A stretch of 64,000 nt of DNA, from contig CACJUO010000003.1 of assembly GCA_902596675.1 (NCBI GenBank), positions 1-64,000 of the forward strand, given 5' to 3'. The stretch's first letter is position 1. Each line of letters opens with the position of its first letter. This document shows, one piece after another, positions 1 to 64,000 of this stretch. This DNA is from an uncultured Pelagibacteraceae bacterium (GTDB lineage: Bacteria > Pseudomonadota > Alphaproteobacteria > Pelagibacterales > Pelagibacteraceae). A program made the position numbers and the translations under genes. The notes beneath the pieces were generated by a model. That model was given only the letters and a program-made list of their open reading frames with translations. It was not told the DNA's origin and searched no databases.

Positions 1-526
1 ACTTAGAACTTTTCAAATAGCTCATGAATTCTCAAATATGACAGTTCTTGAAAATCTAATGATGGTACCTGGTAATCAGTCTGGTGAAATTTTATTAAAT
101 GCACTTTTAAAACCAAATTTAATTAAAAAAGAAGAGGATATAATAAGAGCAAAAGCATACGAAGTAACTGAGTTTTTAAATCTTAAACATCTAGCAAATG
201 AACGTGCTGGCAACTTATCTGGAGGTCAAAAAAAGTTATTAGAACTTGGAAGAACCATGATGGTTGATGCAAAACTAGTATTATTGGATGAAGTAGGAGC
301 AGGAGTAAATAGAACATTGTTAAAAGACTTAGGCTCAGCAATCTTAAGACTTAACAAAGAAAAAAACTATACTTTTTGTATGATTGAACATGATATGGAT
401 TTTATAAGCAGAATGTGTGATCCAGTTATTGTAATGTCAGAAGGCTCTGTTCTTTTTGAGGGAACTTCAGATGAAGTTAAGAAAAACGAAAAAGTTATAG
501 ATAGTTATTTAGGTAGAAAGAAGTGA
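1..526 (+). CDS. livG: Branched-chain amino acid type ABC transporter ATP-binding protein (LivG-like), truncated by left window edge
   Basis: LSGGQKKLLELGRTMM signature, Walker B LVLLDEVGAGVN; frame is open to the window edge upstream of the listed ATG at 38 (LRTFQIAHEFSNM...), so 38 is not the real start. Confidence 0.85.
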   Translation, partial: LRTFQIAHEFSNMTVLENLMMVPGNQSGEILLNALLKPNLIKKEEDIIRAKAYEVTEFLNLKHLANERAGNLSGGQKKLLELGRTMMVDAKLVLLDEVGAGVNRTLLKDLGSAILRLNKEKNYTFCMIEHDMDFISRMCDPVIVMSEGSVLFEGTSDEVKKNEKVIDSYLGRKK

Positions 527-1234
527 ATGGCATTTTTTGAGGGAAATAAAATGACAGGAGGATACGGCGATGGTCCTGATATAATTAGCTCATGCTCTAT
601 AAATGTTAATAGGGGAGAGATAGTTGCTATTCTCGGACCAAATGGAGCTGGCAAATCCACAGCAATGAAGGCAATGCTTGGATTGTTAAATCTAAAATCA
701 GGTAATATTTCAATTGATGGAGAAGATATTTCTAAACTATCTCCTCAAGATAGAGTTAAAAAGGGAATATCATTTGTACCACAAACTAGAAATGTTTTCG
801 CAGAACTTACTGTAAAAGAAAATTTAGAAGTTGGTGCTTTTTTAAGAAAAGATAATGTAAACAATGTTATCGAGGAAATATATGATCTATTTCCAATCTT
901 AAGAGAAAAAAAAGATCAAGTTGTTGGACAATTATCAGGTGGACAAAGACAACAAGTAGCTTTGGGAAGAGCTTTAATGATAAAACCATCTGTTCTTATG
1001 TTAGATGAACCTACAGCAGGCGTTTCCCCAATAGTAATGGACGAATTGTTTGAACATATTATTAGAGTTAAAAATACAAAAGTAGCAATCATCATGGTCG
1101 AGCAAAATGCAAAACAGGCTTTAAGCATTTCTGATCGAGGATATGTTCTTGTAACTGGAGAAAATAAATTTGAGGGGTCTGGTAAGGAATTATTAAATGA
1201 TCCAGAAGTCAGGAGATCTTTCTTAGGAGCTTAG
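527..1234 (+). CDS. livF: Branched-chain amino acid type ABC transporter ATP-binding protein (LivF-like)
   Basis: Walker A GPNGAGKST, LSGGQRQQVALGRALM, LMLDEPTAGVSP; abuts livG. Confidence 0.88.
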   Translation: MAFFEGNKMTGGYGDGPDIISSCSINVNRGEIVAILGPNGAGKSTAMKAMLGLLNLKSGNISIDGEDISKLSPQDRVKKGISFVPQTRNVFAELTVKENLEVGAFLRKDNVNNVIEEIYDLFPILREKKDQVVGQLSGGQRQQVALGRALMIKPSVLMLDEPTAGVSPIVMDELFEHIIRVKNTKVAIIMVEQNAKQALSISDRGYVLVTGENKFEGSGKELLNDPEVRRSFLGA

Positions 1235-1235
1235 T

Positions 1236-2246
1236 ATGGATTTAATTAATGCAGTAATAGTTTTATTGAATTATACAATTATTCCAGCCTTAACATATGG
1301 TTCTCAATTAGCTCTTGGAGCAATTTTTGTAACATTAATATACGGTATTTTAAGATTTGCTAACTTTGCAACTGGGGATATGATGTCATTTGGTACAATG
1401 TTTGCTGTACTTTTGACTTATTACTTCCAATCTATTGGAATTAATTTTGGTTTTCTGCCTACAGCCTTGCTCACTATTCCTTTTGCAATTTTTATGATGA
1501 TTTTATACATGCTGATAATTGATCAAACAGTATTTAAATATTACAGAATCAAGAAAAGTCCGCCAGTTATGCTTGCAATGGTCAGCGTTGGTGTAATGTT
1601 TGTAACACAAGCAATAATAAGAATTATAATTGGACCAACTGACCGAAGATTTTTAGATGGTGAAAAATTTATTTTAAAAGCAACTGAATTTAAAGAAATG
1701 ACAGGTCTTGCTGAAGGTTTAACAATTAAATCTACACAAATGATAACAATTGTAGTTACTATAATTGTTGTTGCAATTATGTTTTGGTTTTTAAATAAAA
1801 CTAAAACTGGAACTAGCATGAGGGCTTACTCAGATAATGAGGATTTAGCTCTACTTTCGGGAATAGATCCAAAACAAGTGGTTCTAATTACTTGGATTAT
1901 AGCTGGAATATTAGCAACAATTGGAGGGATTCTTTATGGTTTGGATAAAAGTTATAGACCATTCGTGTATTTTAATAACATGTTACCCATTTTTGCTGCT
2001 GCGATAGTAGGGGGGATAGGAAATCCATATGGAGCATTCTTTGGTGGTTATGTTATAGCATTTGCTGAAATATTTTTGACTTATGCATATAAAAGATTTT
2101 TAGTTTATATTTTGCCAGAGTCTTTAGAACCAAATTCGTTGATGCAATTATTATCAACAGATTATAAATTTGCGATCTCATTTTCGATACTAGTCATTGT
2201 TTTAATATTTAGACCATCAGGCATATTTGAAGGAAAACGTATATGA
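1236..2246 (+). CDS. livH: Branched-chain amino acid type ABC permease (LivH-like)
   Basis: Multi-TM, LALGAIFVTLIYGILRFANFATGDMM, AAAIVGGIGNPYGAFFGG; between livF and livM. Confidence 0.87.
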   Translation: MDLINAVIVLLNYTIIPALTYGSQLALGAIFVTLIYGILRFANFATGDMMSFGTMFAVLLTYYFQSIGINFGFLPTALLTIPFAIFMMILYMLIIDQTVFKYYRIKKSPPVMLAMVSVGVMFVTQAIIRIIIGPTDRRFLDGEKFILKATEFKEMTGLAEGLTIKSTQMITIVVTIIVVAIMFWFLNKTKTGTSMRAYSDNEDLALLSGIDPKQVVLITWIIAGILATIGGILYGLDKSYRPFVYFNNMLPIFAAAIVGGIGNPYGAFFGGYVIAFAEIFLTYAYKRFLVYILPESLEPNSLMQLLSTDYKFAISFSILVIVLIFRPSGIFEGKRI

Positions 2247-3613
2247 GGAATTATTTAAATATAATTGTAGCGTATTCGATAATGCTACTTTTAATTATTT
2301 TAGTTGGCATCTTTCAGTCTTGGTCTATCGCATTAACAATATTTAATTATTGTATGATTTCTGCAGTGATGACACTGGGAGCAAATATTCAATGGGGTTA
2401 TGCTGGCTTAATAAACTTTGGGATCATGGGTTATACAGCATTAGGTGGTTTGGCAGTTGTATTAGTATCTGTTGCGCCTGTCCCTGAAGCTTGGAGAGTT
2501 GGTGGAGTTAATATGATGACCTGCCTTGGAATAATTATATTAATGATTTTTTCTACAAGGTACATTTTAAAAAATATTCAAAAATCTAATAAAAGAAATT
2601 ACTTAGTAGCTGGAATAATTATTATTGGATTAATTCTAATAAAAATAATTGCTGGACCTGCAATTGAACAAATAGAAGCTGTTGATCCTGCAAAGACAGG
2701 GTTTCTTGGAGGACTTGGGTTACCAGTTTTATTCTCATGGATAGTTGGAGGACTTTTTGCTGCTGGGCTAGCATTTATTGTAGGGAAAGTGGCTTTAGGA
2801 TTAAGAGCAGATTATTTAGCTATTGCAACGTTATTGATAGCTGAAATTGTTGTTTCCATTATTAAACATGAAGATTGGTTAGCAAGAGGAGTTAAAAATG
2901 TTATTGGTTTAAAAAGACCAGCTCCTTATGAAATTGACCTACAAACTTCTCCTTGGTTTATAAATTTAGTAGAAAAATTTCACTCAGCAAAATTAGATCT
3001 TGCAAATTCATTGTCAGAGAGACAGGATATTTTAAATCAGTTGGTGATAGATGCATCATCTGTTTATGTAAAACTATGTTTTGCAGGCATGTTTTTAGTT
3101 GTAGTTATAATTTTATTAATAATTACACAAAAGGCTCTTTACTCGCCCTGGGGTAGAATGATGAGAGCAATAAGAGATAATGAAGAAGCTGCAAGCGCAA
3201 TGGGTAAGAATGTGGTTAAACAACATTTATTCATATTTATTTTAGGTTCTGCAATTGTGGGTATTGCTGGAGCTATGATGGTAACTAATGATGGACTGTT
3301 TACCCCAGGGAGCTATAGACCAATGAGATACACATTTGTAATTTGGGTAATGGTAATTGTTGGTGGTACAGGTAACAACTTTGGAGCAATTCTTGGAGGA
3401 TTTGTTGTATGGTTCTTGTGGGTAGAAGCAGCACCTATTGCTTTATTTTTCATAAATTTATTTACAGCTCATTTACCTGAAACGAATGATATCAAAATTC
3501 ATTTAATTAATAGTGCTCCATATTTTAGATTTTTGCTCGTTGGTATTGGACTTCTTCTGATAATGAGATTTAGACCTCAAGGAATAATTCCAGAAAAAAT
3601 TATAAAACAATAA
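2243..3613 (+). CDS. livM: Branched-chain amino acid type ABC permease (LivM-like)
   Basis: GYAGLINFGIMGYTALG, RAIRDNEEAASAMGKNV, GGTGNNFGAILGG; 4-nt overlap with livH. Confidence 0.87.
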   Translation: MRNYLNIIVAYSIMLLLIILVGIFQSWSIALTIFNYCMISAVMTLGANIQWGYAGLINFGIMGYTALGGLAVVLVSVAPVPEAWRVGGVNMMTCLGIIILMIFSTRYILKNIQKSNKRNYLVAGIIIIGLILIKIIAGPAIEQIEAVDPAKTGFLGGLGLPVLFSWIVGGLFAAGLAFIVGKVALGLRADYLAIATLLIAEIVVSIIKHEDWLARGVKNVIGLKRPAPYEIDLQTSPWFINLVEKFHSAKLDLANSLSERQDILNQLVIDASSVYVKLCFAGMFLVVVIILLIITQKALYSPWGRMMRAIRDNEEAASAMGKNVVKQHLFIFILGSAIVGIAGAMMVTNDGLFTPGSYRPMRYTFVIWVMVIVGGTGNNFGAILGGFVVWFLWVEAAPIALFFINLFTAHLPETNDIKIHLINSAPYFRFLLVGIGLLLIMRFRPQGIIPEKIIKQ

Positions 3614-3619
3614 TTTGCG

Positions 3620-4228
3620 ATGAGTTATTTCATTTTAGGGTTCTTTACAGGACTGAGTTTAATATTAGCTATTGGGGCTCAAAATATATTTGTAATTGAG
3701 CAAGGTTTAAAAAAACAATTTATTTTTACTGTATGTGCAATTTGCACATTATCAGATTTCCTTCTTATATTTTTAGGAATATTCTTATTCTATTATTTTG
3801 AGAGTTTTTTTTCACCTTTAGTTGATCTTATTCTAAATATTCTTTTATTTTTATTTTTAATTTATTTTATTTGGAAAAAACTGAAAAATATAAATATCAA
3901 TTTTGAAATAAATAGCAAAAATGAAACATCAAGTCTAAGTTCTGTAATATTTAAAACACTAGGTTTTACTTATTTAAATCCGCATGTCTATTCTGATACT
4001 GTTTTTTTTTTAGGAAACTTTTCGAAAAGTTTTTTAATTAATCAAAAAATATTATTTGGGTTTGGTGCAACTCTTTCATCAATAATATTTTTTTTTACAT
4101 TGGGATATTTGTCTAAGTTTTTATCTGATTATTTAAACAGCAACAGAGTTTGGAAAATTATTAATTTTTCGATAATTTTATTTATGTCGTCTCTTAGTAT
4201 TTACGTGTTAAACAATATTTTAGGATAA
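3620..4228 (+). CDS. LysE-family amino acid exporter
   Basis: GLSLILAIGAQNIFVIEQGL N-terminus and hydrophobic ~200 aa, typical of LysE/ArgO. Confidence 0.75.
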   Translation: MSYFILGFFTGLSLILAIGAQNIFVIEQGLKKQFIFTVCAICTLSDFLLIFLGIFLFYYFESFFSPLVDLILNILLFLFLIYFIWKKLKNININFEINSKNETSSLSSVIFKTLGFTYLNPHVYSDTVFFLGNFSKSFLINQKILFGFGATLSSIIFFFTLGYLSKFLSDYLNSNRVWKIINFSIILFMSSLSIYVLNNILG

Positions 4229-4261
4229 AAAAAACTCCAGCGATTTTCACCGCTGGAGTTT
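4226..4261 (-). terminator. Rho-independent terminator for the minus-strand livK-like gene, in the convergent gap with the lysE-like gene
   Basis: Perfect 11-bp stem AAACTCCAGCG (4232-4242) / CGCTGGAGTTT (4251-4261); run of A on + strand at 4227-4234 gives a U-tract on the minus transcript. Confidence 0.88.
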
Positions 4262-4273
4262 AATAGTTAAGTA

Positions 4274-5464
4274 TTATCTTTGTTTTTTGTCTTTAAACTT
4301 ACCACCCTTAATTTCTTTTTCAATAAAGGCACCAGATGCTTCTCCAACATCTGTAAGTTCTACACTTGAAGCTCCTTCATAATTTACAGCTTTCCCACTA
4401 GCTAATAAATCTAAAGCTTTTTTCAATTCACCAGGATAAATTTTTTCTCCTGGAGCATTTGCAACAGACATTACATTTGCTTGGACAGTTCCTCTGTCAG
4501 CTTTTCCACCAGCTTGCATAGCCAATACTATCAAAGCTGCAGCATCGTAAGATTCTGAAGTGTAAGGACCTGAAGAATCAATTCCTGCGGCACCAGCAAC
4601 ATCTTTGAATATTGTTGCACCTTTACCCATTGATCCTGGAAGTGATCCAAAAGATTTATTTAAATCATTACCAAATCTGTCTGTTAAAGAGTCACCGATC
4701 ATGCCATCAGATAAAACAAATACATCAAATGCACCTGAGTCTAATGAGCCATCGATGATACTTCCTCCAGCTTGATCTAAGTAACCTAAAACAGCTAAAG
4801 CATCTCCACCGGCAGCTGCCAATGTAGCAACTTCTGCACCGTAGTCTCCTTTACCTTCTTCGTGAGCTGTCACAACAGTTACGTTTATACCGTGAGCTTT
4901 AACAGCCGCAACATATACATCTGCTAAACCTTTTCCATAATCATTATTTGTATGTGTAACTGCAATACTTTTAACTTTTCTATCTTTAGTAATATCTGCT
5001 AATACTTGACCACCTCTTGCATCAGATGGAGCAGTTCTAAAGAAATAACCGTTGTCTTTAAGATCAGTCAATCCTGGAGATGTAGCTGATGGTGAAATCA
5101 TAACGACACCATTTGGTACAGCAACATTTGTTGCTATTGCTCCAGTTACTCCAGAACAGTCAGCTCCCATAATTGCTACTACACCGCCAGATATTAAACC
5201 TTCTGCAGCAGCTGTTGCAGCAGCTGAGTCAACACAAGTTGAATCTGCTCTTTCAACAGAAATTTTTTTACCACCTAGCAATGAACCTGAGTCTGAAGCT
5301 TCTTTAAATGCAAGCTCTGCAGAAGCAGCCATAGCTGGAGTTAGGGACTCAATAGGACCTGTAAATCCTAAAATAATTCCCATTTTAATGCCATGTCCAT
5401 CTGAATATGCTTTTGAGGTAAAGCAAGATACAATGATAAACATCGCTAATACTAGTTTTTTCAT
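4274..5464 (-). CDS. livK: ABC transporter substrate-binding protein, branched-chain amino acid type (LivK-like)
   Basis: Signal peptide MKKLVLAMFIIVSCFTSKAYS then IKMGIILGFTGPIESLTPAMAASAELAF; next to liv ABC genes. Confidence 0.85.
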   Translation of the reverse strand: MKKLVLAMFIIVSCFTSKAYSDGHGIKMGIILGFTGPIESLTPAMAASAELAFKEASDSGSLLGGKKISVERADSTCVDSAAATAAAEGLISGGVVAIMGADCSGVTGAIATNVAVPNGVVMISPSATSPGLTDLKDNGYFFRTAPSDARGGQVLADITKDRKVKSIAVTHTNNDYGKGLADVYVAAVKAHGINVTVVTAHEEGKGDYGAEVATLAAAGGDALAVLGYLDQAGGSIIDGSLDSGAFDVFVLSDGMIGDSLTDRFGNDLNKSFGSLPGSMGKGATIFKDVAGAAGIDSSGPYTSESYDAAALIVLAMQAGGKADRGTVQANVMSVANAPGEKIYPGELKKALDLLASGKAVNYEGASSVELTDVGEASGAFIEKEIKGGKFKDKKQR

Positions 5465-5536
5465 ATATTCCCTCTAATTGTTAACAATTTGTAAAATTAA
5501 ATTAAATCCTATTAGTTATAATTTTCAATGACAAAA

Positions 5537-6394
5537 TTATCTCATTTTTTGTGCAAAAAACACAGAAGTAATTACAATTAATCCCCCGGTAACAGTAACT
5601 AAAGATGGAACTTCACCAAATATGAAAAAAGTAAGAATTAACCCAAAAACTGGGAACAAAGCGTAGAAAGGAAGTACCATATCAATTGGATAAAATTTAT
5701 ACAAATAAAACATCATTAAATGACCAAATAAAGAGATTATAGCTCCTGCATATAATACTGTAAGCCAACTTCCAATACTAATATTTTTAATAGTTTGAAT
5801 AGAAGTTCCTTCAAACAATACTGATAGTATAAATAAAATTACAAATCCAACTAAACTCATAAATGTATTTGTAAATTTTAAATCTAAATTTTTAAGATAC
5901 CTGGAGAAAACTTGCGATAAACCATAAAAAAACGCCATACAACAAATTAGGAGAGATCCCGTTAATTCCTCAACAACTTTTGGATCAAAAGCAAGTATCA
6001 CAATACCAAAAAAAGATGTCATGATAAGTAACCACTTTTTATAACTTATCTTTTCACTCAAAAATATTGAACTTAATATTATGCCAAAAGGAATAGAAAG
6101 CTGAGCTCCTATTGTTATAGGTGCTAGAATGCTTGAAGCGTTTATGGACAAATATAAAAACATATTAACCATAACGCCAAAACAAATTGAAAACCCAATC
6201 AAAGGGATAACATATTTTCTTTCAATTATTTGAAATTTAAAAAAAGGTATTAAACATAAAAACACAATTAACATTCTTAAACCACCAAAAAGAATTGGAG
6301 GTATTGTATCGTTTAATCCTAATTTACCTGTAGGATATGCACTTCCAAGGAGGAAGACTACAAATAAAATAAGTAATGTATGTTTGGTTGACAA
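5537..6394 (-). CDS. EamA/DMT-family permease
   Basis: ~10 TM, two EamA-like repeats (GSAYPTGKLGLNDTIPPILFGGLRM; FFYGLSQVFSRY). Confidence 0.75.
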   Translation of the reverse strand: MSTKHTLLILFVVFLLGSAYPTGKLGLNDTIPPILFGGLRMLIVFLCLIPFFKFQIIERKYVIPLIGFSICFGVMVNMFLYLSINASSILAPITIGAQLSIPFGIILSSIFLSEKISYKKWLLIMTSFFGIVILAFDPKVVEELTGSLLICCMAFFYGLSQVFSRYLKNLDLKFTNTFMSLVGFVILFILSVLFEGTSIQTIKNISIGSWLTVLYAGAIISLFGHLMMFYLYKFYPIDMVLPFYALFPVFGLILTFFIFGEVPSLVTVTGGLIVITSVFFAQKMR

Positions 6395-6397
6395 TTA

Positions 6398-7879
6398 TTA
6401 TCTGATTGAGAAAGGATCTAAAGTTGGTTCATCAGAGGTATAATACCAAGTAGTTTTAACTCTAGTATAATCTTTAATTGATTCCATTCCTGCTTCCTTT
6501 CCATACCCGCTATCTTTAATTCCTCCAAAAGGTGCAGATGGTGAAATTAGTCTATAAGTGTTAACAAATGTTATTCCTGCCCTAATAGCATTAGATACTC
6601 TTAAACCTCTAGCAAAGTCACTGGTGTATACACCAGAAGATAATCCATATTGATTATCATTCATTTTTTCTATGACTTCTTTTTCATCATTAAATTTCAT
6701 GACAGATAAAACTGGTCCAAATAGTTCATTTTCAGCAGTCGGAAGATTGTGATTATCACACTCAATTATTGTTGGAGGAAAATAATAACCTTCATTAGAA
6801 AATGGATGTCTTTTTCCTCCACATTTAACCTTTCCACCTTGCTCTATTGTTTTTTTTATATTTTTTTCGATAATTTCTAGTTGCTTAAAGTTACTTAAAG
6901 GGCCCATTTCAGTATCAGGATCCATTGGAGCGCCAATTTTAATTTTTTCAGCTCTTTTTGTAAGTTTATCAAGAAACTCATCATAAATTCCTTTTTGCAA
7001 ATATAATCTTGAACCTGCAATACAACTTTGTCCACTAGCACCAAATATACCCGCAGTAATTCCATTGATAGCATTTTCTTGATGCGCATCATCAAATACT
7101 GCAACCGGGCTTTTTCCACCTAATTCTAAACTAACCTCAGACAAGTTTTCTGCAGAATTTCTAATAATATGTCTTGCAGTTTCAGGTCCTCCTGTAAAAG
7201 CCACTTTCTCAACTAAATCATGCGTGGTTAAAGCTTTACCACATGGATCTCCAAATCCCGTAATCACATTAACTACTCCTTTTGGAATACCAGTTTCCTC
7301 TATAAGTTTTGCAAATTCAAACATCACAGCAGGTGCAAGCTCAGAGGATTTAATTACAACTGTATTTCCCATAGCTAGAGCTGGAGCAAGTTTTGTTGCT
7401 GTTAAAAACATTTGGGAGTTCCATGGTACAATTGCTGCAATAACACCTATAGGTATTCTTGAGGTTATAGCTTGAATGTTTGGTTTGTCTATTGGTAGAA
7501 CAGTACCTTCAACTTTATCAGCCATACCAGCGTAATAGTCATAATATTCTGCGATATAGTTTGCTTGTTTGTTGGTCTCTCTAAATAGCTTTCCAGTATC
7601 AATCGTTTCAATCTTGCCAAGTAATTCTGCATTGTCTCTAAGTTTGTTTCCAATAGCTCTTAAAAATTTAGCTCTTTCTCTTGGCAATATTTTTGGCCAA
7701 TCCCCTTCAAAAGCTTTCTGAGCAGCTTTAACTGCTTTGTCGACATCGTTGGCACTTGCTTCTGGAACAACAGCCCATGGTTTGTTATCTTCTGGGTTTA
7801 ATGTTTCAAAAGTTTTTTTAGTATCAGAGTCAACCCATTCTCCTCCAATAAACATTTTATATTTTTTTAGTTCAGGCAT
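6398..7879 (-). CDS. NAD(P)-dependent aldehyde dehydrogenase
   Basis: VSLELGGKSP and FGASGQSCIAGSRL catalytic Glu/Cys motifs, VPWNSQMFL, ELFGPVLSV. Confidence 0.9.
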   Translation of the reverse strand: MPELKKYKMFIGGEWVDSDTKKTFETLNPEDNKPWAVVPEASANDVDKAVKAAQKAFEGDWPKILPRERAKFLRAIGNKLRDNAELLGKIETIDTGKLFRETNKQANYIAEYYDYYAGMADKVEGTVLPIDKPNIQAITSRIPIGVIAAIVPWNSQMFLTATKLAPALAMGNTVVIKSSELAPAVMFEFAKLIEETGIPKGVVNVITGFGDPCGKALTTHDLVEKVAFTGGPETARHIIRNSAENLSEVSLELGGKSPVAVFDDAHQENAINGITAGIFGASGQSCIAGSRLYLQKGIYDEFLDKLTKRAEKIKIGAPMDPDTEMGPLSNFKQLEIIEKNIKKTIEQGGKVKCGGKRHPFSNEGYYFPPTIIECDNHNLPTAENELFGPVLSVMKFNDEKEVIEKMNDNQYGLSSGVYTSDFARGLRVSNAIRAGITFVNTYRLISPSAPFGGIKDSGYGKEAGMESIKDYTRVKTTWYYTSDEPTLDPFSIR

Positions 7880-8645
7880 TTTGTATATGGTCTTTTATTG
7901 TATTATTTACATCATCTGAGCATTCAATACTACAGAGATGTTTTCCTTTAGGAATAATTTTTACAACAGAATTTTTAATTTTTTTACCTAAATTAATTGA
8001 CATTTCTGGGGTTGATCCCACATCACCTTCACCAGTTATCACTAAAGTTTTAGTCTTGATGTTTTCAAATTTTTCATTGTCTTGATGTTTCACGAATAAG
8101 GAATAGATCTTTATAAAATTATTCATATTATTGTTTTGAAGAATTTTGAAAATTTTATCGGAGATGCCTGGATTTTTATTTAAAAAATCTTCTGTAAACC
8201 ACCTTTTAAGAGCATCTTTAGTAAGTTTATGATCTTTTTTGGTCTGTTCAAATCTATCATTTACAATTTTTTGCTCTTTATCAGATCGATTAAATATAGA
8301 ACACAAGAGTGTAAGAGAAGCTAATCTATCGTTAAATCTTGAAGCAAAATTTCTTGCAATTAATGAACCTATAGAAAAACCAACTAAGTGAACTTTATTA
8401 AATTTTAATTCATCCATTAAGTTTAATATTTGATTGGAAAAATCATCAAAACTTAAATCATTTTTGTTTAAAGGTGTTTTACCATGACCTAGAATATCAT
8501 AAATTAAAACAGTATTATCAAATTCATTTATCTGTGGATCCCATATAGAGTGATCAAGTCCCACACCGTGGATAAATATGATTGGAGTTCTATCTTTTTT
8601 ATTTAATATATAGAATGTACCTTTTGAGTCTGTTGCATGAATCAT
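7872..8645 (-). CDS. Alpha/beta hydrolase (3-oxoadipate enol-lactonase-like)
   Basis: HGVGLDHSIWDPQ, nucleophile elbow GFSIGS, late His in KGKHLCSIE; 8-nt overlap with ALDH. Confidence 0.8.
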   Translation of the reverse strand: MIHATDSKGTFYILNKKDRTPIIFIHGVGLDHSIWDPQINEFDNTVLIYDILGHGKTPLNKNDLSFDDFSNQILNLMDELKFNKVHLVGFSIGSLIARNFASRFNDRLASLTLLCSIFNRSDKEQKIVNDRFEQTKKDHKLTKDALKRWFTEDFLNKNPGISDKIFKILQNNNMNNFIKIYSLFVKHQDNEKFENIKTKTLVITGEGDVGSTPEMSINLGKKIKNSVVKIIPKGKHLCSIECSDDVNNTIKDHIQNA

Positions 8646-8647
8646 TA

Positions 8648-9235
8648 TTACTTTGGTTCAATGCCCATTTCCTTCATGTCTTGGTATCTATCACCTGTTC
8701 TAGCATGTGCTCTTCCAGTTGAAGCACCTCCAATTGCGATTACAATTTCGTCATCAAATGGAGCATCATGTATTGTAAACTCATGTGTTAAATAATAAGG
8801 CCTTAAACCTGAGTCAGTTTTATGCATCATTGGAATTGATATTTTTGATCCAGCAGGACCCCTCGTGTTTGTAAAACTTAGGTAAGAAGTACCACCGACT
8901 GCATCTCTAAATTTATTACCAAATCTCAATGTATGGATAAAAGCAGATGCATGCTCAATTTCTCCATTTAATCCAACTACACCAGCTTTTCCATAAGCTA
9001 ATATTTTATCAGGAGAACCTATTTCTTTGATTAATTCTGGGACAAGTAAATCTCCAAGTTTTGGAGCTAGATCTAAAATTATAGGTTTTAAATCTTCTAC
9101 AAAACCTTTCCCGTCCCAAGGATTTTTAAAAATTGCTGCTACAGAAACCATTAAAACTGGATCTTTAGCTTCTTTTCCACCCTCAATAAAAGTTTTATCT
9201 ACAAATTTATTAAATTTTCTTAATTCTAATTTCAT
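8648..9235 (-). CDS. DUF1185 / 'amino acid synthesis' family protein (PF06684-like)
   Basis: Overall sequence (GKAGVVGLNGEIEHASAFIHTLRFGNKFRDAVGGTSYLSFTNTRGPAGSKISIPMMHK) matches this family as I recall it. Confidence 0.65.
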   Translation of the reverse strand: MKLELRKFNKFVDKTFIEGGKEAKDPVLMVSVAAIFKNPWDGKGFVEDLKPIILDLAPKLGDLLVPELIKEIGSPDKILAYGKAGVVGLNGEIEHASAFIHTLRFGNKFRDAVGGTSYLSFTNTRGPAGSKISIPMMHKTDSGLRPYYLTHEFTIHDAPFDDEIVIAIGGASTGRAHARTGDRYQDMKEMGIEPK

Positions 9236-10932
9236 TTTTTAATTCGATGTGTAAAGCTATCTCTTCTAAAACTGTATAATGCTTTTGGATCTACATCAAC
9301 ATCTATAACAACTGGTTTGTTTGCTTTAAGTGCACTTTTAACTGCTTGATTTACCTCTGATAATTTTTTCACTTTAATTCCTTTTGCACCGTAAAGTTTA
9401 GCAACCTCATCAAAAGGAGGACTTTGAATATCTGCGCCCAAATACCTTTCACCATAAAAATCTTTTTGGTAAGCCTTTTCGGCGCCCCAACTTTTATTAT
9501 TCATAACTATTGTAATTGTATTTATTCCATGCTCTACAGCAGTGCTTAATTCTGAAATAGTCATGCCAAATCCACCATCGCCCATTAAACTAACTACAGT
9601 TTTTTTAGGTTTTGCAACCTTAATTCCCAAACCACAAGCAAATGAAAAACCTACTAATCCAAAATCTAAAGGAGTAAAAAGAGAAGGAGGATTATAATAC
9701 TCTAAAGCATCAGTAGCTTGAAGGCAAAGTGTTCCAGCATCAAGTGTAATAGCTGAATTTTTAGGAAGAACTTTTCTTAACTCTTTAAATAGTCCATTTG
9801 GTTGTATTGGATAATTTTTAGATTTTATATTATCCCTATTTATTAAAAACTTTGATCTTTCTAATAAAAAATTATTTGTCCATTCTTTATAACTTAAAAT
9901 TTTCTTTTGTTTTTTTAAATCATTCAACATTTGATTTGCTACATTTGCAGCATCGCCATGAATACCAATACTAATAGGAAAATATCTTCCTAACATTTTT
10001 TTTTCTAGTTCAACTTGAATAATTTTAGCTTTATTGTTTATATTATCGTAAGAGTAGAAAGTAGAATTAAAACCAAGTCTTGTTCCTAATGCAATAATAA
10101 GTTCTGCTTCTTTAACCAGTCTTGAGGCAACTAAATTGCCTCTTGGTCCCATTTGTCCAGCATTTAGTTTGTGACTAAATGGTATCGCATCTCCATGTCC
10201 AGCGGCTGTTACTATTGGAACGTTTAAAAATTCAGCAAGATCAGTTACAGATTTAAATTTTGAATTATATTTTATACCTCCACCAGCAACAATTACAGTT
10301 TTCTTGGAATTAAGAATAAGTTTTGTTGTTTTCTGAATTAAATCGTTTTTGCTTTTTAAATTACTTTCACTTTTAAAAGACTTTTTATTTTCATTGATTT
10401 TAAATTTTGATGTATCTGAAAGTACGTTTCTTGGTAAGTTTATACAAACTGGACCTCTCCTTGGTGACATTGCAAGATTGAATGCATCACTGAAAGCTTT
10501 TGGAATATGACTTGCCTTTTTTACAGTCCAAGTCTTTTTTGTTATTGGATTAAATAGTGACTGTTGATCAAGTCCTTGAAATGCATCTTCCATTTTATCC
10601 TTGGTAGAATATAAACCCGCAATAGATACAACAGGGGAAAATGCTGCTTTTGCTTGAGCAATTCCTGTAACTAGATTAGTAGCTCCTGGACCGTTTTGTC
10701 CTGCAATAATTACTCCTGGTTGATTGGAAGCTCTTGCATAGCCATCGGCCATGTGTGTTCCTGTTCTTTCATCTCTTACACCTATAAATTTAATTTTTTT
10801 TTCATGATACAACGCATCAAACATTTCCATTGTAGCAGAACCAATTAAACCAAAGACGTGTTTAACTTTTTCCTTTTTTAGGGATTTAACTGCCGCTTGA
10901 CCACCGGTCAAGGTATTCTTGGACTTAATCAC
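9232..10932 (-). CDS. Thiamine-pyrophosphate-dependent enzyme (acetolactate synthase / sulfoacetaldehyde acetyltransferase-like)
   Basis: VFGLIGSATMEMFDAL..RDERTGTHMADGYARAS..GQNGPGATNLVT; TPP motif GDGGFGMTISELSTAVEHGINTITIVMNN. Confidence 0.82.
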   Translation of the reverse strand: MIKSKNTLTGGQAAVKSLKKEKVKHVFGLIGSATMEMFDALYHEKKIKFIGVRDERTGTHMADGYARASNQPGVIIAGQNGPGATNLVTGIAQAKAAFSPVVSIAGLYSTKDKMEDAFQGLDQQSLFNPITKKTWTVKKASHIPKAFSDAFNLAMSPRRGPVCINLPRNVLSDTSKFKINENKKSFKSESNLKSKNDLIQKTTKLILNSKKTVIVAGGGIKYNSKFKSVTDLAEFLNVPIVTAAGHGDAIPFSHKLNAGQMGPRGNLVASRLVKEAELIIALGTRLGFNSTFYSYDNINNKAKIIQVELEKKMLGRYFPISIGIHGDAANVANQMLNDLKKQKKILSYKEWTNNFLLERSKFLINRDNIKSKNYPIQPNGLFKELRKVLPKNSAITLDAGTLCLQATDALEYYNPPSLFTPLDFGLVGFSFACGLGIKVAKPKKTVVSLMGDGGFGMTISELSTAVEHGINTITIVMNNKSWGAEKAYQKDFYGERYLGADIQSPPFDEVAKLYGAKGIKVKKLSEVNQAVKSALKANKPVVIDVDVDPKALYSFRRDSFTHRIKK

Positions 10933-12098
10933 GATACTTTTTTAACTTCAGTATCTAGATCATCTTTAAAGTTAGGAATTACTTTTTCAGTGAATAATTT
11001 AATACTTTTCATACAATCTTCATGTTTAACACCCGGAAAGTTAGACCATACCTGAAGATTTTGAAGATTTAGTTCTGATTGAAGTTCTTTTATCTTATCT
11101 GTTACGTATTCAGGAGTACCAAATAACATATTTCTCTTGTGTAAAAACTCATAGTTAAGAAGATCTAATTTCCCTTCTGTATGTGGAAGTTCTTCACCCG
11201 GATCCATATGATTTCCTAGACCTCTCCAATGACAAACCCATCTCATATAATTTACCATGTGTTCACCAGCTTTCTCTTTGGCTTCCTCCATTGTATCTGC
11301 AACAAACATATCTCTAACAAGAGTTACCCCTTCTCCCAAAGGAACATTTTTTTTTGTAACTTCTGATCTTTTATTTTTGTATGCTTCAAATCTTATTTTT
11401 AGTGCTTTCACAGTAGGTATCCACATAATTACGTTAATATTATTTTCTGCAGCCCACTCAATAGATCTTATGCCATCAACAACTTGATGTATTGGAGGAT
11501 GTGGATTTTGATATGGCTTAGGCAGAACACTAATTTTTTTCATAGTGCTATCTTCCATATTCATAAACTCTTCACTAGGTGGACTCATATCGTGTTGCCA
11601 CACATAGTTAGGTGACGGATACGTATAAAATTCTCCTTCGTGATTAAAAAATTTTTCTGACCAAGCTTTTTTTAAAATTTCTAATGTCTCTGCAAATAAT
11701 CTAAAGTTTTTTGCCTGATCTTTTAAATCTGCTTCTTTATTTAAATTTATTGCTTCTCGACCATAAACTCCTCTGGCAACCCCAACTTCTACTCTTCCTT
11801 TAGAAAGCTGATCAAGTGTAGCAATATCTTCTGCCAATCTTATTGGGTTATGAAAAGTAATTACGTTTGCAGCTTGTCCTATTCTTATATTTTTTGTTCT
11901 TGCCGCAGCATCTGCTCCTAACATTAAGGGATTAGTACACGACTCCATTCCCTCATGATTAAAATGATGTTCTGTAAACCATATTGAATTCCAATTATTT
12001 TGATCACAAAATTCTGTGATTTCTTTAGTCTCATCTAATAGCTGGTGATATGGTTTGTGAGTCCAATTTGTGGTATTACAAAAATAACCAAACTTCAT
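10929..12098 (-). CDS. LLM-class (luciferase-like) flavin-dependent oxidoreductase
   Basis: SIWFTEHHFNHEG, LDQLSKGRVEVGVARGVYGREA, luciferase-like TIM-barrel pattern; strong SD AAAGGAGG upstream. Confidence 0.82.
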   Translation of the reverse strand: MKFGYFCNTTNWTHKPYHQLLDETKEITEFCDQNNWNSIWFTEHHFNHEGMESCTNPLMLGADAAARTKNIRIGQAANVITFHNPIRLAEDIATLDQLSKGRVEVGVARGVYGREAINLNKEADLKDQAKNFRLFAETLEILKKAWSEKFFNHEGEFYTYPSPNYVWQHDMSPPSEEFMNMEDSTMKKISVLPKPYQNPHPPIHQVVDGIRSIEWAAENNINVIMWIPTVKALKIRFEAYKNKRSEVTKKNVPLGEGVTLVRDMFVADTMEEAKEKAGEHMVNYMRWVCHWRGLGNHMDPGEELPHTEGKLDLLNYEFLHKRNMLFGTPEYVTDKIKELQSELNLQNLQVWSNFPGVKHEDCMKSIKLFTEKVIPNFKDDLDTEVKKVS

Positions 12099-12143
12099 TA
12101 AAGCCTCCTTTAAAAATTAATTTAAAGACGACCGATCCCACTT

Positions 12144-12153
12144 TCGTATACGA
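12144..12153. promoter_or_regulatory. 10-bp perfect palindrome TCGTATACGA in leader of LLM operon; candidate operator (resembles GntR-type half-sites)
   Basis: Perfect self-complementarity, located between a candidate promoter region and the SD/ATG of 10929..12098. Confidence 0.4.
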
Positions 12154-12199
12154 TTTTACGACGAGTTATGTATCGCTTTATATAACAATATTATTATTC

Positions 12200-13171
12200 T
12201 TATCTCTGATATTCAACGAATTTTTTTAGAGACTTATTTAGAAATTTATCATATCTGATGCCACCGTTACTAAATCTTCGCTTATTTAAAAAGGAAAGAT
12301 TCATTTTAAAGTCATAAGACGGCTCAAAAAAGAAAGGAACAGAGAGCCTTTTTTGCTTATTCCACAATACCCTATGATTTGTTGCTTTAAACTTGCCTTT
12401 GCTTAAATATTCTAGCGCTCTACCTGTATTCACTACCAAGGCATTTTTATTGAAAGGAACATCATGCCATTTTTTTGTTTTCCGGTTTTGAACTTGCAAA
12501 CCTCCTTTTTTATTTTGATATAAAACTGTGAAAATACCACTATCAACATGTGTTTCACATCCAAGTGCGACCCCGTCTTGTTTGGATATTTCAACTGGTT
12601 TTGATTGATTAGGGTAATAATTAAATCGTAAAGTGCTGAGTGTTTTTAATCTTGAAAAAACTTTTTTAGATAAATTGGGGTCCTTTTTGTAAATCTTTAT
12701 AATACTTTTGAACAGAGTTTCGCTTAAATTAAATAAATTTTCAAAATAATCTGCCAGTTTTTCAATAGATTGCTTATTAAATGACCTCTCTATACTTAAA
12801 TGCTCGATGTATTGATTTCTAGTTTTTTTTGAAAAATCCTTTGTTACTTTTAAGTCACCTAAGTCTAATCCTTCTTTTCCATTAACATCATTCGGAAAAT
12901 ATCCTCGATAAATATTTTTACTCTTTTTATTCCATTTCTTTGGAGCTAATTTGAATTTATTGTTTTTATTTGATTTAAAAAAATTTTCTCCAATTTTGCA
13001 TACTTTATTTATTTTTCTTAATTTTATTCCATGACCGACTATTTGAAAAAAACCAACCTCAACACAAGCTTTTTTAATTTCCCTACTAATTTTTAATGTT
13101 GCTTTTGAATTGAAGTTATTTTTTAGAATAGGATTAATATTTATTGTTGGAATATAATTTTTTCTTATCAT
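12200..13171 (-). CDS. Isopenicillin N synthase-family Fe(II)/2-oxoglutarate oxygenase
   Basis: VGFFQIVGHGI N-terminus, HVDSGIFTVLYQNKKGGLQV (HxD), NTGRALEYLSKGKFKATNHRV (distal His), RLSVPFFFEPSYD. Confidence 0.85.
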   Translation of the reverse strand: MIRKNYIPTININPILKNNFNSKATLKISREIKKACVEVGFFQIVGHGIKLRKINKVCKIGENFFKSNKNNKFKLAPKKWNKKSKNIYRGYFPNDVNGKEGLDLGDLKVTKDFSKKTRNQYIEHLSIERSFNKQSIEKLADYFENLFNLSETLFKSIIKIYKKDPNLSKKVFSRLKTLSTLRFNYYPNQSKPVEISKQDGVALGCETHVDSGIFTVLYQNKKGGLQVQNRKTKKWHDVPFNKNALVVNTGRALEYLSKGKFKATNHRVLWNKQKRLSVPFFFEPSYDFKMNLSFLNKRRFSNGGIRYDKFLNKSLKKFVEYQR

Positions 13172-14118
13172 CTATTTGCTGGTATATCTGTAGCAATCAT
13201 TTGTCCTCGGACTTTTTCTCTAAAATAAATATACATGCCAGCACCAATAATTATTGATGCTCCAAGAAATGTTCTTGGCACTGGTATTGTTTCAAATAAT
13301 ATATAACCAGCTACCATCGCAAAAACTATGTATGAATACTCAAATAATGAAACAACTGAAGGTGAAGCAATACTATATGCAGTAAATACACAAAAAAATG
13401 AAATCGAAGCAACTATTCCCATAATTAAAACATAGGGCCATGCCTCTCCTGGATTAGTAAACCATTCTCTAACAATAAATTGCAAAGTTGGATCTGTAAA
13501 AGTGTTAAATTTTCCATCGCCGCTAATAAAAAATATTACCAAACTTGCAAATAATGCAAAAATATAAAGCCAAGTCATTTGAGTATAAATACTATCTTTA
13601 TCGGATGTATATTTTGTTATTGTCATCGAGATTGAATAGCATAGCGCACATGCTACAGGTGCTAATTTAAAGAAATTAAAATCATCTAAAGATGGATTTA
13701 AAACAATCAATACTCCAATAAATCCAACTACAATTGCACTCCATCTTCTAATTCCAATTTTTTCTTTTAAGAAAAATTTAGCAAACATAGACATAAAGAA
13801 TGGGCAGGAGAAAAATAGTGCACTTGTCATAGCAAGTGTCATAAAAGTCAGTGAAATATAAAAAAAACTAAAACCAAAGAAAAAACATACAACTCTTATA
13901 AGTGTTAATAATGGGTAATGGGTTTTTAAAGATATTGTTTTTTTAGTTATTAAAACAAAGGATAGCAAAAATACTGATTGTATAAGGGTTCTTCCAAAAT
14001 AAAGCTCGAATAAAGCAATATCTTCAAAAATAAATTTAATTAAAGAGTCTTGTATTGAAAAAAAAGCCATACCAGTCATTATAAAAAAAATACCTCTGGT
14101 ATTTTGGTTTGTATCCAT
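13168..14118 (-). CDS. EamA/DMT-family permease
   Basis: Two EamA repeats, GIRRWSAIVVGFIGVLIVLNP. Confidence 0.78.
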   Translation of the reverse strand: MDTNQNTRGIFFIMTGMAFFSIQDSLIKFIFEDIALFELYFGRTLIQSVFLLSFVLITKKTISLKTHYPLLTLIRVVCFFFGFSFFYISLTFMTLAMTSALFFSCPFFMSMFAKFFLKEKIGIRRWSAIVVGFIGVLIVLNPSLDDFNFFKLAPVACALCYSISMTITKYTSDKDSIYTQMTWLYIFALFASLVIFFISGDGKFNTFTDPTLQFIVREWFTNPGEAWPYVLIMGIVASISFFCVFTAYSIASPSVVSLFEYSYIVFAMVAGYILFETIPVPRTFLGASIIIGAGMYIYFREKVRGQMIATDIPANR

Positions 14119-14153
14119 CAGACACCTATATCAAATCAGCAGTGATAATAATA

Positions 14154-15740
14154 TTAATTATTTAAAATTGCCTCTGAGCCTTTTTCAGCAATCATAAGTG
14201 TAGGAGCATTTAGGTTTGCACTTGGTATTTCTGGTATCACTGATGCATCAATCACTCTTAAATTTCCAATCCCATTTACTTTCAAATCTTGATCCACTAC
14301 TGCCATATCATCAACTCCCATTTTGCATGTTCCACAAGGATGATATGCAGTGTCTGCTTTCGATCTAATATATTCATTTAATTCATCATCTGACTGTGCA
14401 TCAAAACCTGGCCCAACTTCATCACCAGCGTGGTTTGCTAAAGCTGGCTGAGATAGAATTTTTCTTGCAACATGAATACACTCTCTTGTTTGTTTAAGAT
14501 CTTCTTCTTCTTTTAAATAATTAAATAAAATTTTAGGATAATCGTATGGGTCTGAAGAATTAAGAGTTATTTCACCTCTACTTTTTGGATGATTTGGACT
14601 TGCATGTAGTTGATAACCATGTGAGTCAGGATCTTCTAGGCCATGATTTATCACAAATGATGGAAAAAAATGAAATTGAATATTAGCAACTTTTCTATCA
14701 GGCGATGATTTTGCAAAACCACCAGCCTCTAAAAATGATTTTGAGCAGGGTCCAGATTTAAATATAAACCATTGCATACCTGCTAAAATTTTAGGTATTA
14801 ATTTTGTGTATGTGTAAAGTGTATTAGGAGTTTTGCATTTTTGTTGTATGTAAGTTTCAAGATGATCTTGTAAATTTTTTCCAACACCCTTTGAGTGATG
14901 AATAACTTTAATACCATTATCTCTGAGATGGTTTTCGTCGCCTATACCAGATAACATTAATAATTGTGGAGAATTTATAGATCCTCCACTCAAAATGACT
15001 TCCTTATTTGCATAAATCTTTTCAACTTTGTTATTTATTTTTACTTGAAGACCAACTGCTTTTTTTCCCTCAAATAGTATCTTTTCTACAAATGAGTTTT
15101 TTAAAATATTTAAATTTTTTCTATTTTTAACAGGGTTTAAATAATACTTTGCAACTCCAGCTCTCTCGCCTTGATGCATTGTAGTATCAAACATGCCAAA
15201 ACCTTCTTGTTCCTCACCATTCATATCTATATTTGTTTTGTGACCTGCTTCAGCTGCAGCATCAATAAATGCTTTAAATAATGGATTTGAATTTTTAGAT
15301 AAATTTACTGGAAGGGGTCCCAATGAACCTCTGTATTGATTTTCACCTTCAGACCAAGTTTCAATCTTCTTAAAATAAGGAAGAACTTTATCATAAGACC
15401 AGTTATCTAAACCAAAATTTTCCCATCTGGTGTAGTCATCTCTATTACCTCTTACAAAAACCATCCCATTGTGAGATGAGCATCCTCCAATCATTTTTCC
15501 TCTAGGGCAAAAAACACGTCTATTGTTTAAATATGGTTCAGGTTCTGAATAATATTTCCAATTATATTTGGGGTCATGCATTGTATATAGAAGAGCCAAT
15601 GGCATTTGAACCTTCCAAATATCACTAGATCCACCTGCCTCAAATATAGCTACAGAATTATTAGCATTCTCAGATAATCTGTTAGCTACTACACATCCAG
15701 CTGAACCAGCACCAACTATGAGATAATCAAAAGCTTGCAT
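14154..15740 (-). CDS. GMC oxidoreductase, choline dehydrogenase-like
   Basis: GAGSAGCVVANRLSE FAD motif, GGCSSHNGMVFVRGN, GVGKNLQDHLETYIQ, AYHPCGTCKMG, N(L)NAPTLMIAEK; BetA-like across its length. Confidence 0.82.
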   Translation of the reverse strand: MQAFDYLIVGAGSAGCVVANRLSENANNSVAIFEAGGSSDIWKVQMPLALLYTMHDPKYNWKYYSEPEPYLNNRRVFCPRGKMIGGCSSHNGMVFVRGNRDDYTRWENFGLDNWSYDKVLPYFKKIETWSEGENQYRGSLGPLPVNLSKNSNPLFKAFIDAAAEAGHKTNIDMNGEEQEGFGMFDTTMHQGERAGVAKYYLNPVKNRKNLNILKNSFVEKILFEGKKAVGLQVKINNKVEKIYANKEVILSGGSINSPQLLMLSGIGDENHLRDNGIKVIHHSKGVGKNLQDHLETYIQQKCKTPNTLYTYTKLIPKILAGMQWFIFKSGPCSKSFLEAGGFAKSSPDRKVANIQFHFFPSFVINHGLEDPDSHGYQLHASPNHPKSRGEITLNSSDPYDYPKILFNYLKEEEDLKQTRECIHVARKILSQPALANHAGDEVGPGFDAQSDDELNEYIRSKADTAYHPCGTCKMGVDDMAVVDQDLKVNGIGNLRVIDASVIPEIPSANLNAPTLMIAEKGSEAILNN

Positions 15741-16568
15741 TTAATTTGGATGATCGCCCTCAACTGCAATCCTGTCCATAACTCTTTCATGGCCCAATCC
15801 TCTGCCAGGAAAAAAATCAGTCAGACCTTGGTGAAGGGTGCTTCTATTGTCCCAAATTGCTACAGCATTTTCAGTCCATTTAAATCTACATGTAAAATCA
15901 AGTCTTTCTTGATGTAAAAATATTTCATTTAAAATATCTGAACTTTCATTTTCATCTAAATCTAAAATTCTTTTAGTGTACATTGAATTTACATACAAAA
16001 TTTTTTTTCCTGTTTCAGGATGAGTTCTAACTACTGGATGGGAATTTGAATATTCATCTAGATTACCATTCCCTTCCATTTCCTTATATGCATCAACAAA
16101 CGCTGCTGCCCCTAGAGAGCTATGAATGGCTCTCTTATCATTAACCTTATCTTTAATTTTATCACTTAATGTATCGTAAGCGATTTCCATGTTAGAAAAC
16201 ATTGTATCTCCACCAACTGGTGGAACTTTAATTGATCTTAATATAATTACTTTTGTTGGTTTTGGATTATAACTTACATCAGTATGCCAAGTTTCACCCC
16301 ATTGTCTTTTTTCCTCTGGAGCTTTAATTATTCTTAGTATTTCAGGATAATCTTTTCTTCCTTTAACATAAATATGTCTTTCTAATGGACCAAAATGTTT
16401 TGCTAAATTTATCTGTTCCTCCGACGTAATATCTTGATCTCTAAAAAATAGAGCTTTATGTTCTAATAATAAATTATTTATCTTTTTCCAATTTTCTAAA
16501 GAGCTATCTTTTAAATCGATGCCTTTTACTTCTGCACCTAATGCACCTGATACTAATTTAATTTCCAT
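15741..16568 (-). CDS. TauD/TfdA-family Fe(II)/2-oxoglutarate dioxygenase
   Basis: ALFFRDQDITSEEQINLAKHFGPLERH, WHTDVSYNPKPTKVIIL (HxD), AIWDNRSTLHQGLTDF (distal His). Confidence 0.85.
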   Translation of the reverse strand: MEIKLVSGALGAEVKGIDLKDSSLENWKKINNLLLEHKALFFRDQDITSEEQINLAKHFGPLERHIYVKGRKDYPEILRIIKAPEEKRQWGETWHTDVSYNPKPTKVIILRSIKVPPVGGDTMFSNMEIAYDTLSDKIKDKVNDKRAIHSSLGAAAFVDAYKEMEGNGNLDEYSNSHPVVRTHPETGKKILYVNSMYTKRILDLDENESSDILNEIFLHQERLDFTCRFKWTENAVAIWDNRSTLHQGLTDFFPGRGLGHERVMDRIAVEGDHPN

Positions 16569-16571
16569 AAT

Positions 16572-17039
16572 CTATTTTTTTAATCTACCAGATAATTCTA
16601 AATTTTCAGACTTAAAACTTGATTTATTTTCATTAATAAATTCACCCATTATTTTTAGCTTGTCTTCCTCAAATTCTGTGACCTTTCTTTTTCCCAAATC
16701 AATATAAAGGGATAAACTTTCCATAGTAGCAGCAAGAGTTTTAGTTTCTTTTTCATACATCTCACATTTTAAGTGTAATCTTTTTTTATCATGGTCAAAA
16801 TGTGTGCAATATACCTCTACTTCTTGATTTTCTTTAACTTCATTATTGTAAGTGGTTCTAGTTTCGACAACCATAGTGCTTCTCAGATTTGATTTTGCAT
16901 TTTCGCCGCCCATTTGAAATTTATTAAGCATTGTTTCCCATGCTTGATCAAAGATTAAGATATAATAAGCCATATTCATATGTTCATTATAATCTGTCCA
17001 CTCTTTGATTATTTTTCTCGTTGCAAGATGATACGACAT
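16572..17039 (-). CDS. Hotdog-fold thioesterase, betainyl-CoA thioesterase (CdhB)-like
   Basis: EWTDYNEHMNMAYYILIFDQAWE..., 155 aa hotdog pattern; genomic context with CdhC/CdhA-like genes. Confidence 0.65.
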   Translation of the reverse strand: MSYHLATRKIIKEWTDYNEHMNMAYYILIFDQAWETMLNKFQMGGENAKSNLRSTMVVETRTTYNNEVKENQEVEVYCTHFDHDKKRLHLKCEMYEKETKTLAATMESLSLYIDLGKRKVTEFEEDKLKIMGEFINENKSSFKSENLELSGRLKK

Positions 17040-17041
17040 TT

Positions 17042-17902
17042 TTAACTTTTATTAATTTTATCAGCTATTAGTATTTTTCTTTTCATTTCTCTAAGGACAG
17101 GTTTTTCAATTAGTTTACCATCTATAACTACTAAACCTGTATTTGAGTTATTAAATTCCTCTAATATTTTTTTCGCCTTAGTAATTTCATCTTTTGGAGG
17201 TGTAAATACATCATTTAAAATTTGAATTTGTTTGGGATGAATAGAGCCTTTTCCAGTAAATCCAAGATTTCTAACTTGTTCAGCTTCTTTCCTCATTCCA
17301 TCCATGTTTTCTAAATCTAAATATGGCACATCTATAACATCTACACCGACACTAGCTCCCGCATGAACCAACTTTGATCTTGCATGAACAAGATTTTCCC
17401 ATTTATTCTCAACTCTTAGCTCTGCTGCCATATCAACTCCACCAAAATATAAAGCTACTATTCTCTTGCTAGCATGAGCAATATTATAAATATTTTCTAA
17501 AGCTTCATTTGTTTCCATTATAACATGAAGATCGGTATCTAAATTACAGTCTGTAAGTAGATCGTCTATAAATGTTATTTCGTCTGGCGTTTTAACTTTT
17601 GGTAACATAATAGCCTTAAGATTTACTTTACTTGATATAAAAGCTTCTAGATCTAAAAGACCAAATTTAGTTCTTTGATTATTAAACCTTACAACTAGTT
17701 CTACATCATTTTTAACTTCGAGCGTTTTAAGAGCTTCTATAGTATTTTTTCGGGCTTGTTCTTTATCGTTTATTGCTATTCCATCTTCTAATTCAATACA
17801 AACCATATCAGCACCTGATGCAATCGCTTTTGGAAACATTTCAGGGTGAAGCCCCGGAGTAAATATAAAACTTCTTCTTACTTTTAATTTATCTAAGTCC
17901 AT
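17042..17902 (-). CDS. HpcH/HpaI aldolase / citrate lyase beta subunit-like (CitE) protein
   Basis: RRSFIFTPG..GADMVCIELEDGI..LPKVKTPDEI..IMETNEALENI..GFTGKGSIHPKQI. Confidence 0.85.
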   Translation of the reverse strand: MDLDKLKVRRSFIFTPGLHPEMFPKAIASGADMVCIELEDGIAINDKEQARKNTIEALKTLEVKNDVELVVRFNNQRTKFGLLDLEAFISSKVNLKAIMLPKVKTPDEITFIDDLLTDCNLDTDLHVIMETNEALENIYNIAHASKRIVALYFGGVDMAAELRVENKWENLVHARSKLVHAGASVGVDVIDVPYLDLENMDGMRKEAEQVRNLGFTGKGSIHPKQIQILNDVFTPPKDEITKAKKILEEFNNSNTGLVVIDGKLIEKPVLREMKRKILIADKINKS

Positions 17903-17903
17903 C

Positions 17904-18629
17904 TTAATTTTTATAATCTGGCTCTTCTTTATCTAAAATGATCCTAATTTGAGATAAAAATAAATTTGCGAAATCTGTGGGAAAATTTTCATGTTCCTCT
18001 GCAGTTTTTTCTGCAATTTCATGGCTTACAACATTAAGTTCCTGGTTTGTTGATAGAGCTGTAAGATATGTTTCTGCTGCTCTCTCAAAATAATAAAGAG
18101 AGTTAAAACCTTCAGCCACTGTTCTTCCTGTGGTTAAAATTCCATGATTTGCAAGCAACATGTGTTGTTTGTTTCCTAAAGCATTTGCCATCTTAATGGA
18201 CTCTTCTTCTAGTCCTAGACCTCCAAATTCTTTGAATGCAGATACTCTATTGTAAAACATCATTGTATTTTGATCGATAGGTTTCATAACAGGATCTTTA
18301 AGAGTGGAGAGGGCAGTTGCATATTTTGAGTGAACATGAAAAATGCATCTTGCATGTGGTGCTTTTTCATGTATCGCGCTATGTATATATAGAGCTGTTG
18401 GATCAATTATGTCTGGTTTATTCTTTAGTTCTTCCTTATTTTCTTTTGTTACCAAGATTAAATCACTTGCCTTCATATTACTAAAATGAATGCCTGCTTT
18501 ATTTACATAAAAATCAGATGAGTTAGGGACGCATGCACTAAAATGGTTTGCAACACCCTCGTGCATATTTAGTCTTGCTGTCCATCTAAAAGTAGCAGCT
18601 AATTCTTTCTGTAATTCAGATATTTCCAT
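17904..18629 (-). CDS. Class II aldolase/adducin family protein
   Basis: HEGVANHFSACVP, IHVHSKYATALS-type HxH, LLANHGILTTGRTVAEGFNSLYYFERAAE. Confidence 0.85.
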   Translation of the reverse strand: MEISELQKELAATFRWTARLNMHEGVANHFSACVPNSSDFYVNKAGIHFSNMKASDLILVTKENKEELKNKPDIIDPTALYIHSAIHEKAPHARCIFHVHSKYATALSTLKDPVMKPIDQNTMMFYNRVSAFKEFGGLGLEEESIKMANALGNKQHMLLANHGILTTGRTVAEGFNSLYYFERAAETYLTALSTNQELNVVSHEIAEKTAEEHENFPTDFANLFLSQIRIILDKEEPDYKN

Positions 18630-18664
18630 TTATATGATTTTAAAATATAGTTGAAAAATAAATT

Positions 18665-19552
18665 ATGAACAATAACGTTTTTATCTCATGCGCGGTTACT
18701 GGGTCTGGAGATACCGCAAGCAAACATCCTGATTTACCAAAAACTCCAGAGCAAATAGCTAAATCCGCAATAGAAGCAGCAAAGGCAGGTGCTGCAATTG
18801 CTCATATTCATGTAAGAGAAGAAGACGGAACGCCAAGCAGAAGACTAGAATTATATAAAGAAGTAGTAGATAGAATTAGGTCAAGTGAAACAGATGTTAT
18901 TTTAAATTTAACAACTGGGATGGGTGGAGATTTAGACATTGGTCAAGGTAAAAATCCTCTAGAGTTTGGGCCCATGACCGATATGGCAAATGTAATGGAA
19001 AGAATAGCTAATGCAGAACAATTTTTACCTGAAATTTGTACTTTAGATGCTGGTACATTAAATTTTGGAGATGGCTCTGTAATTACAGTTAATACACCAA
19101 ATGATTTAAGAAAGGCTGCAAAAAAATTACAAGAGATTAAAGTTAAGCCAGAAATAGAAGCATTTGATTTAGGAAATATGTGGTTTGGATCGCAATTGTA
19201 CAAAGAAGGCTTACTTGATGATCCACCAATGTTTCAAATGTGTTTAGGTATTCCTTGGGGAGCTCCCGCTACCCCATTAGCAATGCAAGCCATGAAAGAC
19301 ATAATGCCTAAAGAAGGAGTGTGGTCAGGTTTTGCAATTTCAAAAAACGAAATGCCATTTGTAGCTCAAACAGTTGTAATGGGAGGAAACCCAAGAGTAG
19401 GTTTGGAGGATAACTTATATTTATCAAAGGGCAAACTAGCAACAAATGCTCAATTAGTAGAGAAAGCAATAAGGATAGTTACAGATCTTGGAGCATCAAT
19501 AATGACAGCAGAGGAAACTAGGACAAAACTTAAGCTTGTTAAACACAAGTAA
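18665..19552 (+). CDS. cdhC: BKACE-family (DUF849) 3-keto acid cleavage enzyme; dehydrocarnitine cleavage enzyme (CdhC)-like
   Basis: ISCAVTGSGDTASKHPDLPKTPEQIA, IAHIHVREEDG (HxH), TTGMGGDLDIG, EICTLDAGTLNFGDG, QMCLGIPWGAPATPLAM, GGNPRVGLEDNLYL; close match to remembered Pseudomonas dehydrocarnitine cleavage enzyme; next to CdhA-like gene. Confidence 0.8.
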   Translation: MNNNVFISCAVTGSGDTASKHPDLPKTPEQIAKSAIEAAKAGAAIAHIHVREEDGTPSRRLELYKEVVDRIRSSETDVILNLTTGMGGDLDIGQGKNPLEFGPMTDMANVMERIANAEQFLPEICTLDAGTLNFGDGSVITVNTPNDLRKAAKKLQEIKVKPEIEAFDLGNMWFGSQLYKEGLLDDPPMFQMCLGIPWGAPATPLAMQAMKDIMPKEGVWSGFAISKNEMPFVAQTVVMGGNPRVGLEDNLYLSKGKLATNAQLVEKAIRIVTDLGASIMTAEETRTKLKLVKHK

Positions 19553-20496
19553 TGTTAAAAATTAAAAAAGTTGCTGTAGTTGGAACAGGTGTAATCGGAA
19601 TAGGGTGGATTATAAGATTTTTAGCTCATAATAAAATCGTTTATGCTTACGACAAAAATCTTAAGCAAAAAAAAATTTTGATTAACGAAATAAAAAGAGC
19701 ACTTCCATATGTAAAAAAACTTTTTAACAAAAAAAAAATAAATTTAAATAATTTAAAATTTTATCTATCTTTAGAAGAAGCAGTTAAAGATGCTGATTTT
19801 ATTCAAGAATGTGCACCAGAAAATTATTATTTAAAAACTGTTTTAATGAGGGAAATTTCTAAAAGTTGCAAAAAAAATGTTTTAATTTCATCAAGTTCTT
19901 CAGGATTGTTGCCATCAAAGATTTTTTCAAAATGTAAAAATATTCAGAGAGGTATTATTGGCCATCCATTCAATCCTGTATATTTGTTACCTTTGGTAGA
20001 AATAGTTCCTGGTAAAAAAACTAGTGAGAAATCTTTAAAAGTTGCGAATAAATTTTATAAGTCAATTTCAATGAATCCGATAGTTCTAAAAAAAGAATTA
20101 CCTGGTTATTTATCTGATAGACTTCAAGAAGCCTTATGGAGAGAGGCGTTACATATTATTAATAATGGATATGCTACAACTGAGGATTTAGATAGAGCCA
20201 TAGAGGATGGTCCCGGTTTAAGATATTCTTTAATGGGAACATTTTTAACCTTCCATTTAGCGGGTGGAAAGGCTGGGATGAAGCATATGTTAGAACAGTT
20301 TGGGCCAGCATTAAAACTTCCATGGACCAAGCTTAAAGCGCCAAAATTATCAAAAAAACTCTCAGAAAGGTTGATTTCAGGTACCAAAAAACAATCTAGA
20401 GGAAAATCAATTAATCAACTGTCAAATATAAGAGACGAGTATTTAGTCAATTTACAACTATTTAGAAAAAAATATGAAAATAAAATTAGAAAATAG
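19552..20496 (+). CDS. cdhA: L-carnitine 3-dehydrogenase-like (3-hydroxyacyl-CoA dehydrogenase fold)
   Basis: VAVVGTGVIGIGWI, SSSSSGLLPSKIFSK, GHPFNPVYLLPLVEIVPG, PGYLSDRLQEALWREALHIINNGYATTEDLD, GLRYSLMGTFLTFHLAGG, QFGPALKLPWTKL; matches carnitine dehydrogenase pattern. Confidence 0.82.
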   Translation: MLKIKKVAVVGTGVIGIGWIIRFLAHNKIVYAYDKNLKQKKILINEIKRALPYVKKLFNKKKINLNNLKFYLSLEEAVKDADFIQECAPENYYLKTVLMREISKSCKKNVLISSSSSGLLPSKIFSKCKNIQRGIIGHPFNPVYLLPLVEIVPGKKTSEKSLKVANKFYKSISMNPIVLKKELPGYLSDRLQEALWREALHIINNGYATTEDLDRAIEDGPGLRYSLMGTFLTFHLAGGKAGMKHMLEQFGPALKLPWTKLKAPKLSKKLSERLISGTKKQSRGKSINQLSNIRDEYLVNLQLFRKKYENKIRK

Positions 20497-20532
20497 ATAT
20501 CTTAAGAAAAATTAAAATGGTAAATTAAATAC

Positions 20533-21567
20533 ATGGACTTTAACCACTTCTTAACTAGCTACATGCCGGATACAAATGTTGGTTCAAAACAACATTTTAA
20601 AAATATGTTGGAAGAATGTGTTGTTGCAGAGAAACTTGGTTATGCAACAGTATCAATTCCTGAACATCATTTAATAAATTTACTTATGATGCCATCACCT
20701 TTGCAGATGGCTGTAAAAATTGCATCTATCACAAAAAATATTAAAATAACAACTGGAATAGTTGTTTTGCCTCTTCACGATATGAGAACATATGCTGGTG
20801 ACGTCGCAACCGCAGATATTTTAACTGATGGCAGATTAATTTTAGGCGTTGGAAGAGGTGCTTTTGCTTGGGAGATGCAAAGATTAGGAACTCCCATAGA
20901 AAAATCAAAAGAAAAATTTATAGAGTCGCTCGAGGTATTACAATTATTGTTAAAAAACAAAGAGGTTTCATATAAAGGTAAATTCTATGATTTTGAACCA
21001 ATCACTATTATGCCTCGACCAATAAGTAATCCTGTACAAATGATGATAGCTGCCATGAATTTAGAAAGTATTAAAGATGCAGCATCAAGGGGATTTCATG
21101 TTCAATCAACAGTATTGTCAGGTACTAAAGATCTTTTATTAAGTAGAGTGAATGCGTTTAAAGAAGGTTGTACAAAGTTAGGGGAAGAGGGCAAACTGCT
21201 AAAACTTTCTATGCAACGTATGGCTTATTTAGCGAAAGATGAAAATGAAGCTAGAGAAAAAACAAAACTTGCTTACGAATATTACAAACGATTTGATAAT
21301 ATGTTTACTGGTCCTGGTAAAGTAAATGAAGGAAATATTGAAGCTTTGCCTAGAAAACAAACTTTAGACGAATTAAAAGAAAATCTTTTGATCTGTCCTC
21401 TGAATGAGATGATTGATAAGTTAAGTGTCTATGCCGAGGCTGGAGTTGACGAAATTATTCTTAGTTCAAGTTTTGGTCAATCACAAAAAGATTTAATAGA
21501 GTCGATGCATAGAATTGGTGAAAATGTAATTCCATATTTTAAAAAATCAAACATTCAAGTAGCATAA
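20533..21567 (+). CDS. LLM-class (luciferase-like) flavin-dependent oxidoreductase
   Basis: YATVSIPEHHL, DILTDGRLILGVGRGAFAWEMQRLG. Confidence 0.8.
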   Translation: MDFNHFLTSYMPDTNVGSKQHFKNMLEECVVAEKLGYATVSIPEHHLINLLMMPSPLQMAVKIASITKNIKITTGIVVLPLHDMRTYAGDVATADILTDGRLILGVGRGAFAWEMQRLGTPIEKSKEKFIESLEVLQLLLKNKEVSYKGKFYDFEPITIMPRPISNPVQMMIAAMNLESIKDAASRGFHVQSTVLSGTKDLLLSRVNAFKEGCTKLGEEGKLLKLSMQRMAYLAKDENEAREKTKLAYEYYKRFDNMFTGPGKVNEGNIEALPRKQTLDELKENLLICPLNEMIDKLSVYAEAGVDEIILSSSFGQSQKDLIESMHRIGENVIPYFKKSNIQVA

Positions 21568-21573
21568 ATATCT

Positions 21574-22344
21574 ATGAGTATCATAGATTGTAATTTTTCA
21601 GTAACAGGATCAGGACCTGCAATTTTTTTTACCCATGGAGTAGGAGGAGCAGAGGATGCATGGAGGTTCATAGCTCCAAAACTCAAAGATAAGTTCACAG
21701 TTGTAACTTATGATTTAAGAGGCCACGGAAAATCACCCGTAAGTAATAAAGATTTTAATCTAGATGATCTTGTTTTAGATCTTGAGAGAGTTAGAGAAAG
21801 AACAGGTATAGAAAAAGCCCATTTTATGGGGCATTCTTTAGGAGGTATGATTGCTCCTGCTTATGCAAGAAAATTTCCCGAAAGAGTAATTTCAGTAGGT
21901 TTATTATCCACGGTGGCAGGAAGATCGGAAGAAGATAAACAAAAAGTGTGGAATGTTATTTCTGATTTAAAAAATAAAGGTGTTGAACAAACTTTAAAAA
22001 ATTTAACCACGAGGTGGTTTACAGATGACTTCATAGAAAAAAATCCTGATCTTGTATCAAGAAGATTAAATCAGGTTATAGATACTGATAAAGATGTTTT
22101 TATCAACGTATTTAAAATATATGCAGAAACTGAGATGATTTCATGGTTAAAAGAAATTAAGAAGCCATGTTTATTTATGACAGGAGAAAATGATGGAGGT
22201 TGTACACCTTCTCACAATGAAAGAATGTCAAATGAGATTGAAATTTCTAAATTGGTTATAATACCAAATGTAAAACACTCTTTTTTGATAGAGGCTCCTG
22301 AGCAAATAACAAATAACTTATTAGGATTTATTGAAAGTTTATAA
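21574..22344 (+). CDS. Alpha/beta hydrolase (3-oxoadipate enol-lactonase-like), paralogue of 7872..8645
   Basis: THGVGGAEDAWRF, YDLRGHGKSP, GHSLGG, VKHSFLIEAPEQI; shares RWFT(D/E)DF(I/L)(E/N)KNP with 7872..8645. Confidence 0.82.
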   Translation: MSIIDCNFSVTGSGPAIFFTHGVGGAEDAWRFIAPKLKDKFTVVTYDLRGHGKSPVSNKDFNLDDLVLDLERVRERTGIEKAHFMGHSLGGMIAPAYARKFPERVISVGLLSTVAGRSEEDKQKVWNVISDLKNKGVEQTLKNLTTRWFTDDFIEKNPDLVSRRLNQVIDTDKDVFINVFKIYAETEMISWLKEIKKPCLFMTGENDGGCTPSHNERMSNEIEISKLVIIPNVKHSFLIEAPEQITNNLLGFIESL

Positions 22345-22348
22345 AAAC

Positions 22349-23134
22349 TTAATGCATTCTTAAAGTGTTTCCATCAACACCAACAACTTGTCCTGAAATT
22401 CTAGAAGACTCATCTGAAATTAAATAGCAACACATATTCCCAATATCTTTTTCATAAACCCAAGTGTTTAGAGATGTCATAGAAACGAACTCACTTTCAA
22501 CAGCTTTTTTAGAAATTTTTAAAAATTTTGCTTTATCTCTGATTACTCTACCCATCCTGTCTCCTTTTACAGTTCCAGGACAAATCGCATTAACTCTAAT
22601 TTTAAATTTTCCTAATTCCATTGCTAATGTTTTTGTCATTCCCACAACTGCCCATTTACTTGCTGAATACGGAGATCTTAATGGAAAACCAAATATACCT
22701 GCAGTAGAAGATAGATTAACTACAGAACCACCTTTATTTTTTTTTAACATTGGAATTGCTAATTTTGAAAAAATAAAATGACTAATTACATTTATTTTTA
22801 ATGTTTGTTCCCAATCTTTTGTCTTAAGTTTTTCCATAGTTCCAGTTGGACCTGCTACTCCAACATTATTAATTAAAGCATCAATTTTTTGTGTTTTTTT
22901 TTTAATTTCTTTAAAAAAATTAGTCACATCGTTTTCATTTGAAGCATCACAATGAAAACTAAACAATCTTTTATTATTTAATGGATGTTTTTTTAATTTA
23001 TTTATTGATTTTTGATCTATGTCACACAAAAATACTTTTGCACCTTTTTCAAGACACTCTTTTGCTGTCGCCCAACCAATTCCTGTAGCACCAGCAGAAA
23101 TAATTATCTTTTTACTTTTAAAATTATATGACAT
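22349..23134 (-). CDS. Short-chain dehydrogenase/reductase
   Basis: ATGIGWATAKECLEKGA, NNVGVAGPTG, YSASKWAVVGMTK, RVNAICPGTV. Confidence 0.9.
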   Translation of the reverse strand: MSYNFKSKKIIISAGATGIGWATAKECLEKGAKVFLCDIDQKSINKLKKHPLNNKRLFSFHCDASNENDVTNFFKEIKKKTQKIDALINNVGVAGPTGTMEKLKTKDWEQTLKINVISHFIFSKLAIPMLKKNKGGSVVNLSSTAGIFGFPLRSPYSASKWAVVGMTKTLAMELGKFKIRVNAICPGTVKGDRMGRVIRDKAKFLKISKKAVESEFVSMTSLNTWVYEKDIGNMCCYLISDESSRISGQVVGVDGNTLRMH

Positions 23135-23142
23135 TATTTTAT

Positions 23143-23994
23143 TTAATCGGCTAAACCGTCAGATCTAACTTTATTTCTTTCTATATGTATGGGCAACACC
23201 TTTCCATAAATTGCTTTAGAATGTTCAGGTGTATTTACTCTCCATGGATCTAATACATATGCTGGTATACACATGTAACGTGAGGTTTTTCCTATTATTT
23301 TGGATACTCTATGCATAGTAAATCGTCCTTTAAATATTTGTAAATCACCAGGTTTTAGTTCAAGTTGTTTAACTTTTGAACGATCTCCATCTAACACTTT
23401 TTTTACTTCATCAAATCTTTCATTTCCTGGCTCTCTTATATTTGGACAATACTCAAATATCCCACCTTGCTCTGGTTTTTGTATCATAAGACTTAAAGTA
23501 AATTCGCAACTATCAAAATGCCAAGGCAATATACCATCAGGCTCCATTACATTATAAGCATGACAAGCTAAGGGATCAGCCCATCTATAAATTGGAGAAA
23601 TTCCTAGACAAGCGGACACGAATTTAAGTAGCTCTTCAGTTTCGTAAAGAAATTTCATTTCGGAATTTTTTGCAAAACAATCAGAGTTTAGATATCCATT
23701 GTATCTGTTCATAAAAATTCTTTTTGGATGATCCTTAGGAAGAGAGGGGTCATCTTTTGCATAAAGATATGCATTGATACTTTCTTTAGACATATAAACT
23801 TCATCTAGCTGTTGCTCTAATTCTTTTCTCATAACTGCTAAAGAATTTGGTAAAATAAAGTTTGGAATTACTGAACAACTATCATTTTCTAATTCTGCTT
23901 TACATTTTTCAATTATTTTTTTTATTTTGTGAGATTGTAAGTCGTGAATAGGATATTTTTCTAAATCAACAATTTTGCTTAAGTTTTTTTCCAT
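23143..23994 (-). CDS. Phytanoyl-CoA hydroxylase/ArpA-like Fe(II)/2OG oxygenase
   Basis: WHFDSCEFTLSLMIQKPEQGGIFEY (HxD), LKPGDLQIFKGRFTMHRVSKI (distal His). Confidence 0.72.
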   Translation of the reverse strand: MEKNLSKIVDLEKYPIHDLQSHKIKKIIEKCKAELENDSCSVIPNFILPNSLAVMRKELEQQLDEVYMSKESINAYLYAKDDPSLPKDHPKRIFMNRYNGYLNSDCFAKNSEMKFLYETEELLKFVSACLGISPIYRWADPLACHAYNVMEPDGILPWHFDSCEFTLSLMIQKPEQGGIFEYCPNIREPGNERFDEVKKVLDGDRSKVKQLELKPGDLQIFKGRFTMHRVSKIIGKTSRYMCIPAYVLDPWRVNTPEHSKAIYGKVLPIHIERNKVRSDGLAD

Positions 23995-24010
23995 AACTGC
24001 ACAATATAAA

Positions 24011-25036
24011 TTATGAGCTTCTCAGCGATTCTTGTAATTCTTTATTTGAGATATAACCTTTAGCGTTTCCTTGTTTATCGACAACTTCGCAATTGGAATT
24101 ACTACAAACAACTTGAGGTAGAAATTCCTCGATAAATTGATCTTCTTCAACTTTAATCAGGTTTGATTTATCTATACCATCTGATTGATTAATAGGTTTC
24201 ATTATAATTTTTGCTTTTATAACTTTTGTTCTGTTTACATCTTTTACAAATGCCTCAACATATTCATCTGCCGGGTTCATTATAATTTCTACTGGCGTTC
24301 CTACTTGCACAAGTTTTCCAGCATTTAAAATTCCAATATGATCCCCTAATCGAAGTGACTCATCAAGATCATGAGTAATAAACACTATGGTTTTTTTTAA
24401 TTCTGCTTGGAGATCTATCAATTGTTTTTGCATGTCACTTCTTATCAATGGATCTAATGCTGAAAAAGCTTCGTCCATAAGCATAATGTCAGTATCAGTG
24501 GCTAAAGCTCTTGCAAGTCCTACTCGTTGCTGCATTCCCCCAGATAGTTGAGCTGGATATTGATTTTCAAATCCAGACAAACCTACAGACTCAATTTTCT
24601 CCATTGCAGTAGCATTTCTTTTTTCAATTTCCACGCCTTGCATTTCAAGTCCGTAACCAACGTTTTGTAAAACTGTCTTATGCGGGAACAAGCCAAACCT
24701 TTGAAATACCATACTCATTTTTTGCCTTCTAAATTCAATTAGTTGCTCTTTATTGAGAGTGGTAACATCCTTGCCTTCAACTAAAATTTCCCCAGAAGTA
24801 GGATCTATCAATCTATTTAAATGTCTTATTAGCGTAGATTTACCAGATCCAGATAAACCCATGCACACAAAGGTTTCTCCTTCCTCAATTTTTAATGACA
24901 CATTATCTAATCCAACTGTGTGCCCAGTTTGCTCTAAAACATCCTCTTTTGTAGCACCCTCTTGAACCATTTTAAGAACGCTGGATGGTTTAGGTCCAAA
25001 AATTTTATATACATTATTGATTTCAATTTTTGACAT
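24011..25036 (-). CDS. proV: Quaternary amine (betaine/carnitine/choline) ABC transporter ATP-binding protein, ProV/OpuAA-like
   Basis: GLSGSGKSTLIRHLNRLIDPTSG, LSGGMQQRVGLARALA, MDEAFSALDPLIR, CBS-like C-terminus. Confidence 0.88.
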   Translation of the reverse strand: MSKIEINNVYKIFGPKPSSVLKMVQEGATKEDVLEQTGHTVGLDNVSLKIEEGETFVCMGLSGSGKSTLIRHLNRLIDPTSGEILVEGKDVTTLNKEQLIEFRRQKMSMVFQRFGLFPHKTVLQNVGYGLEMQGVEIEKRNATAMEKIESVGLSGFENQYPAQLSGGMQQRVGLARALATDTDIMLMDEAFSALDPLIRSDMQKQLIDLQAELKKTIVFITHDLDESLRLGDHIGILNAGKLVQVGTPVEIIMNPADEYVEAFVKDVNRTKVIKAKIIMKPINQSDGIDKSNLIKVEEDQFIEEFLPQVVCSNSNCEVVDKQGNAKGYISNKELQESLRSS

Positions 25037-25150
25037 TTTTTAAAAGTCTAATTCTTTTAATGCATCAAAGCAAATCTACAATTAAATAAATAAAAAGCTT
25101 TCAACCATTAATTGAATTGAAATTTTTACCATTTTATATAATTATTTATC

Positions 25151-26284
25151 ATGAATTCAATTTCTAAAATCTCAAAAAATAGCACTTACCTTCAAATTAT
25201 TTGGAATGATGGGGAGGAGAGTAAATTCAATTATATGTGGCTAAGAGATAATTGTCCAACCGCGCATGACAAAGATTCACGACATAGAATGTTTAATATT
25301 TTAGAAGTTTCTAAAGATATAAATCCTAAAAAATACTCTCTTAATGATGATGGTAAATTAGAAATTGAGTGGAGTGAGGGAGAACACATAAGTTATTATG
25401 ACCCAAAATGGTTAAGAGAAAATTGCTATACAATCAAAAATAAACAAAAATATATATCTCCTTATCAACTTTGGGATAATAACTTAAAAAATAATTTTGA
25501 AAGTATATGCATTGAGCATGATGAAGTAATTGACTCTGATGAAGGTTTAATAAAATGGCTTGAACTATTACATCATAAAGGTATTGCCATAGTTAAAAAC
25601 TCACCAACAGAAAAAAAATCAGGCTTTAAAATTCTTCATCGAATAAGCCATGTCAGAGAAACATTTTTTAAAACCCCTTTTGAGGTAATAAATATTCCAA
25701 AACCAAATAATTCTGCTTACACGGCGCATGCTTTAAGAAATCATATGGATTTACCTTGGTTTGAATTACCACCTGGTTATCAGTTTTTGCATTGTTTAGT
25801 AAATGATGCAAATGGTGGAGACTCTTCAGCAATCGATGGGTTTGCTGTAGCCGATTATCTTAGACAAAATGAAAAAGATATATTTGAGACACTGGTTTCT
25901 GTGCCTCTTAAATTTAGAGATAAAGATTATACTCAAGAATCTCACAGAAGCTATCATGCACCCGCAATTAGTTTAACAAAAGATAAAGATTTTCATGATA
26001 TTAGATTTAGTGTTGCAACGATGGATGCTTTAGATTGTCATCCAGATAAAATGGATAAAGTTTATAAAGCCCACCATAGATTTGGAAATCTTCTACACGA
26101 TGATAAGTTTCAGATTAAATTTAGATTAGGACCTGGAGACATATTTTCTTTTAATAATAGGCGTGTTTTACACGGCAGAACTGCTTTTGACCCAAATTCA
26201 GGTCATCGTCATCTTCAAGGATATTATTTAGATAGAGATGAAATACTTGGAAGATTGGAATATCTTAAAAAATATAAATCATAA
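25151..26284 (+). CDS. Gamma-butyrobetaine dioxygenase (BBOX)-like, DUF971 N-terminus + TauD fold
   Basis: YMWLRDNCPTAHDKDSRHR N-terminal domain, NHMDLPWFELPPGYQFLHCL (HxD), FNNRRVLHGRTAF (distal His), HLQGYYLDRDE C-terminus. Confidence 0.82.
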   Translation: MNSISKISKNSTYLQIIWNDGEESKFNYMWLRDNCPTAHDKDSRHRMFNILEVSKDINPKKYSLNDDGKLEIEWSEGEHISYYDPKWLRENCYTIKNKQKYISPYQLWDNNLKNNFESICIEHDEVIDSDEGLIKWLELLHHKGIAIVKNSPTEKKSGFKILHRISHVRETFFKTPFEVINIPKPNNSAYTAHALRNHMDLPWFELPPGYQFLHCLVNDANGGDSSAIDGFAVADYLRQNEKDIFETLVSVPLKFRDKDYTQESHRSYHAPAISLTKDKDFHDIRFSVATMDALDCHPDKMDKVYKAHHRFGNLLHDDKFQIKFRLGPGDIFSFNNRRVLHGRTAFDPNSGHRHLQGYYLDRDEILGRLEYLKKYKS

Positions 26285-26917
26285 GTTTTCAAATATAAGA
26301 TTGTTATCTTTTTCATATTTCAAAAATTCCTTTTTGTTTTTAATCGTGTAATAATATTTCTCTTTATTAATTATTTGTATTCTTCGACTATTTAAAAACT
26401 TTTTATCTAATATTAGATATTTTATTTTTTTGTTTAGGCTACTTTTTAAAATAGATTTTATGCTAGATTTGTTGGAAAAAGATAAACCTACTGATAGTTT
26501 TGAGTTAAGTTTAAGAAGATTATAGATATTTTCATGCTTAAAAGAGATAAAAGTACATTTTTTAAAACTTCTAGTTTCTTTAATCAAATTAGATAAAAGT
26601 TCTTTATTAAATAATGGCTTTATTTCAATAAAGATAGGAAATTTTTTTTTTGAAATTTTTAGAACCTCTTTTAATGGTGGTATTTGAAAGTTTTTATTTT
26701 TAATTTTTTTTAGATCTTCATAATTAATATTTTTGATACTTTTGCTTATTTTAAAAATTCTCTTTAAAGTAAAATCATGAAAGCATACAAACTTTTTATC
26801 TTTGGTTGAATGAATATCTGTTTCAATCCCAAATCTTTTTTTAAATGATGCTCGAAAAGACTCTAAGCAGTTTTCTTTGTAACTCTTATTTACAATTCCT
26901 CTATGTATTATATGCAT
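26279..26917 (-). CDS. Glycerophosphodiester phosphodiesterase family protein
   Basis: IIHRGIVNKSYKENCLESFRASFKKRFGIETDIHSTKDKKFVCFHD (HRG...EN..., E-D...HD); IFIEIK. Confidence 0.82.
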   Translation of the reverse strand: MHIIHRGIVNKSYKENCLESFRASFKKRFGIETDIHSTKDKKFVCFHDFTLKRIFKISKSIKNINYEDLKKIKNKNFQIPPLKEVLKISKKKFPIFIEIKPLFNKELLSNLIKETRSFKKCTFISFKHENIYNLLKLNSKLSVGLSFSNKSSIKSILKSSLNKKIKYLILDKKFLNSRRIQIINKEKYYYTIKNKKEFLKYEKDNNLIFENL

Positions 26918-26919
26918 GT

Positions 26920-26956
26920 AAAAAAAAAGGGCTCTGTTTCCACAAAGCCCTTAATT
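26920..26956 (-). terminator. Rho-independent terminator after proX-like gene
   Basis: 7-bp stem AAGGGCT (26927-26933)/AGCCCTT (26946-26952), A8 on + strand at 26921-26928 = U-tract on minus transcript; A/T rich on both sides. Confidence 0.75.
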
Positions 26957-26976
26957 ATTTTTTTTAAGTTTAATTA

Positions 26977-27987
26977 TTAGTTAGGTAACCAACTTTTCCA
27001 TTTATCTGGATTGTTGTCTAACCACTCATTTACAACTTCTTTAACGTCTCTTTTTTTGATGTCAACTTCAACAAGCATCTTAGCTTGGTCTAAGTTTTCT
27101 AATTTCATTCTTTCAAAAAAAGCTTTTGCTTTAGCATGTTCTGGTTTAGCAAATGTGTCAGGATTTCCATAATTCATAGTGTAATCTTTATCCCAACCAG
27201 TTGCTGGCCATCCATCTGTACCGCAAGTTTTCCAGTTGTTTGCTTCAGTAAATGTGTCTCCTTCACAAGTTTTGTATTCAGGAAGTTGAACTCCTACCAT
27301 GTCAAACTCACCAAAGAACCAGTGTGGTGACCATAAGTATAACAAGAACGGCTCTTTTCTCATGTAAGCAGCTTTTGCTTCTGCAATTGCAGCCGCTTCA
27401 GTACCTAGCTCATCTGCTTGGAAATCAATTCCTAAAAGATCAAGTCTTTTTTGGTCATGACAGTTCCAACCAGCTACAGGACATCCAATTAATCTTCCTT
27501 TACCGCCGGTTTCAATAGTTGCAAATTTAGCTTTATGTTTGTTTAGGTCTCTCCAAGTTTTAATGCCCATTTCTTCTGCAGCATATCTAGGTATCCAGTA
27601 ATCTGACATACCGATGATTCCAGTAGTTCCTAAAAGATCAACTGTTCCATCTCCTTTATAAGACTTTACTACTTTGCCGTCATAAATTAAATCTTCATTA
27701 AACATTACATCGTCTGCCTCTGCATAACTTGGCCAACTCTCGCAAGCGAAATCAAGTTCTCCAGCTGCAATTGCTTCCCATAATCCAGTACCAGACGGGA
27801 AAACTGTTTGTTTAATTTTATAGCCCATTTCTCGTTCAAGAATTGCTACTGCAACTTCACAAGTGATTATTCCACCTGTCCAGTCAGCAATAGCAGCATG
27901 TAATCTTTTTGCATTTGCCTGAGTAAGACTAGCAAGTAAAATTACGAAAGATAAAAATAGAGCTGATATTGTTTTTGATAACCTCAT
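26977..27987 (-). CDS. proX: Glycine betaine/quaternary amine ABC substrate-binding protein (ProX/OpuAC-like)
   Basis: Signal peptide; HAAIADWTGGIITCEVAVAILEREMGYKI, ESWPSYAE, SPHWFFGEFDMVGVQLPEY; linked to ProW/ProV. Confidence 0.85.
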   Translation of the reverse strand: MRLSKTISALFLSFVILLASLTQANAKRLHAAIADWTGGIITCEVAVAILEREMGYKIKQTVFPSGTGLWEAIAAGELDFACESWPSYAEADDVMFNEDLIYDGKVVKSYKGDGTVDLLGTTGIIGMSDYWIPRYAAEEMGIKTWRDLNKHKAKFATIETGGKGRLIGCPVAGWNCHDQKRLDLLGIDFQADELGTEAAAIAEAKAAYMRKEPFLLYLWSPHWFFGEFDMVGVQLPEYKTCEGDTFTEANNWKTCGTDGWPATGWDKDYTMNYGNPDTFAKPEHAKAKAFFERMKLENLDQAKMLVEVDIKKRDVKEVVNEWLDNNPDKWKSWLPN

Positions 27988-28019
27988 TTATTTCCTCTCT
28001 TTTAATTAATTAAAGTCTT

Positions 28020-28049
28020 ATTCTAAAACAAAAATTACTAGTTTGTAAA
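28020..28049 (-). promoter_or_regulatory. Candidate sigma70-type promoter for proX: -35 TTTACA / 18 nt / -10 TAGAAT
   Basis: On minus strand: tgtaaa at 28044-28049 (+) and attcta at 28020-28025 (+); followed by SD AGAGAGGAAA (27991-28000) before ATG. Confidence 0.45.
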
Positions 28050-28076
28050 CTGTGAATAATGATGCTTTTACTTGAC

Positions 28077-30194
28077 TTATAAACCTAGAGCTTCTCTCTG
28101 TTTTTTAGTCCAAGCAAGTGAAATTCTGTCTATAATTATTGCTAATAATACAATTCCTATACCTGCTGCCAACCCTCTACCGGTATCAGATCTTGCTAAT
28201 CCATTAAATACTTCCAAACCTAATCCTTTTCCACCAATTAAAGGTGTAACAATCTGCATTGCGAATGCCATAATTACTGTTTGATTAAATCCAATAACTA
28301 AACTTGGAATAGCTAATGGAAATTTAATTTTATTTAGAGTTTGTAATAAAGTACCACCAAATGAACGTGAAACCTCTGAGTAAGTCCCAGATACTTGAGT
28401 TAAACCTAAAGATGTTAATCGAATGATGGGTGGTATAGAGTATATAACTGTTGCAAGTACTGCAGATACTATTCCTCCTCCAAAAAACATTAAAACAGGA
28501 ATTAAATAACAGAAGTAAGGTAAAGTCTGCATGGCATCCAAAACCACGTTTTGAACATTTCTAAATCTCTCATTATAAGAGGCAATTATTCCAAGAGGAA
28601 CTCCAATTATAAAGCATAAAGCTACAGACACTAAAACAGATGATAGTGTTATCATTGATTGTGGCCATATCCCACAAGCACCAATGAAAAGTAATAATAT
28701 TGCTGTAATAATTGCAAATCTAATACCGACAGTAAAATATCCAATTGCTGCAAATACCCCTAATGTATACCACCATGGCACATGAGTTAAGAATATATCA
28801 AGTGGTCTTAAGAGTTTAAGATATACAAATCCCCTAAGAGCTTTTGTAAATGCAATAAAACTAGGATTAACAGTTAAAGATTCTACACTACTAGAAATCG
28901 GCTGCCTAATTGACAATCTCCACTCTTCAGGAAATGATCCTATACTTACCATATAAGAGTCAACGAATGAAATAGTCAGAACAAGTAAAAAAGAAGGTAT
29001 TATATAATATCTTCTAGAAATTATTTCACCAATATCTCTTGCTGTTTCTTTATTTGCTAAAGAAACACAAAATTCAAATACATACGCAATAAATTTTGTT
29101 AAATTTGTACAAACAAAATTAATTAAACCAGCTAAAAATTCTAAAGGCTTTTCTATAATTCTTACTATTGCAAATTTTTCCCAAGATTGTGGGAGTAAAT
29201 AAAATTTTTGAACATTCGATGGAAGTATTTGTTTTGTTTTGCTAAATGACATACTAAATCTATCAAACATTATTGCCATGAAAAGAATACAAAGTCCTCC
29301 TTCCATTGCCCACCCAACATCAAGTCTTCTAATTGCTTGCCATACTTGACCACCAATTCCTTCAGCTCCAATGAAACATGCCAAAACTACAAGTGCTAAA
29401 GCCATCATTATCACCTGATTAATTCCCATCATTATACTTGGTAGCGAGAGTGGAATTTTAATTTTAAATAGTAGTTGTAACTTACTTGATCCAAATGAGG
29501 TAGCAGACTCAATTGTTTCTGCTGAAACTTGTCTTATACCAGTATTTGTTAATCTTATTATTGGAGGCATTGAGTAAATCATAGTGGCTAATATTGCTGG
29601 CGCTCCTCCAATTCCAAAAAAGAAAAGAGCTGGAAAAAGATAAACAAACGCAGGCATTACTTGCATTGTATCTAAAATAGGCTTCATAAAATTTTCAAAC
29701 CTGTCACTTTGTGAACAAAGCACACCTAGAGTCACTCCAACTACGACACATAGTAAAACCGATAAACCCATCAATGCTACCGTTTGCAGAGATGGTTCCC
29801 ACATTCCTGTTGCACCCCAAAAATAAATGACAAATAAAGAGTACAATCCTAATCTTAAACCACCTGCAATTAAGCAAGGCAAAAATATTAATGCTGCAAT
29901 TAATAGCCAAGGTGAGTCGATAAGGAAATCTTCAACAAAGTAATATACATTTTTAATATAACTGGCTATTATTTTGGTAATCCATCTATAATTTTTCTTT
30001 AAATAATCTTCACCTTCATTAACCCATGCTGTAAATGTAAATTGATCAGTGACGACCTTTGGCATTTTTGAAGGACCATCGCTTTGAAAAGATAACCACA
30101 GTGCAACTAAAAATGTTATTAAGATTACAGAATATGTAATAATATTTTTTGATGAATTTGGCTTTCCTTGGATACTTGCTACTTCAGAAGACAT
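28077..30194 (-). CDS. proW: Tandem-fused glycine betaine-type ABC permease (two ProW domains in one polypeptide)
   Basis: Two homologous permease halves: ...MPPIIRLTNTGIRQVSAETIESATSFGSS... and ...IPPIIRLTSLGLTQVSGTYSEVSRSFGGT... Confidence 0.88.
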   Translation of the reverse strand: MSSEVASIQGKPNSSKNIITYSVILITFLVALWLSFQSDGPSKMPKVVTDQFTFTAWVNEGEDYLKKNYRWITKIIASYIKNVYYFVEDFLIDSPWLLIAALIFLPCLIAGGLRLGLYSLFVIYFWGATGMWEPSLQTVALMGLSVLLCVVVGVTLGVLCSQSDRFENFMKPILDTMQVMPAFVYLFPALFFFGIGGAPAILATMIYSMPPIIRLTNTGIRQVSAETIESATSFGSSKLQLLFKIKIPLSLPSIMMGINQVIMMALALVVLACFIGAEGIGGQVWQAIRRLDVGWAMEGGLCILFMAIMFDRFSMSFSKTKQILPSNVQKFYLLPQSWEKFAIVRIIEKPLEFLAGLINFVCTNLTKFIAYVFEFCVSLANKETARDIGEIISRRYYIIPSFLLVLTISFVDSYMVSIGSFPEEWRLSIRQPISSSVESLTVNPSFIAFTKALRGFVYLKLLRPLDIFLTHVPWWYTLGVFAAIGYFTVGIRFAIITAILLLFIGACGIWPQSMITLSSVLVSVALCFIIGVPLGIIASYNERFRNVQNVVLDAMQTLPYFCYLIPVLMFFGGGIVSAVLATVIYSIPPIIRLTSLGLTQVSGTYSEVSRSFGGTLLQTLNKIKFPLAIPSLVIGFNQTVIMAFAMQIVTPLIGGKGLGLEVFNGLARSDTGRGLAAGIGIVLLAIIIDRISLAWTKKQREALGL

Positions 30195-30273
30195 ATTATC
30201 TAAAATTTAAAATAAATAATTTTACTTTTAAAGAAAAATATTGTCTATTTTTGTGTTATTAAAATAACAAAAT

Positions 30274-31320
30274 ATGAATAATCAACCAAAAATAACGTGT
30301 TCAAATGTTTGGAAATTATTTGGTTCTGACGAACAAAGAATAATTAAAGATTTAGATAAAAGTTTATCAATAAAAGAAGTTCAAGAAAAAACCGGACATG
30401 TGGTTGCAGTAAAAGATGTTAGCTTTTCAATTGAGAAAGGTGAGACATTTGTTGTAATGGGTTTATCGGGAAGCGGAAAATCAACCTTAGTTAGATGTAT
30501 TTCAAGATTAATTGAACCAACGTCTGGAACAGTAAAAATGGATGATGTTGACGTAACGAAAATGAGCGGAAAAGAATTATTAGATTTAAGAAGAAATAAA
30601 ATGAGCATGGTTTTTCAACATTTTGGTTTATTTCCACATAGAACAGTTGTGGAGAATATTGGATATGGTTTAGAGATTAGAGGAAATAAAAAAAATGATA
30701 GAGTAGAAAAATCAATGGAAGTTTTAAAAATGGTTGGTTTAGAAGGTTGGCACAATAATTATCCAAGAGAACTATCAGGAGGAATGCAACAAAGGGTGGG
30801 TTTAGCTCGTGCATTAGCTGTAGATCCAGAAATTTTAATTTTTGATGAACCCTTTTCAGCATTAGATCCATTAATTAGAAGAGAAATGCAGGATGAACTT
30901 TTAAAGATTCAAGAAAAGTTACAGAAGACTATGGTATTTATTACTCATGATTTCTTAGAGGCAATTAAAATGGGTGATCATATTGCAATTATGAAAGATG
31001 GAGAAGTTTCTCAAGTAGGGACACCAGAGGAAATAGTTGCTAACCCCAAAGATCAATATGTAAAAGATTTTTGCGAAGATGTGCCAAAATACAAAGTCCT
31101 TAGTGCAAGCAAAGTAATGAGGGAAGAATGTTGTGACGATACAAAAAAAATGTTTGAAAACGGATCAAATAATATTCCTCACAATTCAAAAATAGAAACT
31201 TTAATTGATAAGCTTGTAGATACAGATCAGAAATTTCCAGTGGTTAATAGTGAGACAGGTGAGCTTATTGGTGAAATTGATAGAGCAATAGTTATGAAAT
31301 CAATGAAATCTGCTAGTTAA
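30274..31320 (+). CDS. proV: Second ProV/OpuAA-like ABC ATP-binding protein
   Basis: GLSGSGKSTLVRCISRLIEPTSG, LSGGMQQRVGLARALA, FDEPFSALDPLIRREMQ; C-terminal CBS-like DQKFPVVNSETGELIGEID. Confidence 0.88.
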   Translation: MNNQPKITCSNVWKLFGSDEQRIIKDLDKSLSIKEVQEKTGHVVAVKDVSFSIEKGETFVVMGLSGSGKSTLVRCISRLIEPTSGTVKMDDVDVTKMSGKELLDLRRNKMSMVFQHFGLFPHRTVVENIGYGLEIRGNKKNDRVEKSMEVLKMVGLEGWHNNYPRELSGGMQQRVGLARALAVDPEILIFDEPFSALDPLIRREMQDELLKIQEKLQKTMVFITHDFLEAIKMGDHIAIMKDGEVSQVGTPEEIVANPKDQYVKDFCEDVPKYKVLSASKVMREECCDDTKKMFENGSNNIPHNSKIETLIDKLVDTDQKFPVVNSETGELIGEIDRAIVMKSMKSAS

Positions 31321-32245
31321 TTTCTCTACTCACCTTAGTTTTTTTTTGTTTTACTTTATCTCTCCAAATTATAATCATTCCAGCAAACACAATTACGAAA
31401 ACTCCTGGAAATAATTGTTCCCAAGGAGCTTCATTAAAAAATAACCAGCCCAAAACAAATGATGAAGGAATGCCAAAATATTCAAACGAAGCCATCTTAC
31501 TTGCAGAGATTAATCTGTAAGAATAGATAAAAAGTATTGCTGCAGTACCTCCAAGAATACCAGTCAATGTCATAAGAAAAAAATCTTGAGTATTTTTTAT
31601 TTCTGCATGTCCAGTGGTCAATAAAAACAGTACAACACCACCAATTACATTAAATATTAAAGTATATAATTGAATTTTTGCTGTTGAGTGACCATCAGGT
31701 ATAAATTTTAAAATTATCACACTTAATGCCCAAGCTATCGCAGTTAGAATTGGAAATATTGAGTAAAAACTAAATATGTCACTTCCTGGCTGAACAATTA
31801 AAACAACTCCAAAAAAACCTATAAAAATTGCAGACCATCTATAAATACCAACCTTATCCTTTAAAAAAATTATCGATAAAATTACAATGAAAAATGGTGA
31901 AGAAAATGTAAGAACCATAGCAGTAGCAAATTCTAAGTTAATAACAGAAATAAATATAAATATATTCATTGATAAGAAAGCCAAACCTCTAAAAAAGCTT
32001 AAGATAATGAATTTATTGTTTAGGTTCCTAAAAACTGAAATGTGCTCTTTAGTAAATAAAATAAGTATAAATAAAGGGATTACCCCCGCAATATTTCTGA
32101 ATACTGCTAACTGAATTACAGTATATTCATTACCCAAAAACTTTATTACAACCATATACATATCCACACATAGTATTGCTAAGAGCATGGTAAATATTGC
32201 TAAATATGTTTTTTTTAAATCTGTTTTTTCTGAAGAAATATTCAT
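31313..32245 (-). CDS. EamA/DMT-family permease
   Basis: Two EamA repeats; DKVGIYRWSAIFIGFFGVVLIVQPG (shared with 13168..14118). Confidence 0.78.
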   Translation of the reverse strand: MNISSEKTDLKKTYLAIFTMLLAILCVDMYMVVIKFLGNEYTVIQLAVFRNIAGVIPLFILILFTKEHISVFRNLNNKFIILSFFRGLAFLSMNIFIFISVINLEFATAMVLTFSSPFFIVILSIIFLKDKVGIYRWSAIFIGFFGVVLIVQPGSDIFSFYSIFPILTAIAWALSVIILKFIPDGHSTAKIQLYTLIFNVIGGVVLFLLTTGHAEIKNTQDFFLMTLTGILGGTAAILFIYSYRLISASKMASFEYFGIPSSFVLGWLFFNEAPWEQLFPGVFVIVFAGMIIIWRDKVKQKKTKVSREIN

Positions 32246-32281
32246 TTATAATTTTTTAAAATTGTATACTTTATAAAAGAA

Positions 32282-33472
32282 ATGCAAAGTTTTAAACTTA
32301 ACGAAACTGATATTCTATCCAATCAAGATTGGACGTTTCCGACTAATATTGCATACGGTCCAGGTAGATTGAAAGAAATAGGTGGTATCTGTAATAATTT
32401 AAATATTAAAAACCCTTTAATTGTTACAGATAAAGGTAGCACAAAATTACCATTTATAATTAATTTACAAAATTATTTAAAAAGTTCTGATGTAAAATCC
32501 GATTTATTTTTTGATATATCTCCAAATCCAAGAGAAGATGAAGTTTCAAATGGTGTTAGTAAATTTAAAGATGGAAACCATGATGCTATAATTGCAATCG
32601 GTGGAGGCAGTGCCATGGATGGAGGAAAATTAATTTGCCTCACAGCAAACAATGACGTTCCATTAAGAGATTTTGAGTTTGAATTAACTCCGCCTAACAT
32701 TAGTAAGGATAACCCGTTCCCAAAAATTATAACTATTCCAACAACTGCTGGAACTGGAGCTGAAACAGAAATTTCAGCTATGGTTACTTATTTAAAAGAA
32801 GGCATGAAATTTTGTATGTGGCATCCAGATGTTAGACCTTCCTTAGCATTGTTAGATCCAGAACTAACTATTGGATTGCCAGCAAATTTAACGGCATGGA
32901 CTGGTGCAGATGCTTTAATCCATGGTATAGAGGGTTATTGTGTTCCTGGTTTCAATCCAATGTGTGATGGTGCTGCTTTAGAGGGTTTATCTTTGATATC
33001 AAAATCTTTAATCACAGCTGTAGAAGATCCTAGCAATATAGTTGCAAGAGGTGGAATGCATGTTGGATCTTGTTTAGCGGGAATTTCTTTTTTAAAAGGT
33101 TTAGGATTAGTACATGCTATTGCTCATATGGTTGGAGCCGAATACAATACTCATCACGGACTAACGAATGCAATAATATTACCTGTAGTTTTAAAATATA
33201 ATTTACCAGGTATGGAAGAAAAAGTTAAAAGAATGTCAGAGGCTATGCAATTTAAAGATCATTCTGTAGATGCATTTATATCAAACATTGAAAACATTCT
33301 TGATAGAATTAAAATTCCAAAAAGTTTGAGCGAAATTGGAGTCCCCGAGGATTGTGTTGATAGAATTGCTGAAAAATCAATGAAAGATCAAGCCTATGGA
33401 CAAAATCCTAGAAAAGCAACTTTAGAAGAAATAAAGGAAATTACTCTAGCATCCATTAAAAAAGCTAGGTAA
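32282..33472 (+). CDS. Iron-containing (group III) alcohol dehydrogenase
   Basis: AIGGGSAMDGGK, TIPTTAGTGAE, GADALIHGIEGY, GLVHAIAHMVGAEYNTHHGLTNA. Confidence 0.9.
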   Translation: MQSFKLNETDILSNQDWTFPTNIAYGPGRLKEIGGICNNLNIKNPLIVTDKGSTKLPFIINLQNYLKSSDVKSDLFFDISPNPREDEVSNGVSKFKDGNHDAIIAIGGGSAMDGGKLICLTANNDVPLRDFEFELTPPNISKDNPFPKIITIPTTAGTGAETEISAMVTYLKEGMKFCMWHPDVRPSLALLDPELTIGLPANLTAWTGADALIHGIEGYCVPGFNPMCDGAALEGLSLISKSLITAVEDPSNIVARGGMHVGSCLAGISFLKGLGLVHAIAHMVGAEYNTHHGLTNAIILPVVLKYNLPGMEEKVKRMSEAMQFKDHSVDAFISNIENILDRIKIPKSLSEIGVPEDCVDRIAEKSMKDQAYGQNPRKATLEEIKEITLASIKKAR

Positions 33473-33484
33473 TAGTAAATTCCC

Positions 33485-34903
33485 ATGCTTGAAAATAAAT
33501 CAGTTAAAGAAATTATTTCTTTAATTAAGAAAAAGGATGTTTCAGTAAAAGAAATAGTTGGCTTATATTTTGAAAGAATAAAAAAATTTAATCCATCTTT
33601 GAATGCTATTGTTTCAATTAAGGATGAAGAGGAAATAATTAAAGAAGCTGAGATTAAGGACAAAAATTTTGAACAGAATAAGCCGTTATTTGGCTTACCT
33701 CTTGCCTCTAAAGATTTGCTAGATGTAGTTGGTTTTCCAACCACTTATGGTTTTCCTAGATATAAAGATTATTTTCCAAAAAAAAATTCTATAATTGTTG
33801 ATCGTCAGATAGATGCTGGTGGATTAATAATTGGAAAGACAAATACTGCTGAATTAGGGGTGGGCGCTCATACAGCTAATAGATTATTTGGAATAACACC
33901 AAACATATATGGAAATAGTCAATCATCAGGTGGATCGAGTGGTGGAGCTGGTGTTGCAGTTGCAGCAAATTTACTGCCATTTGCTGATGGTACAGATATG
34001 ATGGGTTCTTGTAGAACACCTGCTGCTTACGCAAATGTTTATGGTTTTAGACCAACACCAGGATTACTTCCCGATTATCGAACAAATGAAAAAAAGAAAA
34101 ATCTTCCAGTTATTTCAACACCAGGATGTCTAGCCAGAACACCTGAAGATATGTCTATTTTTTTAGATGTCATAGTTGGAGAACATAAAGAAGATCCAAT
34201 TTCTTTCAGTTTAGATAATTCTTTTAGTGAGGTTAATTTAAGTGACCAGGAATTTTCAAAAATAAAAATTGGATGGTTATCTGATATGAATGGTAATTAT
34301 CAATATGATCCTGAGATAATTGAAATATGCAACAAACAACTTAACAATCTTGAAAAGTATAAAGTTATAATTGAAAACTTAAAACCAAAAATAGATGCTC
34401 ATAAATTATGGAATTGCTGGGGAACGTTGAGAGCAAAAAGTATTTATGAGGATATTATTACAATGAATATAAAAGATGTTAATGAAATGACTCCTCAAGC
34501 GATATGGGAATACAATAAAGGTATCAAACTTACAGATGAAGATGTAAAATCTGCTCTTAACTCAAGAATTGAATTATCAAATGATGTAAATAGTTTATTT
34601 GGTGATTTTGATTTTTTAGCTTTACCATCTCAACAATCATTTCCTTTTGATAAAAATTTAAGACACCCAGAAAAAATTAATGATAAATTAATGGATACTT
34701 ATCATAGATGGATTGAAATACATATATTTGCTAGTCTTTTTTACTTACCATCAATTTCTTTACCTATTGGTTTTAATAAAGAGGGATTTCCAATAGGTAT
34801 TCAAATTATAGCAAAACAAAAAGAAGATTTAAAAGTGATATCTTTTGCAAAAAGATATGAAGAAATTTTTAATTATTCTAAAATTAAACCAAAATTAAAC
34901 TAA
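33485..34903 (+). CDS. Amidase (amidase-signature family)
   Basis: LASKDLLDVVGFPTTYG, SSGGSSGGAGVAVAANLLPFADGTDMMGSCRTPAA Ser-cisSer-Lys triad. Confidence 0.88.
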   Translation: MLENKSVKEIISLIKKKDVSVKEIVGLYFERIKKFNPSLNAIVSIKDEEEIIKEAEIKDKNFEQNKPLFGLPLASKDLLDVVGFPTTYGFPRYKDYFPKKNSIIVDRQIDAGGLIIGKTNTAELGVGAHTANRLFGITPNIYGNSQSSGGSSGGAGVAVAANLLPFADGTDMMGSCRTPAAYANVYGFRPTPGLLPDYRTNEKKKNLPVISTPGCLARTPEDMSIFLDVIVGEHKEDPISFSLDNSFSEVNLSDQEFSKIKIGWLSDMNGNYQYDPEIIEICNKQLNNLEKYKVIIENLKPKIDAHKLWNCWGTLRAKSIYEDIITMNIKDVNEMTPQAIWEYNKGIKLTDEDVKSALNSRIELSNDVNSLFGDFDFLALPSQQSFPFDKNLRHPEKINDKLMDTYHRWIEIHIFASLFYLPSISLPIGFNKEGFPIGIQIIAKQKEDLKVISFAKRYEEIFNYSKIKPKLN

Positions 34904-35796
34904 TGGTCAGACACAAACATCATTTTAAAATAGCTTTTGCATTAGCAATAGCTGCTGGATCATGGGGAGTTTATTGGCTACCTCAAAGAATTTTAGAAGA
35001 TGGGGGACTCACTGGAGGTTGGGGAACAATTTCTCAAATGATGATCGGAATTTTATTACTTACACCCATCTCTTTGTGGAGAAAGTATAAAGGTCGTACA
35101 TCTGGTTTAGAAATTCCTTTTGTTGGTTTTTTAACCGGCAGTGGTTTTATATGTTACGCATTAAGTTTCTTGCTTACAGATGTTGTTAGAGCATTGATCA
35201 TGTTTTACATGATACCTGTCTGGACGACTATTTTTGAAATATATTTTTTAAAAAAAAGACCAGGTTTAGAAAGAGTTTTAACTTTAAGCTTAGCACTTGG
35301 GGGCTTGTGGGTAGTTTTCAGTCAATCTAATATCATACCATTACCACAAAATGCAGGAGATTGGTTGGCATTACTAGGAGGTGTACTATTTGGCGCTGGA
35401 TTAGTACGTTTAGAAATTTCTAAAACAGACGGTGTGTTTCCAGTAATCTTTTCTTTCTTCGTTTATGGGACAATATTTAACATTTTTGCTGGCTTTATTT
35501 TAAAAGATTACTTAGGACCTATGCCACCGATTGAATCCTTTGCATCAATGTTTACTTTTTTAGTTCTTATTTCAGTATTTTATTTTATTCCTACCGGAGT
35601 AGTTATAATGTGGTCTCCATCTGTTTTAGGTGCAGGCCTTTGTGCAATATTGTATTTAAGCGAAATAGTAGTTGGAGTTATATCAGCTGGCATTCTGACT
35701 GACGAAACATTTGGTTGGAGAGAAGTTGTTGGAAGTACAATGATTGTTGTAGGAGGAGTATTAGCTGTTGTTCTAGCACCAAAAGAAGAAAAGTAG
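34903..35796 (+). CDS. EamA/DMT-family permease
   Basis: Multi-TM, AIAAGSWGVYWLPQR...; C-terminal second repeat. Confidence 0.72.
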   Translation: MVRHKHHFKIAFALAIAAGSWGVYWLPQRILEDGGLTGGWGTISQMMIGILLLTPISLWRKYKGRTSGLEIPFVGFLTGSGFICYALSFLLTDVVRALIMFYMIPVWTTIFEIYFLKKRPGLERVLTLSLALGGLWVVFSQSNIIPLPQNAGDWLALLGGVLFGAGLVRLEISKTDGVFPVIFSFFVYGTIFNIFAGFILKDYLGPMPPIESFASMFTFLVLISVFYFIPTGVVIMWSPSVLGAGLCAILYLSEIVVGVISAGILTDETFGWREVVGSTMIVVGGVLAVVLAPKEEK

Positions 35797-36786
35797 ATGC
35801 TGTTTAAAGAAAAGTTTAAATCAAATTCAAAAATATTCTTAGATGGTGGAAATGGTTCTGAGATTGCAAACTTAGGAGGTGAGATGACGCCAGCTTTTTC
35901 TGCATTAGCAACAATCACAGCACCAGAAATTGTAAGACAAGTTCATGAAAATTTTATGGATGCAGGCTGTGATCTTATTACAGCAAATACCTTTAGCACT
36001 ACAAGACACAATATGAATAGCGTTAATAGAGGTAATGAAACAAAGGAGTTTATTGTTAGATCTGTCGAAATAGCCAAAAAGGCAATTAAGAATAAGGGAA
36101 AAGAAAATATAGTTGGAATAGCAGGGAGTATGTCGAATTTTTTCTCATTGAAGGAAAATGAATTTGTTCCAAACCCAAAATACATACCTTCATTTAGAGA
36201 GGAAGAGAGAAATTATAAAGAGGCTGCTAAAATCTTAAAAGAAGAGGGAGTCGATCTTTTAATTCTAGAAATGATATTAGATATAGATCACTCAAAAATC
36301 TTACTTAACTCTGCATTAGAAACTGGTTTACCTGTTTGGGTTGGACTTAGTTGCTGTATAAGCAAGTTTGATAATAACGTTATTGGAAGAAATTTTAGAG
36401 CTGAAAAAGAAAAATCACTTATTTATGATGAAAGTATATACAAAGAGCAACCAAAATTTATTCCTGATGACAAGATTGTTCTTTTAGATGATATTATGAA
36501 ATCTCTAACAAATATGGGCGGAGATGTTTATGGTATTATGCATACTTGGCTTGTTGATGCCTTCGATGGATTGAGGGTAATTAAAAATAATTGGCAGGGT
36601 CCAATTATGTTTTATCCAGAGATACATAAGTTTGATACAAAAACACATAAGGCAACAGTGACATACGCAGAGGATGAATTTGCTGATGAATGTGGAAAAC
36701 TAATTGATGATCAAATTCAAATTATCGGAGGGTGTTGTGGTGTCACAGATAATCATCTCAAAAAATTAATTTCTAGGTATTCTTAA
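35797..36786 (+). CDS. Homocysteine S-methyltransferase / betaine-homocysteine methyltransferase family
   Basis: FLDGGNGSEIANLGGE, ITANTFSTTRHNM, IIGGCCGVTDNHL zinc motif. Confidence 0.85.
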   Translation: MLFKEKFKSNSKIFLDGGNGSEIANLGGEMTPAFSALATITAPEIVRQVHENFMDAGCDLITANTFSTTRHNMNSVNRGNETKEFIVRSVEIAKKAIKNKGKENIVGIAGSMSNFFSLKENEFVPNPKYIPSFREEERNYKEAAKILKEEGVDLLILEMILDIDHSKILLNSALETGLPVWVGLSCCISKFDNNVIGRNFRAEKEKSLIYDESIYKEQPKFIPDDKIVLLDDIMKSLTNMGGDVYGIMHTWLVDAFDGLRVIKNNWQGPIMFYPEIHKFDTKTHKATVTYAEDEFADECGKLIDDQIQIIGGCCGVTDNHLKKLISRYS

Positions 36787-36794
36787 TTTTAATT

Positions 36795-37952
36795 TTAATT
36801 GTTAACTAAGTTTATCAACATATTAATCATATCAACTTTATAACTCTCTTTTGTTGCAGATTTTGTTTCCAATATTGAAAAGAATGCTGCGACTTTGCCG
36901 GTTTTAAAATTTGTTGCCAAAAACTGACCTCCATACCCAGAGTGTCCAATCATGTTACCTGATACCATTGTTGAATTTGAGTAATACAAATATTTATTTT
37001 TTGATAATTCCATGTATTTAGGTCCTAAATTTTTAATAGTTTTGTCTAAAAAAGAAGGTGATCCAACTTTTCTATTTCCAACCCCCGTACCTTTTCTTGC
37101 AAAAAGCAAACCCATTCTTAAAAAATCTCTTGTAATTAAACAACCACCACCAGACATCCATGGCATCCCATATCTATCAGAGGCAATATATAAACCTTCT
37201 TCAAAGCCAGCAGCTTCAACTGCTGATAAAACCCAATCTCTTAAAGTTCTTCCACTTACCTTTTCTACAATTAATCCTACTACATCAGTATTTGCAGATT
37301 TGTAAAATGCATATGCAGATTTATTTATTAAACTTTTGTTTTTAATTTTTTTAATTGTATTTAAATATTCTTCTTGGCTTAAATTATTTTTTAAATTTTT
37401 TGGAAGTCTCCAACCTCCAACGGGCTCATGTAAAAAAGAGGAAGAATATGCTTTAGTATAATCTTCGGTATAGGAATTTATAATATTCATATTCAAAACA
37501 TCTTGTACTTTCGCATTAGCGTAACCGCTTCCGATTTTAGGCAAATAATGTGAAACTTTTTTATTCAAATCTATTGATTTATTTTTCACAAGTTCACCTA
37601 CAAATAAGTTAACAAACATTTTAGTTATTGACATAATTGTCTGTGGTTGATTTTTTTTGAAATCTTTAGCGTATTTTTCAAATAATATATTTTGACCTTT
37701 GCCAACGATTATTGAACAAAAAGATTTATTTTTGATCATTTTTTTTACCAATGGTATTTTACTAATATTATTATTGGGTTTTGACTGTAGTTTTAATACT
37801 AGATCAGATCTCAGATAAAGACTGTACCTATTTATTTTATGTAAATTTCTGTAACCAAATCTTCTAGTTTTTGGAAGATTCCATAAAGCCTTATTATCTC
37901 TAATTGTTTTTAATTCAGGGTTTTTAACAGAAGCTAATTTTATTATTTTCAA
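36795..37952 (-). CDS. Serine hydrolase (beta-lactamase class C / 6-aminohexanoate-dimer hydrolase-like)
   Basis: SITK (SxxK) motif, YKSANTDVVGLIVEKVSGR, MPWMSGGGCLITRDFLRMGLL, HSGYGGQ; start moved from 38006 to TTG at 37952 to avoid a 58-nt overlap with msrA. Confidence 0.72.
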   Translation of the reverse strand: MKIIKLASVKNPELKTIRDNKALWNLPKTRRFGYRNLHKINRYSLYLRSDLVLKLQSKPNNNISKIPLVKKMIKNKSFCSIIVGKGQNILFEKYAKDFKKNQPQTIMSITKMFVNLFVGELVKNKSIDLNKKVSHYLPKIGSGYANAKVQDVLNMNIINSYTEDYTKAYSSSFLHEPVGGWRLPKNLKNNLSQEEYLNTIKKIKNKSLINKSAYAFYKSANTDVVGLIVEKVSGRTLRDWVLSAVEAAGFEEGLYIASDRYGMPWMSGGGCLITRDFLRMGLLFARKGTGVGNRKVGSPSFLDKTIKNLGPKYMELSKNKYLYYSNSTMVSGNMIGHSGYGGQFLATNFKTGKVAAFFSILETKSATKESYKVDMINMLINLVNN

Positions 37953-38401
37953 TATTTTAAAGATTTTTTTTGTTCGTATTTCTGGTGATACCCCTCTGCT
38001 TTGCAATAATTTTTTTCCTTAGATATTTTTGTTGATACCTTGCCATCTAATTTTTTGTTCACCTCTTTTAATACTTTTTCAGCAATCTTTTTTTCTTCAT
38101 CAGTATTATAAAATATTTCTGATCTATATTGAATTCCTACATAAGTACCTTGCCTATTTACTTGTGTAGAGTCGTGCAATTCAAAAAATAGATTAACCAT
38201 GTCCTCATACGATTTTTCTTTTTCATCATATTGAACTTTTACAACTTCAATATGGCCAGTGTCACCACCGCACACAGCTTTATAGGTTACATTGGGATCA
38301 TCCCCTCCACAGTAACCACATTCGGTAGAGATTATACCTTCAATACCTTCGTACTTAGTTTCATCCCAAAAACAACCAATACCACCAATAAATGTCTTCA
38401 T
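37949..38401 (-). CDS. msrA: Peptide-methionine (S)-S-oxide reductase
   Basis: GIGCFWDETKYEGIEGI, CGYCGG, HIEVVKVQYD, FFELHDSTQVNRQG, YCKAEGYHQKY. Confidence 0.9.
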   Translation of the reverse strand: MKTFIGGIGCFWDETKYEGIEGIISTECGYCGGDDPNVTYKAVCGGDTGHIEVVKVQYDEKEKSYEDMVNLFFELHDSTQVNRQGTYVGIQYRSEIFYNTDEEKKIAEKVLKEVNKKLDGKVSTKISKEKNYCKAEGYHQKYEQKKSLKY

Positions 38402-38419
38402 TATTTTTTAATTTATACT

Positions 38420-39334
38420 TTAGTTTTTTAAAATTGAAATGGCTTTAATTTCATCAACTCCTATTCCACAACAGCCACCTATAATTTGAGCTCCATCTTT
38501 AATCCACGTTTTTACTTCATTTAAATAATCATTTGGTGTCATGTCATCTATAAATCTCCAATGTGGTTTTTCATAATATCCTTTATTTGGATACGCTCCT
38601 ATAACTCCATCAAAATTTTCTCTCGCAGTTTTTATTGCCTTACCTGTAGTTTTAATATCAGAGTGGGCTACTAAAATTGGACCGTTATGAATTTTTTTAA
38701 AATTATTTATAGATTTTTTAAAATTTTCATAGACGTGAGTATCAGAGTCAATTGTATCGTTGTACCCAAGCATTATTTGATTTTGATCATTCGTTACACA
38801 TGATACAGACAACCAAACTGGTATACTTATCTTTGTAGAACAGTTTAACATTGTTTCCACAATATCTGCTTGAGAAGACATAGCCTCTAAAATAATTAAA
38901 TCTACTCCTTCACCTGATAAAATTTTAAGTTGTTCATCAAAGCCAGGTATCATTGCTTTAACTCCTAGTTTATAAAAATTACCAAAAGTTGAAACGCTTC
39001 CAGCAAGAGCAACAACTTTGTTTGAATTTTTAATTGCATCTTTTGCAACTTCAACACTTTTTTTATTAAATTCCTCTATCGAGTCTTCATAACCATACTG
39101 TCTCATCGATATAGGTGTAGTGCTATATGTATTGGTAGTTATTACATCAGCACCCGCATTTATATAATCTTCATGAATTTTTCTTACTAATTCTGGATGG
39201 TCTACTGAGCATTTTCCACACCACATTTTTTCATCCATTTTAGCGCCATTCTTTTCTAATTCAGCACCCATTCCACCATCTAAAATAATAGTTTTTTTAT
39301 TTTCCAATTTTTCATGAATTGATGAATAAGACAT
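38420..39334 (-). CDS. Homocysteine S-methyltransferase / BHMT family (second copy)
   Basis: ILDGGMGAELEKNGAKMD, VITTNTYSTTPISM, IIGGCCGIGVDEI; start at 39334 (MSYSSIHEK) rather than 39388. Confidence 0.85.
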   Translation of the reverse strand: MSYSSIHEKLENKKTIILDGGMGAELEKNGAKMDEKMWCGKCSVDHPELVRKIHEDYINAGADVITTNTYSTTPISMRQYGYEDSIEEFNKKSVEVAKDAIKNSNKVVALAGSVSTFGNFYKLGVKAMIPGFDEQLKILSGEGVDLIILEAMSSQADIVETMLNCSTKISIPVWLSVSCVTNDQNQIMLGYNDTIDSDTHVYENFKKSINNFKKIHNGPILVAHSDIKTTGKAIKTARENFDGVIGAYPNKGYYEKPHWRFIDDMTPNDYLNEVKTWIKDGAQIIGGCCGIGVDEIKAISILKN

Positions 39335-39338
39335 AGTA

Positions 39339-39725
39339 TTATTCCTTGCTATTTGTAAAGGTGCAAATTTTATTTCCATCAAGGTCACGAACGTAAGAAT
39401 AATAAACCCCTGATCCCTCTGGTCGTTCTCCTCCAGATCCTTCGCTAGTACCTCCAGCTTTTAGTCCTGTTTCGTGAAATCTATCAACAATAAGTCTTGA
39501 AGATGTTATAAATGATATTTGTGTTCCATTTCCAAAAGTTGCTTCTTTTTTATTAAACGGTTTTGTGATGTAAAACTCTATTTCGTTTGTATCTTTCTTT
39601 CCATATGCAGCATAATCATTTTCTACAGTTTCGTTTCTTGTTAGCCCAATAACTCCCAAAACTTCATCATAAAACTTAATGGCAGCATCTAAATTATTTG
39701 TACCCACCATTACATAACCAATCAT
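39339..39725 (-). CDS. VOC-family (glyoxalase/dioxygenase fold) protein
   Basis: MVGTNNLDAAIKFYDEVLGVIGL, YSYVRDLDGNKICTFT. Confidence 0.8.
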   Translation of the reverse strand: MIGYVMVGTNNLDAAIKFYDEVLGVIGLTRNETVENDYAAYGKKDTNEIEFYITKPFNKKEATFGNGTQISFITSSRLIVDRFHETGLKAGGTSEGSGGERPEGSGVYYSYVRDLDGNKICTFTNSKE

Positions 39726-39755
39726 CTCAACCTCAATTATTTTGAATATAATTTT

Positions 39756-41186
39756 TTAATTCCAACCAGTAATTGCCTTAACCTCTAGGTATTCAGTAAA
39801 ACCCCATAGTCCACCCTCTCGACCATTTCCTGATTGCTTAAATCCTCCAAAAGGTGCTCCAGTTTCGGCTCCTTGACCGTTGATATAGACTGTTCCTGCT
39901 CTTACTTTTCTTGCTACTCTTTTTGCTTTTTCTTTATCTTCAGTTTGTAAATAGTTACCTAAACCGTAAGATGTATCATTTGTAATTTTAATTGCCTCTT
40001 CTTCTGTATCAAATGGAATAATTGAAAGTACTGGACCAAATATTTCTTCTCTAGCAATTTTCATATCGTTGTTGACATCTGTAAAAATCGTAGGTTTAAC
40101 AAAATACCCCTTATTAAGACCATTTGGTAGATCGGGCCCACCGGCAGCAAGAGTTGCGCCTTCTTTAATTCCCTCATTAATAAGATTAATAACTTTATCA
40201 TATTGAACTTTGGACACCAAAGGTCCAATGTGATCGCCTTTTTTAGATGCCACGTCTACTTTAATTTTATTTGCTTCATCTACAGCTTCTTTTACTGCTC
40301 TATCATAAATTGATCTTTGAACTAGCATTCGAGTTGGAGCATCACAAGATTGTCCAGTGTTACTCATTATAGTTCTAACTCCGTCCCTTACAGCATCTGG
40401 ATAAGAGTCCTCAAAAACTATATTTCCACCTTTACCGCCAAGTTCAAGTGTGACCTTCTTAATTGTGTCAGCTGCATTTTTTTGTATCAATTTTCCTGCT
40501 CTTGTGGATCCTGTAAACGAGACCATATCAATATCTGGATGACCAGATATATGATTCCCAACTACTTCTCCGTTACCATTTATTAAATTGAACACACCTG
40601 GAGGAAATCCAGCTTCGTCAATTATTTCCGCAAACAAAACACCTGATACTGGAGCCACTTCTGACGGTTTTAAAATCATTGTGCAACCAGCTGCAAGTGC
40701 TGGTATAACTTTTAGAACTATTTGGTTCATTGGATAATTCCATGGCGTTATTAATCCACAAACTCCAATTGGCTCATATCTGATTTGATTGTTTGATTTT
40801 GGATCAAACTGATATTCAAAATTAAAATCTTTTAAAATATCTATTACATTTTTAGATATATCTGCCCCCATTTTAGTATGTATCTCTGATGCAAAATCTA
40901 ATGGCGCACCCATTTCCATTGATTGTGCTTCAACCATTTCATCCCATCTTCTATTATAAATTTCACAAAATTTTTCTAATAATTTTACTCTCTCTTCTTT
41001 CGAAGTTTCTCTCCAGGTTTCAAATGCCACTTTAGCAGCACTTACTGCTTTATCTGTATCCTCAATTGATCCTAAAGATATTACAGCAAAAGCCTCCTCG
41101 GTTGATGGATCAATTACATCAAAATCATTAGGTTTAACTGGTGCATCCCATTTTCCATTTATATAAAAATTTTTCTTTTCAATCAT
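39756..41186 (-). CDS. NAD(P)-dependent aldehyde dehydrogenase
   Basis: TPWNYPMNQ, VTLELGGKGGNIVFED, SNTGQSCDAPTRML, EEIFGPVLSI. Confidence 0.9.
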   Translation of the reverse strand: MIEKKNFYINGKWDAPVKPNDFDVIDPSTEEAFAVISLGSIEDTDKAVSAAKVAFETWRETSKEERVKLLEKFCEIYNRRWDEMVEAQSMEMGAPLDFASEIHTKMGADISKNVIDILKDFNFEYQFDPKSNNQIRYEPIGVCGLITPWNYPMNQIVLKVIPALAAGCTMILKPSEVAPVSGVLFAEIIDEAGFPPGVFNLINGNGEVVGNHISGHPDIDMVSFTGSTRAGKLIQKNAADTIKKVTLELGGKGGNIVFEDSYPDAVRDGVRTIMSNTGQSCDAPTRMLVQRSIYDRAVKEAVDEANKIKVDVASKKGDHIGPLVSKVQYDKVINLINEGIKEGATLAAGGPDLPNGLNKGYFVKPTIFTDVNNDMKIAREEIFGPVLSIIPFDTEEEAIKITNDTSYGLGNYLQTEDKEKAKRVARKVRAGTVYINGQGAETGAPFGGFKQSGNGREGGLWGFTEYLEVKAITGWN

Positions 41187-41207
41187 AAATGCACTTTAAC
41201 ACAGAAT

Positions 41208-42149
41208 TTAAATTTCATAACCTTTTTCTTCAGGTTCATTATCTGTTAACTCTTCAGGAAAACCTTCAGCTCTAAAATCAATTTTATTCAGATCTTCCAT
41301 TCTTTTTACTATCATTGATGACCAAGCTCTTGAGCCATATTTTTTTTGACCATCTTTAAATATTTCAACTATTTTAGGAGAAATTTCCAAAGGTGCATTT
41401 AATTTTTTTGCTAGTTCATCAAATAGACCAGTATCTTTTAAAACAAGGTCCATTGTAAAATTTATATTATATGAGCCATTTAAAATAACTTGGCTCTCAG
41501 TTTCATGAACAAATGAATTTCCTGATGACACAGCAATTCCTTTATAAGCTTTCGTAAGATCTAGGTTTGATTTTTTAGCTACTGTCCATGCCTCCCCAAG
41601 AGCAACCAAATGTGTGGAGGCTAAATAATTAGTAATTACTTTAAGAACAGACGCTGTGCCTAATTCTCCTGTGTGTAATATTTTGCGCCCCATTACTGTT
41701 AAAGCAGGTAAAATATTTTCAAATGCATCCCTGTCCCCACCTACAAATATTGCTATATTTCCTGAGGCTGCTCTATGGCACCCTCCACTTACAGGACCAT
41801 CTAAAGGTATTGCTTTTTTTTCGATTACTTTTTTACCAATCCTTTTTACCTCTGACTCATCAGTAGTACTCATTTCCAACCATATTTTATTTTCAGAAAG
41901 ACCCTCTAATATTCCGTTTTGACCTTCCATCACCTCTGCACAAATTTCAGGAGAAGGAAGGCAAGTTATTATTAAATCAACTTCCTCAGCTAGCTCTTTA
42001 GCAGAGTTTGCAATTTTAGCCCCCAAAGCTTCAAATTGTTTTGTTAAATTTTCATCTAAATCTTTAACTACTAAATTAAATTTATTCCTCAATAAACTCC
42101 CAGCTAGTTTTCCTCCAACATTTCCTAAACCAATAAATCCTATCTTCAT
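41208..42149 (-). CDS. NAD(P)-dependent oxidoreductase, 3-hydroxyisobutyrate dehydrogenase family
   Basis: IGFIGLGNVGGKLAGSLL, DGPVSGGCHRAASGNIAIFVGGD, KVITNYLAS. Confidence 0.85.
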   Translation of the reverse strand: MKIGFIGLGNVGGKLAGSLLRNKFNLVVKDLDENLTKQFEALGAKIANSAKELAEEVDLIITCLPSPEICAEVMEGQNGILEGLSENKIWLEMSTTDESEVKRIGKKVIEKKAIPLDGPVSGGCHRAASGNIAIFVGGDRDAFENILPALTVMGRKILHTGELGTASVLKVITNYLASTHLVALGEAWTVAKKSNLDLTKAYKGIAVSSGNSFVHETESQVILNGSYNINFTMDLVLKDTGLFDELAKKLNAPLEISPKIVEIFKDGQKKYGSRAWSSMIVKRMEDLNKIDFRAEGFPEELTDNEPEEKGYEI

Positions 42150-43012
42150 TAATTTACCTCCTCTTTCTTTTTATATAATATCATTATGACACCAAATATT
42201 ATTACTACTCCTCCAATAAATAATTCACTTGTTGGTTTCTCGCCTAATAAAAATATTGCTGCAAGTAATCCAGTGGGTGGTATACCCATAGTTACTATAG
42301 GTAAAACTTTATATAATGGATTATTTTTTAGAACATAATAAAAGCATCCATAAGTTATAGGTTGCATAATAAATCCAATGTAAAAAGCTATTAACCAATG
42401 ATTAAATTTAGCAGTTGATAAATATGATATTGTATCACCTTCAATTACTGCAGAAATAAATATTAAAGTGGGTCCGGAAAATAATGCAAGCCAAGCAACT
42501 AAAGCTAAAGGATTAATTTGTTTACTCAAAGGTTTAACAATTACTTGACCGAGTGCCCATATTGCTGAACCTAGAATAGTAAGAGCGATACCAAATAGTT
42601 TTCCGTCTAAATTAGGTGAGCCAGTTAAAATATAAACTCCTATAAAGGCAATTCCAATTCCAACTAAAGCTCTTAAAGTTGGTTTCTCTTTCAACATGAA
42701 AAAAGCAAATATAACTCCAAATGGAACTTCTGTTTGTACTAATAATACCGCTGCTGAGGCATCTATAAAATTTAAACCAGTATAGGTAATACTATATTGT
42801 AAGGTGTTTGCTATAAATGAAGCAAAAAAGATTTTTTTTAAGAAACCTTTTGGAATAGGAAACCACCAAATTAAAATAGAAGCAGCAAAAATAAATCTTA
42901 ATCCCATTAAAAGTATTGGAGGAAAAGACTCAAAAGCAGGTTTTGCAATTACAAAACCAAAACCTAAAAAGATAGGAACAAGCGATGCAACTAGAGTGTC
43001 TTTAAAATTCAT
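42149..43012 (-). CDS. EamA/DMT-family permease
   Basis: Two EamA repeats; FGFVIAKPAFESFPPILLMGLRF; SAIWALGQVIVKPL. Confidence 0.78.
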   Translation of the reverse strand: MNFKDTLVASLVPIFLGFGFVIAKPAFESFPPILLMGLRFIFAASILIWWFPIPKGFLKKIFFASFIANTLQYSITYTGLNFIDASAAVLLVQTEVPFGVIFAFFMLKEKPTLRALVGIGIAFIGVYILTGSPNLDGKLFGIALTILGSAIWALGQVIVKPLSKQINPLALVAWLALFSGPTLIFISAVIEGDTISYLSTAKFNHWLIAFYIGFIMQPITYGCFYYVLKNNPLYKVLPIVTMGIPPTGLLAAIFLLGEKPTSELFIGGVVIIFGVIMILYKKKEEVN

Positions 43013-43072
43013 TCAATTCATTTAATATTAATGATTATTCAAGAACTTATGATATATTCTCTTTTTTAAAAT

Positions 43073-43813
43073 ATGAATTCAACAAAAATAGAACCAAAAT
43101 ACATAAGTAAATCAAATCCACGAGTTGGCCTTATTGCTCTTGCAAGTGATTTTATGATTGAGAGAGATTTTATTAATGTAATAAAGGATAGAGAAATTGA
43201 TTTTTTTGTTAATAGAATAGAGTGTTATAACCCTTTAACCAAAGAAAATCTGATTAAAATGTCAGATAAAGTAACCGATGTTGCAAAAGATATTCTCCCT
43301 GACCAAGATATAGACTGTGTTGTCTATGGATGCACTTCAGGAACAATAGCTGCAGGATACAATTCTATAGAACAAAAAGTAAAAGCAGCAAAACCAATGG
43401 CTGAGGTTTCAACACCAAGTACCGCTGCTATAAAAGCTTTGAAGAAATTAAATATAAGCAAGATTTGTTTATTTACTCCATACAGCAAAAAACTAAATGA
43501 TGATGTTATAGAATATTTTAAATCTGAAGGATTTGAAATAACCTCAAATTCTTATTTTGATATAGAGTCAGACTACGATATTGGTAAAGTAGATCAAAAT
43601 TATTTGTATGATGTGTTGTCTAAAATAGATTTAAATGGCGCGGAAGCATTATTTGTATCTTGCACAGCTTTACCTGTACTTCCAATAATTGACAAACTTG
43701 AAAAAAAATTGAATACAGTTGTTTTATCAAGTAACCAGGCTTTAATCTGGGATACACTTGTTAAAATAAATAAAGATAATCAAGTTGAGGGTTTTGGAAA
43801 ATTATTCAGATAG
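43073..43813 (+). CDS. Asp/Glu racemase superfamily, maleate isomerase/arylmalonate decarboxylase/EutA-like
   Basis: PRVGLIALASDFMIERDF, VVYGCTSGTIAAG, EALFVSCTALPVLPIID (two-Cys active site pattern). Confidence 0.75.
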   Translation: MNSTKIEPKYISKSNPRVGLIALASDFMIERDFINVIKDREIDFFVNRIECYNPLTKENLIKMSDKVTDVAKDILPDQDIDCVVYGCTSGTIAAGYNSIEQKVKAAKPMAEVSTPSTAAIKALKKLNISKICLFTPYSKKLNDDVIEYFKSEGFEITSNSYFDIESDYDIGKVDQNYLYDVLSKIDLNGAEALFVSCTALPVLPIIDKLEKKLNTVVLSSNQALIWDTLVKINKDNQVEGFGKLFR

Positions 43814-43819
43814 AAAATA

Positions 43820-44989
43820 ATGTCATTTAGCAAAGAGGAATATCAAAAAAGATTAAAAAAAGTAAAATCAATGATGGAAAAAAAAGGCATTGAACTTTTA
43901 ATTTCTCACGACACTAACAATATGAACTATTTGACTGGGTATGATGCTTGGTCTTTTTATTATGCTCAATGTGCAATTATTCATATAAATGCAGACGAAC
44001 CTCTTTGCTTTGTAAGAGCACAAGATGCAGGAGGCGCTTATATAAAGACTTATCTTAAAGATGAAAATATAATTGTGTATGATGAAAATTATATTCACAC
44101 ATGGCCAAAACATCCCTACGATTATTTAGTAAAAATAATTAAAGATAGAAAATGGGATAAACTTTCGATTGGCGTTGAAATGGATGCCCATTACTTCACA
44201 GCTTTTTGCTATGAAAAGATAAAACAAGGTTTACCTAATGCAAAAATTAAAGACTCAGAACGTTTAGTCAACTGGGCGAGATTTGCAAAATCTGATGCAG
44301 AAATAAAATATATGAAAAATGCAGCATTGATTTCAGAAAAAGGGATGAAAACTGCAATGGAAGTAATTAAACCTGGCGTAAGACAATGCGATGCTGTTGG
44401 AGAAATACAAAAAACTTTATTTTATGGAACTCCAGAGTTTGGAGGAGAATATTCGAGTATTGCAACACTTCTTCCAACAGGAAAGGGAACTTCAGCTTCA
44501 CATTTAACTGCTACACAAGATAAATTTGTAGAGGGGGAAGCAACAATTGTAGAGTTATCTGGAGTTTACAAAAGATATCATGCTCCAATGGCAAGAACTG
44601 TTTTTTTAGGAAAACCCGATCAACTTAAAATTGATACGATGAAAAAGACTATTGAAGCGCTAGAAGCTGGAATTAAAGTAACAAAAGCTGGAAATACTGC
44701 AAATGATGTTGCCCAAGCATTTTGGGGAGTTTTAGACAAATATGGAATAGAGAAAAAGTCTAGAACAGGTTACTCAATTGGTATTGGTTACCCACCAGAT
44801 TGGGGTGAACATACTTTAAATATATATAAAGAAGAAATGACAGAATTAGTTCCAAATTCTTGTTTTCATATGATAGCTGTAATGCAATTTGGTGATTGGG
44901 GAGTTGAAGCATCAGAATCTATAAGAGTTACTGACAACGGATGTGAATTATTTTGTAAATATCCAAAAGAGCTACATATAAAGAGTTAA
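43820..44989 (+). CDS. M24 (creatinase/Xaa-Pro peptidase fold) hydrolase, ectoine hydrolase (DoeA/EutD)-like
   Basis: NYLTGYDAWSFYYAQ N-terminus, GPEF-like FGGEYSSIATLLPTGKGTSASH, YSIGIGYPPDWGEHTLNI; metal-site Asp positions substituted. Confidence 0.7.
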   Translation: MSFSKEEYQKRLKKVKSMMEKKGIELLISHDTNNMNYLTGYDAWSFYYAQCAIIHINADEPLCFVRAQDAGGAYIKTYLKDENIIVYDENYIHTWPKHPYDYLVKIIKDRKWDKLSIGVEMDAHYFTAFCYEKIKQGLPNAKIKDSERLVNWARFAKSDAEIKYMKNAALISEKGMKTAMEVIKPGVRQCDAVGEIQKTLFYGTPEFGGEYSSIATLLPTGKGTSASHLTATQDKFVEGEATIVELSGVYKRYHAPMARTVFLGKPDQLKIDTMKKTIEALEAGIKVTKAGNTANDVAQAFWGVLDKYGIEKKSRTGYSIGIGYPPDWGEHTLNIYKEEMTELVPNSCFHMIAVMQFGDWGVEASESIRVTDNGCELFCKYPKELHIKS

Positions 44990-45034
44990 TTAATTGTTGC
45001 AAATAACATAACTAAATGTTTTAAAAACCATCTT

Positions 45035-46120
45035 ATGTCAAAAAAAGCTGATTTCGTAAAATTTGATAAAGTAGACAAAAGTTACGACGGAAAAGTATTA
45101 GTAGTAAAAGATCTAAATTTAGATATTGAAGAAGGTGAGTTTGTAACAATGCTTGGACCCTCAGGTTCAGGAAAAACTACTTGCCTAATGATGCTTGCTG
45201 GTTTTGAAACTCCAACTAACGGAGAAATATTTTTAGATAACAATCCAATTTCAAATATTCCACCACATAAAAGAGGGATCGGAATGGTTTTTCAAAATTA
45301 TGCTTTATTTCCTCACATGACAGTCTTTGAAAATTTAGCATTTCCGCTAAAGGTTAGAAAGATGTCTCAAGAGGATATAGAGAAAAAAGTCGACAAAGCT
45401 TTATCAATGGTCTCACTTGGTGGATTTGCAAACAGAATGCCAGGTCAACTGTCAGGTGGTCAACAACAAAGAGTTGCAGTTGCAAGAGCTTTAGTTTTTG
45501 ATCCGGCTGTTGTTTTAATGGATGAGCCTTTAGGTGCGTTAGATAAGAATTTAAGAGAAAGTATGCAGTACGAAATTAAACACATTCATGAAAGTATTGG
45601 TGTAACAGTAGTTTATGTAACTCATGATCAAGGTGAAGCTTTAACTATGTCAAATAGAATCGCGGTATTTAATGATGGTAAAGTTCAACAACTATCAAGT
45701 CCTGATAAGTTATATGAAGAACCTGTGAACTCCTTTGTTGCAGAATTTATTGGAGAAAATAATACCTTTGGTGGAGAGGTTTCTGAAATTTCAAATGGAA
45801 CATGTAAAGTTAAATTAGAAAAGGGCGAAATAATTGCTAATCCGATTTCAGTAAAATCTGTTGGTGAAAAAACAACTGTATCAATTAGACCCGAGAGAGC
45901 ATTGATTAATCCTAAAGATAAAATGGATAACAATCAAAAAGGAAAAATCGAAGAGGTCATTTATCATGGGGATCATACTAGAGTAAGATTAAATTTACTT
46001 GGAAATTCAGAATTTATATTGAAAGTCCCAAACAGTTCTCAAAACTTAGATATAAAACTTGGCAATGAAATTAATATCGGCTGGAACAGTCATGATGCTC
46101 GAGCTTTAGACCCAAAATAA
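45035..46120 (+). CDS. potA: Spermidine/putrescine-type ABC transporter ATP-binding protein
   Basis: GPSGSGKTTCLMMLAGFETPTNGEI, LSGGQQQRVAVARALVFDPAVVLMDEPLGALDK, C-terminal TOBE-like region. Confidence 0.85.
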   Translation: MSKKADFVKFDKVDKSYDGKVLVVKDLNLDIEEGEFVTMLGPSGSGKTTCLMMLAGFETPTNGEIFLDNNPISNIPPHKRGIGMVFQNYALFPHMTVFENLAFPLKVRKMSQEDIEKKVDKALSMVSLGGFANRMPGQLSGGQQQRVAVARALVFDPAVVLMDEPLGALDKNLRESMQYEIKHIHESIGVTVVYVTHDQGEALTMSNRIAVFNDGKVQQLSSPDKLYEEPVNSFVAEFIGENNTFGGEVSEISNGTCKVKLEKGEIIANPISVKSVGEKTTVSIRPERALINPKDKMDNNQKGKIEEVIYHGDHTRVRLNLLGNSEFILKVPNSSQNLDIKLGNEINIGWNSHDARALDPK

Positions 46121-46153
46121 GCTAAATTAATACATTTTCGCCAAAATCACCTG

Positions 46154-46182
46154 TTGACTCTTATATTCTATGTTGCTGTACT
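46154..46182 (+). promoter_or_regulatory. Candidate sigma70-type promoter for potD: -35 TTGACT / 17 nt / TGTACT, with SD GGAGG at 46211
   Basis: Spacing and hexamers read directly; good SD 5 nt before ATG 46220. Confidence 0.45.
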
Positions 46183-46219
46183 TCTTTTTTTATAAAAAAA
46201 ACGTTTAAACGGAGGATAA

Positions 46220-47338
46220 ATGAGAAAATTAAGTAAATTATTACTTGCTTTAACATTTGCAGTTTCTGTATCTACATCTGCTTTTGCAGTAGTTGTTGCA
46301 TCATGGGGTGGAGCATACACAGAAAGTCAAAAATTAGGATATGGTGATCCAACATCTAAAGCATTAGGTGTACCGATTGAGTGGGTTGACTATTCAGGTG
46401 GACTTTCAGAAATTAAAGCGCAAATAGAGGCAGGAGCAATCACATGGGATATTATAGACGTATTCGCTTATGATACTATTAATGGTTGTGACGAAGGAAT
46501 TTTTGTTGAATTTGATTTTGACAAAGATTTCCCGCCAGCACCAGATGGTACACCAGCTAGTGAAGACTTCTTTACTGATATGCCAAGTAAATGTGCGGTA
46601 GGAAATATCTTATATTCTTGGAACTATGCTTACAACAGTGATTTATTAAAAAGCACGCCAACGACTTTGAAAGATTTCTTTAACACAAAAAGATTTCCTG
46701 GAAAAAGAGCTATTTACAAAAGTGCATTAACTAACTTAGAAATTGCTTTAGCAGCAGATGGTGTAAAAATGGGTAAAGGTGGAGAATTTATCTACAAAAA
46801 ATTAGAAGAGCCAGGATATGTTGACAGAGCAATGAATAAAATCAAAGCACTTTGTGAGGATCCAAATGGCGGATGTGTATTTTGGTCAGCTGGAGCTCAA
46901 CCACCAGAATTATTAATGAGCGGTGAAGTTGTAATGGCAACTGGTTGGAATGGTAGATTTTTCAATGCAGCTGTTGGAGAAGGTGCTCCAATAGTTCAAG
47001 TTTGGGACGGACAAGGTCTTGACTATGAATATTTTGCATTAGTTAAAGGTGGACCAAACCAAGAAGATGCTATGAAGGCTTTAGCAATGATGACAAGTAC
47101 TGAGATGTTAGCAGGAAGTGCAAAATACATTGCATATGCACCATGGAGAAAATCATCAATTGCAGTTATGGAAGCAGGCGAGCCTTGGTATAAAGATGGA
47201 AAAACTAACATGGTTCCACATATGCCAACAGCACCAGCTAACCTTAAAAGATACTTCTTAGTAGACGCTGAGTACTGGGCTGATAACGGCACAGAGCTTG
47301 GTGAAAAATGGGAAGCTATGAAAGCTAGTATTAAATAA
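46220..47338 (+). CDS. potD: Polyamine-type ABC substrate-binding protein (PotD-like)
   Basis: Signal peptide, VVVASWGGAYTESQKLGYGDPTSKALGVPIEWVDYSGG, between potA and permeases. Confidence 0.83.
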   Translation: MRKLSKLLLALTFAVSVSTSAFAVVVASWGGAYTESQKLGYGDPTSKALGVPIEWVDYSGGLSEIKAQIEAGAITWDIIDVFAYDTINGCDEGIFVEFDFDKDFPPAPDGTPASEDFFTDMPSKCAVGNILYSWNYAYNSDLLKSTPTTLKDFFNTKRFPGKRAIYKSALTNLEIALAADGVKMGKGGEFIYKKLEEPGYVDRAMNKIKALCEDPNGGCVFWSAGAQPPELLMSGEVVMATGWNGRFFNAAVGEGAPIVQVWDGQGLDYEYFALVKGGPNQEDAMKALAMMTSTEMLAGSAKYIAYAPWRKSSIAVMEAGEPWYKDGKTNMVPHMPTAPANLKRYFLVDAEYWADNGTELGEKWEAMKASIK

Positions 47339-47373
47339 TTAAAGTTTTAATCACTTTAATTTTATATTATATT

Positions 47374-47403
47374 AAGGGCGGTCGCACTGACCGCCCTTTT
47401 TTT
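47374..47403 (+). terminator. Rho-independent terminator downstream of potD; T-tract runs directly into next start codon
   Basis: 10-bp perfect stem AAGGGCGGTC (47374-47383)/GACCGCCCTT (47389-47398), loop GCACT, T7 at 47397-47403. Confidence 0.88.
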
Positions 47404-48657
47404 ATGAGCTCAGAAACAGGAAAAATTTTAACAACAGATGGAATTCCCTTAGAGGAAAGTCTAAAACAGGCAGAAAAGAAAAATAAAATTAAAGCTTTTT
47501 TACTAGTTGCACCATTATTATTATTTTTAATTATTACATACATGATTCCAATTGGAGACATGTTCTCTAGAAGCATAGACGATAAGATGGTTACAAATAT
47601 GCTTCCCAAAACTTATAAAGCAATGGAAAATTGGGATGGAAAAGAATTACCGTCAGAGGAAGTTTTTGAGGCATTTTACTTAGACTATAAAATTCTTGTT
47701 AAGAATAAAACAGCAGGAAAATTACAGACACAATTAAATTATGAAAAAAATGGATTTAAGAGTGTTTTAAAAAAACTAGCAAGAAAACAAAAGAAATTCG
47801 AGGAGGGAAACTATAAAGAACAAATAATGAAAGTTCATAAAAGATGGAGAAATGTTGAATATTGGAGAGCAATTAAAAGAAGAGCTCCATCTTATACATA
47901 TTCAAAATACCTTAAAGGTGTAGACATGTACTCCAATGAAGATGGAAAAATTGTTCAAGTTTCTGAGGATAGAAGAATTCATAGAATATTATGGATAAGA
48001 ACAGTGGAGGTAGCTTTTTTTGTTACTTTATTTTGTTTTTTGATGGCTTACCCAATTGCACATTTACTGGCAACTCTACCAATGAAATATAGTAATTTGC
48101 TGATGATCTGCGTTCTTCTTCCTTTCTGGACATCTTTACTTGTAAGAACTGCAAGTTGGATGATTTTGTTACAGCAACAAGGAATTGTGAATGATTTCTT
48201 TGTTTGGACAGGTCTTGTTGCAGACGATAACAGACCTGAGATGATGTACAATAAAACTGGAACATACGTAGCAATGACTCAAATACTTTTACCTTTTATG
48301 GTTTTACCTTTGTATAGTGTCATGAAAACGATCTCTCCAAGTCTTATGAGGGCTGGTAAGTCTTTAGGCGCAACTCCAGCGGTTGCATTTTTTAAAGTTT
48401 ATTTTCCACTTACAATTCCAGGAATAGGTGCAGGTTGCCTATTAGTATTTATTTTAGCAATTGGATATTATATTACGCCAGCACTTGTTGGAGGCGCATC
48501 TGGAACACTTATTAGTAATCAAATAGCATATCATATGAAAAGTACTTTAGATTGGAGTTTTGCATCTGCAATGGGTCTGATGCTTTTGACTGGTGTGTTA
48601 GCAATATATTGGATTTATAATAAACTTGTTGGAGTTGATAACATCAAATTAGGTTAA
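47404..48657 (+). CDS. potB: Polyamine-type ABC permease (PotB-like) with large insertion after TM1
   Basis: TM1 LLVAPLLLFLIITYMIPIGDMFSRS, later KSLGATPAVAFFKVYFPLTIPGIGAG (EAA-like loop). Confidence 0.82.
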   Translation: MSSETGKILTTDGIPLEESLKQAEKKNKIKAFLLVAPLLLFLIITYMIPIGDMFSRSIDDKMVTNMLPKTYKAMENWDGKELPSEEVFEAFYLDYKILVKNKTAGKLQTQLNYEKNGFKSVLKKLARKQKKFEEGNYKEQIMKVHKRWRNVEYWRAIKRRAPSYTYSKYLKGVDMYSNEDGKIVQVSEDRRIHRILWIRTVEVAFFVTLFCFLMAYPIAHLLATLPMKYSNLLMICVLLPFWTSLLVRTASWMILLQQQGIVNDFFVWTGLVADDNRPEMMYNKTGTYVAMTQILLPFMVLPLYSVMKTISPSLMRAGKSLGATPAVAFFKVYFPLTIPGIGAGCLLVFILAIGYYITPALVGGASGTLISNQIAYHMKSTLDWSFASAMGLMLLTGVLAIYWIYNKLVGVDNIKLG

Positions 48658-48659
48658 TT

Positions 48660-49514
48660 ATGGCGTTACCAAAATATACAGAACCACATTATAGAATTTG
48701 GCATTATTTTTATTTATTAATTTGTGGCTGTGTCTTTTTCTTTTTGATAGCTCCTTTATTTGTAATTTTTCCATTATCTTTCAATGCAGAGGAGTTTTTG
48801 GTTTTTTCTGATGGAATGAAAAGATTAGACCCTGATGCATTCTCATTGAGATGGTATAAGGATATGATTTATGGAACAAAAAATCCATGGGGTTTAGCTG
48901 CAAGAAATAGTTTTATAATTGCAATCTTTGCAACATTTGGATCAATTATTTTAGGTACTCTTGCCGCATTAGGTTTAAGCAGCAGACATATGCCTTACAA
49001 AGGTTTGATAATGGCAATTTTAATTTCACCAATGATAGTTCCATTAATTATTTCTGGAGTAGCGATTTTCTTTTTCATGGCAAAGGTAGGTTTGGCAGCT
49101 ACTCATTTAGGTATTATACTGGCACACATTATTCTTGGAACACCTTTTGTAGTAATAACTGTAACTGCAACACTTTCAGGTTTTGATCATAGTATTACAC
49201 GTGCGGCCTCAAGTCTTGGAAGTAGTCCATATAATACATTTATGAAAATTACTTTACCTTTGATATTACCCGGAGTTATTTCTGGTGGTTTGTTTGCATT
49301 TGTCACCTCATTTGATGAGGTAGTCGTCGTATTATTCTTAGCTGGACTAGATAATACTACAATACCAATTCAAATGTGGACTGGACTTAGAGAGCAATTA
49401 AGTCCGACAATTTTAGCTGTAGCAACTTGTTTAATAATATTGTCAGTATTAATTTTATTAACTGCAGAACTTTTAAGAAGAAGATCTGAAAGATTAAGAG
49501 GAATAAATAGATAG
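48660..49514 (+). CDS. potC: Polyamine-type ABC permease (PotC-like)
   Basis: RAASSLGSSPYNTFMKITLPLILPGVISG EAA loop, SFDEVVVVLFLAG. Confidence 0.83.
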   Translation: MALPKYTEPHYRIWHYFYLLICGCVFFFLIAPLFVIFPLSFNAEEFLVFSDGMKRLDPDAFSLRWYKDMIYGTKNPWGLAARNSFIIAIFATFGSIILGTLAALGLSSRHMPYKGLIMAILISPMIVPLIISGVAIFFFMAKVGLAATHLGIILAHIILGTPFVVITVTATLSGFDHSITRAASSLGSSPYNTFMKITLPLILPGVISGGLFAFVTSFDEVVVVLFLAGLDNTTIPIQMWTGLREQLSPTILAVATCLIILSVLILLTAELLRRRSERLRGINR

Positions 49515-49515
49515 T

Positions 49516-50640
49516 TTAATTAACAGCTTCAATTACTGTCGCAATTCCCATTCCTAAACCAATACATTGAGTAGATAAGGCATATTTTTTATTTTCTCGT
49601 TTTAATAAATCAGCTGCTTTGCCAGTAATTCTAGCACCTGTTGCACCAAGTGGATGACCAAGAGCAAGAGCTCCACCATCTAAATTAACTTTATCTTTTT
49701 CTATACCTAAGTCTTTAATACACGCTAATGATTGAGAAGCAAAAGCTTCATTCAATTCAACAATATCAATTTGTTCAGCTGACAAGTTAACTCTTTTCAA
49801 AGCTTTTTTTGAAGCTCCAATTGGACCTAATCCCATGTAATCAGGGTCACAGCCCTCAACAGCAGTAGATATTATTCTTCCTAAAATATTTAAATTGTTT
49901 TCTTTTGCATAATTTTCTTCACAAATTAAAGTTGCCGCAGCACCGTCTGTTAAAGGTGACGAAGTTGCAGCTGTAACTGTTCCATTTTCATCAAAAGCAA
50001 GTTTTAATCCATCTAATTTTTCCATTGTACTATTTGGTCTAATGTTTCCATCTGTATCACAATCACCAATTGATACGATTTCATTCTTAAAATTTCCTTT
50101 GGTCTGAGCTTTGTGTGCTTTTTGATGACTTGATATAGCAAACTCCTGTTGTTCATTTCTTGAAATGTTATATTTTTTTGCAACGTTTTCTGCAGTTGTT
50201 CCCATTGAAAAATAAACATGTGGATTATCTGTCTTACTTTCAGGGTAGGGGATTGGTTCAAAACCAGTATTTACTCTTGTCATACTTTCTACGCCGCCAC
50301 AGACAAATACTTTTCCAGCGCCTAATGAAATTTTACCAGCTGCTATATGAATAGCTTCCATTGATGAGCCGCACCATCTATCTACTGTCATGCCTGAGGT
50401 TTTAACATTCATCCCACTGAGAAAAGTAGTTAACTTTCCAATATTAAAACTTTGTTCTCCTGTTTGAAATGCACAACCAACTACAATATCTTCAATATCA
50501 TCTTTTTTAACATTTGATTTTGACACTAAATCTTTAATTACTTCTGCTAAAAGATTAACTGGCTTTGAGTCAATTAAAGCTCCTTTTTTTGCCATAGTAA
50601 AAGGTGATCTTGAAAATCCTGCTATTACTGGTTTAAACAT
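49516..50640 (-). CDS. Thiolase / acetyl-CoA acyltransferase
   Basis: DRWCGSSMEAIHIAAG, NEAFASQSL, NLDGGALALGHPLGATGAR, CIGLGMG. Confidence 0.9.
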   Translation of the reverse strand: MFKPVIAGFSRSPFTMAKKGALIDSKPVNLLAEVIKDLVSKSNVKKDDIEDIVVGCAFQTGEQSFNIGKLTTFLSGMNVKTSGMTVDRWCGSSMEAIHIAAGKISLGAGKVFVCGGVESMTRVNTGFEPIPYPESKTDNPHVYFSMGTTAENVAKKYNISRNEQQEFAISSHQKAHKAQTKGNFKNEIVSIGDCDTDGNIRPNSTMEKLDGLKLAFDENGTVTAATSSPLTDGAAATLICEENYAKENNLNILGRIISTAVEGCDPDYMGLGPIGASKKALKRVNLSAEQIDIVELNEAFASQSLACIKDLGIEKDKVNLDGGALALGHPLGATGARITGKAADLLKRENKKYALSTQCIGLGMGIATVIEAVN

Positions 50641-50655
50641 AATTTAAATATAATA

Positions 50656-51822
50656 TTAATCAGAAAATGGTAAAGAAGTTATAATGCCTTTTCTATTTTT
50701 TCCATTAAAGGTGTTTATAAAAACTTCATTCCCCAAATCCCAAAAATCTCTACTTATCATTGATAAACCTATATTTTTCTTTATTCTTGGCGAATAAATT
50801 CCAGAAGCAATTTGACCAATCTTTTTATTGTTTTCTGAGTATACTGGCAAAGGAACTCCTGTTGGTTTGCAGGGTTCACCATCAAAAATTATTCCTCTCA
50901 TCTGTTGTGTTATTCCCTCAGATTGAATCTTTCTCAAAGCATCTTTTCCAATAAAATCATGATCATTTTCTTTTTTACAATACTTCTCAAGGTTGCATTC
51001 AAGCGGGTTATTTTCCCTGGTAAAATCATTACCATAGGACATAAGTCCTGCCTCAATTCTATCAATTAGGTTTGGACATCCAGGAGATATATTTAATTTT
51101 TGACCATGGTTCCAAATAATATCCCAAAGCTTCTCACCTAATTCAATTTCATTAAAATGAGTTTCAAAGCCTTTGAAATAAATTTCAAAACCATCTTGGT
51201 TACTATATCCAGATCTTGCGATGATTTGTTTTGTACCTAAAAAGTCAAAAACTTTAAAATTGAAAAATTTTAATTTTTTTATGTCTTCACCAAATATCGA
51301 AACCAAAAGGTCTTCAGACTTAGGACCTTGAATAGCCAATGGATAAACATCAGGTTCTATTATTTCAACATTATATCCAGATCCTAATGCTATACCTTTT
51401 GCCCAAAGTAAAATATCTGAGTCTGCTATAGAAATCCAGAACATATCATCATCTAGTTTTAGTAAAACTGGATCATTAATCATTCCTGCAGTCTCATCTA
51501 TTATTGGGATATAAAAACATTTTCCAGTTTCCATTTTTTTTATAGAGCGCGGTGTCATTTTTTGTACAAGTTTTGACGCATCTGGACCTGTAATTTGAAC
51601 TTGTCTTTGACAAGATACATCCCAGACTTGAACTTGCTCTCTTAAATGCCAGTAATCTTCCTCAACTGTATTCTTAAATCCTTTTGGTAACAACATGTGG
51701 TTTACAACAGTAAAATCTGATACACCAAGTTCTTCAACCTTGTTTGTAAATGGCGTACGTCTTATACGTCTTGACATGTTCAATTTAATATTTTTTTGAT
51801 TTATTAAATTTTCACTACTCAT
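50656..51822 (-). CDS. dmdA: GcvT-fold protein, dimethylsulfoniopropionate demethylase (DmdA)-like
   Basis: SRRIRRTPFTNKVEELGVSDFTVVNHMLLP, HLREQVQVWDVSCQRQVQITGPDA, GMINDPVLLKLDDDMFWISIADSDILLW, PLAIQGPKSEDLL, GCPNLIDRIEAGLMSYGND; strongly reminiscent of DmdA, but paralogues with other substrates exist. Confidence 0.68.
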   Translation of the reverse strand: MSSENLINQKNIKLNMSRRIRRTPFTNKVEELGVSDFTVVNHMLLPKGFKNTVEEDYWHLREQVQVWDVSCQRQVQITGPDASKLVQKMTPRSIKKMETGKCFYIPIIDETAGMINDPVLLKLDDDMFWISIADSDILLWAKGIALGSGYNVEIIEPDVYPLAIQGPKSEDLLVSIFGEDIKKLKFFNFKVFDFLGTKQIIARSGYSNQDGFEIYFKGFETHFNEIELGEKLWDIIWNHGQKLNISPGCPNLIDRIEAGLMSYGNDFTRENNPLECNLEKYCKKENDHDFIGKDALRKIQSEGITQQMRGIIFDGEPCKPTGVPLPVYSENNKKIGQIASGIYSPRIKKNIGLSMISRDFWDLGNEVFINTFNGKNRKGIITSLPFSD

Positions 51823-51823
51823 T

Positions 51824-52159
51824 TTATTTTGACCACCATACAGTGTAGCTATTTTTTGAAATTATGATTGGTATATGATATTTTTTATTATTATCTTCCA
51901 TTTTAAATTTAATATTTATTTCGGAAATAATTCTTTTTTCAGAAAAATAACTCCCAATTTTGCAAATCATTTCATATCCACACCTTGTATCATCATCACT
52001 TAGATCAAACTCTTTATGTATTCTACCTCCTTCATCAGATATAGTTTCAAAAAAAATTTCTTTATCTCCATTTTTTTTTATTTGATAAATTATTACATCG
52101 ATATTTCCAGCATGAGATCCATTTGTGGCGTCTAGTAAGTGTGATGAAAATATTGCCAT
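51824..52159 (-). CDS. Transthyretin-like / 5-hydroxyisourate hydrolase family protein with atypical C-terminus
   Basis: SSHLLDATNGSHAGNIDVIIYQ, EGGRIHKEF, YHIPIIIS; C-terminus SYTVWWSK rather than YRGS. Confidence 0.72.
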   Translation of the reverse strand: MAIFSSHLLDATNGSHAGNIDVIIYQIKKNGDKEIFFETISDEGGRIHKEFDLSDDDTRCGYEMICKIGSYFSEKRIISEINIKFKMEDNNKKYHIPIIISKNSYTVWWSK

Positions 52160-52160
52160 T

Positions 52161-53903
52161 TTATTCTATTGATGACTTCTCTCTTTTACTTGCAACTGCA
52201 GAGACTATTGGGCTTAGTACTGGTTTTGCTTTGACATTCACACATGCAGGTTTTCCACTTTCCATTGCCCTTTTAAGTGCCGGTGCTAGCTCTTCTCTTT
52301 TATTAACTAATTCTCCATACCCTCCAAAACCCTCAAATATCTTATGAAACGGGATGTCTCGAAAGTCAGTTGCAACGCTTTTCCCACTTTTAAATAACCT
52401 CTCTTGTTGTTGTCCTATTGAGGCCAATCCACCATTGTTATCAATTACAACAGTAATAGGTTTTTTTTCATAAAATACACTTTCAATAGACATACCTCCT
52501 GATAAAAATGCACCATCTCCACTTATAAGGACAACATTTGAGTCTGGATTGTGGTTTTTAGCAGATAAAGCAAACGAAACCCCAACACCTAACATACTAA
52601 ATGTTCCAGGATGTAAGATACCTTTTAATTTTTTACCTTTTGCACCAGCAATATTAATTGCAATCTCTGACCAGAAATGGGTATTTCCTCCATCTATAAC
52701 AAGCCAGTCATTTTCACCCATTGCTTCTTGGACATCTAATGAAAGTTGTAGAGGATGAATTTTTCCACCATTTTTTTTTGATACTTCAGTCTCAATTTCT
52801 AAATCTTTCAAAGATTTATCTACCCATTCTTTTTTCTTTTTTTTATTTTCTTTGAACCAAGTTGTATCTAAATTCCATTTATTATTTTTCTTTAAATTAG
52901 ATAATGTATCTAAAAAAACGCCAGGATCACTTAGTAAACAAAAATCAGCTGCTCTATTAAGTTCGATTTCCTCATGGGAGCCATTAATACATACCAACTT
53001 TGTTGATTTTGGTATAAAAGGTGGATTTCCAAAATTCATTTGATTGTCTAAACGTGCTCCAACAACAAGCACTAAATCAGAATTTTGTAACGCATATTCA
53101 GAGGGGGGATATTGGTGTATATCAGCCAATCCCATATAAGCATTTGCTTCCTCTCCTAATAATTTTTGATGATATGGAACATTAAAAATTGGTATATTTA
53201 AATTATTACCAGCTGCTTCAAGATTTTTTTCTGAATGTGACCACCAAATCCCATGTCCACCTATTATAATTGGTTTTTTAGCATTACAAGCAAGTTCTAA
53301 AACTTCTGATAGAGAATTTGGATCTGGCCAAGCTTTAGTTAAAGGTTTAGCTTTGTGAGAAAATGGCCTCTCCTCTAATCCTGCTTCTTCCACAAAAGAT
53401 GAAAACATAATATCTACTGGTAGACTAAGATGAACAGCGCCAGGATAACCGTTGGTAGCAATATGATATGCCTTGTCGACGAATTCTCTTATTCTAGTTC
53501 CATCAGTAATGCTTGCACTGTATTTTGTTAAAGGCGCTGCTATTGAAACATCATCTATTTCTTTAAAACCACCTGAACCTTGTCTTTTTAGACTGCTAGA
53601 ACCAGTAATATAAATAACAGGACTTCTCTCACCCCAAGCTTCCATCATAGAGGGAACGGCATTAGTAAATCCCTCTGGTCCAACTAAGCATACTGATGGT
53701 TTACGAGTAATTCTTGTATTGCCATCTGCCAAATGACCTGCAATTTGTTCATGAGGTGTGTTTATAACTTCAATTTGACACTCAGCAAATCCTTCAATTG
53801 CTGGATTACAAAAACCTCCTGCAAGAGTAAAAACTTTACTAATTCCCTTATCTTTTAAAGCTCTAGCTAATAACTCTCCACCTCTAATTTTATTCTCACT
53901 CAT
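52161..53903 (-). CDS. Thiamine-pyrophosphate-dependent enzyme (acetolactate synthase/2-hydroxyacyl-CoA lyase-like)
   Basis: VFTLAGGFCNPAIEG, INTPHEQIAGHLADG catalytic Glu region, GDGAFLSGGMSIESVFYEKKPITVVIDNN TPP motif. Confidence 0.82.
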   Translation of the reverse strand: MSENKIRGGELLARALKDKGISKVFTLAGGFCNPAIEGFAECQIEVINTPHEQIAGHLADGNTRITRKPSVCLVGPEGFTNAVPSMMEAWGERSPVIYITGSSSLKRQGSGGFKEIDDVSIAAPLTKYSASITDGTRIREFVDKAYHIATNGYPGAVHLSLPVDIMFSSFVEEAGLEERPFSHKAKPLTKAWPDPNSLSEVLELACNAKKPIIIGGHGIWWSHSEKNLEAAGNNLNIPIFNVPYHQKLLGEEANAYMGLADIHQYPPSEYALQNSDLVLVVGARLDNQMNFGNPPFIPKSTKLVCINGSHEEIELNRAADFCLLSDPGVFLDTLSNLKKNNKWNLDTTWFKENKKKKKEWVDKSLKDLEIETEVSKKNGGKIHPLQLSLDVQEAMGENDWLVIDGGNTHFWSEIAINIAGAKGKKLKGILHPGTFSMLGVGVSFALSAKNHNPDSNVVLISGDGAFLSGGMSIESVFYEKKPITVVIDNNGGLASIGQQQERLFKSGKSVATDFRDIPFHKIFEGFGGYGELVNKREELAPALKRAMESGKPACVNVKAKPVLSPIVSAVASKREKSSIE

Positions 53904-55067
53904 TTAATAATTTACCTTATTAATAGTGTTCTCTATTATTATCTCAGAAGTTACTTCATTAATATCATTTAATCCAACTAACCCTATTGTTGTGCTAATT
54001 TCTTCTTTTATAATCTCAACTATTCTTCTTAATCCTTTTTTTCCATCAGCTCCCATTGCATACATAACGGGTCTTCCAATCATTGTATAATCTGCACCAA
54101 ATGCTAGCGCTCTCACTATATCGCTTCCACTTCTTATCCCACTATCAAAGATTAAAGGAAAATTACTTCCAACTGATTTTCTAATCAATGGAAGCATATT
54201 TATTGCTGCTATCGCACTGTCTAATTGCCTACCTCCATGATTTGAAACTTGAATAGCATCCGCACCGGCTTCTTTTATTTTTATTGCATCATCTGGAGAC
54301 ATTACTCCTTTAACAATAAGTTTACCTTTCCATTTATCTCTTACTCTTTTAAGTGTGTCCCAATCGGTAGAACCCCTACTTTCTTTTCTTTTAAAAATTC
54401 CATCTCCGCTTTTTGATGTAACATAATTCATAGGCTTAGGAATTCCACTCAGCAGCGTTGATATAGACCAAGTCGGATGAGTTGCAAAATCAAAAAATTG
54501 TTTTGGGCCTATCTTAAAAGGATAAGAAAAACCATTTTTATCATCTCTTGTTCTTCTGGACAATACAGGTACATCTACAGTTAAAATTGCTACCTCATAA
54601 CCAGTATGTTTTGCTCTTTCCAAAAGCTCCATCACAAAATTCTCATCTTGGAAAATATACAACTGCATCCACGAATGACCCTCTGAGAGTTCATACATCT
54701 TTTCTAATGTTGTGGTTGATGCCATGGAAACACAAGTTGGAATATTATTTCTTGCACTTTCAGCGGCTAACATAGAATCTGCACCTGGCCATGACAAATT
54801 AGTCATTCCCATAGGAGCAAAACCAAATGGAAAATTAAATTCGTATCCTAAAACCTTTTTTTTAAGTGATCTTTTTTCAACATTTCTTAAAACTTTAGGC
54901 TCTAGTCTTATTTGGTCAAGAGCTATACTGTTGATTTCAGCAAGTTTCTCATCTCCAGATGCACCATCAATAAAGTCAAATACTAATTTGGGAAGACGTT
55001 TACGTGATAGTTCTCTCGCATCTTTTATGCTAAAGATTTTTTGACTTGGTAAAATATTATCACTCAT
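53904..55067 (-). CDS. FMN-dependent alpha-hydroxy-acid oxidizing protein (lactate/glycolate oxidase family)
   Basis: FAPMGMTNLSWPGAD, LTVDVPVLSRRTRD, VSNHGGRQLDSA, DSGIRSGSDIVRALAFGAD. Confidence 0.9.
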   Translation of the reverse strand: MSDNILPSQKIFSIKDARELSRKRLPKLVFDFIDGASGDEKLAEINSIALDQIRLEPKVLRNVEKRSLKKKVLGYEFNFPFGFAPMGMTNLSWPGADSMLAAESARNNIPTCVSMASTTTLEKMYELSEGHSWMQLYIFQDENFVMELLERAKHTGYEVAILTVDVPVLSRRTRDDKNGFSYPFKIGPKQFFDFATHPTWSISTLLSGIPKPMNYVTSKSGDGIFKRKESRGSTDWDTLKRVRDKWKGKLIVKGVMSPDDAIKIKEAGADAIQVSNHGGRQLDSAIAAINMLPLIRKSVGSNFPLIFDSGIRSGSDIVRALAFGADYTMIGRPVMYAMGADGKKGLRRIVEIIKEEISTTIGLVGLNDINEVTSEIIIENTINKVNY

Positions 55068-55752
55068 TGTTAATTTTAATGTATTCTTTTAAGTTAAATT
55101 GTTTATTTTGATTAACAAAATAAGCATTATGACCTTTTCTAGAAGAATAAACCTCTGTTGGTTTTCCGTCAATAAAAAGTACCGCAACACCATCATCAAC
55201 AGCAATACCATCTGGTAAAGTTTTGTTTTTAATATTTTCTCTATATTTTTCCGCTCTTTTTGAGTCCGAATAATGTGGTGTAAAACTTCCGTGTAATAAT
55301 CCAATGCCATTCATAGATTTAAATCCAGGTCCATCTGAGTCAGTCAGAAAGCAATCGAACCAACACGCGGCACCAGCGCTTACACCTGATAGAATTATAC
55401 CAGAATTATAAATTTCTTTAAAAAGCCCAATCAAATTATTTTCTTTCCAATATTTGATCATGAATTTTGTATTTCCACCACCAACGTAAACCACATCAAG
55501 ATTTGAAAGCCAATTTTCAAAACCTTTGACGCTAGAGATAAGATTAAAGTGAGATACATTTAAACCTGAAACTTGAAACCTTTTGTAAAAGAGCTTAGTT
55601 TTGCTTGAGTCATCGTTACTAGCGGTCGGTAAAAATCCTAATGAGCAATTTTTTTTGTTGATACGGTCTAAAATGAATTGTTCCTGATCATCATCTTGAT
55701 TATGAGTAAATCCTCCACCTCCGATAGTAATTATTTTTTTTTTGATCTTCAC
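55060..55752 (-). CDS. Peptidase S51 family (peptidase E/cyanophycinase-like)
   Basis: YVGGGNTKFMIKYW, ILSGVSAGAACWFD, GLLHGSFTPHYSD. Confidence 0.82.
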   Translation of the reverse strand: MKIKKKIITIGGGGFTHNQDDDQEQFILDRINKKNCSLGFLPTASNDDSSKTKLFYKRFQVSGLNVSHFNLISSVKGFENWLSNLDVVYVGGGNTKFMIKYWKENNLIGLFKEIYNSGIILSGVSAGAACWFDCFLTDSDGPGFKSMNGIGLLHGSFTPHYSDSKRAEKYRENIKNKTLPDGIAVDDGVAVLFIDGKPTEVYSSRKGHNAYFVNQNKQFNLKEYIKINNE

Positions 55753-55777
55753 TAGTTATATTTTTAACAATTTAAGC

Positions 55778-56995
55778 TTAAACACCAACCCAAGGTCTAG
55801 GCCCATTAGGAATTTTTCTGTCAATACCTCTAACTATCTCTCCTAGCTCATCATACATTGGCAATTTACAGATTTGACCTTTATGTAATTTTCCATCTGT
55901 ACATTTGACATCAACAATATCACCTGGCCCATTTTCGTTATTGTTAAGGTGAACTATACCTACACCACAAACTTGATAAGGTGACCATGTACTAGAAGTT
56001 ATTTTGCCAATCTCTTTTTCATTTAATTTAATACTCTCTCCTTTGATTGCAGTTCCAGACATAACTCGAATTCCCCAAGTCTTACATTTTTTCTCTGATG
56101 ACATAAGTGCATCTTTTCCAATAAAATCCTCTTTATCAAAATTTATAAATTTTCCAAGGCCAACTGAAAAAGGATTGGTATTTTTTGAAAAATCTTGTCC
56201 AGCAGATAAAAGTCCAGCTTCAATTCTTCTACATCTAAATCCTGGTGTAGCCACCAAAATCATACCTAATTTTTTTCCTTGCTCAAGAATATAATCTCCA
56301 ATTTTCTCTATTTCATTTTCTGGCCTAAAGTAAATTTCCCAACCAAGTTCATTAGTAAAACCACTTCTGCTTACTATTACTCTTTGATCTAAAATTTGTA
56401 ACTCTTTCCAATCAAAATATTTCCAATCTTTCTCTGAAAAACCATTACTTAAATTTTCAAGTAGTTTCATGGACAATGGGCCTTGAACTTGACTTACCCA
56501 AACATTTGGATCATTAATTTCCACATTTAAATTTTTAGAATGTGCTTTATACCAAGAAAATAGGTCACCATCAGCTTGCGTAAACCAATATTTATCTTTA
56601 TTTATTCTTAAAAGTATACCATCCGTAATCATCCCACCATCATGATAGCAAGCAAACTGATACGAACATCTTCCCACAGCGATTTTTGAAATATCTCTTG
56701 GAAATATTTTTTGTAAAAATTTAAGTGAATCTGGTCCTGATATTTCAAATGGATGTTCTCCTGTATGCCTAAAAATAATTTCTCTCCTCGCCTTCCAATA
56801 CATTTCTTCAGGACTAACATTAGATAATTTTTCAAGTGTTAATCTTCCTGCATAATTTGAATATTCCGGATCATATGGCAATTCTTGATAAGTTAAGGGG
56901 TGAACCTGAATTGATCTTGCAAGTTCAATTGAATTGGAATTTTCAAGGCTAACTGGCTTTACAGTAAACCTATATTTATTGATTAAATTGTTCAT
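55778..56995 (-). CDS. GcvT-fold aminomethyltransferase / demethylase-like protein
   Basis: HTGEHPFEISGPDSLKFLQKIFPRD, GMITDGILLRINKDKYWFTQAD, RSGFTNELGWEIYFRPEN, RRIEAGLLSAGQDF, FIGKDAL. Confidence 0.8.
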   Translation of the reverse strand: MNNLINKYRFTVKPVSLENSNSIELARSIQVHPLTYQELPYDPEYSNYAGRLTLEKLSNVSPEEMYWKARREIIFRHTGEHPFEISGPDSLKFLQKIFPRDISKIAVGRCSYQFACYHDGGMITDGILLRINKDKYWFTQADGDLFSWYKAHSKNLNVEINDPNVWVSQVQGPLSMKLLENLSNGFSEKDWKYFDWKELQILDQRVIVSRSGFTNELGWEIYFRPENEIEKIGDYILEQGKKLGMILVATPGFRCRRIEAGLLSAGQDFSKNTNPFSVGLGKFINFDKEDFIGKDALMSSEKKCKTWGIRVMSGTAIKGESIKLNEKEIGKITSSTWSPYQVCGVGIVHLNNNENGPGDIVDVKCTDGKLHKGQICKLPMYDELGEIVRGIDRKIPNGPRPWVGV

Positions 56996-57111
56996 TATTA
57001 TTTTTGTAGATAATCAGAATACACCAATAAAATAAATAAAAAATGTCCATTTTGACTGTTGCTATATAAGTATCTAATTGTTACCTTTTGTTTTTTTAAA
57101 GAGAGGAAATT

Positions 57112-58599
57112 ATGAAAAACATTTTAAAATTGATATCAATTTCATTGGTATCACTATTTGTAACATTTTCATTTGCCAATGCATCAAGTGGAGTTTTCAA
57201 GTTATCTCATGATCTTGGTTTTGGAAAAGATACAAATTTAGATGCAATTACTAAAGGAAGACTATTTCAAGTAGTAATAATGACTCAAAATCGTCTTGTT
57301 AGAAAAGATCTAAAAGGAGTTACTTCTCCAGAGTTAGCTACTGACTGGTCAGGTAACGCAGATGCAACAGAATGGACTTTTAATTTAAGAAAAGGTGTTA
57401 AATTCCACGATGGATCTGATTTTGATGCAGAGGATGTAAAATATTCTTTAATGAGAGTTAAAGATCCTGAAATTGGTTCGCCTGCTAAGAAGAGCATGAG
57501 TGCAGTAACAGATATTGAAGTTGTTGACTCACACACAGTAAAAATAAAGTTGAACACATCTTTCGCAGATTTTCCACTTTTACTAACTGATTATAGATTA
57601 AGAATGATACCAAATGGATCAGGTGATACTATTGGGAAAACAGGTATTGGAACTGGGCCGTTTATGGTTGATAAATTTGATGCAGAGGGAACAACAATCC
57701 TTAAAGCTAACCCAAATTATTGGGAAGGAGCACCAAAACTTGCCGAGGTACATGTAATAGCTATACCAGATGGTCAAGCTAGAATACAAGCCTTAATGAC
57801 AGGTCAAATAGATATGAATAGATATGTTCCATTCAATCAGAAAAAAATATTTGATGGAAATTCAAAATTTAACGTTTCAGTTATCCCTACAGGAAACTGG
57901 AGAGGTATGGTAATGAGAACTGATGTAGCCCCATTTGATGACCCTAGAGTAAGAAAGGCTGTCAGAATAGCTGTAGATAGACAAGAATTAGTTGATCTAG
58001 TTATGGCTGGAGCAGCAACTGTATCTTGCGATACTCCTGTTGCACCATCAGATCAATATAGAATGAAAAAGAATTGTCCACCACAACCAGCCACAGCAAA
58101 AAAATTACTTGCAGAGGCAGGTTACCCAGATGGTATTGATTTCACAATTCATGTATCTACAAAAGAACCAACTTGGCCAATTATTGCTGAAGTTTTACAA
58201 CAACAATTTGCTAAAGCTAATATCAGAGCAGATATTCAAATGACACCATCAAAAAGTTATTGGAATGAAACTTGGATGAAAAAGCCTGTAGCAATGACAC
58301 GTTGGAACGAAAGACCGGCAGATAGTATTTTGCATGAAGCTTATCATAGCGAAGCAAAATGGAACGAGTCATTCTATAAAAGTGCTTCTTTTGATAAGAA
58401 TTTAGCTGACGCAAGAGGTGAGTTAAAATTTAGTAAAAGAAAAGCAGCATATATCAATGCTCAGAAAACATTATGGGAAGAATCTGGAACAATGATTCCT
58501 TACCATGTGTCACGACTTGTTGTTACATCTTCTAGAGTGAAAAATCTTGACGAGGTTGAGTATTTTTCAATTAGATGGCACACAGTAAGTGTTCAGTAA
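57112..58599 (+). CDS. dppA: Family 5 (peptide-type) ABC substrate-binding protein
   Basis: Signal peptide; ELATDWSGNADATEWTFNLRKGVKFHDGSDFDAEDVKYSLMRVKDP. Confidence 0.87.
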   Translation: MKNILKLISISLVSLFVTFSFANASSGVFKLSHDLGFGKDTNLDAITKGRLFQVVIMTQNRLVRKDLKGVTSPELATDWSGNADATEWTFNLRKGVKFHDGSDFDAEDVKYSLMRVKDPEIGSPAKKSMSAVTDIEVVDSHTVKIKLNTSFADFPLLLTDYRLRMIPNGSGDTIGKTGIGTGPFMVDKFDAEGTTILKANPNYWEGAPKLAEVHVIAIPDGQARIQALMTGQIDMNRYVPFNQKKIFDGNSKFNVSVIPTGNWRGMVMRTDVAPFDDPRVRKAVRIAVDRQELVDLVMAGAATVSCDTPVAPSDQYRMKKNCPPQPATAKKLLAEAGYPDGIDFTIHVSTKEPTWPIIAEVLQQQFAKANIRADIQMTPSKSYWNETWMKKPVAMTRWNERPADSILHEAYHSEAKWNESFYKSASFDKNLADARGELKFSKRKAAYINAQKTLWEESGTMIPYHVSRLVVTSSRVKNLDEVEYFSIRWHTVSVQ

Positions 58600-58608
58600 T
58601 AACTTTTG

Positions 58609-58638
58609 TTTTACAGGCCTTTAAGTAGGCCTGTAAAA
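58609..58638 (+). other. Strong RNA hairpin without T-tract between dppA and dppB
   Basis: 12-bp perfect stem TTTTACAGGCCT (58609-58620)/AGGCCTGTAAAA (58627-58638), 6-nt loop TTAAGT; followed by CCACTTTCATTT. Confidence 0.8.
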
Positions 58639-58681
58639 CCACTTTCATTTCAAAATAAATAATTTAAAATTTAATATTGTT

Positions 58682-59638
58682 ATGCTTTTTTTAATTATAA
58701 AAAGAATTTTATTAGGTTTTATTACCTTATTTATTGTATCTATAATTACATTTGTTGGTACAGAAATTTTACCAGGGGATGCTTGTACAACCTATCTAGA
58801 AAGACAGGCTTTTGGCGAGCAATTAGAAGCTTGCTACAGGAGGCTCGGTTTAAATGTTCCAGCATATGAAAGATATGTATCATGGGCATTAAATGCTATT
58901 CAGGGAGACTTTGGTTATTCTTTAAGTGGAGAGATGCCAATCAAAGAGGTTTTAGGACCTAGAATTAAAAATTCACTAGTATTGGCATCAGCTGCAATTT
59001 TTATAGGTATTCCTATAGCTTTAATTTTAGGAATTATTACTGCTCTGTGGAGAGACAAGTTACCTGATGTAGCAATATCTACAGTAACAATATTTGCAAT
59101 GACTATTCCAGAATTTATTAGTGCTACTTTATTAATTTTAATTATTGCAATCTGGCTAGAGTGGTTGCCTGGTATTGTAATAGTTCCAACTGATGTATCT
59201 TTCCTAGAGTTGTTGCCAAATATAATTTTACCAGTTGTTGCTATAGCGATGATCATGACAGCTCACATGGCGCGAATGGTAAGATCTAGTGTCATTCAAG
59301 TAATGGCAAGTGAATATGTTCAAATGGCAATTCTTAAAGGAGTTCCTTATTGGAAAATGGTTTTCAAACATGTTTTACCAAATGCATTATTACCTGCTAT
59401 TAATGTCGTTGCCTTGACTATTGCATGGCTTTTAGGTGGAGTTGTAGTAACCGAAGTTGTATTTAATTACCCTGGTCTTGGAAGATTAGTTATTGAGTCA
59501 ATTTCAAACAGAGACTTACCAACAGTTCAAGCATTAGCAATAATTCTTGCATCTATCTATGTAAGTATAAATTTATTGGCAGATCTATTAACACTAATGC
59601 TTAACCCTAGATTAAAAACATTACAAATAAGAAAATAA
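58682..59638 (+). CDS. dppB: Peptide-type ABC permease (DppB-like)
   Basis: RILLGFITLFIVSIITFVGTEILPGDACTTYL, HVLPNALLPAINVVALTIAWLLGGVVVTEVVFNYPGLGRL. Confidence 0.88.
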   Translation: MLFLIIKRILLGFITLFIVSIITFVGTEILPGDACTTYLERQAFGEQLEACYRRLGLNVPAYERYVSWALNAIQGDFGYSLSGEMPIKEVLGPRIKNSLVLASAAIFIGIPIALILGIITALWRDKLPDVAISTVTIFAMTIPEFISATLLILIIAIWLEWLPGIVIVPTDVSFLELLPNIILPVVAIAMIMTAHMARMVRSSVIQVMASEYVQMAILKGVPYWKMVFKHVLPNALLPAINVVALTIAWLLGGVVVTEVVFNYPGLGRLVIESISNRDLPTVQALAIILASIYVSINLLADLLTLMLNPRLKTLQIRK

Positions 59639-59639
59639 T

Positions 59640-60533
59640 ATGAAATTGGATAATATTTATAAAGAAGAGAAGAAAAGCACTTATGCAAAATTATCTGAAA
59701 TTATAATTACAATGGCTTCAAAACCATCTGGACTTATCGGTCTTACTATTTTAGTTTTTCATATAATTCTTGCATTCATTAGCCCTTATATTGCGCCTCA
59801 TGATTTTAAAGCTATAGACCCAACCTTAATGCTTCAGGCGCCATCAGCTGAGTATTGGTTTGGAACAGACGATCTTGGAAGAGATGTTTTTACAAGAACA
59901 ATTTTAGGGGGGAGAACTGCTCTTACAATAACTTTCTTTGGATCTTTAATAGCACTACTGTGGGGTGGTCTTTTAGGAATATTTTGTGGATTGGTTGGAG
60001 GAAAAATTGACGATGTAGTTATGAGAATTGTAGATGCGTTCTTATCTATTCCATGGATATTAGCAATGTTGTTGATTGTGTCTTTGTTAGGTACATCTAC
60101 TGAAGTATTGATACCTGCTTTAGGTTTTTTTTATGGCAAAGGAATTGTACGAGTTGCGAGAGCAGCAACTCATGATGTTATCGCAAAAGACTTTATAGTA
60201 TCTGCAAGAGCGAGAGGACATAGTAATTTTGCAATTATTTGGAATGAAATAATTCCTAATGTAAGAGATGCAATCTTAGTTGAAGGTGCTATGCGATGGT
60301 CGTGGATGTTGCTTGGTTTTAGTTCTTTATCTTTTTTGGGTTTCGGGGTAAGTCCTCCAACACCAGATTGGGGATTAATGATATCAAATGCCAGAGGCTT
60401 GATGTCTTTTGCTTATTGGGCAGTAATAGCGCCAATAGTCGGATTAAGTAGTTTAATTATTGGTATCAATTTAACGGCTGATGCTTTTGCTAAGGCTTTA
60501 GGCATAGATAGATCAACTAAAGCTCCTGTTTAG
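59640..60533 (+). CDS. dppC: Peptide-type ABC permease (DppC-like)
   Basis: FGTDDLGRDVFTRTILGGRTAL, LSFLGFGVSPPTPDWGLMI. Confidence 0.9.
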   Translation: MKLDNIYKEEKKSTYAKLSEIIITMASKPSGLIGLTILVFHIILAFISPYIAPHDFKAIDPTLMLQAPSAEYWFGTDDLGRDVFTRTILGGRTALTITFFGSLIALLWGGLLGIFCGLVGGKIDDVVMRIVDAFLSIPWILAMLLIVSLLGTSTEVLIPALGFFYGKGIVRVARAATHDVIAKDFIVSARARGHSNFAIIWNEIIPNVRDAILVEGAMRWSWMLLGFSSLSFLGFGVSPPTPDWGLMISNARGLMSFAYWAVIAPIVGLSSLIIGINLTADAFAKALGIDRSTKAPV

Positions 60534-60535
60534 TT

Positions 60536-62560
60536 ATGACTGAAATGATACAAAAAGTAAAAAACTTATCTATTGGATTTAGAAGTAAAAAGGGCGAAGA
60601 AATATTAATTTTAAAAAATATAACTACAAATATTAAAAAAGGTGAGACAGTTGGAATAGTAGGGGAGTCTGGTTCTGGAAAAAGTACATTGGCATTAGCA
60701 ATGATGGGATATGTTAAGCATGGACTTTATACTATCGGAGGAGAATGTCAGTTTAATTCTTCAAATTTGCTTAAAATGAAAAGTAAAGATTTAGAAAAAA
60801 TCAGAGGCAGAAAGATAGCAATGATTCCACAAAACGCAGGTCAAGCTTTGACTCCAAACTTAAAGATAGGTTATCAAATTGATGAAGCTTTACAATTACA
60901 CTCAGATTTAGAGGAAAAAGAAAGGGAAAAAAAAATTTCTGAATTATTAAATAAAGTTCGACTTCCTTCACCAGAGACGATTGCGCTAAGATATCCTCAC
61001 GAACTCTCTGGAGGGCAACAACAGAGAGTCGCTGTTGCCATGGCATTAGCTGGCACACCAGATTTACTTCTTTTAGACGAACCTACAACAGGATTGGATG
61101 TAACAACACAAGCTCATGTTTTAGAACTTCTAAATTTTATCGCAAAAGATACTGGAACTTCAATGGTTTATGTAAGTCATGATTTAGGAGCAATTGCTCA
61201 AGTGAGTGATAGAATTATTGTTATGTATTCAGGAGAAATTGTTCTTGAAGGTCCATCAAGAGATATCCTTAAAAAACCAATTCATCCTTATACTCATGGA
61301 TTACTTAAATCTATCCCAAAATTGTCTTTAGCCGGTCTTCCAGAGTCAATGCCTGGTAGTCAACCTCAACCAGGCACAATTCAAGGTGGCTGTAGTTTTT
61401 TTGATAGATGCAACTTCTCAGATGAAAATTGTAAAAGTAATTCTCCTAAATTAGAATTTTTAAAGGATTTAAATACTAGTGTTAGATGTTTTAATTATGA
61501 AAAACTTGTGAACGAAAATCAGGTAAGCCAAACTATAAATAAAATTAAGAATAAATCACAAGATAAAGAAATATTAAATTTATCAGAAGTATCTATTAGT
61601 TATGCTAAACAAAAACTTTTAGACCAAGTTTTCAATAGAATTTCTGACGATAACCCAACAGTTAAAGATATAAATATTAATATCAAAAAGGGAGAGACTA
61701 TAGCTCTAGTAGGAGAATCAGGAAGCGGAAAGTCAACAATCCTAAAATCAATTGCTGGACTACTAAGAACCAAAGATGGACTAATAAGGTTTGATGAAAA
61801 TAGAAATTTATCATCTGATTTGAGAGAGAGAGATCCAAATGATTTAAGAATCATTCAATTAATATTTCAAAATCCAGATGAGTCTTTAAATCCAAACCAC
61901 ACAGTAGAAGAAATTATTGCACAACCTTTAAAATTATATTTTGGATTAAAAGGTGAAGAATTAAAAAAAAATATTATAGATCTTCTTCAAAAAGTAAGAC
62001 TTGGAGAATTTTATACGTCTAGATATCCAAGACAACTATCTGGTGGTGAAAAACAAAGAGTAGCGGTTGCAAGAGCTTTTGCTGCAAAACCAGATATTAT
62101 TTTATGTGATGAGGTAACATCTGCTTTAGATGTTTCTGTGCAAGCCGCAGTATTAAATTTATTACAACAACTAAAAGAAGATTTTGGAACTACATATATC
62201 TTTGTATCACATGATTTAGCGGTTGTAAGAGCTATAAGTGATAGAGTGGCTGTACTTTATCAAGGTAGACTTTGTGAAGTAGGACCTTCAAATGATGTCT
62301 ATAAGTTTCCATCTCACCCTTATACAGAAGTTTTGTTGGGCGCTGTCTTAGAGCCAGATCCAGATATAAAACCAAAATTAGTTGCTGAGGATATTGTTGA
62401 AGAAAGACCCCCTGAAAAAGGCTGCAGTTTTCAAGGAAGATGCTCAAGAATTGTTGGAGATATTTGCAAAAAAGAAATACCACCATGGCAATTAACTGAA
62501 AGCGGTAATGCTATCAGATGTCATATTCCTATTAAAGAATTACAAAAAGAACAATTTTAA
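60536..62560 (+). CDS. Fused peptide-type ABC ATPase (DppD-DppF fusion, two NBDs)
   Basis: Two Walker A (GESGSGKST twice), two LSGG (LSGGQQQRVAVAMALA; LSGGEKQRVAVARAFA), two Cys-rich oligo_HPY tails (GCSFFDRCNFSDENC; GCSFQGRCSRIVGDIC). Confidence 0.92.
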   Translation: MTEMIQKVKNLSIGFRSKKGEEILILKNITTNIKKGETVGIVGESGSGKSTLALAMMGYVKHGLYTIGGECQFNSSNLLKMKSKDLEKIRGRKIAMIPQNAGQALTPNLKIGYQIDEALQLHSDLEEKEREKKISELLNKVRLPSPETIALRYPHELSGGQQQRVAVAMALAGTPDLLLLDEPTTGLDVTTQAHVLELLNFIAKDTGTSMVYVSHDLGAIAQVSDRIIVMYSGEIVLEGPSRDILKKPIHPYTHGLLKSIPKLSLAGLPESMPGSQPQPGTIQGGCSFFDRCNFSDENCKSNSPKLEFLKDLNTSVRCFNYEKLVNENQVSQTINKIKNKSQDKEILNLSEVSISYAKQKLLDQVFNRISDDNPTVKDININIKKGETIALVGESGSGKSTILKSIAGLLRTKDGLIRFDENRNLSSDLRERDPNDLRIIQLIFQNPDESLNPNHTVEEIIAQPLKLYFGLKGEELKKNIIDLLQKVRLGEFYTSRYPRQLSGGEKQRVAVARAFAAKPDIILCDEVTSALDVSVQAAVLNLLQQLKEDFGTTYIFVSHDLAVVRAISDRVAVLYQGRLCEVGPSNDVYKFPSHPYTEVLLGAVLEPDPDIKPKLVAEDIVEERPPEKGCSFQGRCSRIVGDICKKEIPPWQLTESGNAIRCHIPIKELQKEQF

Positions 62561-62607
62561 AAGATTAAATTTATTATTTTAAAATTAATTAATTTGTGCT
62601 TAAATAA

Positions 62608-63177
62608 ATGAGTATGAAAAACAATTCTACATTAATAAAAAATTTACTATCAGATTTTAGAATAAATGCTTATTTTCAAAATATATCTTTAATGTTGATC
62701 GGTACATTAATTTTAGCATTTTCATCAAAAGTACAAGTGCCATTCTGGCCGGTGCCAATGACTATGCAAACATTTGCAGTATTTATAATTGGAATGACAT
62801 ATGGTTCTAAATTAGCTTTCTTCACACTTTTATTTTACTTATTTGAAGGAGCCCTTGGACTGCCAGTTTTTGCTAAAGGAGGAGGATTACTTTATTTAAC
62901 TGGACCTACGGCAGGATATCTTTATGGAATGACAATTGCTGCAGGAGTTATTGGTTACTTAGCTGAAAGAAACTTTAACGACTCATACTTTAAAAGTTTG
63001 ATTTCACTACTGATTGCAACTTCAATTATTTTTATAGTTGGGGTGGGTTATTTAGGCTCAGTTATTGGATATGACAAGGCACTTGCTGGTGGTTTATATC
63101 CTTTTTTACCAAGTGAATTGTTTAAAATTGCGCTAGCCGTTGCAATAATTCCTTCAATTACAAAAATTATTAGATAA
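62608..63177 (+). CDS. bioY: Biotin transporter S-component
   Basis: KVQVPFWPVPMTMQTFAVFIIGMTYGSKLA, YLFEGALGLPVFAKGGGLLYLTGPTAGYLYG. Confidence 0.9.
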   Translation: MSMKNNSTLIKNLLSDFRINAYFQNISLMLIGTLILAFSSKVQVPFWPVPMTMQTFAVFIIGMTYGSKLAFFTLLFYLFEGALGLPVFAKGGGLLYLTGPTAGYLYGMTIAAGVIGYLAERNFNDSYFKSLISLLIATSIIFIVGVGYLGSVIGYDKALAGGLYPFLPSELFKIALAVAIIPSITKIIR

Positions 63178-63199
63178 TCTATTAAAAGCTAATTTAAGG

Positions 63200-63227
63200 C
63201 TTTAAGTTGCTCTTAAAGAAGTTTTTT
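63200..63227 (+). terminator. Weak Rho-independent terminator after bioY
   Basis: CTTTAAG (63200-63206)/CTTAAAG (63212-63218), 5-nt loop, then AAGTTTTTT. Confidence 0.5.
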
Positions 63228-63249
63228 ACTATAAGCATTTATTCTTATT

Positions 63250-64000
63250 ATGAAAATTAATAAAGTTGTTGTAATAGGTTCTGGAACGATGGGCAGCGGA
63301 ATAGCAGCCCAACTATGTAATGCTAATATTCCAGTAACATTACTAGATTTAACAACAGAAATATCTGAGAAGGCTAGAGAAAGAATCCTAAAATCTAGAC
63401 CTCCTTTACTAATCGATAAATCAAAAATCAATAATATTAATGTTGGTAACATAAATGATAACTTTAATGAAGTTGGTGAGGCTGACTGGATTGTTGAAGC
63501 TGTTGTAGAACGAATTGATATTAAACATGATATTTACGAAAAAATTTTTAAAAAAAGAAAAAAAGGCTCAATTGTATCCTCAAATACATCTTCTATTCCA
63601 ATCAAAGTACTTTCTGAAAAACTTTCAAATGAACAAAAAAAAGACTTTTGTATAACTCACTTTTTTAATCCGGTAAGATATATGGACTTATTAGAAATTG
63701 TGAAAAATGAAAATAACGATTTAGAACAGATAAATTCACTTAAAAATTTTTGTGAAAAAGATTTAGGAAAAGGAACTTTAATTTGCAATGATACGCCAGG
63801 CTTCTTAGGAAATAGGATAGGTGTCTATGCCATGCAAGTAGCAATGACAGAAGCATTCAGAATGAAACTAACAATTGAGGAGGCAGATGCAGTTTTTGGT
63901 AGACCAATGGGAATACCAAAAACAGGCGTTTTTGGACTTTATGATTTGATTGGTATTGATTTAATGGCTGATGTTTTAAAAAGTTTTATAAAAGAGCTTC
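63250..64000 (+). CDS. 3-hydroxyacyl-CoA dehydrogenase (NAD-binding), truncated by right window edge; not in the supplied ORF track
   Basis: ATG at 63250, MKINKVVVIGSGTMGSGIAAQLCNANIPVTLLDL, SSNTSSIPI, ITHFFNPVRYMDLLEIV, NDTPGFLGNRIG. Confidence 0.88.
   Translation, partial: MKINKVVVIGSGTMGSGIAAQLCNANIPVTLLDLTTEISEKARERILKSRPPLLIDKSKINNINVGNINDNFNEVGEADWIVEAVVERIDIKHDIYEKIFKKRKKGSIVSSNTSSIPIKVLSEKLSNEQKKDFCITHFFNPVRYMDLLEIVKNENNDLEQINSLKNFCEKDLGKGTLICNDTPGFLGNRIGVYAMQVAMTEAFRMKLTIEEADAVFGRPMGIPKTGVFGLYDLIGIDLMADVLKSFIKEL

Follow-up and report, generated by a model that had tools for sequence, protein, structure and literature searches.

The trigonelline operon tgnABCDEF of Acinetobacter baylyi ADP1 was reportedly described in Perchat 2018, and a homarine catabolic pathway is said to have been presented by Ferrer-Gonzalez et al. 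(2026, Nat Microbiol 11:1531). Two papers give tgnABCDEF as an operon for trigonelline degradation (PMC7913881, PMC8269262), and the former reports that TgnF, its DUF1185 protein, stimulates the oxidation of succinic semialdehyde by TgnE (PMC7913881), contrary to the initial annotation of the locus studied here, which considered DUF1185 to lack a settled function. Operons of the composition DUF1185–alpha/beta hydrolase–flavin reductase–LLM–aldehyde dehydrogenase (ALDH) are found on plasmids of S. meliloti, Rhizobium, Leisingera, Burkholderia and others. By tblastn, the four core families (LLM, ALDH, alpha/beta hydrolase and DUF1185) are also found on an Acinetobacter plasmid, which carries an SSADH too. 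These operons of relatives served as surrogates for the A. baylyi TgnA–F sequences in all judgements of kinship given below.

We analysed a stretch of 64,000 nucleotides of SAR11 (Pelagibacterales) DNA (the window). It carries a six-gene operon that, in a reading we hold with moderate confidence, represents the SAR11 form of a trigonelline-type (tgn) catabolic operon, whose pathway opens the nitrogen rings of plant and plankton metabolites. Its leader is most likely a riboswitch that turns translation on.

Operon layout and kinship with tgn-type operons

The six ORFs of the operon are all complete and lie on the minus strand (Table 1), separated by junctions of −4, −4, +2, −8 and +3 nt, and each of the six families scores above its Pfam cut-off (Bac_luciferase, TPP_enzyme_N/M/C, AA_synth PF06684, which is DUF1185, Abhydrolase_1, Aldedh and EamA). 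The near-overlapping arrangement with gaps of −8 to +3 nt, the single transcript and the strong SD preceded by a leader at the 5′ end, all proposed in the initial annotation, are supported. The strong SD, AAAGGAGG, is found at the first gene (LLM) only, with none obvious at the other genes of the run, which makes translational coupling likely. On the operon strand, no terminator was found 3′ of the permease gene and the first good one lies 3′ of the binding-protein gene (stem 4261–4232), so that this gene is likely the seventh of the operon. The ALDH has its catalytic Cys within GQSC (residues 283–286) and its Glu within LELGGK (residues 251–256).

Table 1. Features of the operon, its leader and its neighbours in the window
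Feature	Position	Strand	Evidence or detail
Block convergent with the operon: Liv-type ABC transporter with two ATPases and two permeases, plus LysE	38–4228	+	Pfam
Periplasmic binding protein (Peripla_BP_6, HAAT/Liv type), own SD	4274–5464	−	PF13458
EamA/DMT permease of 285 aa with a TTG start, variable member	5537–6394	−	PF00892
Aldehyde dehydrogenase, 493 aa, TgnC-like clade	6398–7879	−	Aldedh 535 bits; tree
Alpha/beta hydrolase, 257 aa, TgnD-like role	7872–8645	−	Pfam; nucleophile elbow GFSIG at residue 89
DUF1185/AA_synth, TgnF-like, 195 aa	8648–9235	−	PF06684 214 bits
Optional ThDP-dependent enzyme of 566 aa from the Xsc-like subfamily	9232–10932	−	Pfam
LLM flavin-dependent monooxygenase, 389 aa	10929–12098	−	PF00296 150 bits; tree
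Putative expression platform	12107–12128	−	UCUUUAAA (12128–12121) pairs with UUUAAAGG (12114–12107)
Leader RNA element, candidate riboswitch aptamer	12123–12180	−	Conservation, covariation

The core LLM–DUF1185–hydrolase–ALDH is present in 48 of 147 Pelagibacterales genomes belonging to two families, HTCC1062 among them, and the gene order LLM–TPP–DUF1185–hydrolase is kept in 80/80 TPP-bearing SAR11 loci spanning these genes. Since the order is so kept and the core recurs in a second family, the adjacency of the core genes is not due to chance; the reservation made earlier in this respect holds for the ThDP and permease genes, which are variable members, the permease gene being missing from many operons. 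The binding-protein gene lies downstream of the operon in most loci, and the Liv-type ABC/LysE block is a conserved neighbour in same-genus loci and in one region of the second family. No regulator gene adjoins the SAR11 operons, whereas related operons outside SAR11 have LysR, GntR or HTH genes beside them.

Although the initial annotation did not recognise this combination of genes as a described pathway, an LLM oxygenase, an ALDH, an alpha/beta hydrolase and DUF1185 stand together in the trigonelline operon and likewise in the rhizobial operons. It is this four-gene core that recurs in a characterised pathway; the full set of six genes was not found in one. Compared to the surrogate operons, (i) the ALDH joins the tgn-type clade with 97/92 support, distinct from SSADH and from the ALDH of A. 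fabrum type, with about 50–56% identity to tgn-type ALDHs, and hence belongs to the TgnC type; (ii) DUF1185 is about 50–60% identical (53–56% in the narrower comparison) to tgn-type DUF1185 versus 30–35% to other subfamilies, and hence of the TgnF type; (iii) the alpha/beta hydrolase is a candidate TgnD counterpart by family and motif, yet only 22–28% identical to tgn-type hydrolases; (iv) the LLM, 26–32% identical to tgn-type LLMs, falls into a separate supported clade and is not placed as a TgnB ortholog, so that its substrate may differ from that of the tgn-type enzymes. The SAR11 operon further differs from tgn in having no TgnA-like flavin reductase and no second ALDH that would correspond to the TgnE-like SSADH, and in having an optional ThDP enzyme, Liv-type uptake and an RNA leader in place of the GntR regulator. 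A flavin reductase of the PF01613 family encoded elsewhere in the genome was rejected, as this family is found in 0 genomes of the genus, although other genera of the order do have it.

The leader RNA and its putative expression platform

What had been named just a leader turns out to be the most novel part of the locus: it is a folded RNA with strong conservation that had not been catalogued before, and a new result of this analysis. Helix P1 connects positions 12179–12172 with 12132–12124 (bulge at 12128) and is followed by an internal loop (ACAUAA, 12171–12166; AUCG, 12136–12133) and by helix P2, which comprises CUC/GGG (12165–12163/12139–12137), then UCGU/ACGA (12161–12158/12147–12144). 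The core ACAUAACUC...GGGAU is almost invariant and its two halves are separated by a variable apical loop (15–42 nt between them); overall, the leader core is 97% identical, compared to 49% for the upstream flank. Paired cells amount to 96.2% in the leader alignment versus 31–53% in slid controls, and 7 of the 16 pairs display two-sided changes (0/500 shuffles). Note that the three CUC/GGG pairs of P2 never vary, so that the base of this helix is placed by position only.

The element lies upstream of LLM in 86/86 leader types checked, and its 101 matches (53 distinct) are essentially confined to the region 5′ of the LLM gene. Our model of it, R1, has matches in 49 of 147 genomes, at the LLM gene in each; the HTCC1062 copy spans 1,277,222–1,277,297. 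Second copies in two places (G024 and L191) were rejected as other contexts and are read as relics because they have no SD platform, the L191 copy moreover flanking an inserted gene. No convincing copy was found outside the order in 289 genomes of the class (18.6–21.7 bits, E 0.2–0.9), the best-scoring candidate having no operon gene nearby, and the bare core pattern seen in 17 viral contigs (at most 20 bits, mostly broken helices) is taken as chance. In Rfam, nothing in the window reaches the gathering threshold (best weak leader match, 19.9 bits versus 43), and K10_TLS, snoZ30, OTKONC and Ocean-VII were rejected as identities of the leader, being far under the Rfam cut-offs. The yjdF riboswitch, which binds azaaromatics (PMC4793209), is a precedent for an RNA sensing nitrogen aromatics, but the SAR11 leader has no Rfam match to any family. 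Structured RNAs in cis-regulatory leaders were also described in the same organism, Pelagibacter, by Meyer 2009 (SAM-V, rpsB, rpsL, ffh, rhtB, pntA and others; PMC2704228); the main text lists none at the operon or at the position of the HTCC1062 copy.

The putative anti-SD hairpin of the expression platform overlaps both the 3′ strand of P1 and the SD (12111–12104). A helix of at least 7 bp is kept in 31 of 38 distinct tails, compared to 9.0 ± 2.5 in shuffles (maximum 16); this is evidence at the sequence level, and it is weak in several second-family leaders. Two hallmarks of a riboswitch are found, i.e. a conserved structured aptamer with covariation and a mutually exclusive platform, the latter as read from the nucleotide sequence. 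The closing helix P1 and the anti-SD hairpin oppose each other in the manner of a translational riboswitch of the ON type, which is the most likely role of the leader, with a direction of switching that we infer. Ligand binding would stabilise P1, which would take the CUUU strand from the anti-SD hairpin; withdrawal of this strand would free the SD for LLM translation and, the genes being overlapping, would switch on the whole operon.

The leader could also be bound by a protein rather than by a small molecule. A protein-binding or RNase-processing element would suit the small size of the RNA, its CUC/GGG helix devoid of covariation and its single gene context, but the large internal loop, which is invariant, and the anti-SD hairpin that overlaps the aptamer are features typically seen in riboswitches, and there is no linked candidate gene for an RNA-binding regulator, so that we hold such an element to be unlikely. 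That the conservation reflects a DNA operator or a short leader peptide, as the almost invariant core might suggest, was already disfavoured and strikes us as very improbable given the two-sided compensatory changes, the variable apical loop and the non-palindromic core; moreover, the reading phase is not kept, which indicates that the leader is not coding.

Proposed pathway and ligand

The catabolic logic put forward in the initial annotation, with a flavin oxygenase, a hydrolase and an ALDH, is supported. An N-heterocyclic betaine, for instance homarine or trigonelline, is the probable substrate; substrate, ligand and each reaction are given here as we infer them. A small zwitterionic N-heterocycle, homarine (N-methylpicolinate) or trigonelline being the best guesses, would be imported by the Liv-type ABC transporter. 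The LLM oxygenase, which presumably performs the ring-opening step in a TgnB-like role though it belongs to a separate clade, would use FMNH2 and O2 to open the ring, yielding an N-formyl enamine aldehyde; the ALDH would oxidise the ring-opened aldehyde, with DUF1185 assisting this aldehyde step, and the hydrolase would release formate and an amine, so that a C4/C5 oxo-acid would remain to feed the TCA cycle. The optional ThDP enzyme would take as its substrate one of the products, an alpha-oxo acid or an aldehyde. The gmaS gene was considered as separate evidence that methylamine is set free, but was rejected because its presence within the genus is not associated with that of the operon (30/35 vs 33/41, Fisher p = 0.76).

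It is distinctly possible, without being probable, that the operon is the SAR11 counterpart of the homarine pathway reported in 2026 and the leader its riboswitch or the site of a trans-acting factor. Both concern marine bacteria and an N-methylpyridinium carboxylate, and the chemistry is likely related. If homarine were opened at C5–C6, its aldehyde oxidised and the product deformylated, the N-methyl imine of 2-oxoglutarate would result. This pyridinium betaine is abundant in the sea (PMC8269262), and bacteria reportedly share a conserved route for its catabolism that uses N-methylglutamate dehydrogenase (cited in PMC13390433); other pyridines, however, fit equally. More speculative, and in our opinion doubtful, is the combined proposal that the leader is the founder of a new riboswitch class whose ligand is homarine or trigonelline, both methylated pyridine carboxylates, or else an immediate catabolite, that it replaces the protein regulator of the pathway in SAR11, and that the ThDP variant processes an alpha-oxo acid which would arise from 2-carboxylated (homarine-type) rings only. 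If true, a riboswitch for a pyridinium alkaloid would represent a new ligand class. Few organisms in the ocean are as abundant as SAR11 bacteria, and the labile carbon and nitrogen that phytoplankton release include homarine and trigonelline; a clean gene marker accompanied by an RNA sensor would enable metatranscriptomes to report the use of this pool. The question is directly testable because a cultured strain, HTCC1062, carries both the operon and the RNA.

The ThDP enzyme

A different reading of the operon, unrelated to N-heterocycles, would have it cleave a sulfonate or a ketone by means of a type II Baeyer-Villiger LLM, an ester hydrolase, an ALDH and an Xsc-like lyase. Diketocamphane monooxygenase and luciferase are among the solved relatives of the LLM, and the ThDP enzyme is Xsc-like in the NCBIfam ranking, yet it is dispensable and under the Xsc cut-off, and DUF1185 and the ALDH ally with tgn-type operons; we find this reading quite improbable. 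The resemblance to Xsc noted in the initial annotation stands as the best one at the subfamily level, with a shared ThDP architecture, but does not extend to identity: with 384.6 bits for Xsc (TIGR03457, cut-off 676.4) and 393.2 bits for IlvB (TIGR00118, cut-off 538.35), the enzyme misses both equivalog cut-offs, and assignment as Xsc or acetolactate synthase was rejected. Unlike Xsc, it is located in ring-opening-type operons. For this enzyme as for the LLM, the nearest folds can be told from sequence, and a predicted structure would not settle the substrate. A search of genome contigs returned Pelagibacteraceae matches only, the named non-SAR11 hosts coming from plasmid records only; orthologs in similar operons elsewhere are 58–63% identical. 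Glu55 and GDG451–453...N479 are invariant in the alignment of the enzyme (A1).

Layout and conservation of the operon

ORF reading and Pfam searches confirmed the six ORFs, strand and spacing of the initial annotation, as well as the strong SD at the operon 5′ end, which is the only strong one among the six genes. The downstream genes start on, or a few bases from, the preceding stop codon, so that control at the first start codon, to judge from the sequence, may extend to all the genes through translational coupling. Since the search for terminators on the operon strand found none upstream of 4261–4232, the gene of a Liv-type periplasmic binding protein is likely the seventh operon member.

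The window is part of a draft Pelagibacterales genome. Operon-type DUF1185 occurs in 48 of the 147 genomes of the order, with two families represented. The 20 regions read around it (12 same-genus and eight second-family) have the LLM, hydrolase and ALDH genes with it in a constant order, except where a contig stops short. The binding protein and the Liv transporter adjoin the operon in most regions from the same genus, and in one from the second family. The ThDP (TPP) gene is present in 5/12 same-genus and 6/8 second-family regions; of the two second-family regions without it, one has the LLM gene adjoining DUF1185 and the other starts within the operon. Among 80 further loci retrieved by the ThDP enzyme, all from Pelagibacteraceae, every one spanning the genes keeps the order LLM–TPP–DUF1185–ABH. 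The EamA permease is missing from many operons. HTCC1062 carries the operon, without the ThDP gene; the operon is thus present in a cultured strain.

Kinship with trigonelline-type operons and the ThDP enzyme

In the trigonelline pathway, TgnC and TgnD account for lactone/aldehyde oxidation and then for a hydrolysis that yields succinic semialdehyde, methylamine, formate and CO2. According to two papers, the ring is opened by the TgnA/TgnB oxygenase (PMC8269262) and TgnF is a DUF1185 protein (PMC7913881). A tblastn search of plasmids with DUF1185 gave two identity groups, the lower of which (about 30–35%) consists of other DUF1185 proteins. The upper one (about 50–60%) displays two layouts: (i) DUF1185–hydrolase–flavin reductase–LLM–ALDH in S. 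meliloti pSymA, Rhizobium, Ensifer, Leisingera, Chimaeribacter and Burkholderia, in the same order but with no reductase annotated in Falsirhodobacter, and, by tblastn, with SSADH added to the gene set on an Acinetobacter plasmid; (ii) flavin reductase–ALDH–LLM–hydrolase–CMD, with a DUF1185 gene nearby, in A. fabrum, Mesorhizobium and R. leguminosarum. The trigonelline pathway has the same gene make-up as the first layout. These genes make up a variant of a known pathway kind, although the initial annotation did not recognise the combination as a described pathway; they may turn out to be those of the homarine pathway that was published recently.

In trees built with operons of relatives as surrogates, the SAR11 ALDH falls within the tgn-type clade (support 97/92) and DUF1185 near it; the LLM forms a separate clade with homologs from genomes G355 and G370, and the hydrolase is too divergent to be placed. 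The G355 LLM (52% identical) belongs to an operon of the make-up flavin reductase–LLM–DUF1185–hydrolase–ALDH, without a ThDP enzyme. One 20 kb region of G370 (locus L102, contig C116) contains two SAR11-type LLM paralogs (43–45%) along with ALDH, DUF1185, hydrolase and an ABC transporter.

ThDP orthologs (58–63% identity) lie in similar operons of other alphaproteobacteria: LysR/ALDH–LLM–hydrolase–ThDP–CMD (G357), LysR/ALDH–LLM–DUF1185–hydrolase–ThDP (G453) and LysR/flavin reductase–ALDH–DUF1185–hydrolase–ThDP (G446), LysR being assigned by eye. By these gene neighbourhoods, the enzyme is a genuine and recurring, though optional, member of pathways of this type, whichever of the two LLM types they have. 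In profile scoring it lies below both the Xsc and IlvB cut-offs; its activating Glu and GDG...N motif are conserved without exception in the alignment. Our low-confidence guess is that opening of a 2-carboxylated ring (homarine) would yield an alpha-oxo acid, suited to a ThDP enzyme, whereas a 3-carboxylated ring (trigonelline) would yield a beta-oxo acid, losing CO2 without an enzyme; the alpha-oxo acid is possibly 2-oxoglutarate, which would make the ThDP enzyme dispensable. In loci L116 and L118, the partner of more distant homologs (42%) is a 650-aa NADH:flavin oxidoreductase, matching PF00724 + PF07992 in L116; this suggests another use of the subfamily.

A candidate leader riboswitch

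The 75 nt 5′ of LLM are nearly invariant and the bases upstream vary (mean pairwise identity 97% for the leader core, 49% for the flank). The hand-set structure comprises an 8-bp P1 with one bulge, an asymmetric internal loop, and P2 with a variable apical loop. Paired cells amount to 93% in 26 diverse sequences and to 96% in 53 distinct sequences (of 101 matches). In the larger set, two-sided changes occur at 7/16 pairs, which 0/500 shuffles attain, and sliding the partner strand lowers pairing to 31–53%. The alignment of this set was fitted to the model, so that its counts are biased towards it; a MAFFT alignment was free of such fitting. Compensatory changes are readable by eye: GCGAU/GUCGUC becomes GAAGAC/GUUUUC in L044 and GUGAU/AUCAAC in L195; UCGU/ACGA becomes UCGA/UCGA, or CC/GG in the second family. 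RNAalifold recovered P1 and CUC/GGG unaided.

The search model R1 matches in 49 of the 147 genomes, including 46 of the 48 with DUF1185 (the contig starts within the operon in the remaining two) and three others, whose contig ends within the operon past the LLM start. It gave no convincing match among 289 genomes of the class, nor among the non-SAR11 tgn-like loci, and Rfam 15 contains no matching family. The leader is absent from the main text of the Meyer 2009 Pelagibacter RNA survey (PMC2704228), which lists the intergenic region 498458–498706 containing the HTCC1062 glycine riboswitch (498,528–498,615, minus strand); the searchable text of recent surveys and an orphan-riboswitch review has Pelagibacter only as a citation. 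As far as these searches show, the RNA is new. In L191 it is duplicated (6214–6275 and 7725–7790), flanking an inserted opposite-strand gene without Pfam family (6328–7398) just upstream of LLM. An orphan copy without SD platform (L273, on G024:C2, 1791–1866, minus strand) is followed, after ~300 nt, by the gene of a membrane protein (220–1488) that is pentameric ligand-gated channel-like by eye, with no Pfam match.

The P1 3′ strand (GUCGUCUUU) overlaps the 5′ arm of an SD-covering hairpin (UCUUUAAA/UUUAAAGG). This anti-SD helix, of at least 7 bp, is kept in 31/38 distinct tails (shuffles, 9.0 ± 2.5, maximum 16), and is weak or absent in several second-family leaders. A ligand stabilising P1 would free the SD, and the candidate riboswitch would act as an ON switch of a catabolic operon. 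Similar operons outside SAR11 have adjoining LysR, GntR or HTH regulator genes, whereas the SAR11 operon showed no such neighbour in the 80 ThDP-retrieved loci; the RNA may therefore have taken over from protein regulation.

Other features of the window

Features around the operon in the window
Feature	Position	Strand	Remark
Liv-type ABC transporter	38–3613	+	convergent with operon
Liv-type periplasmic binding protein	4274–5464	−	probable seventh gene
Osmolyte/betaine catabolic island	12200–31320		dense
Second LLM and second alpha/beta hydrolase	20533–22344	+	LLM 28% to operon LLM
HalD/WelO5-type match	23143–23994	−	PF23169, 43.9 bits
DmdA region	49516–56995		
DMSP demethylase DmdA	50656–51822		above curated cut-off
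Second ThDP enzyme	52161–53903		
Second DmdA-like protein	55778–56995		

The second LLM/hydrolase pair adjoins genes for a 3-hydroxyacyl-CoA dehydrogenase and a beta-keto acid cleavage enzyme. The island contains 2OG oxygenases, a choline-dehydrogenase-like GMC enzyme, a thioesterase, a CitE-like aldolase, BKACE, a gamma-butyrobetaine hydroxylase-like protein and an OpuAC/ProU-type transporter. DmdA adjoins a thiolase, the second ThDP enzyme and an FMN lactate-dehydrogenase-like gene. Finally, the protein matching Fe(II)/2OG halogenases is a possible SAR11 halogenase or hydroxylase.
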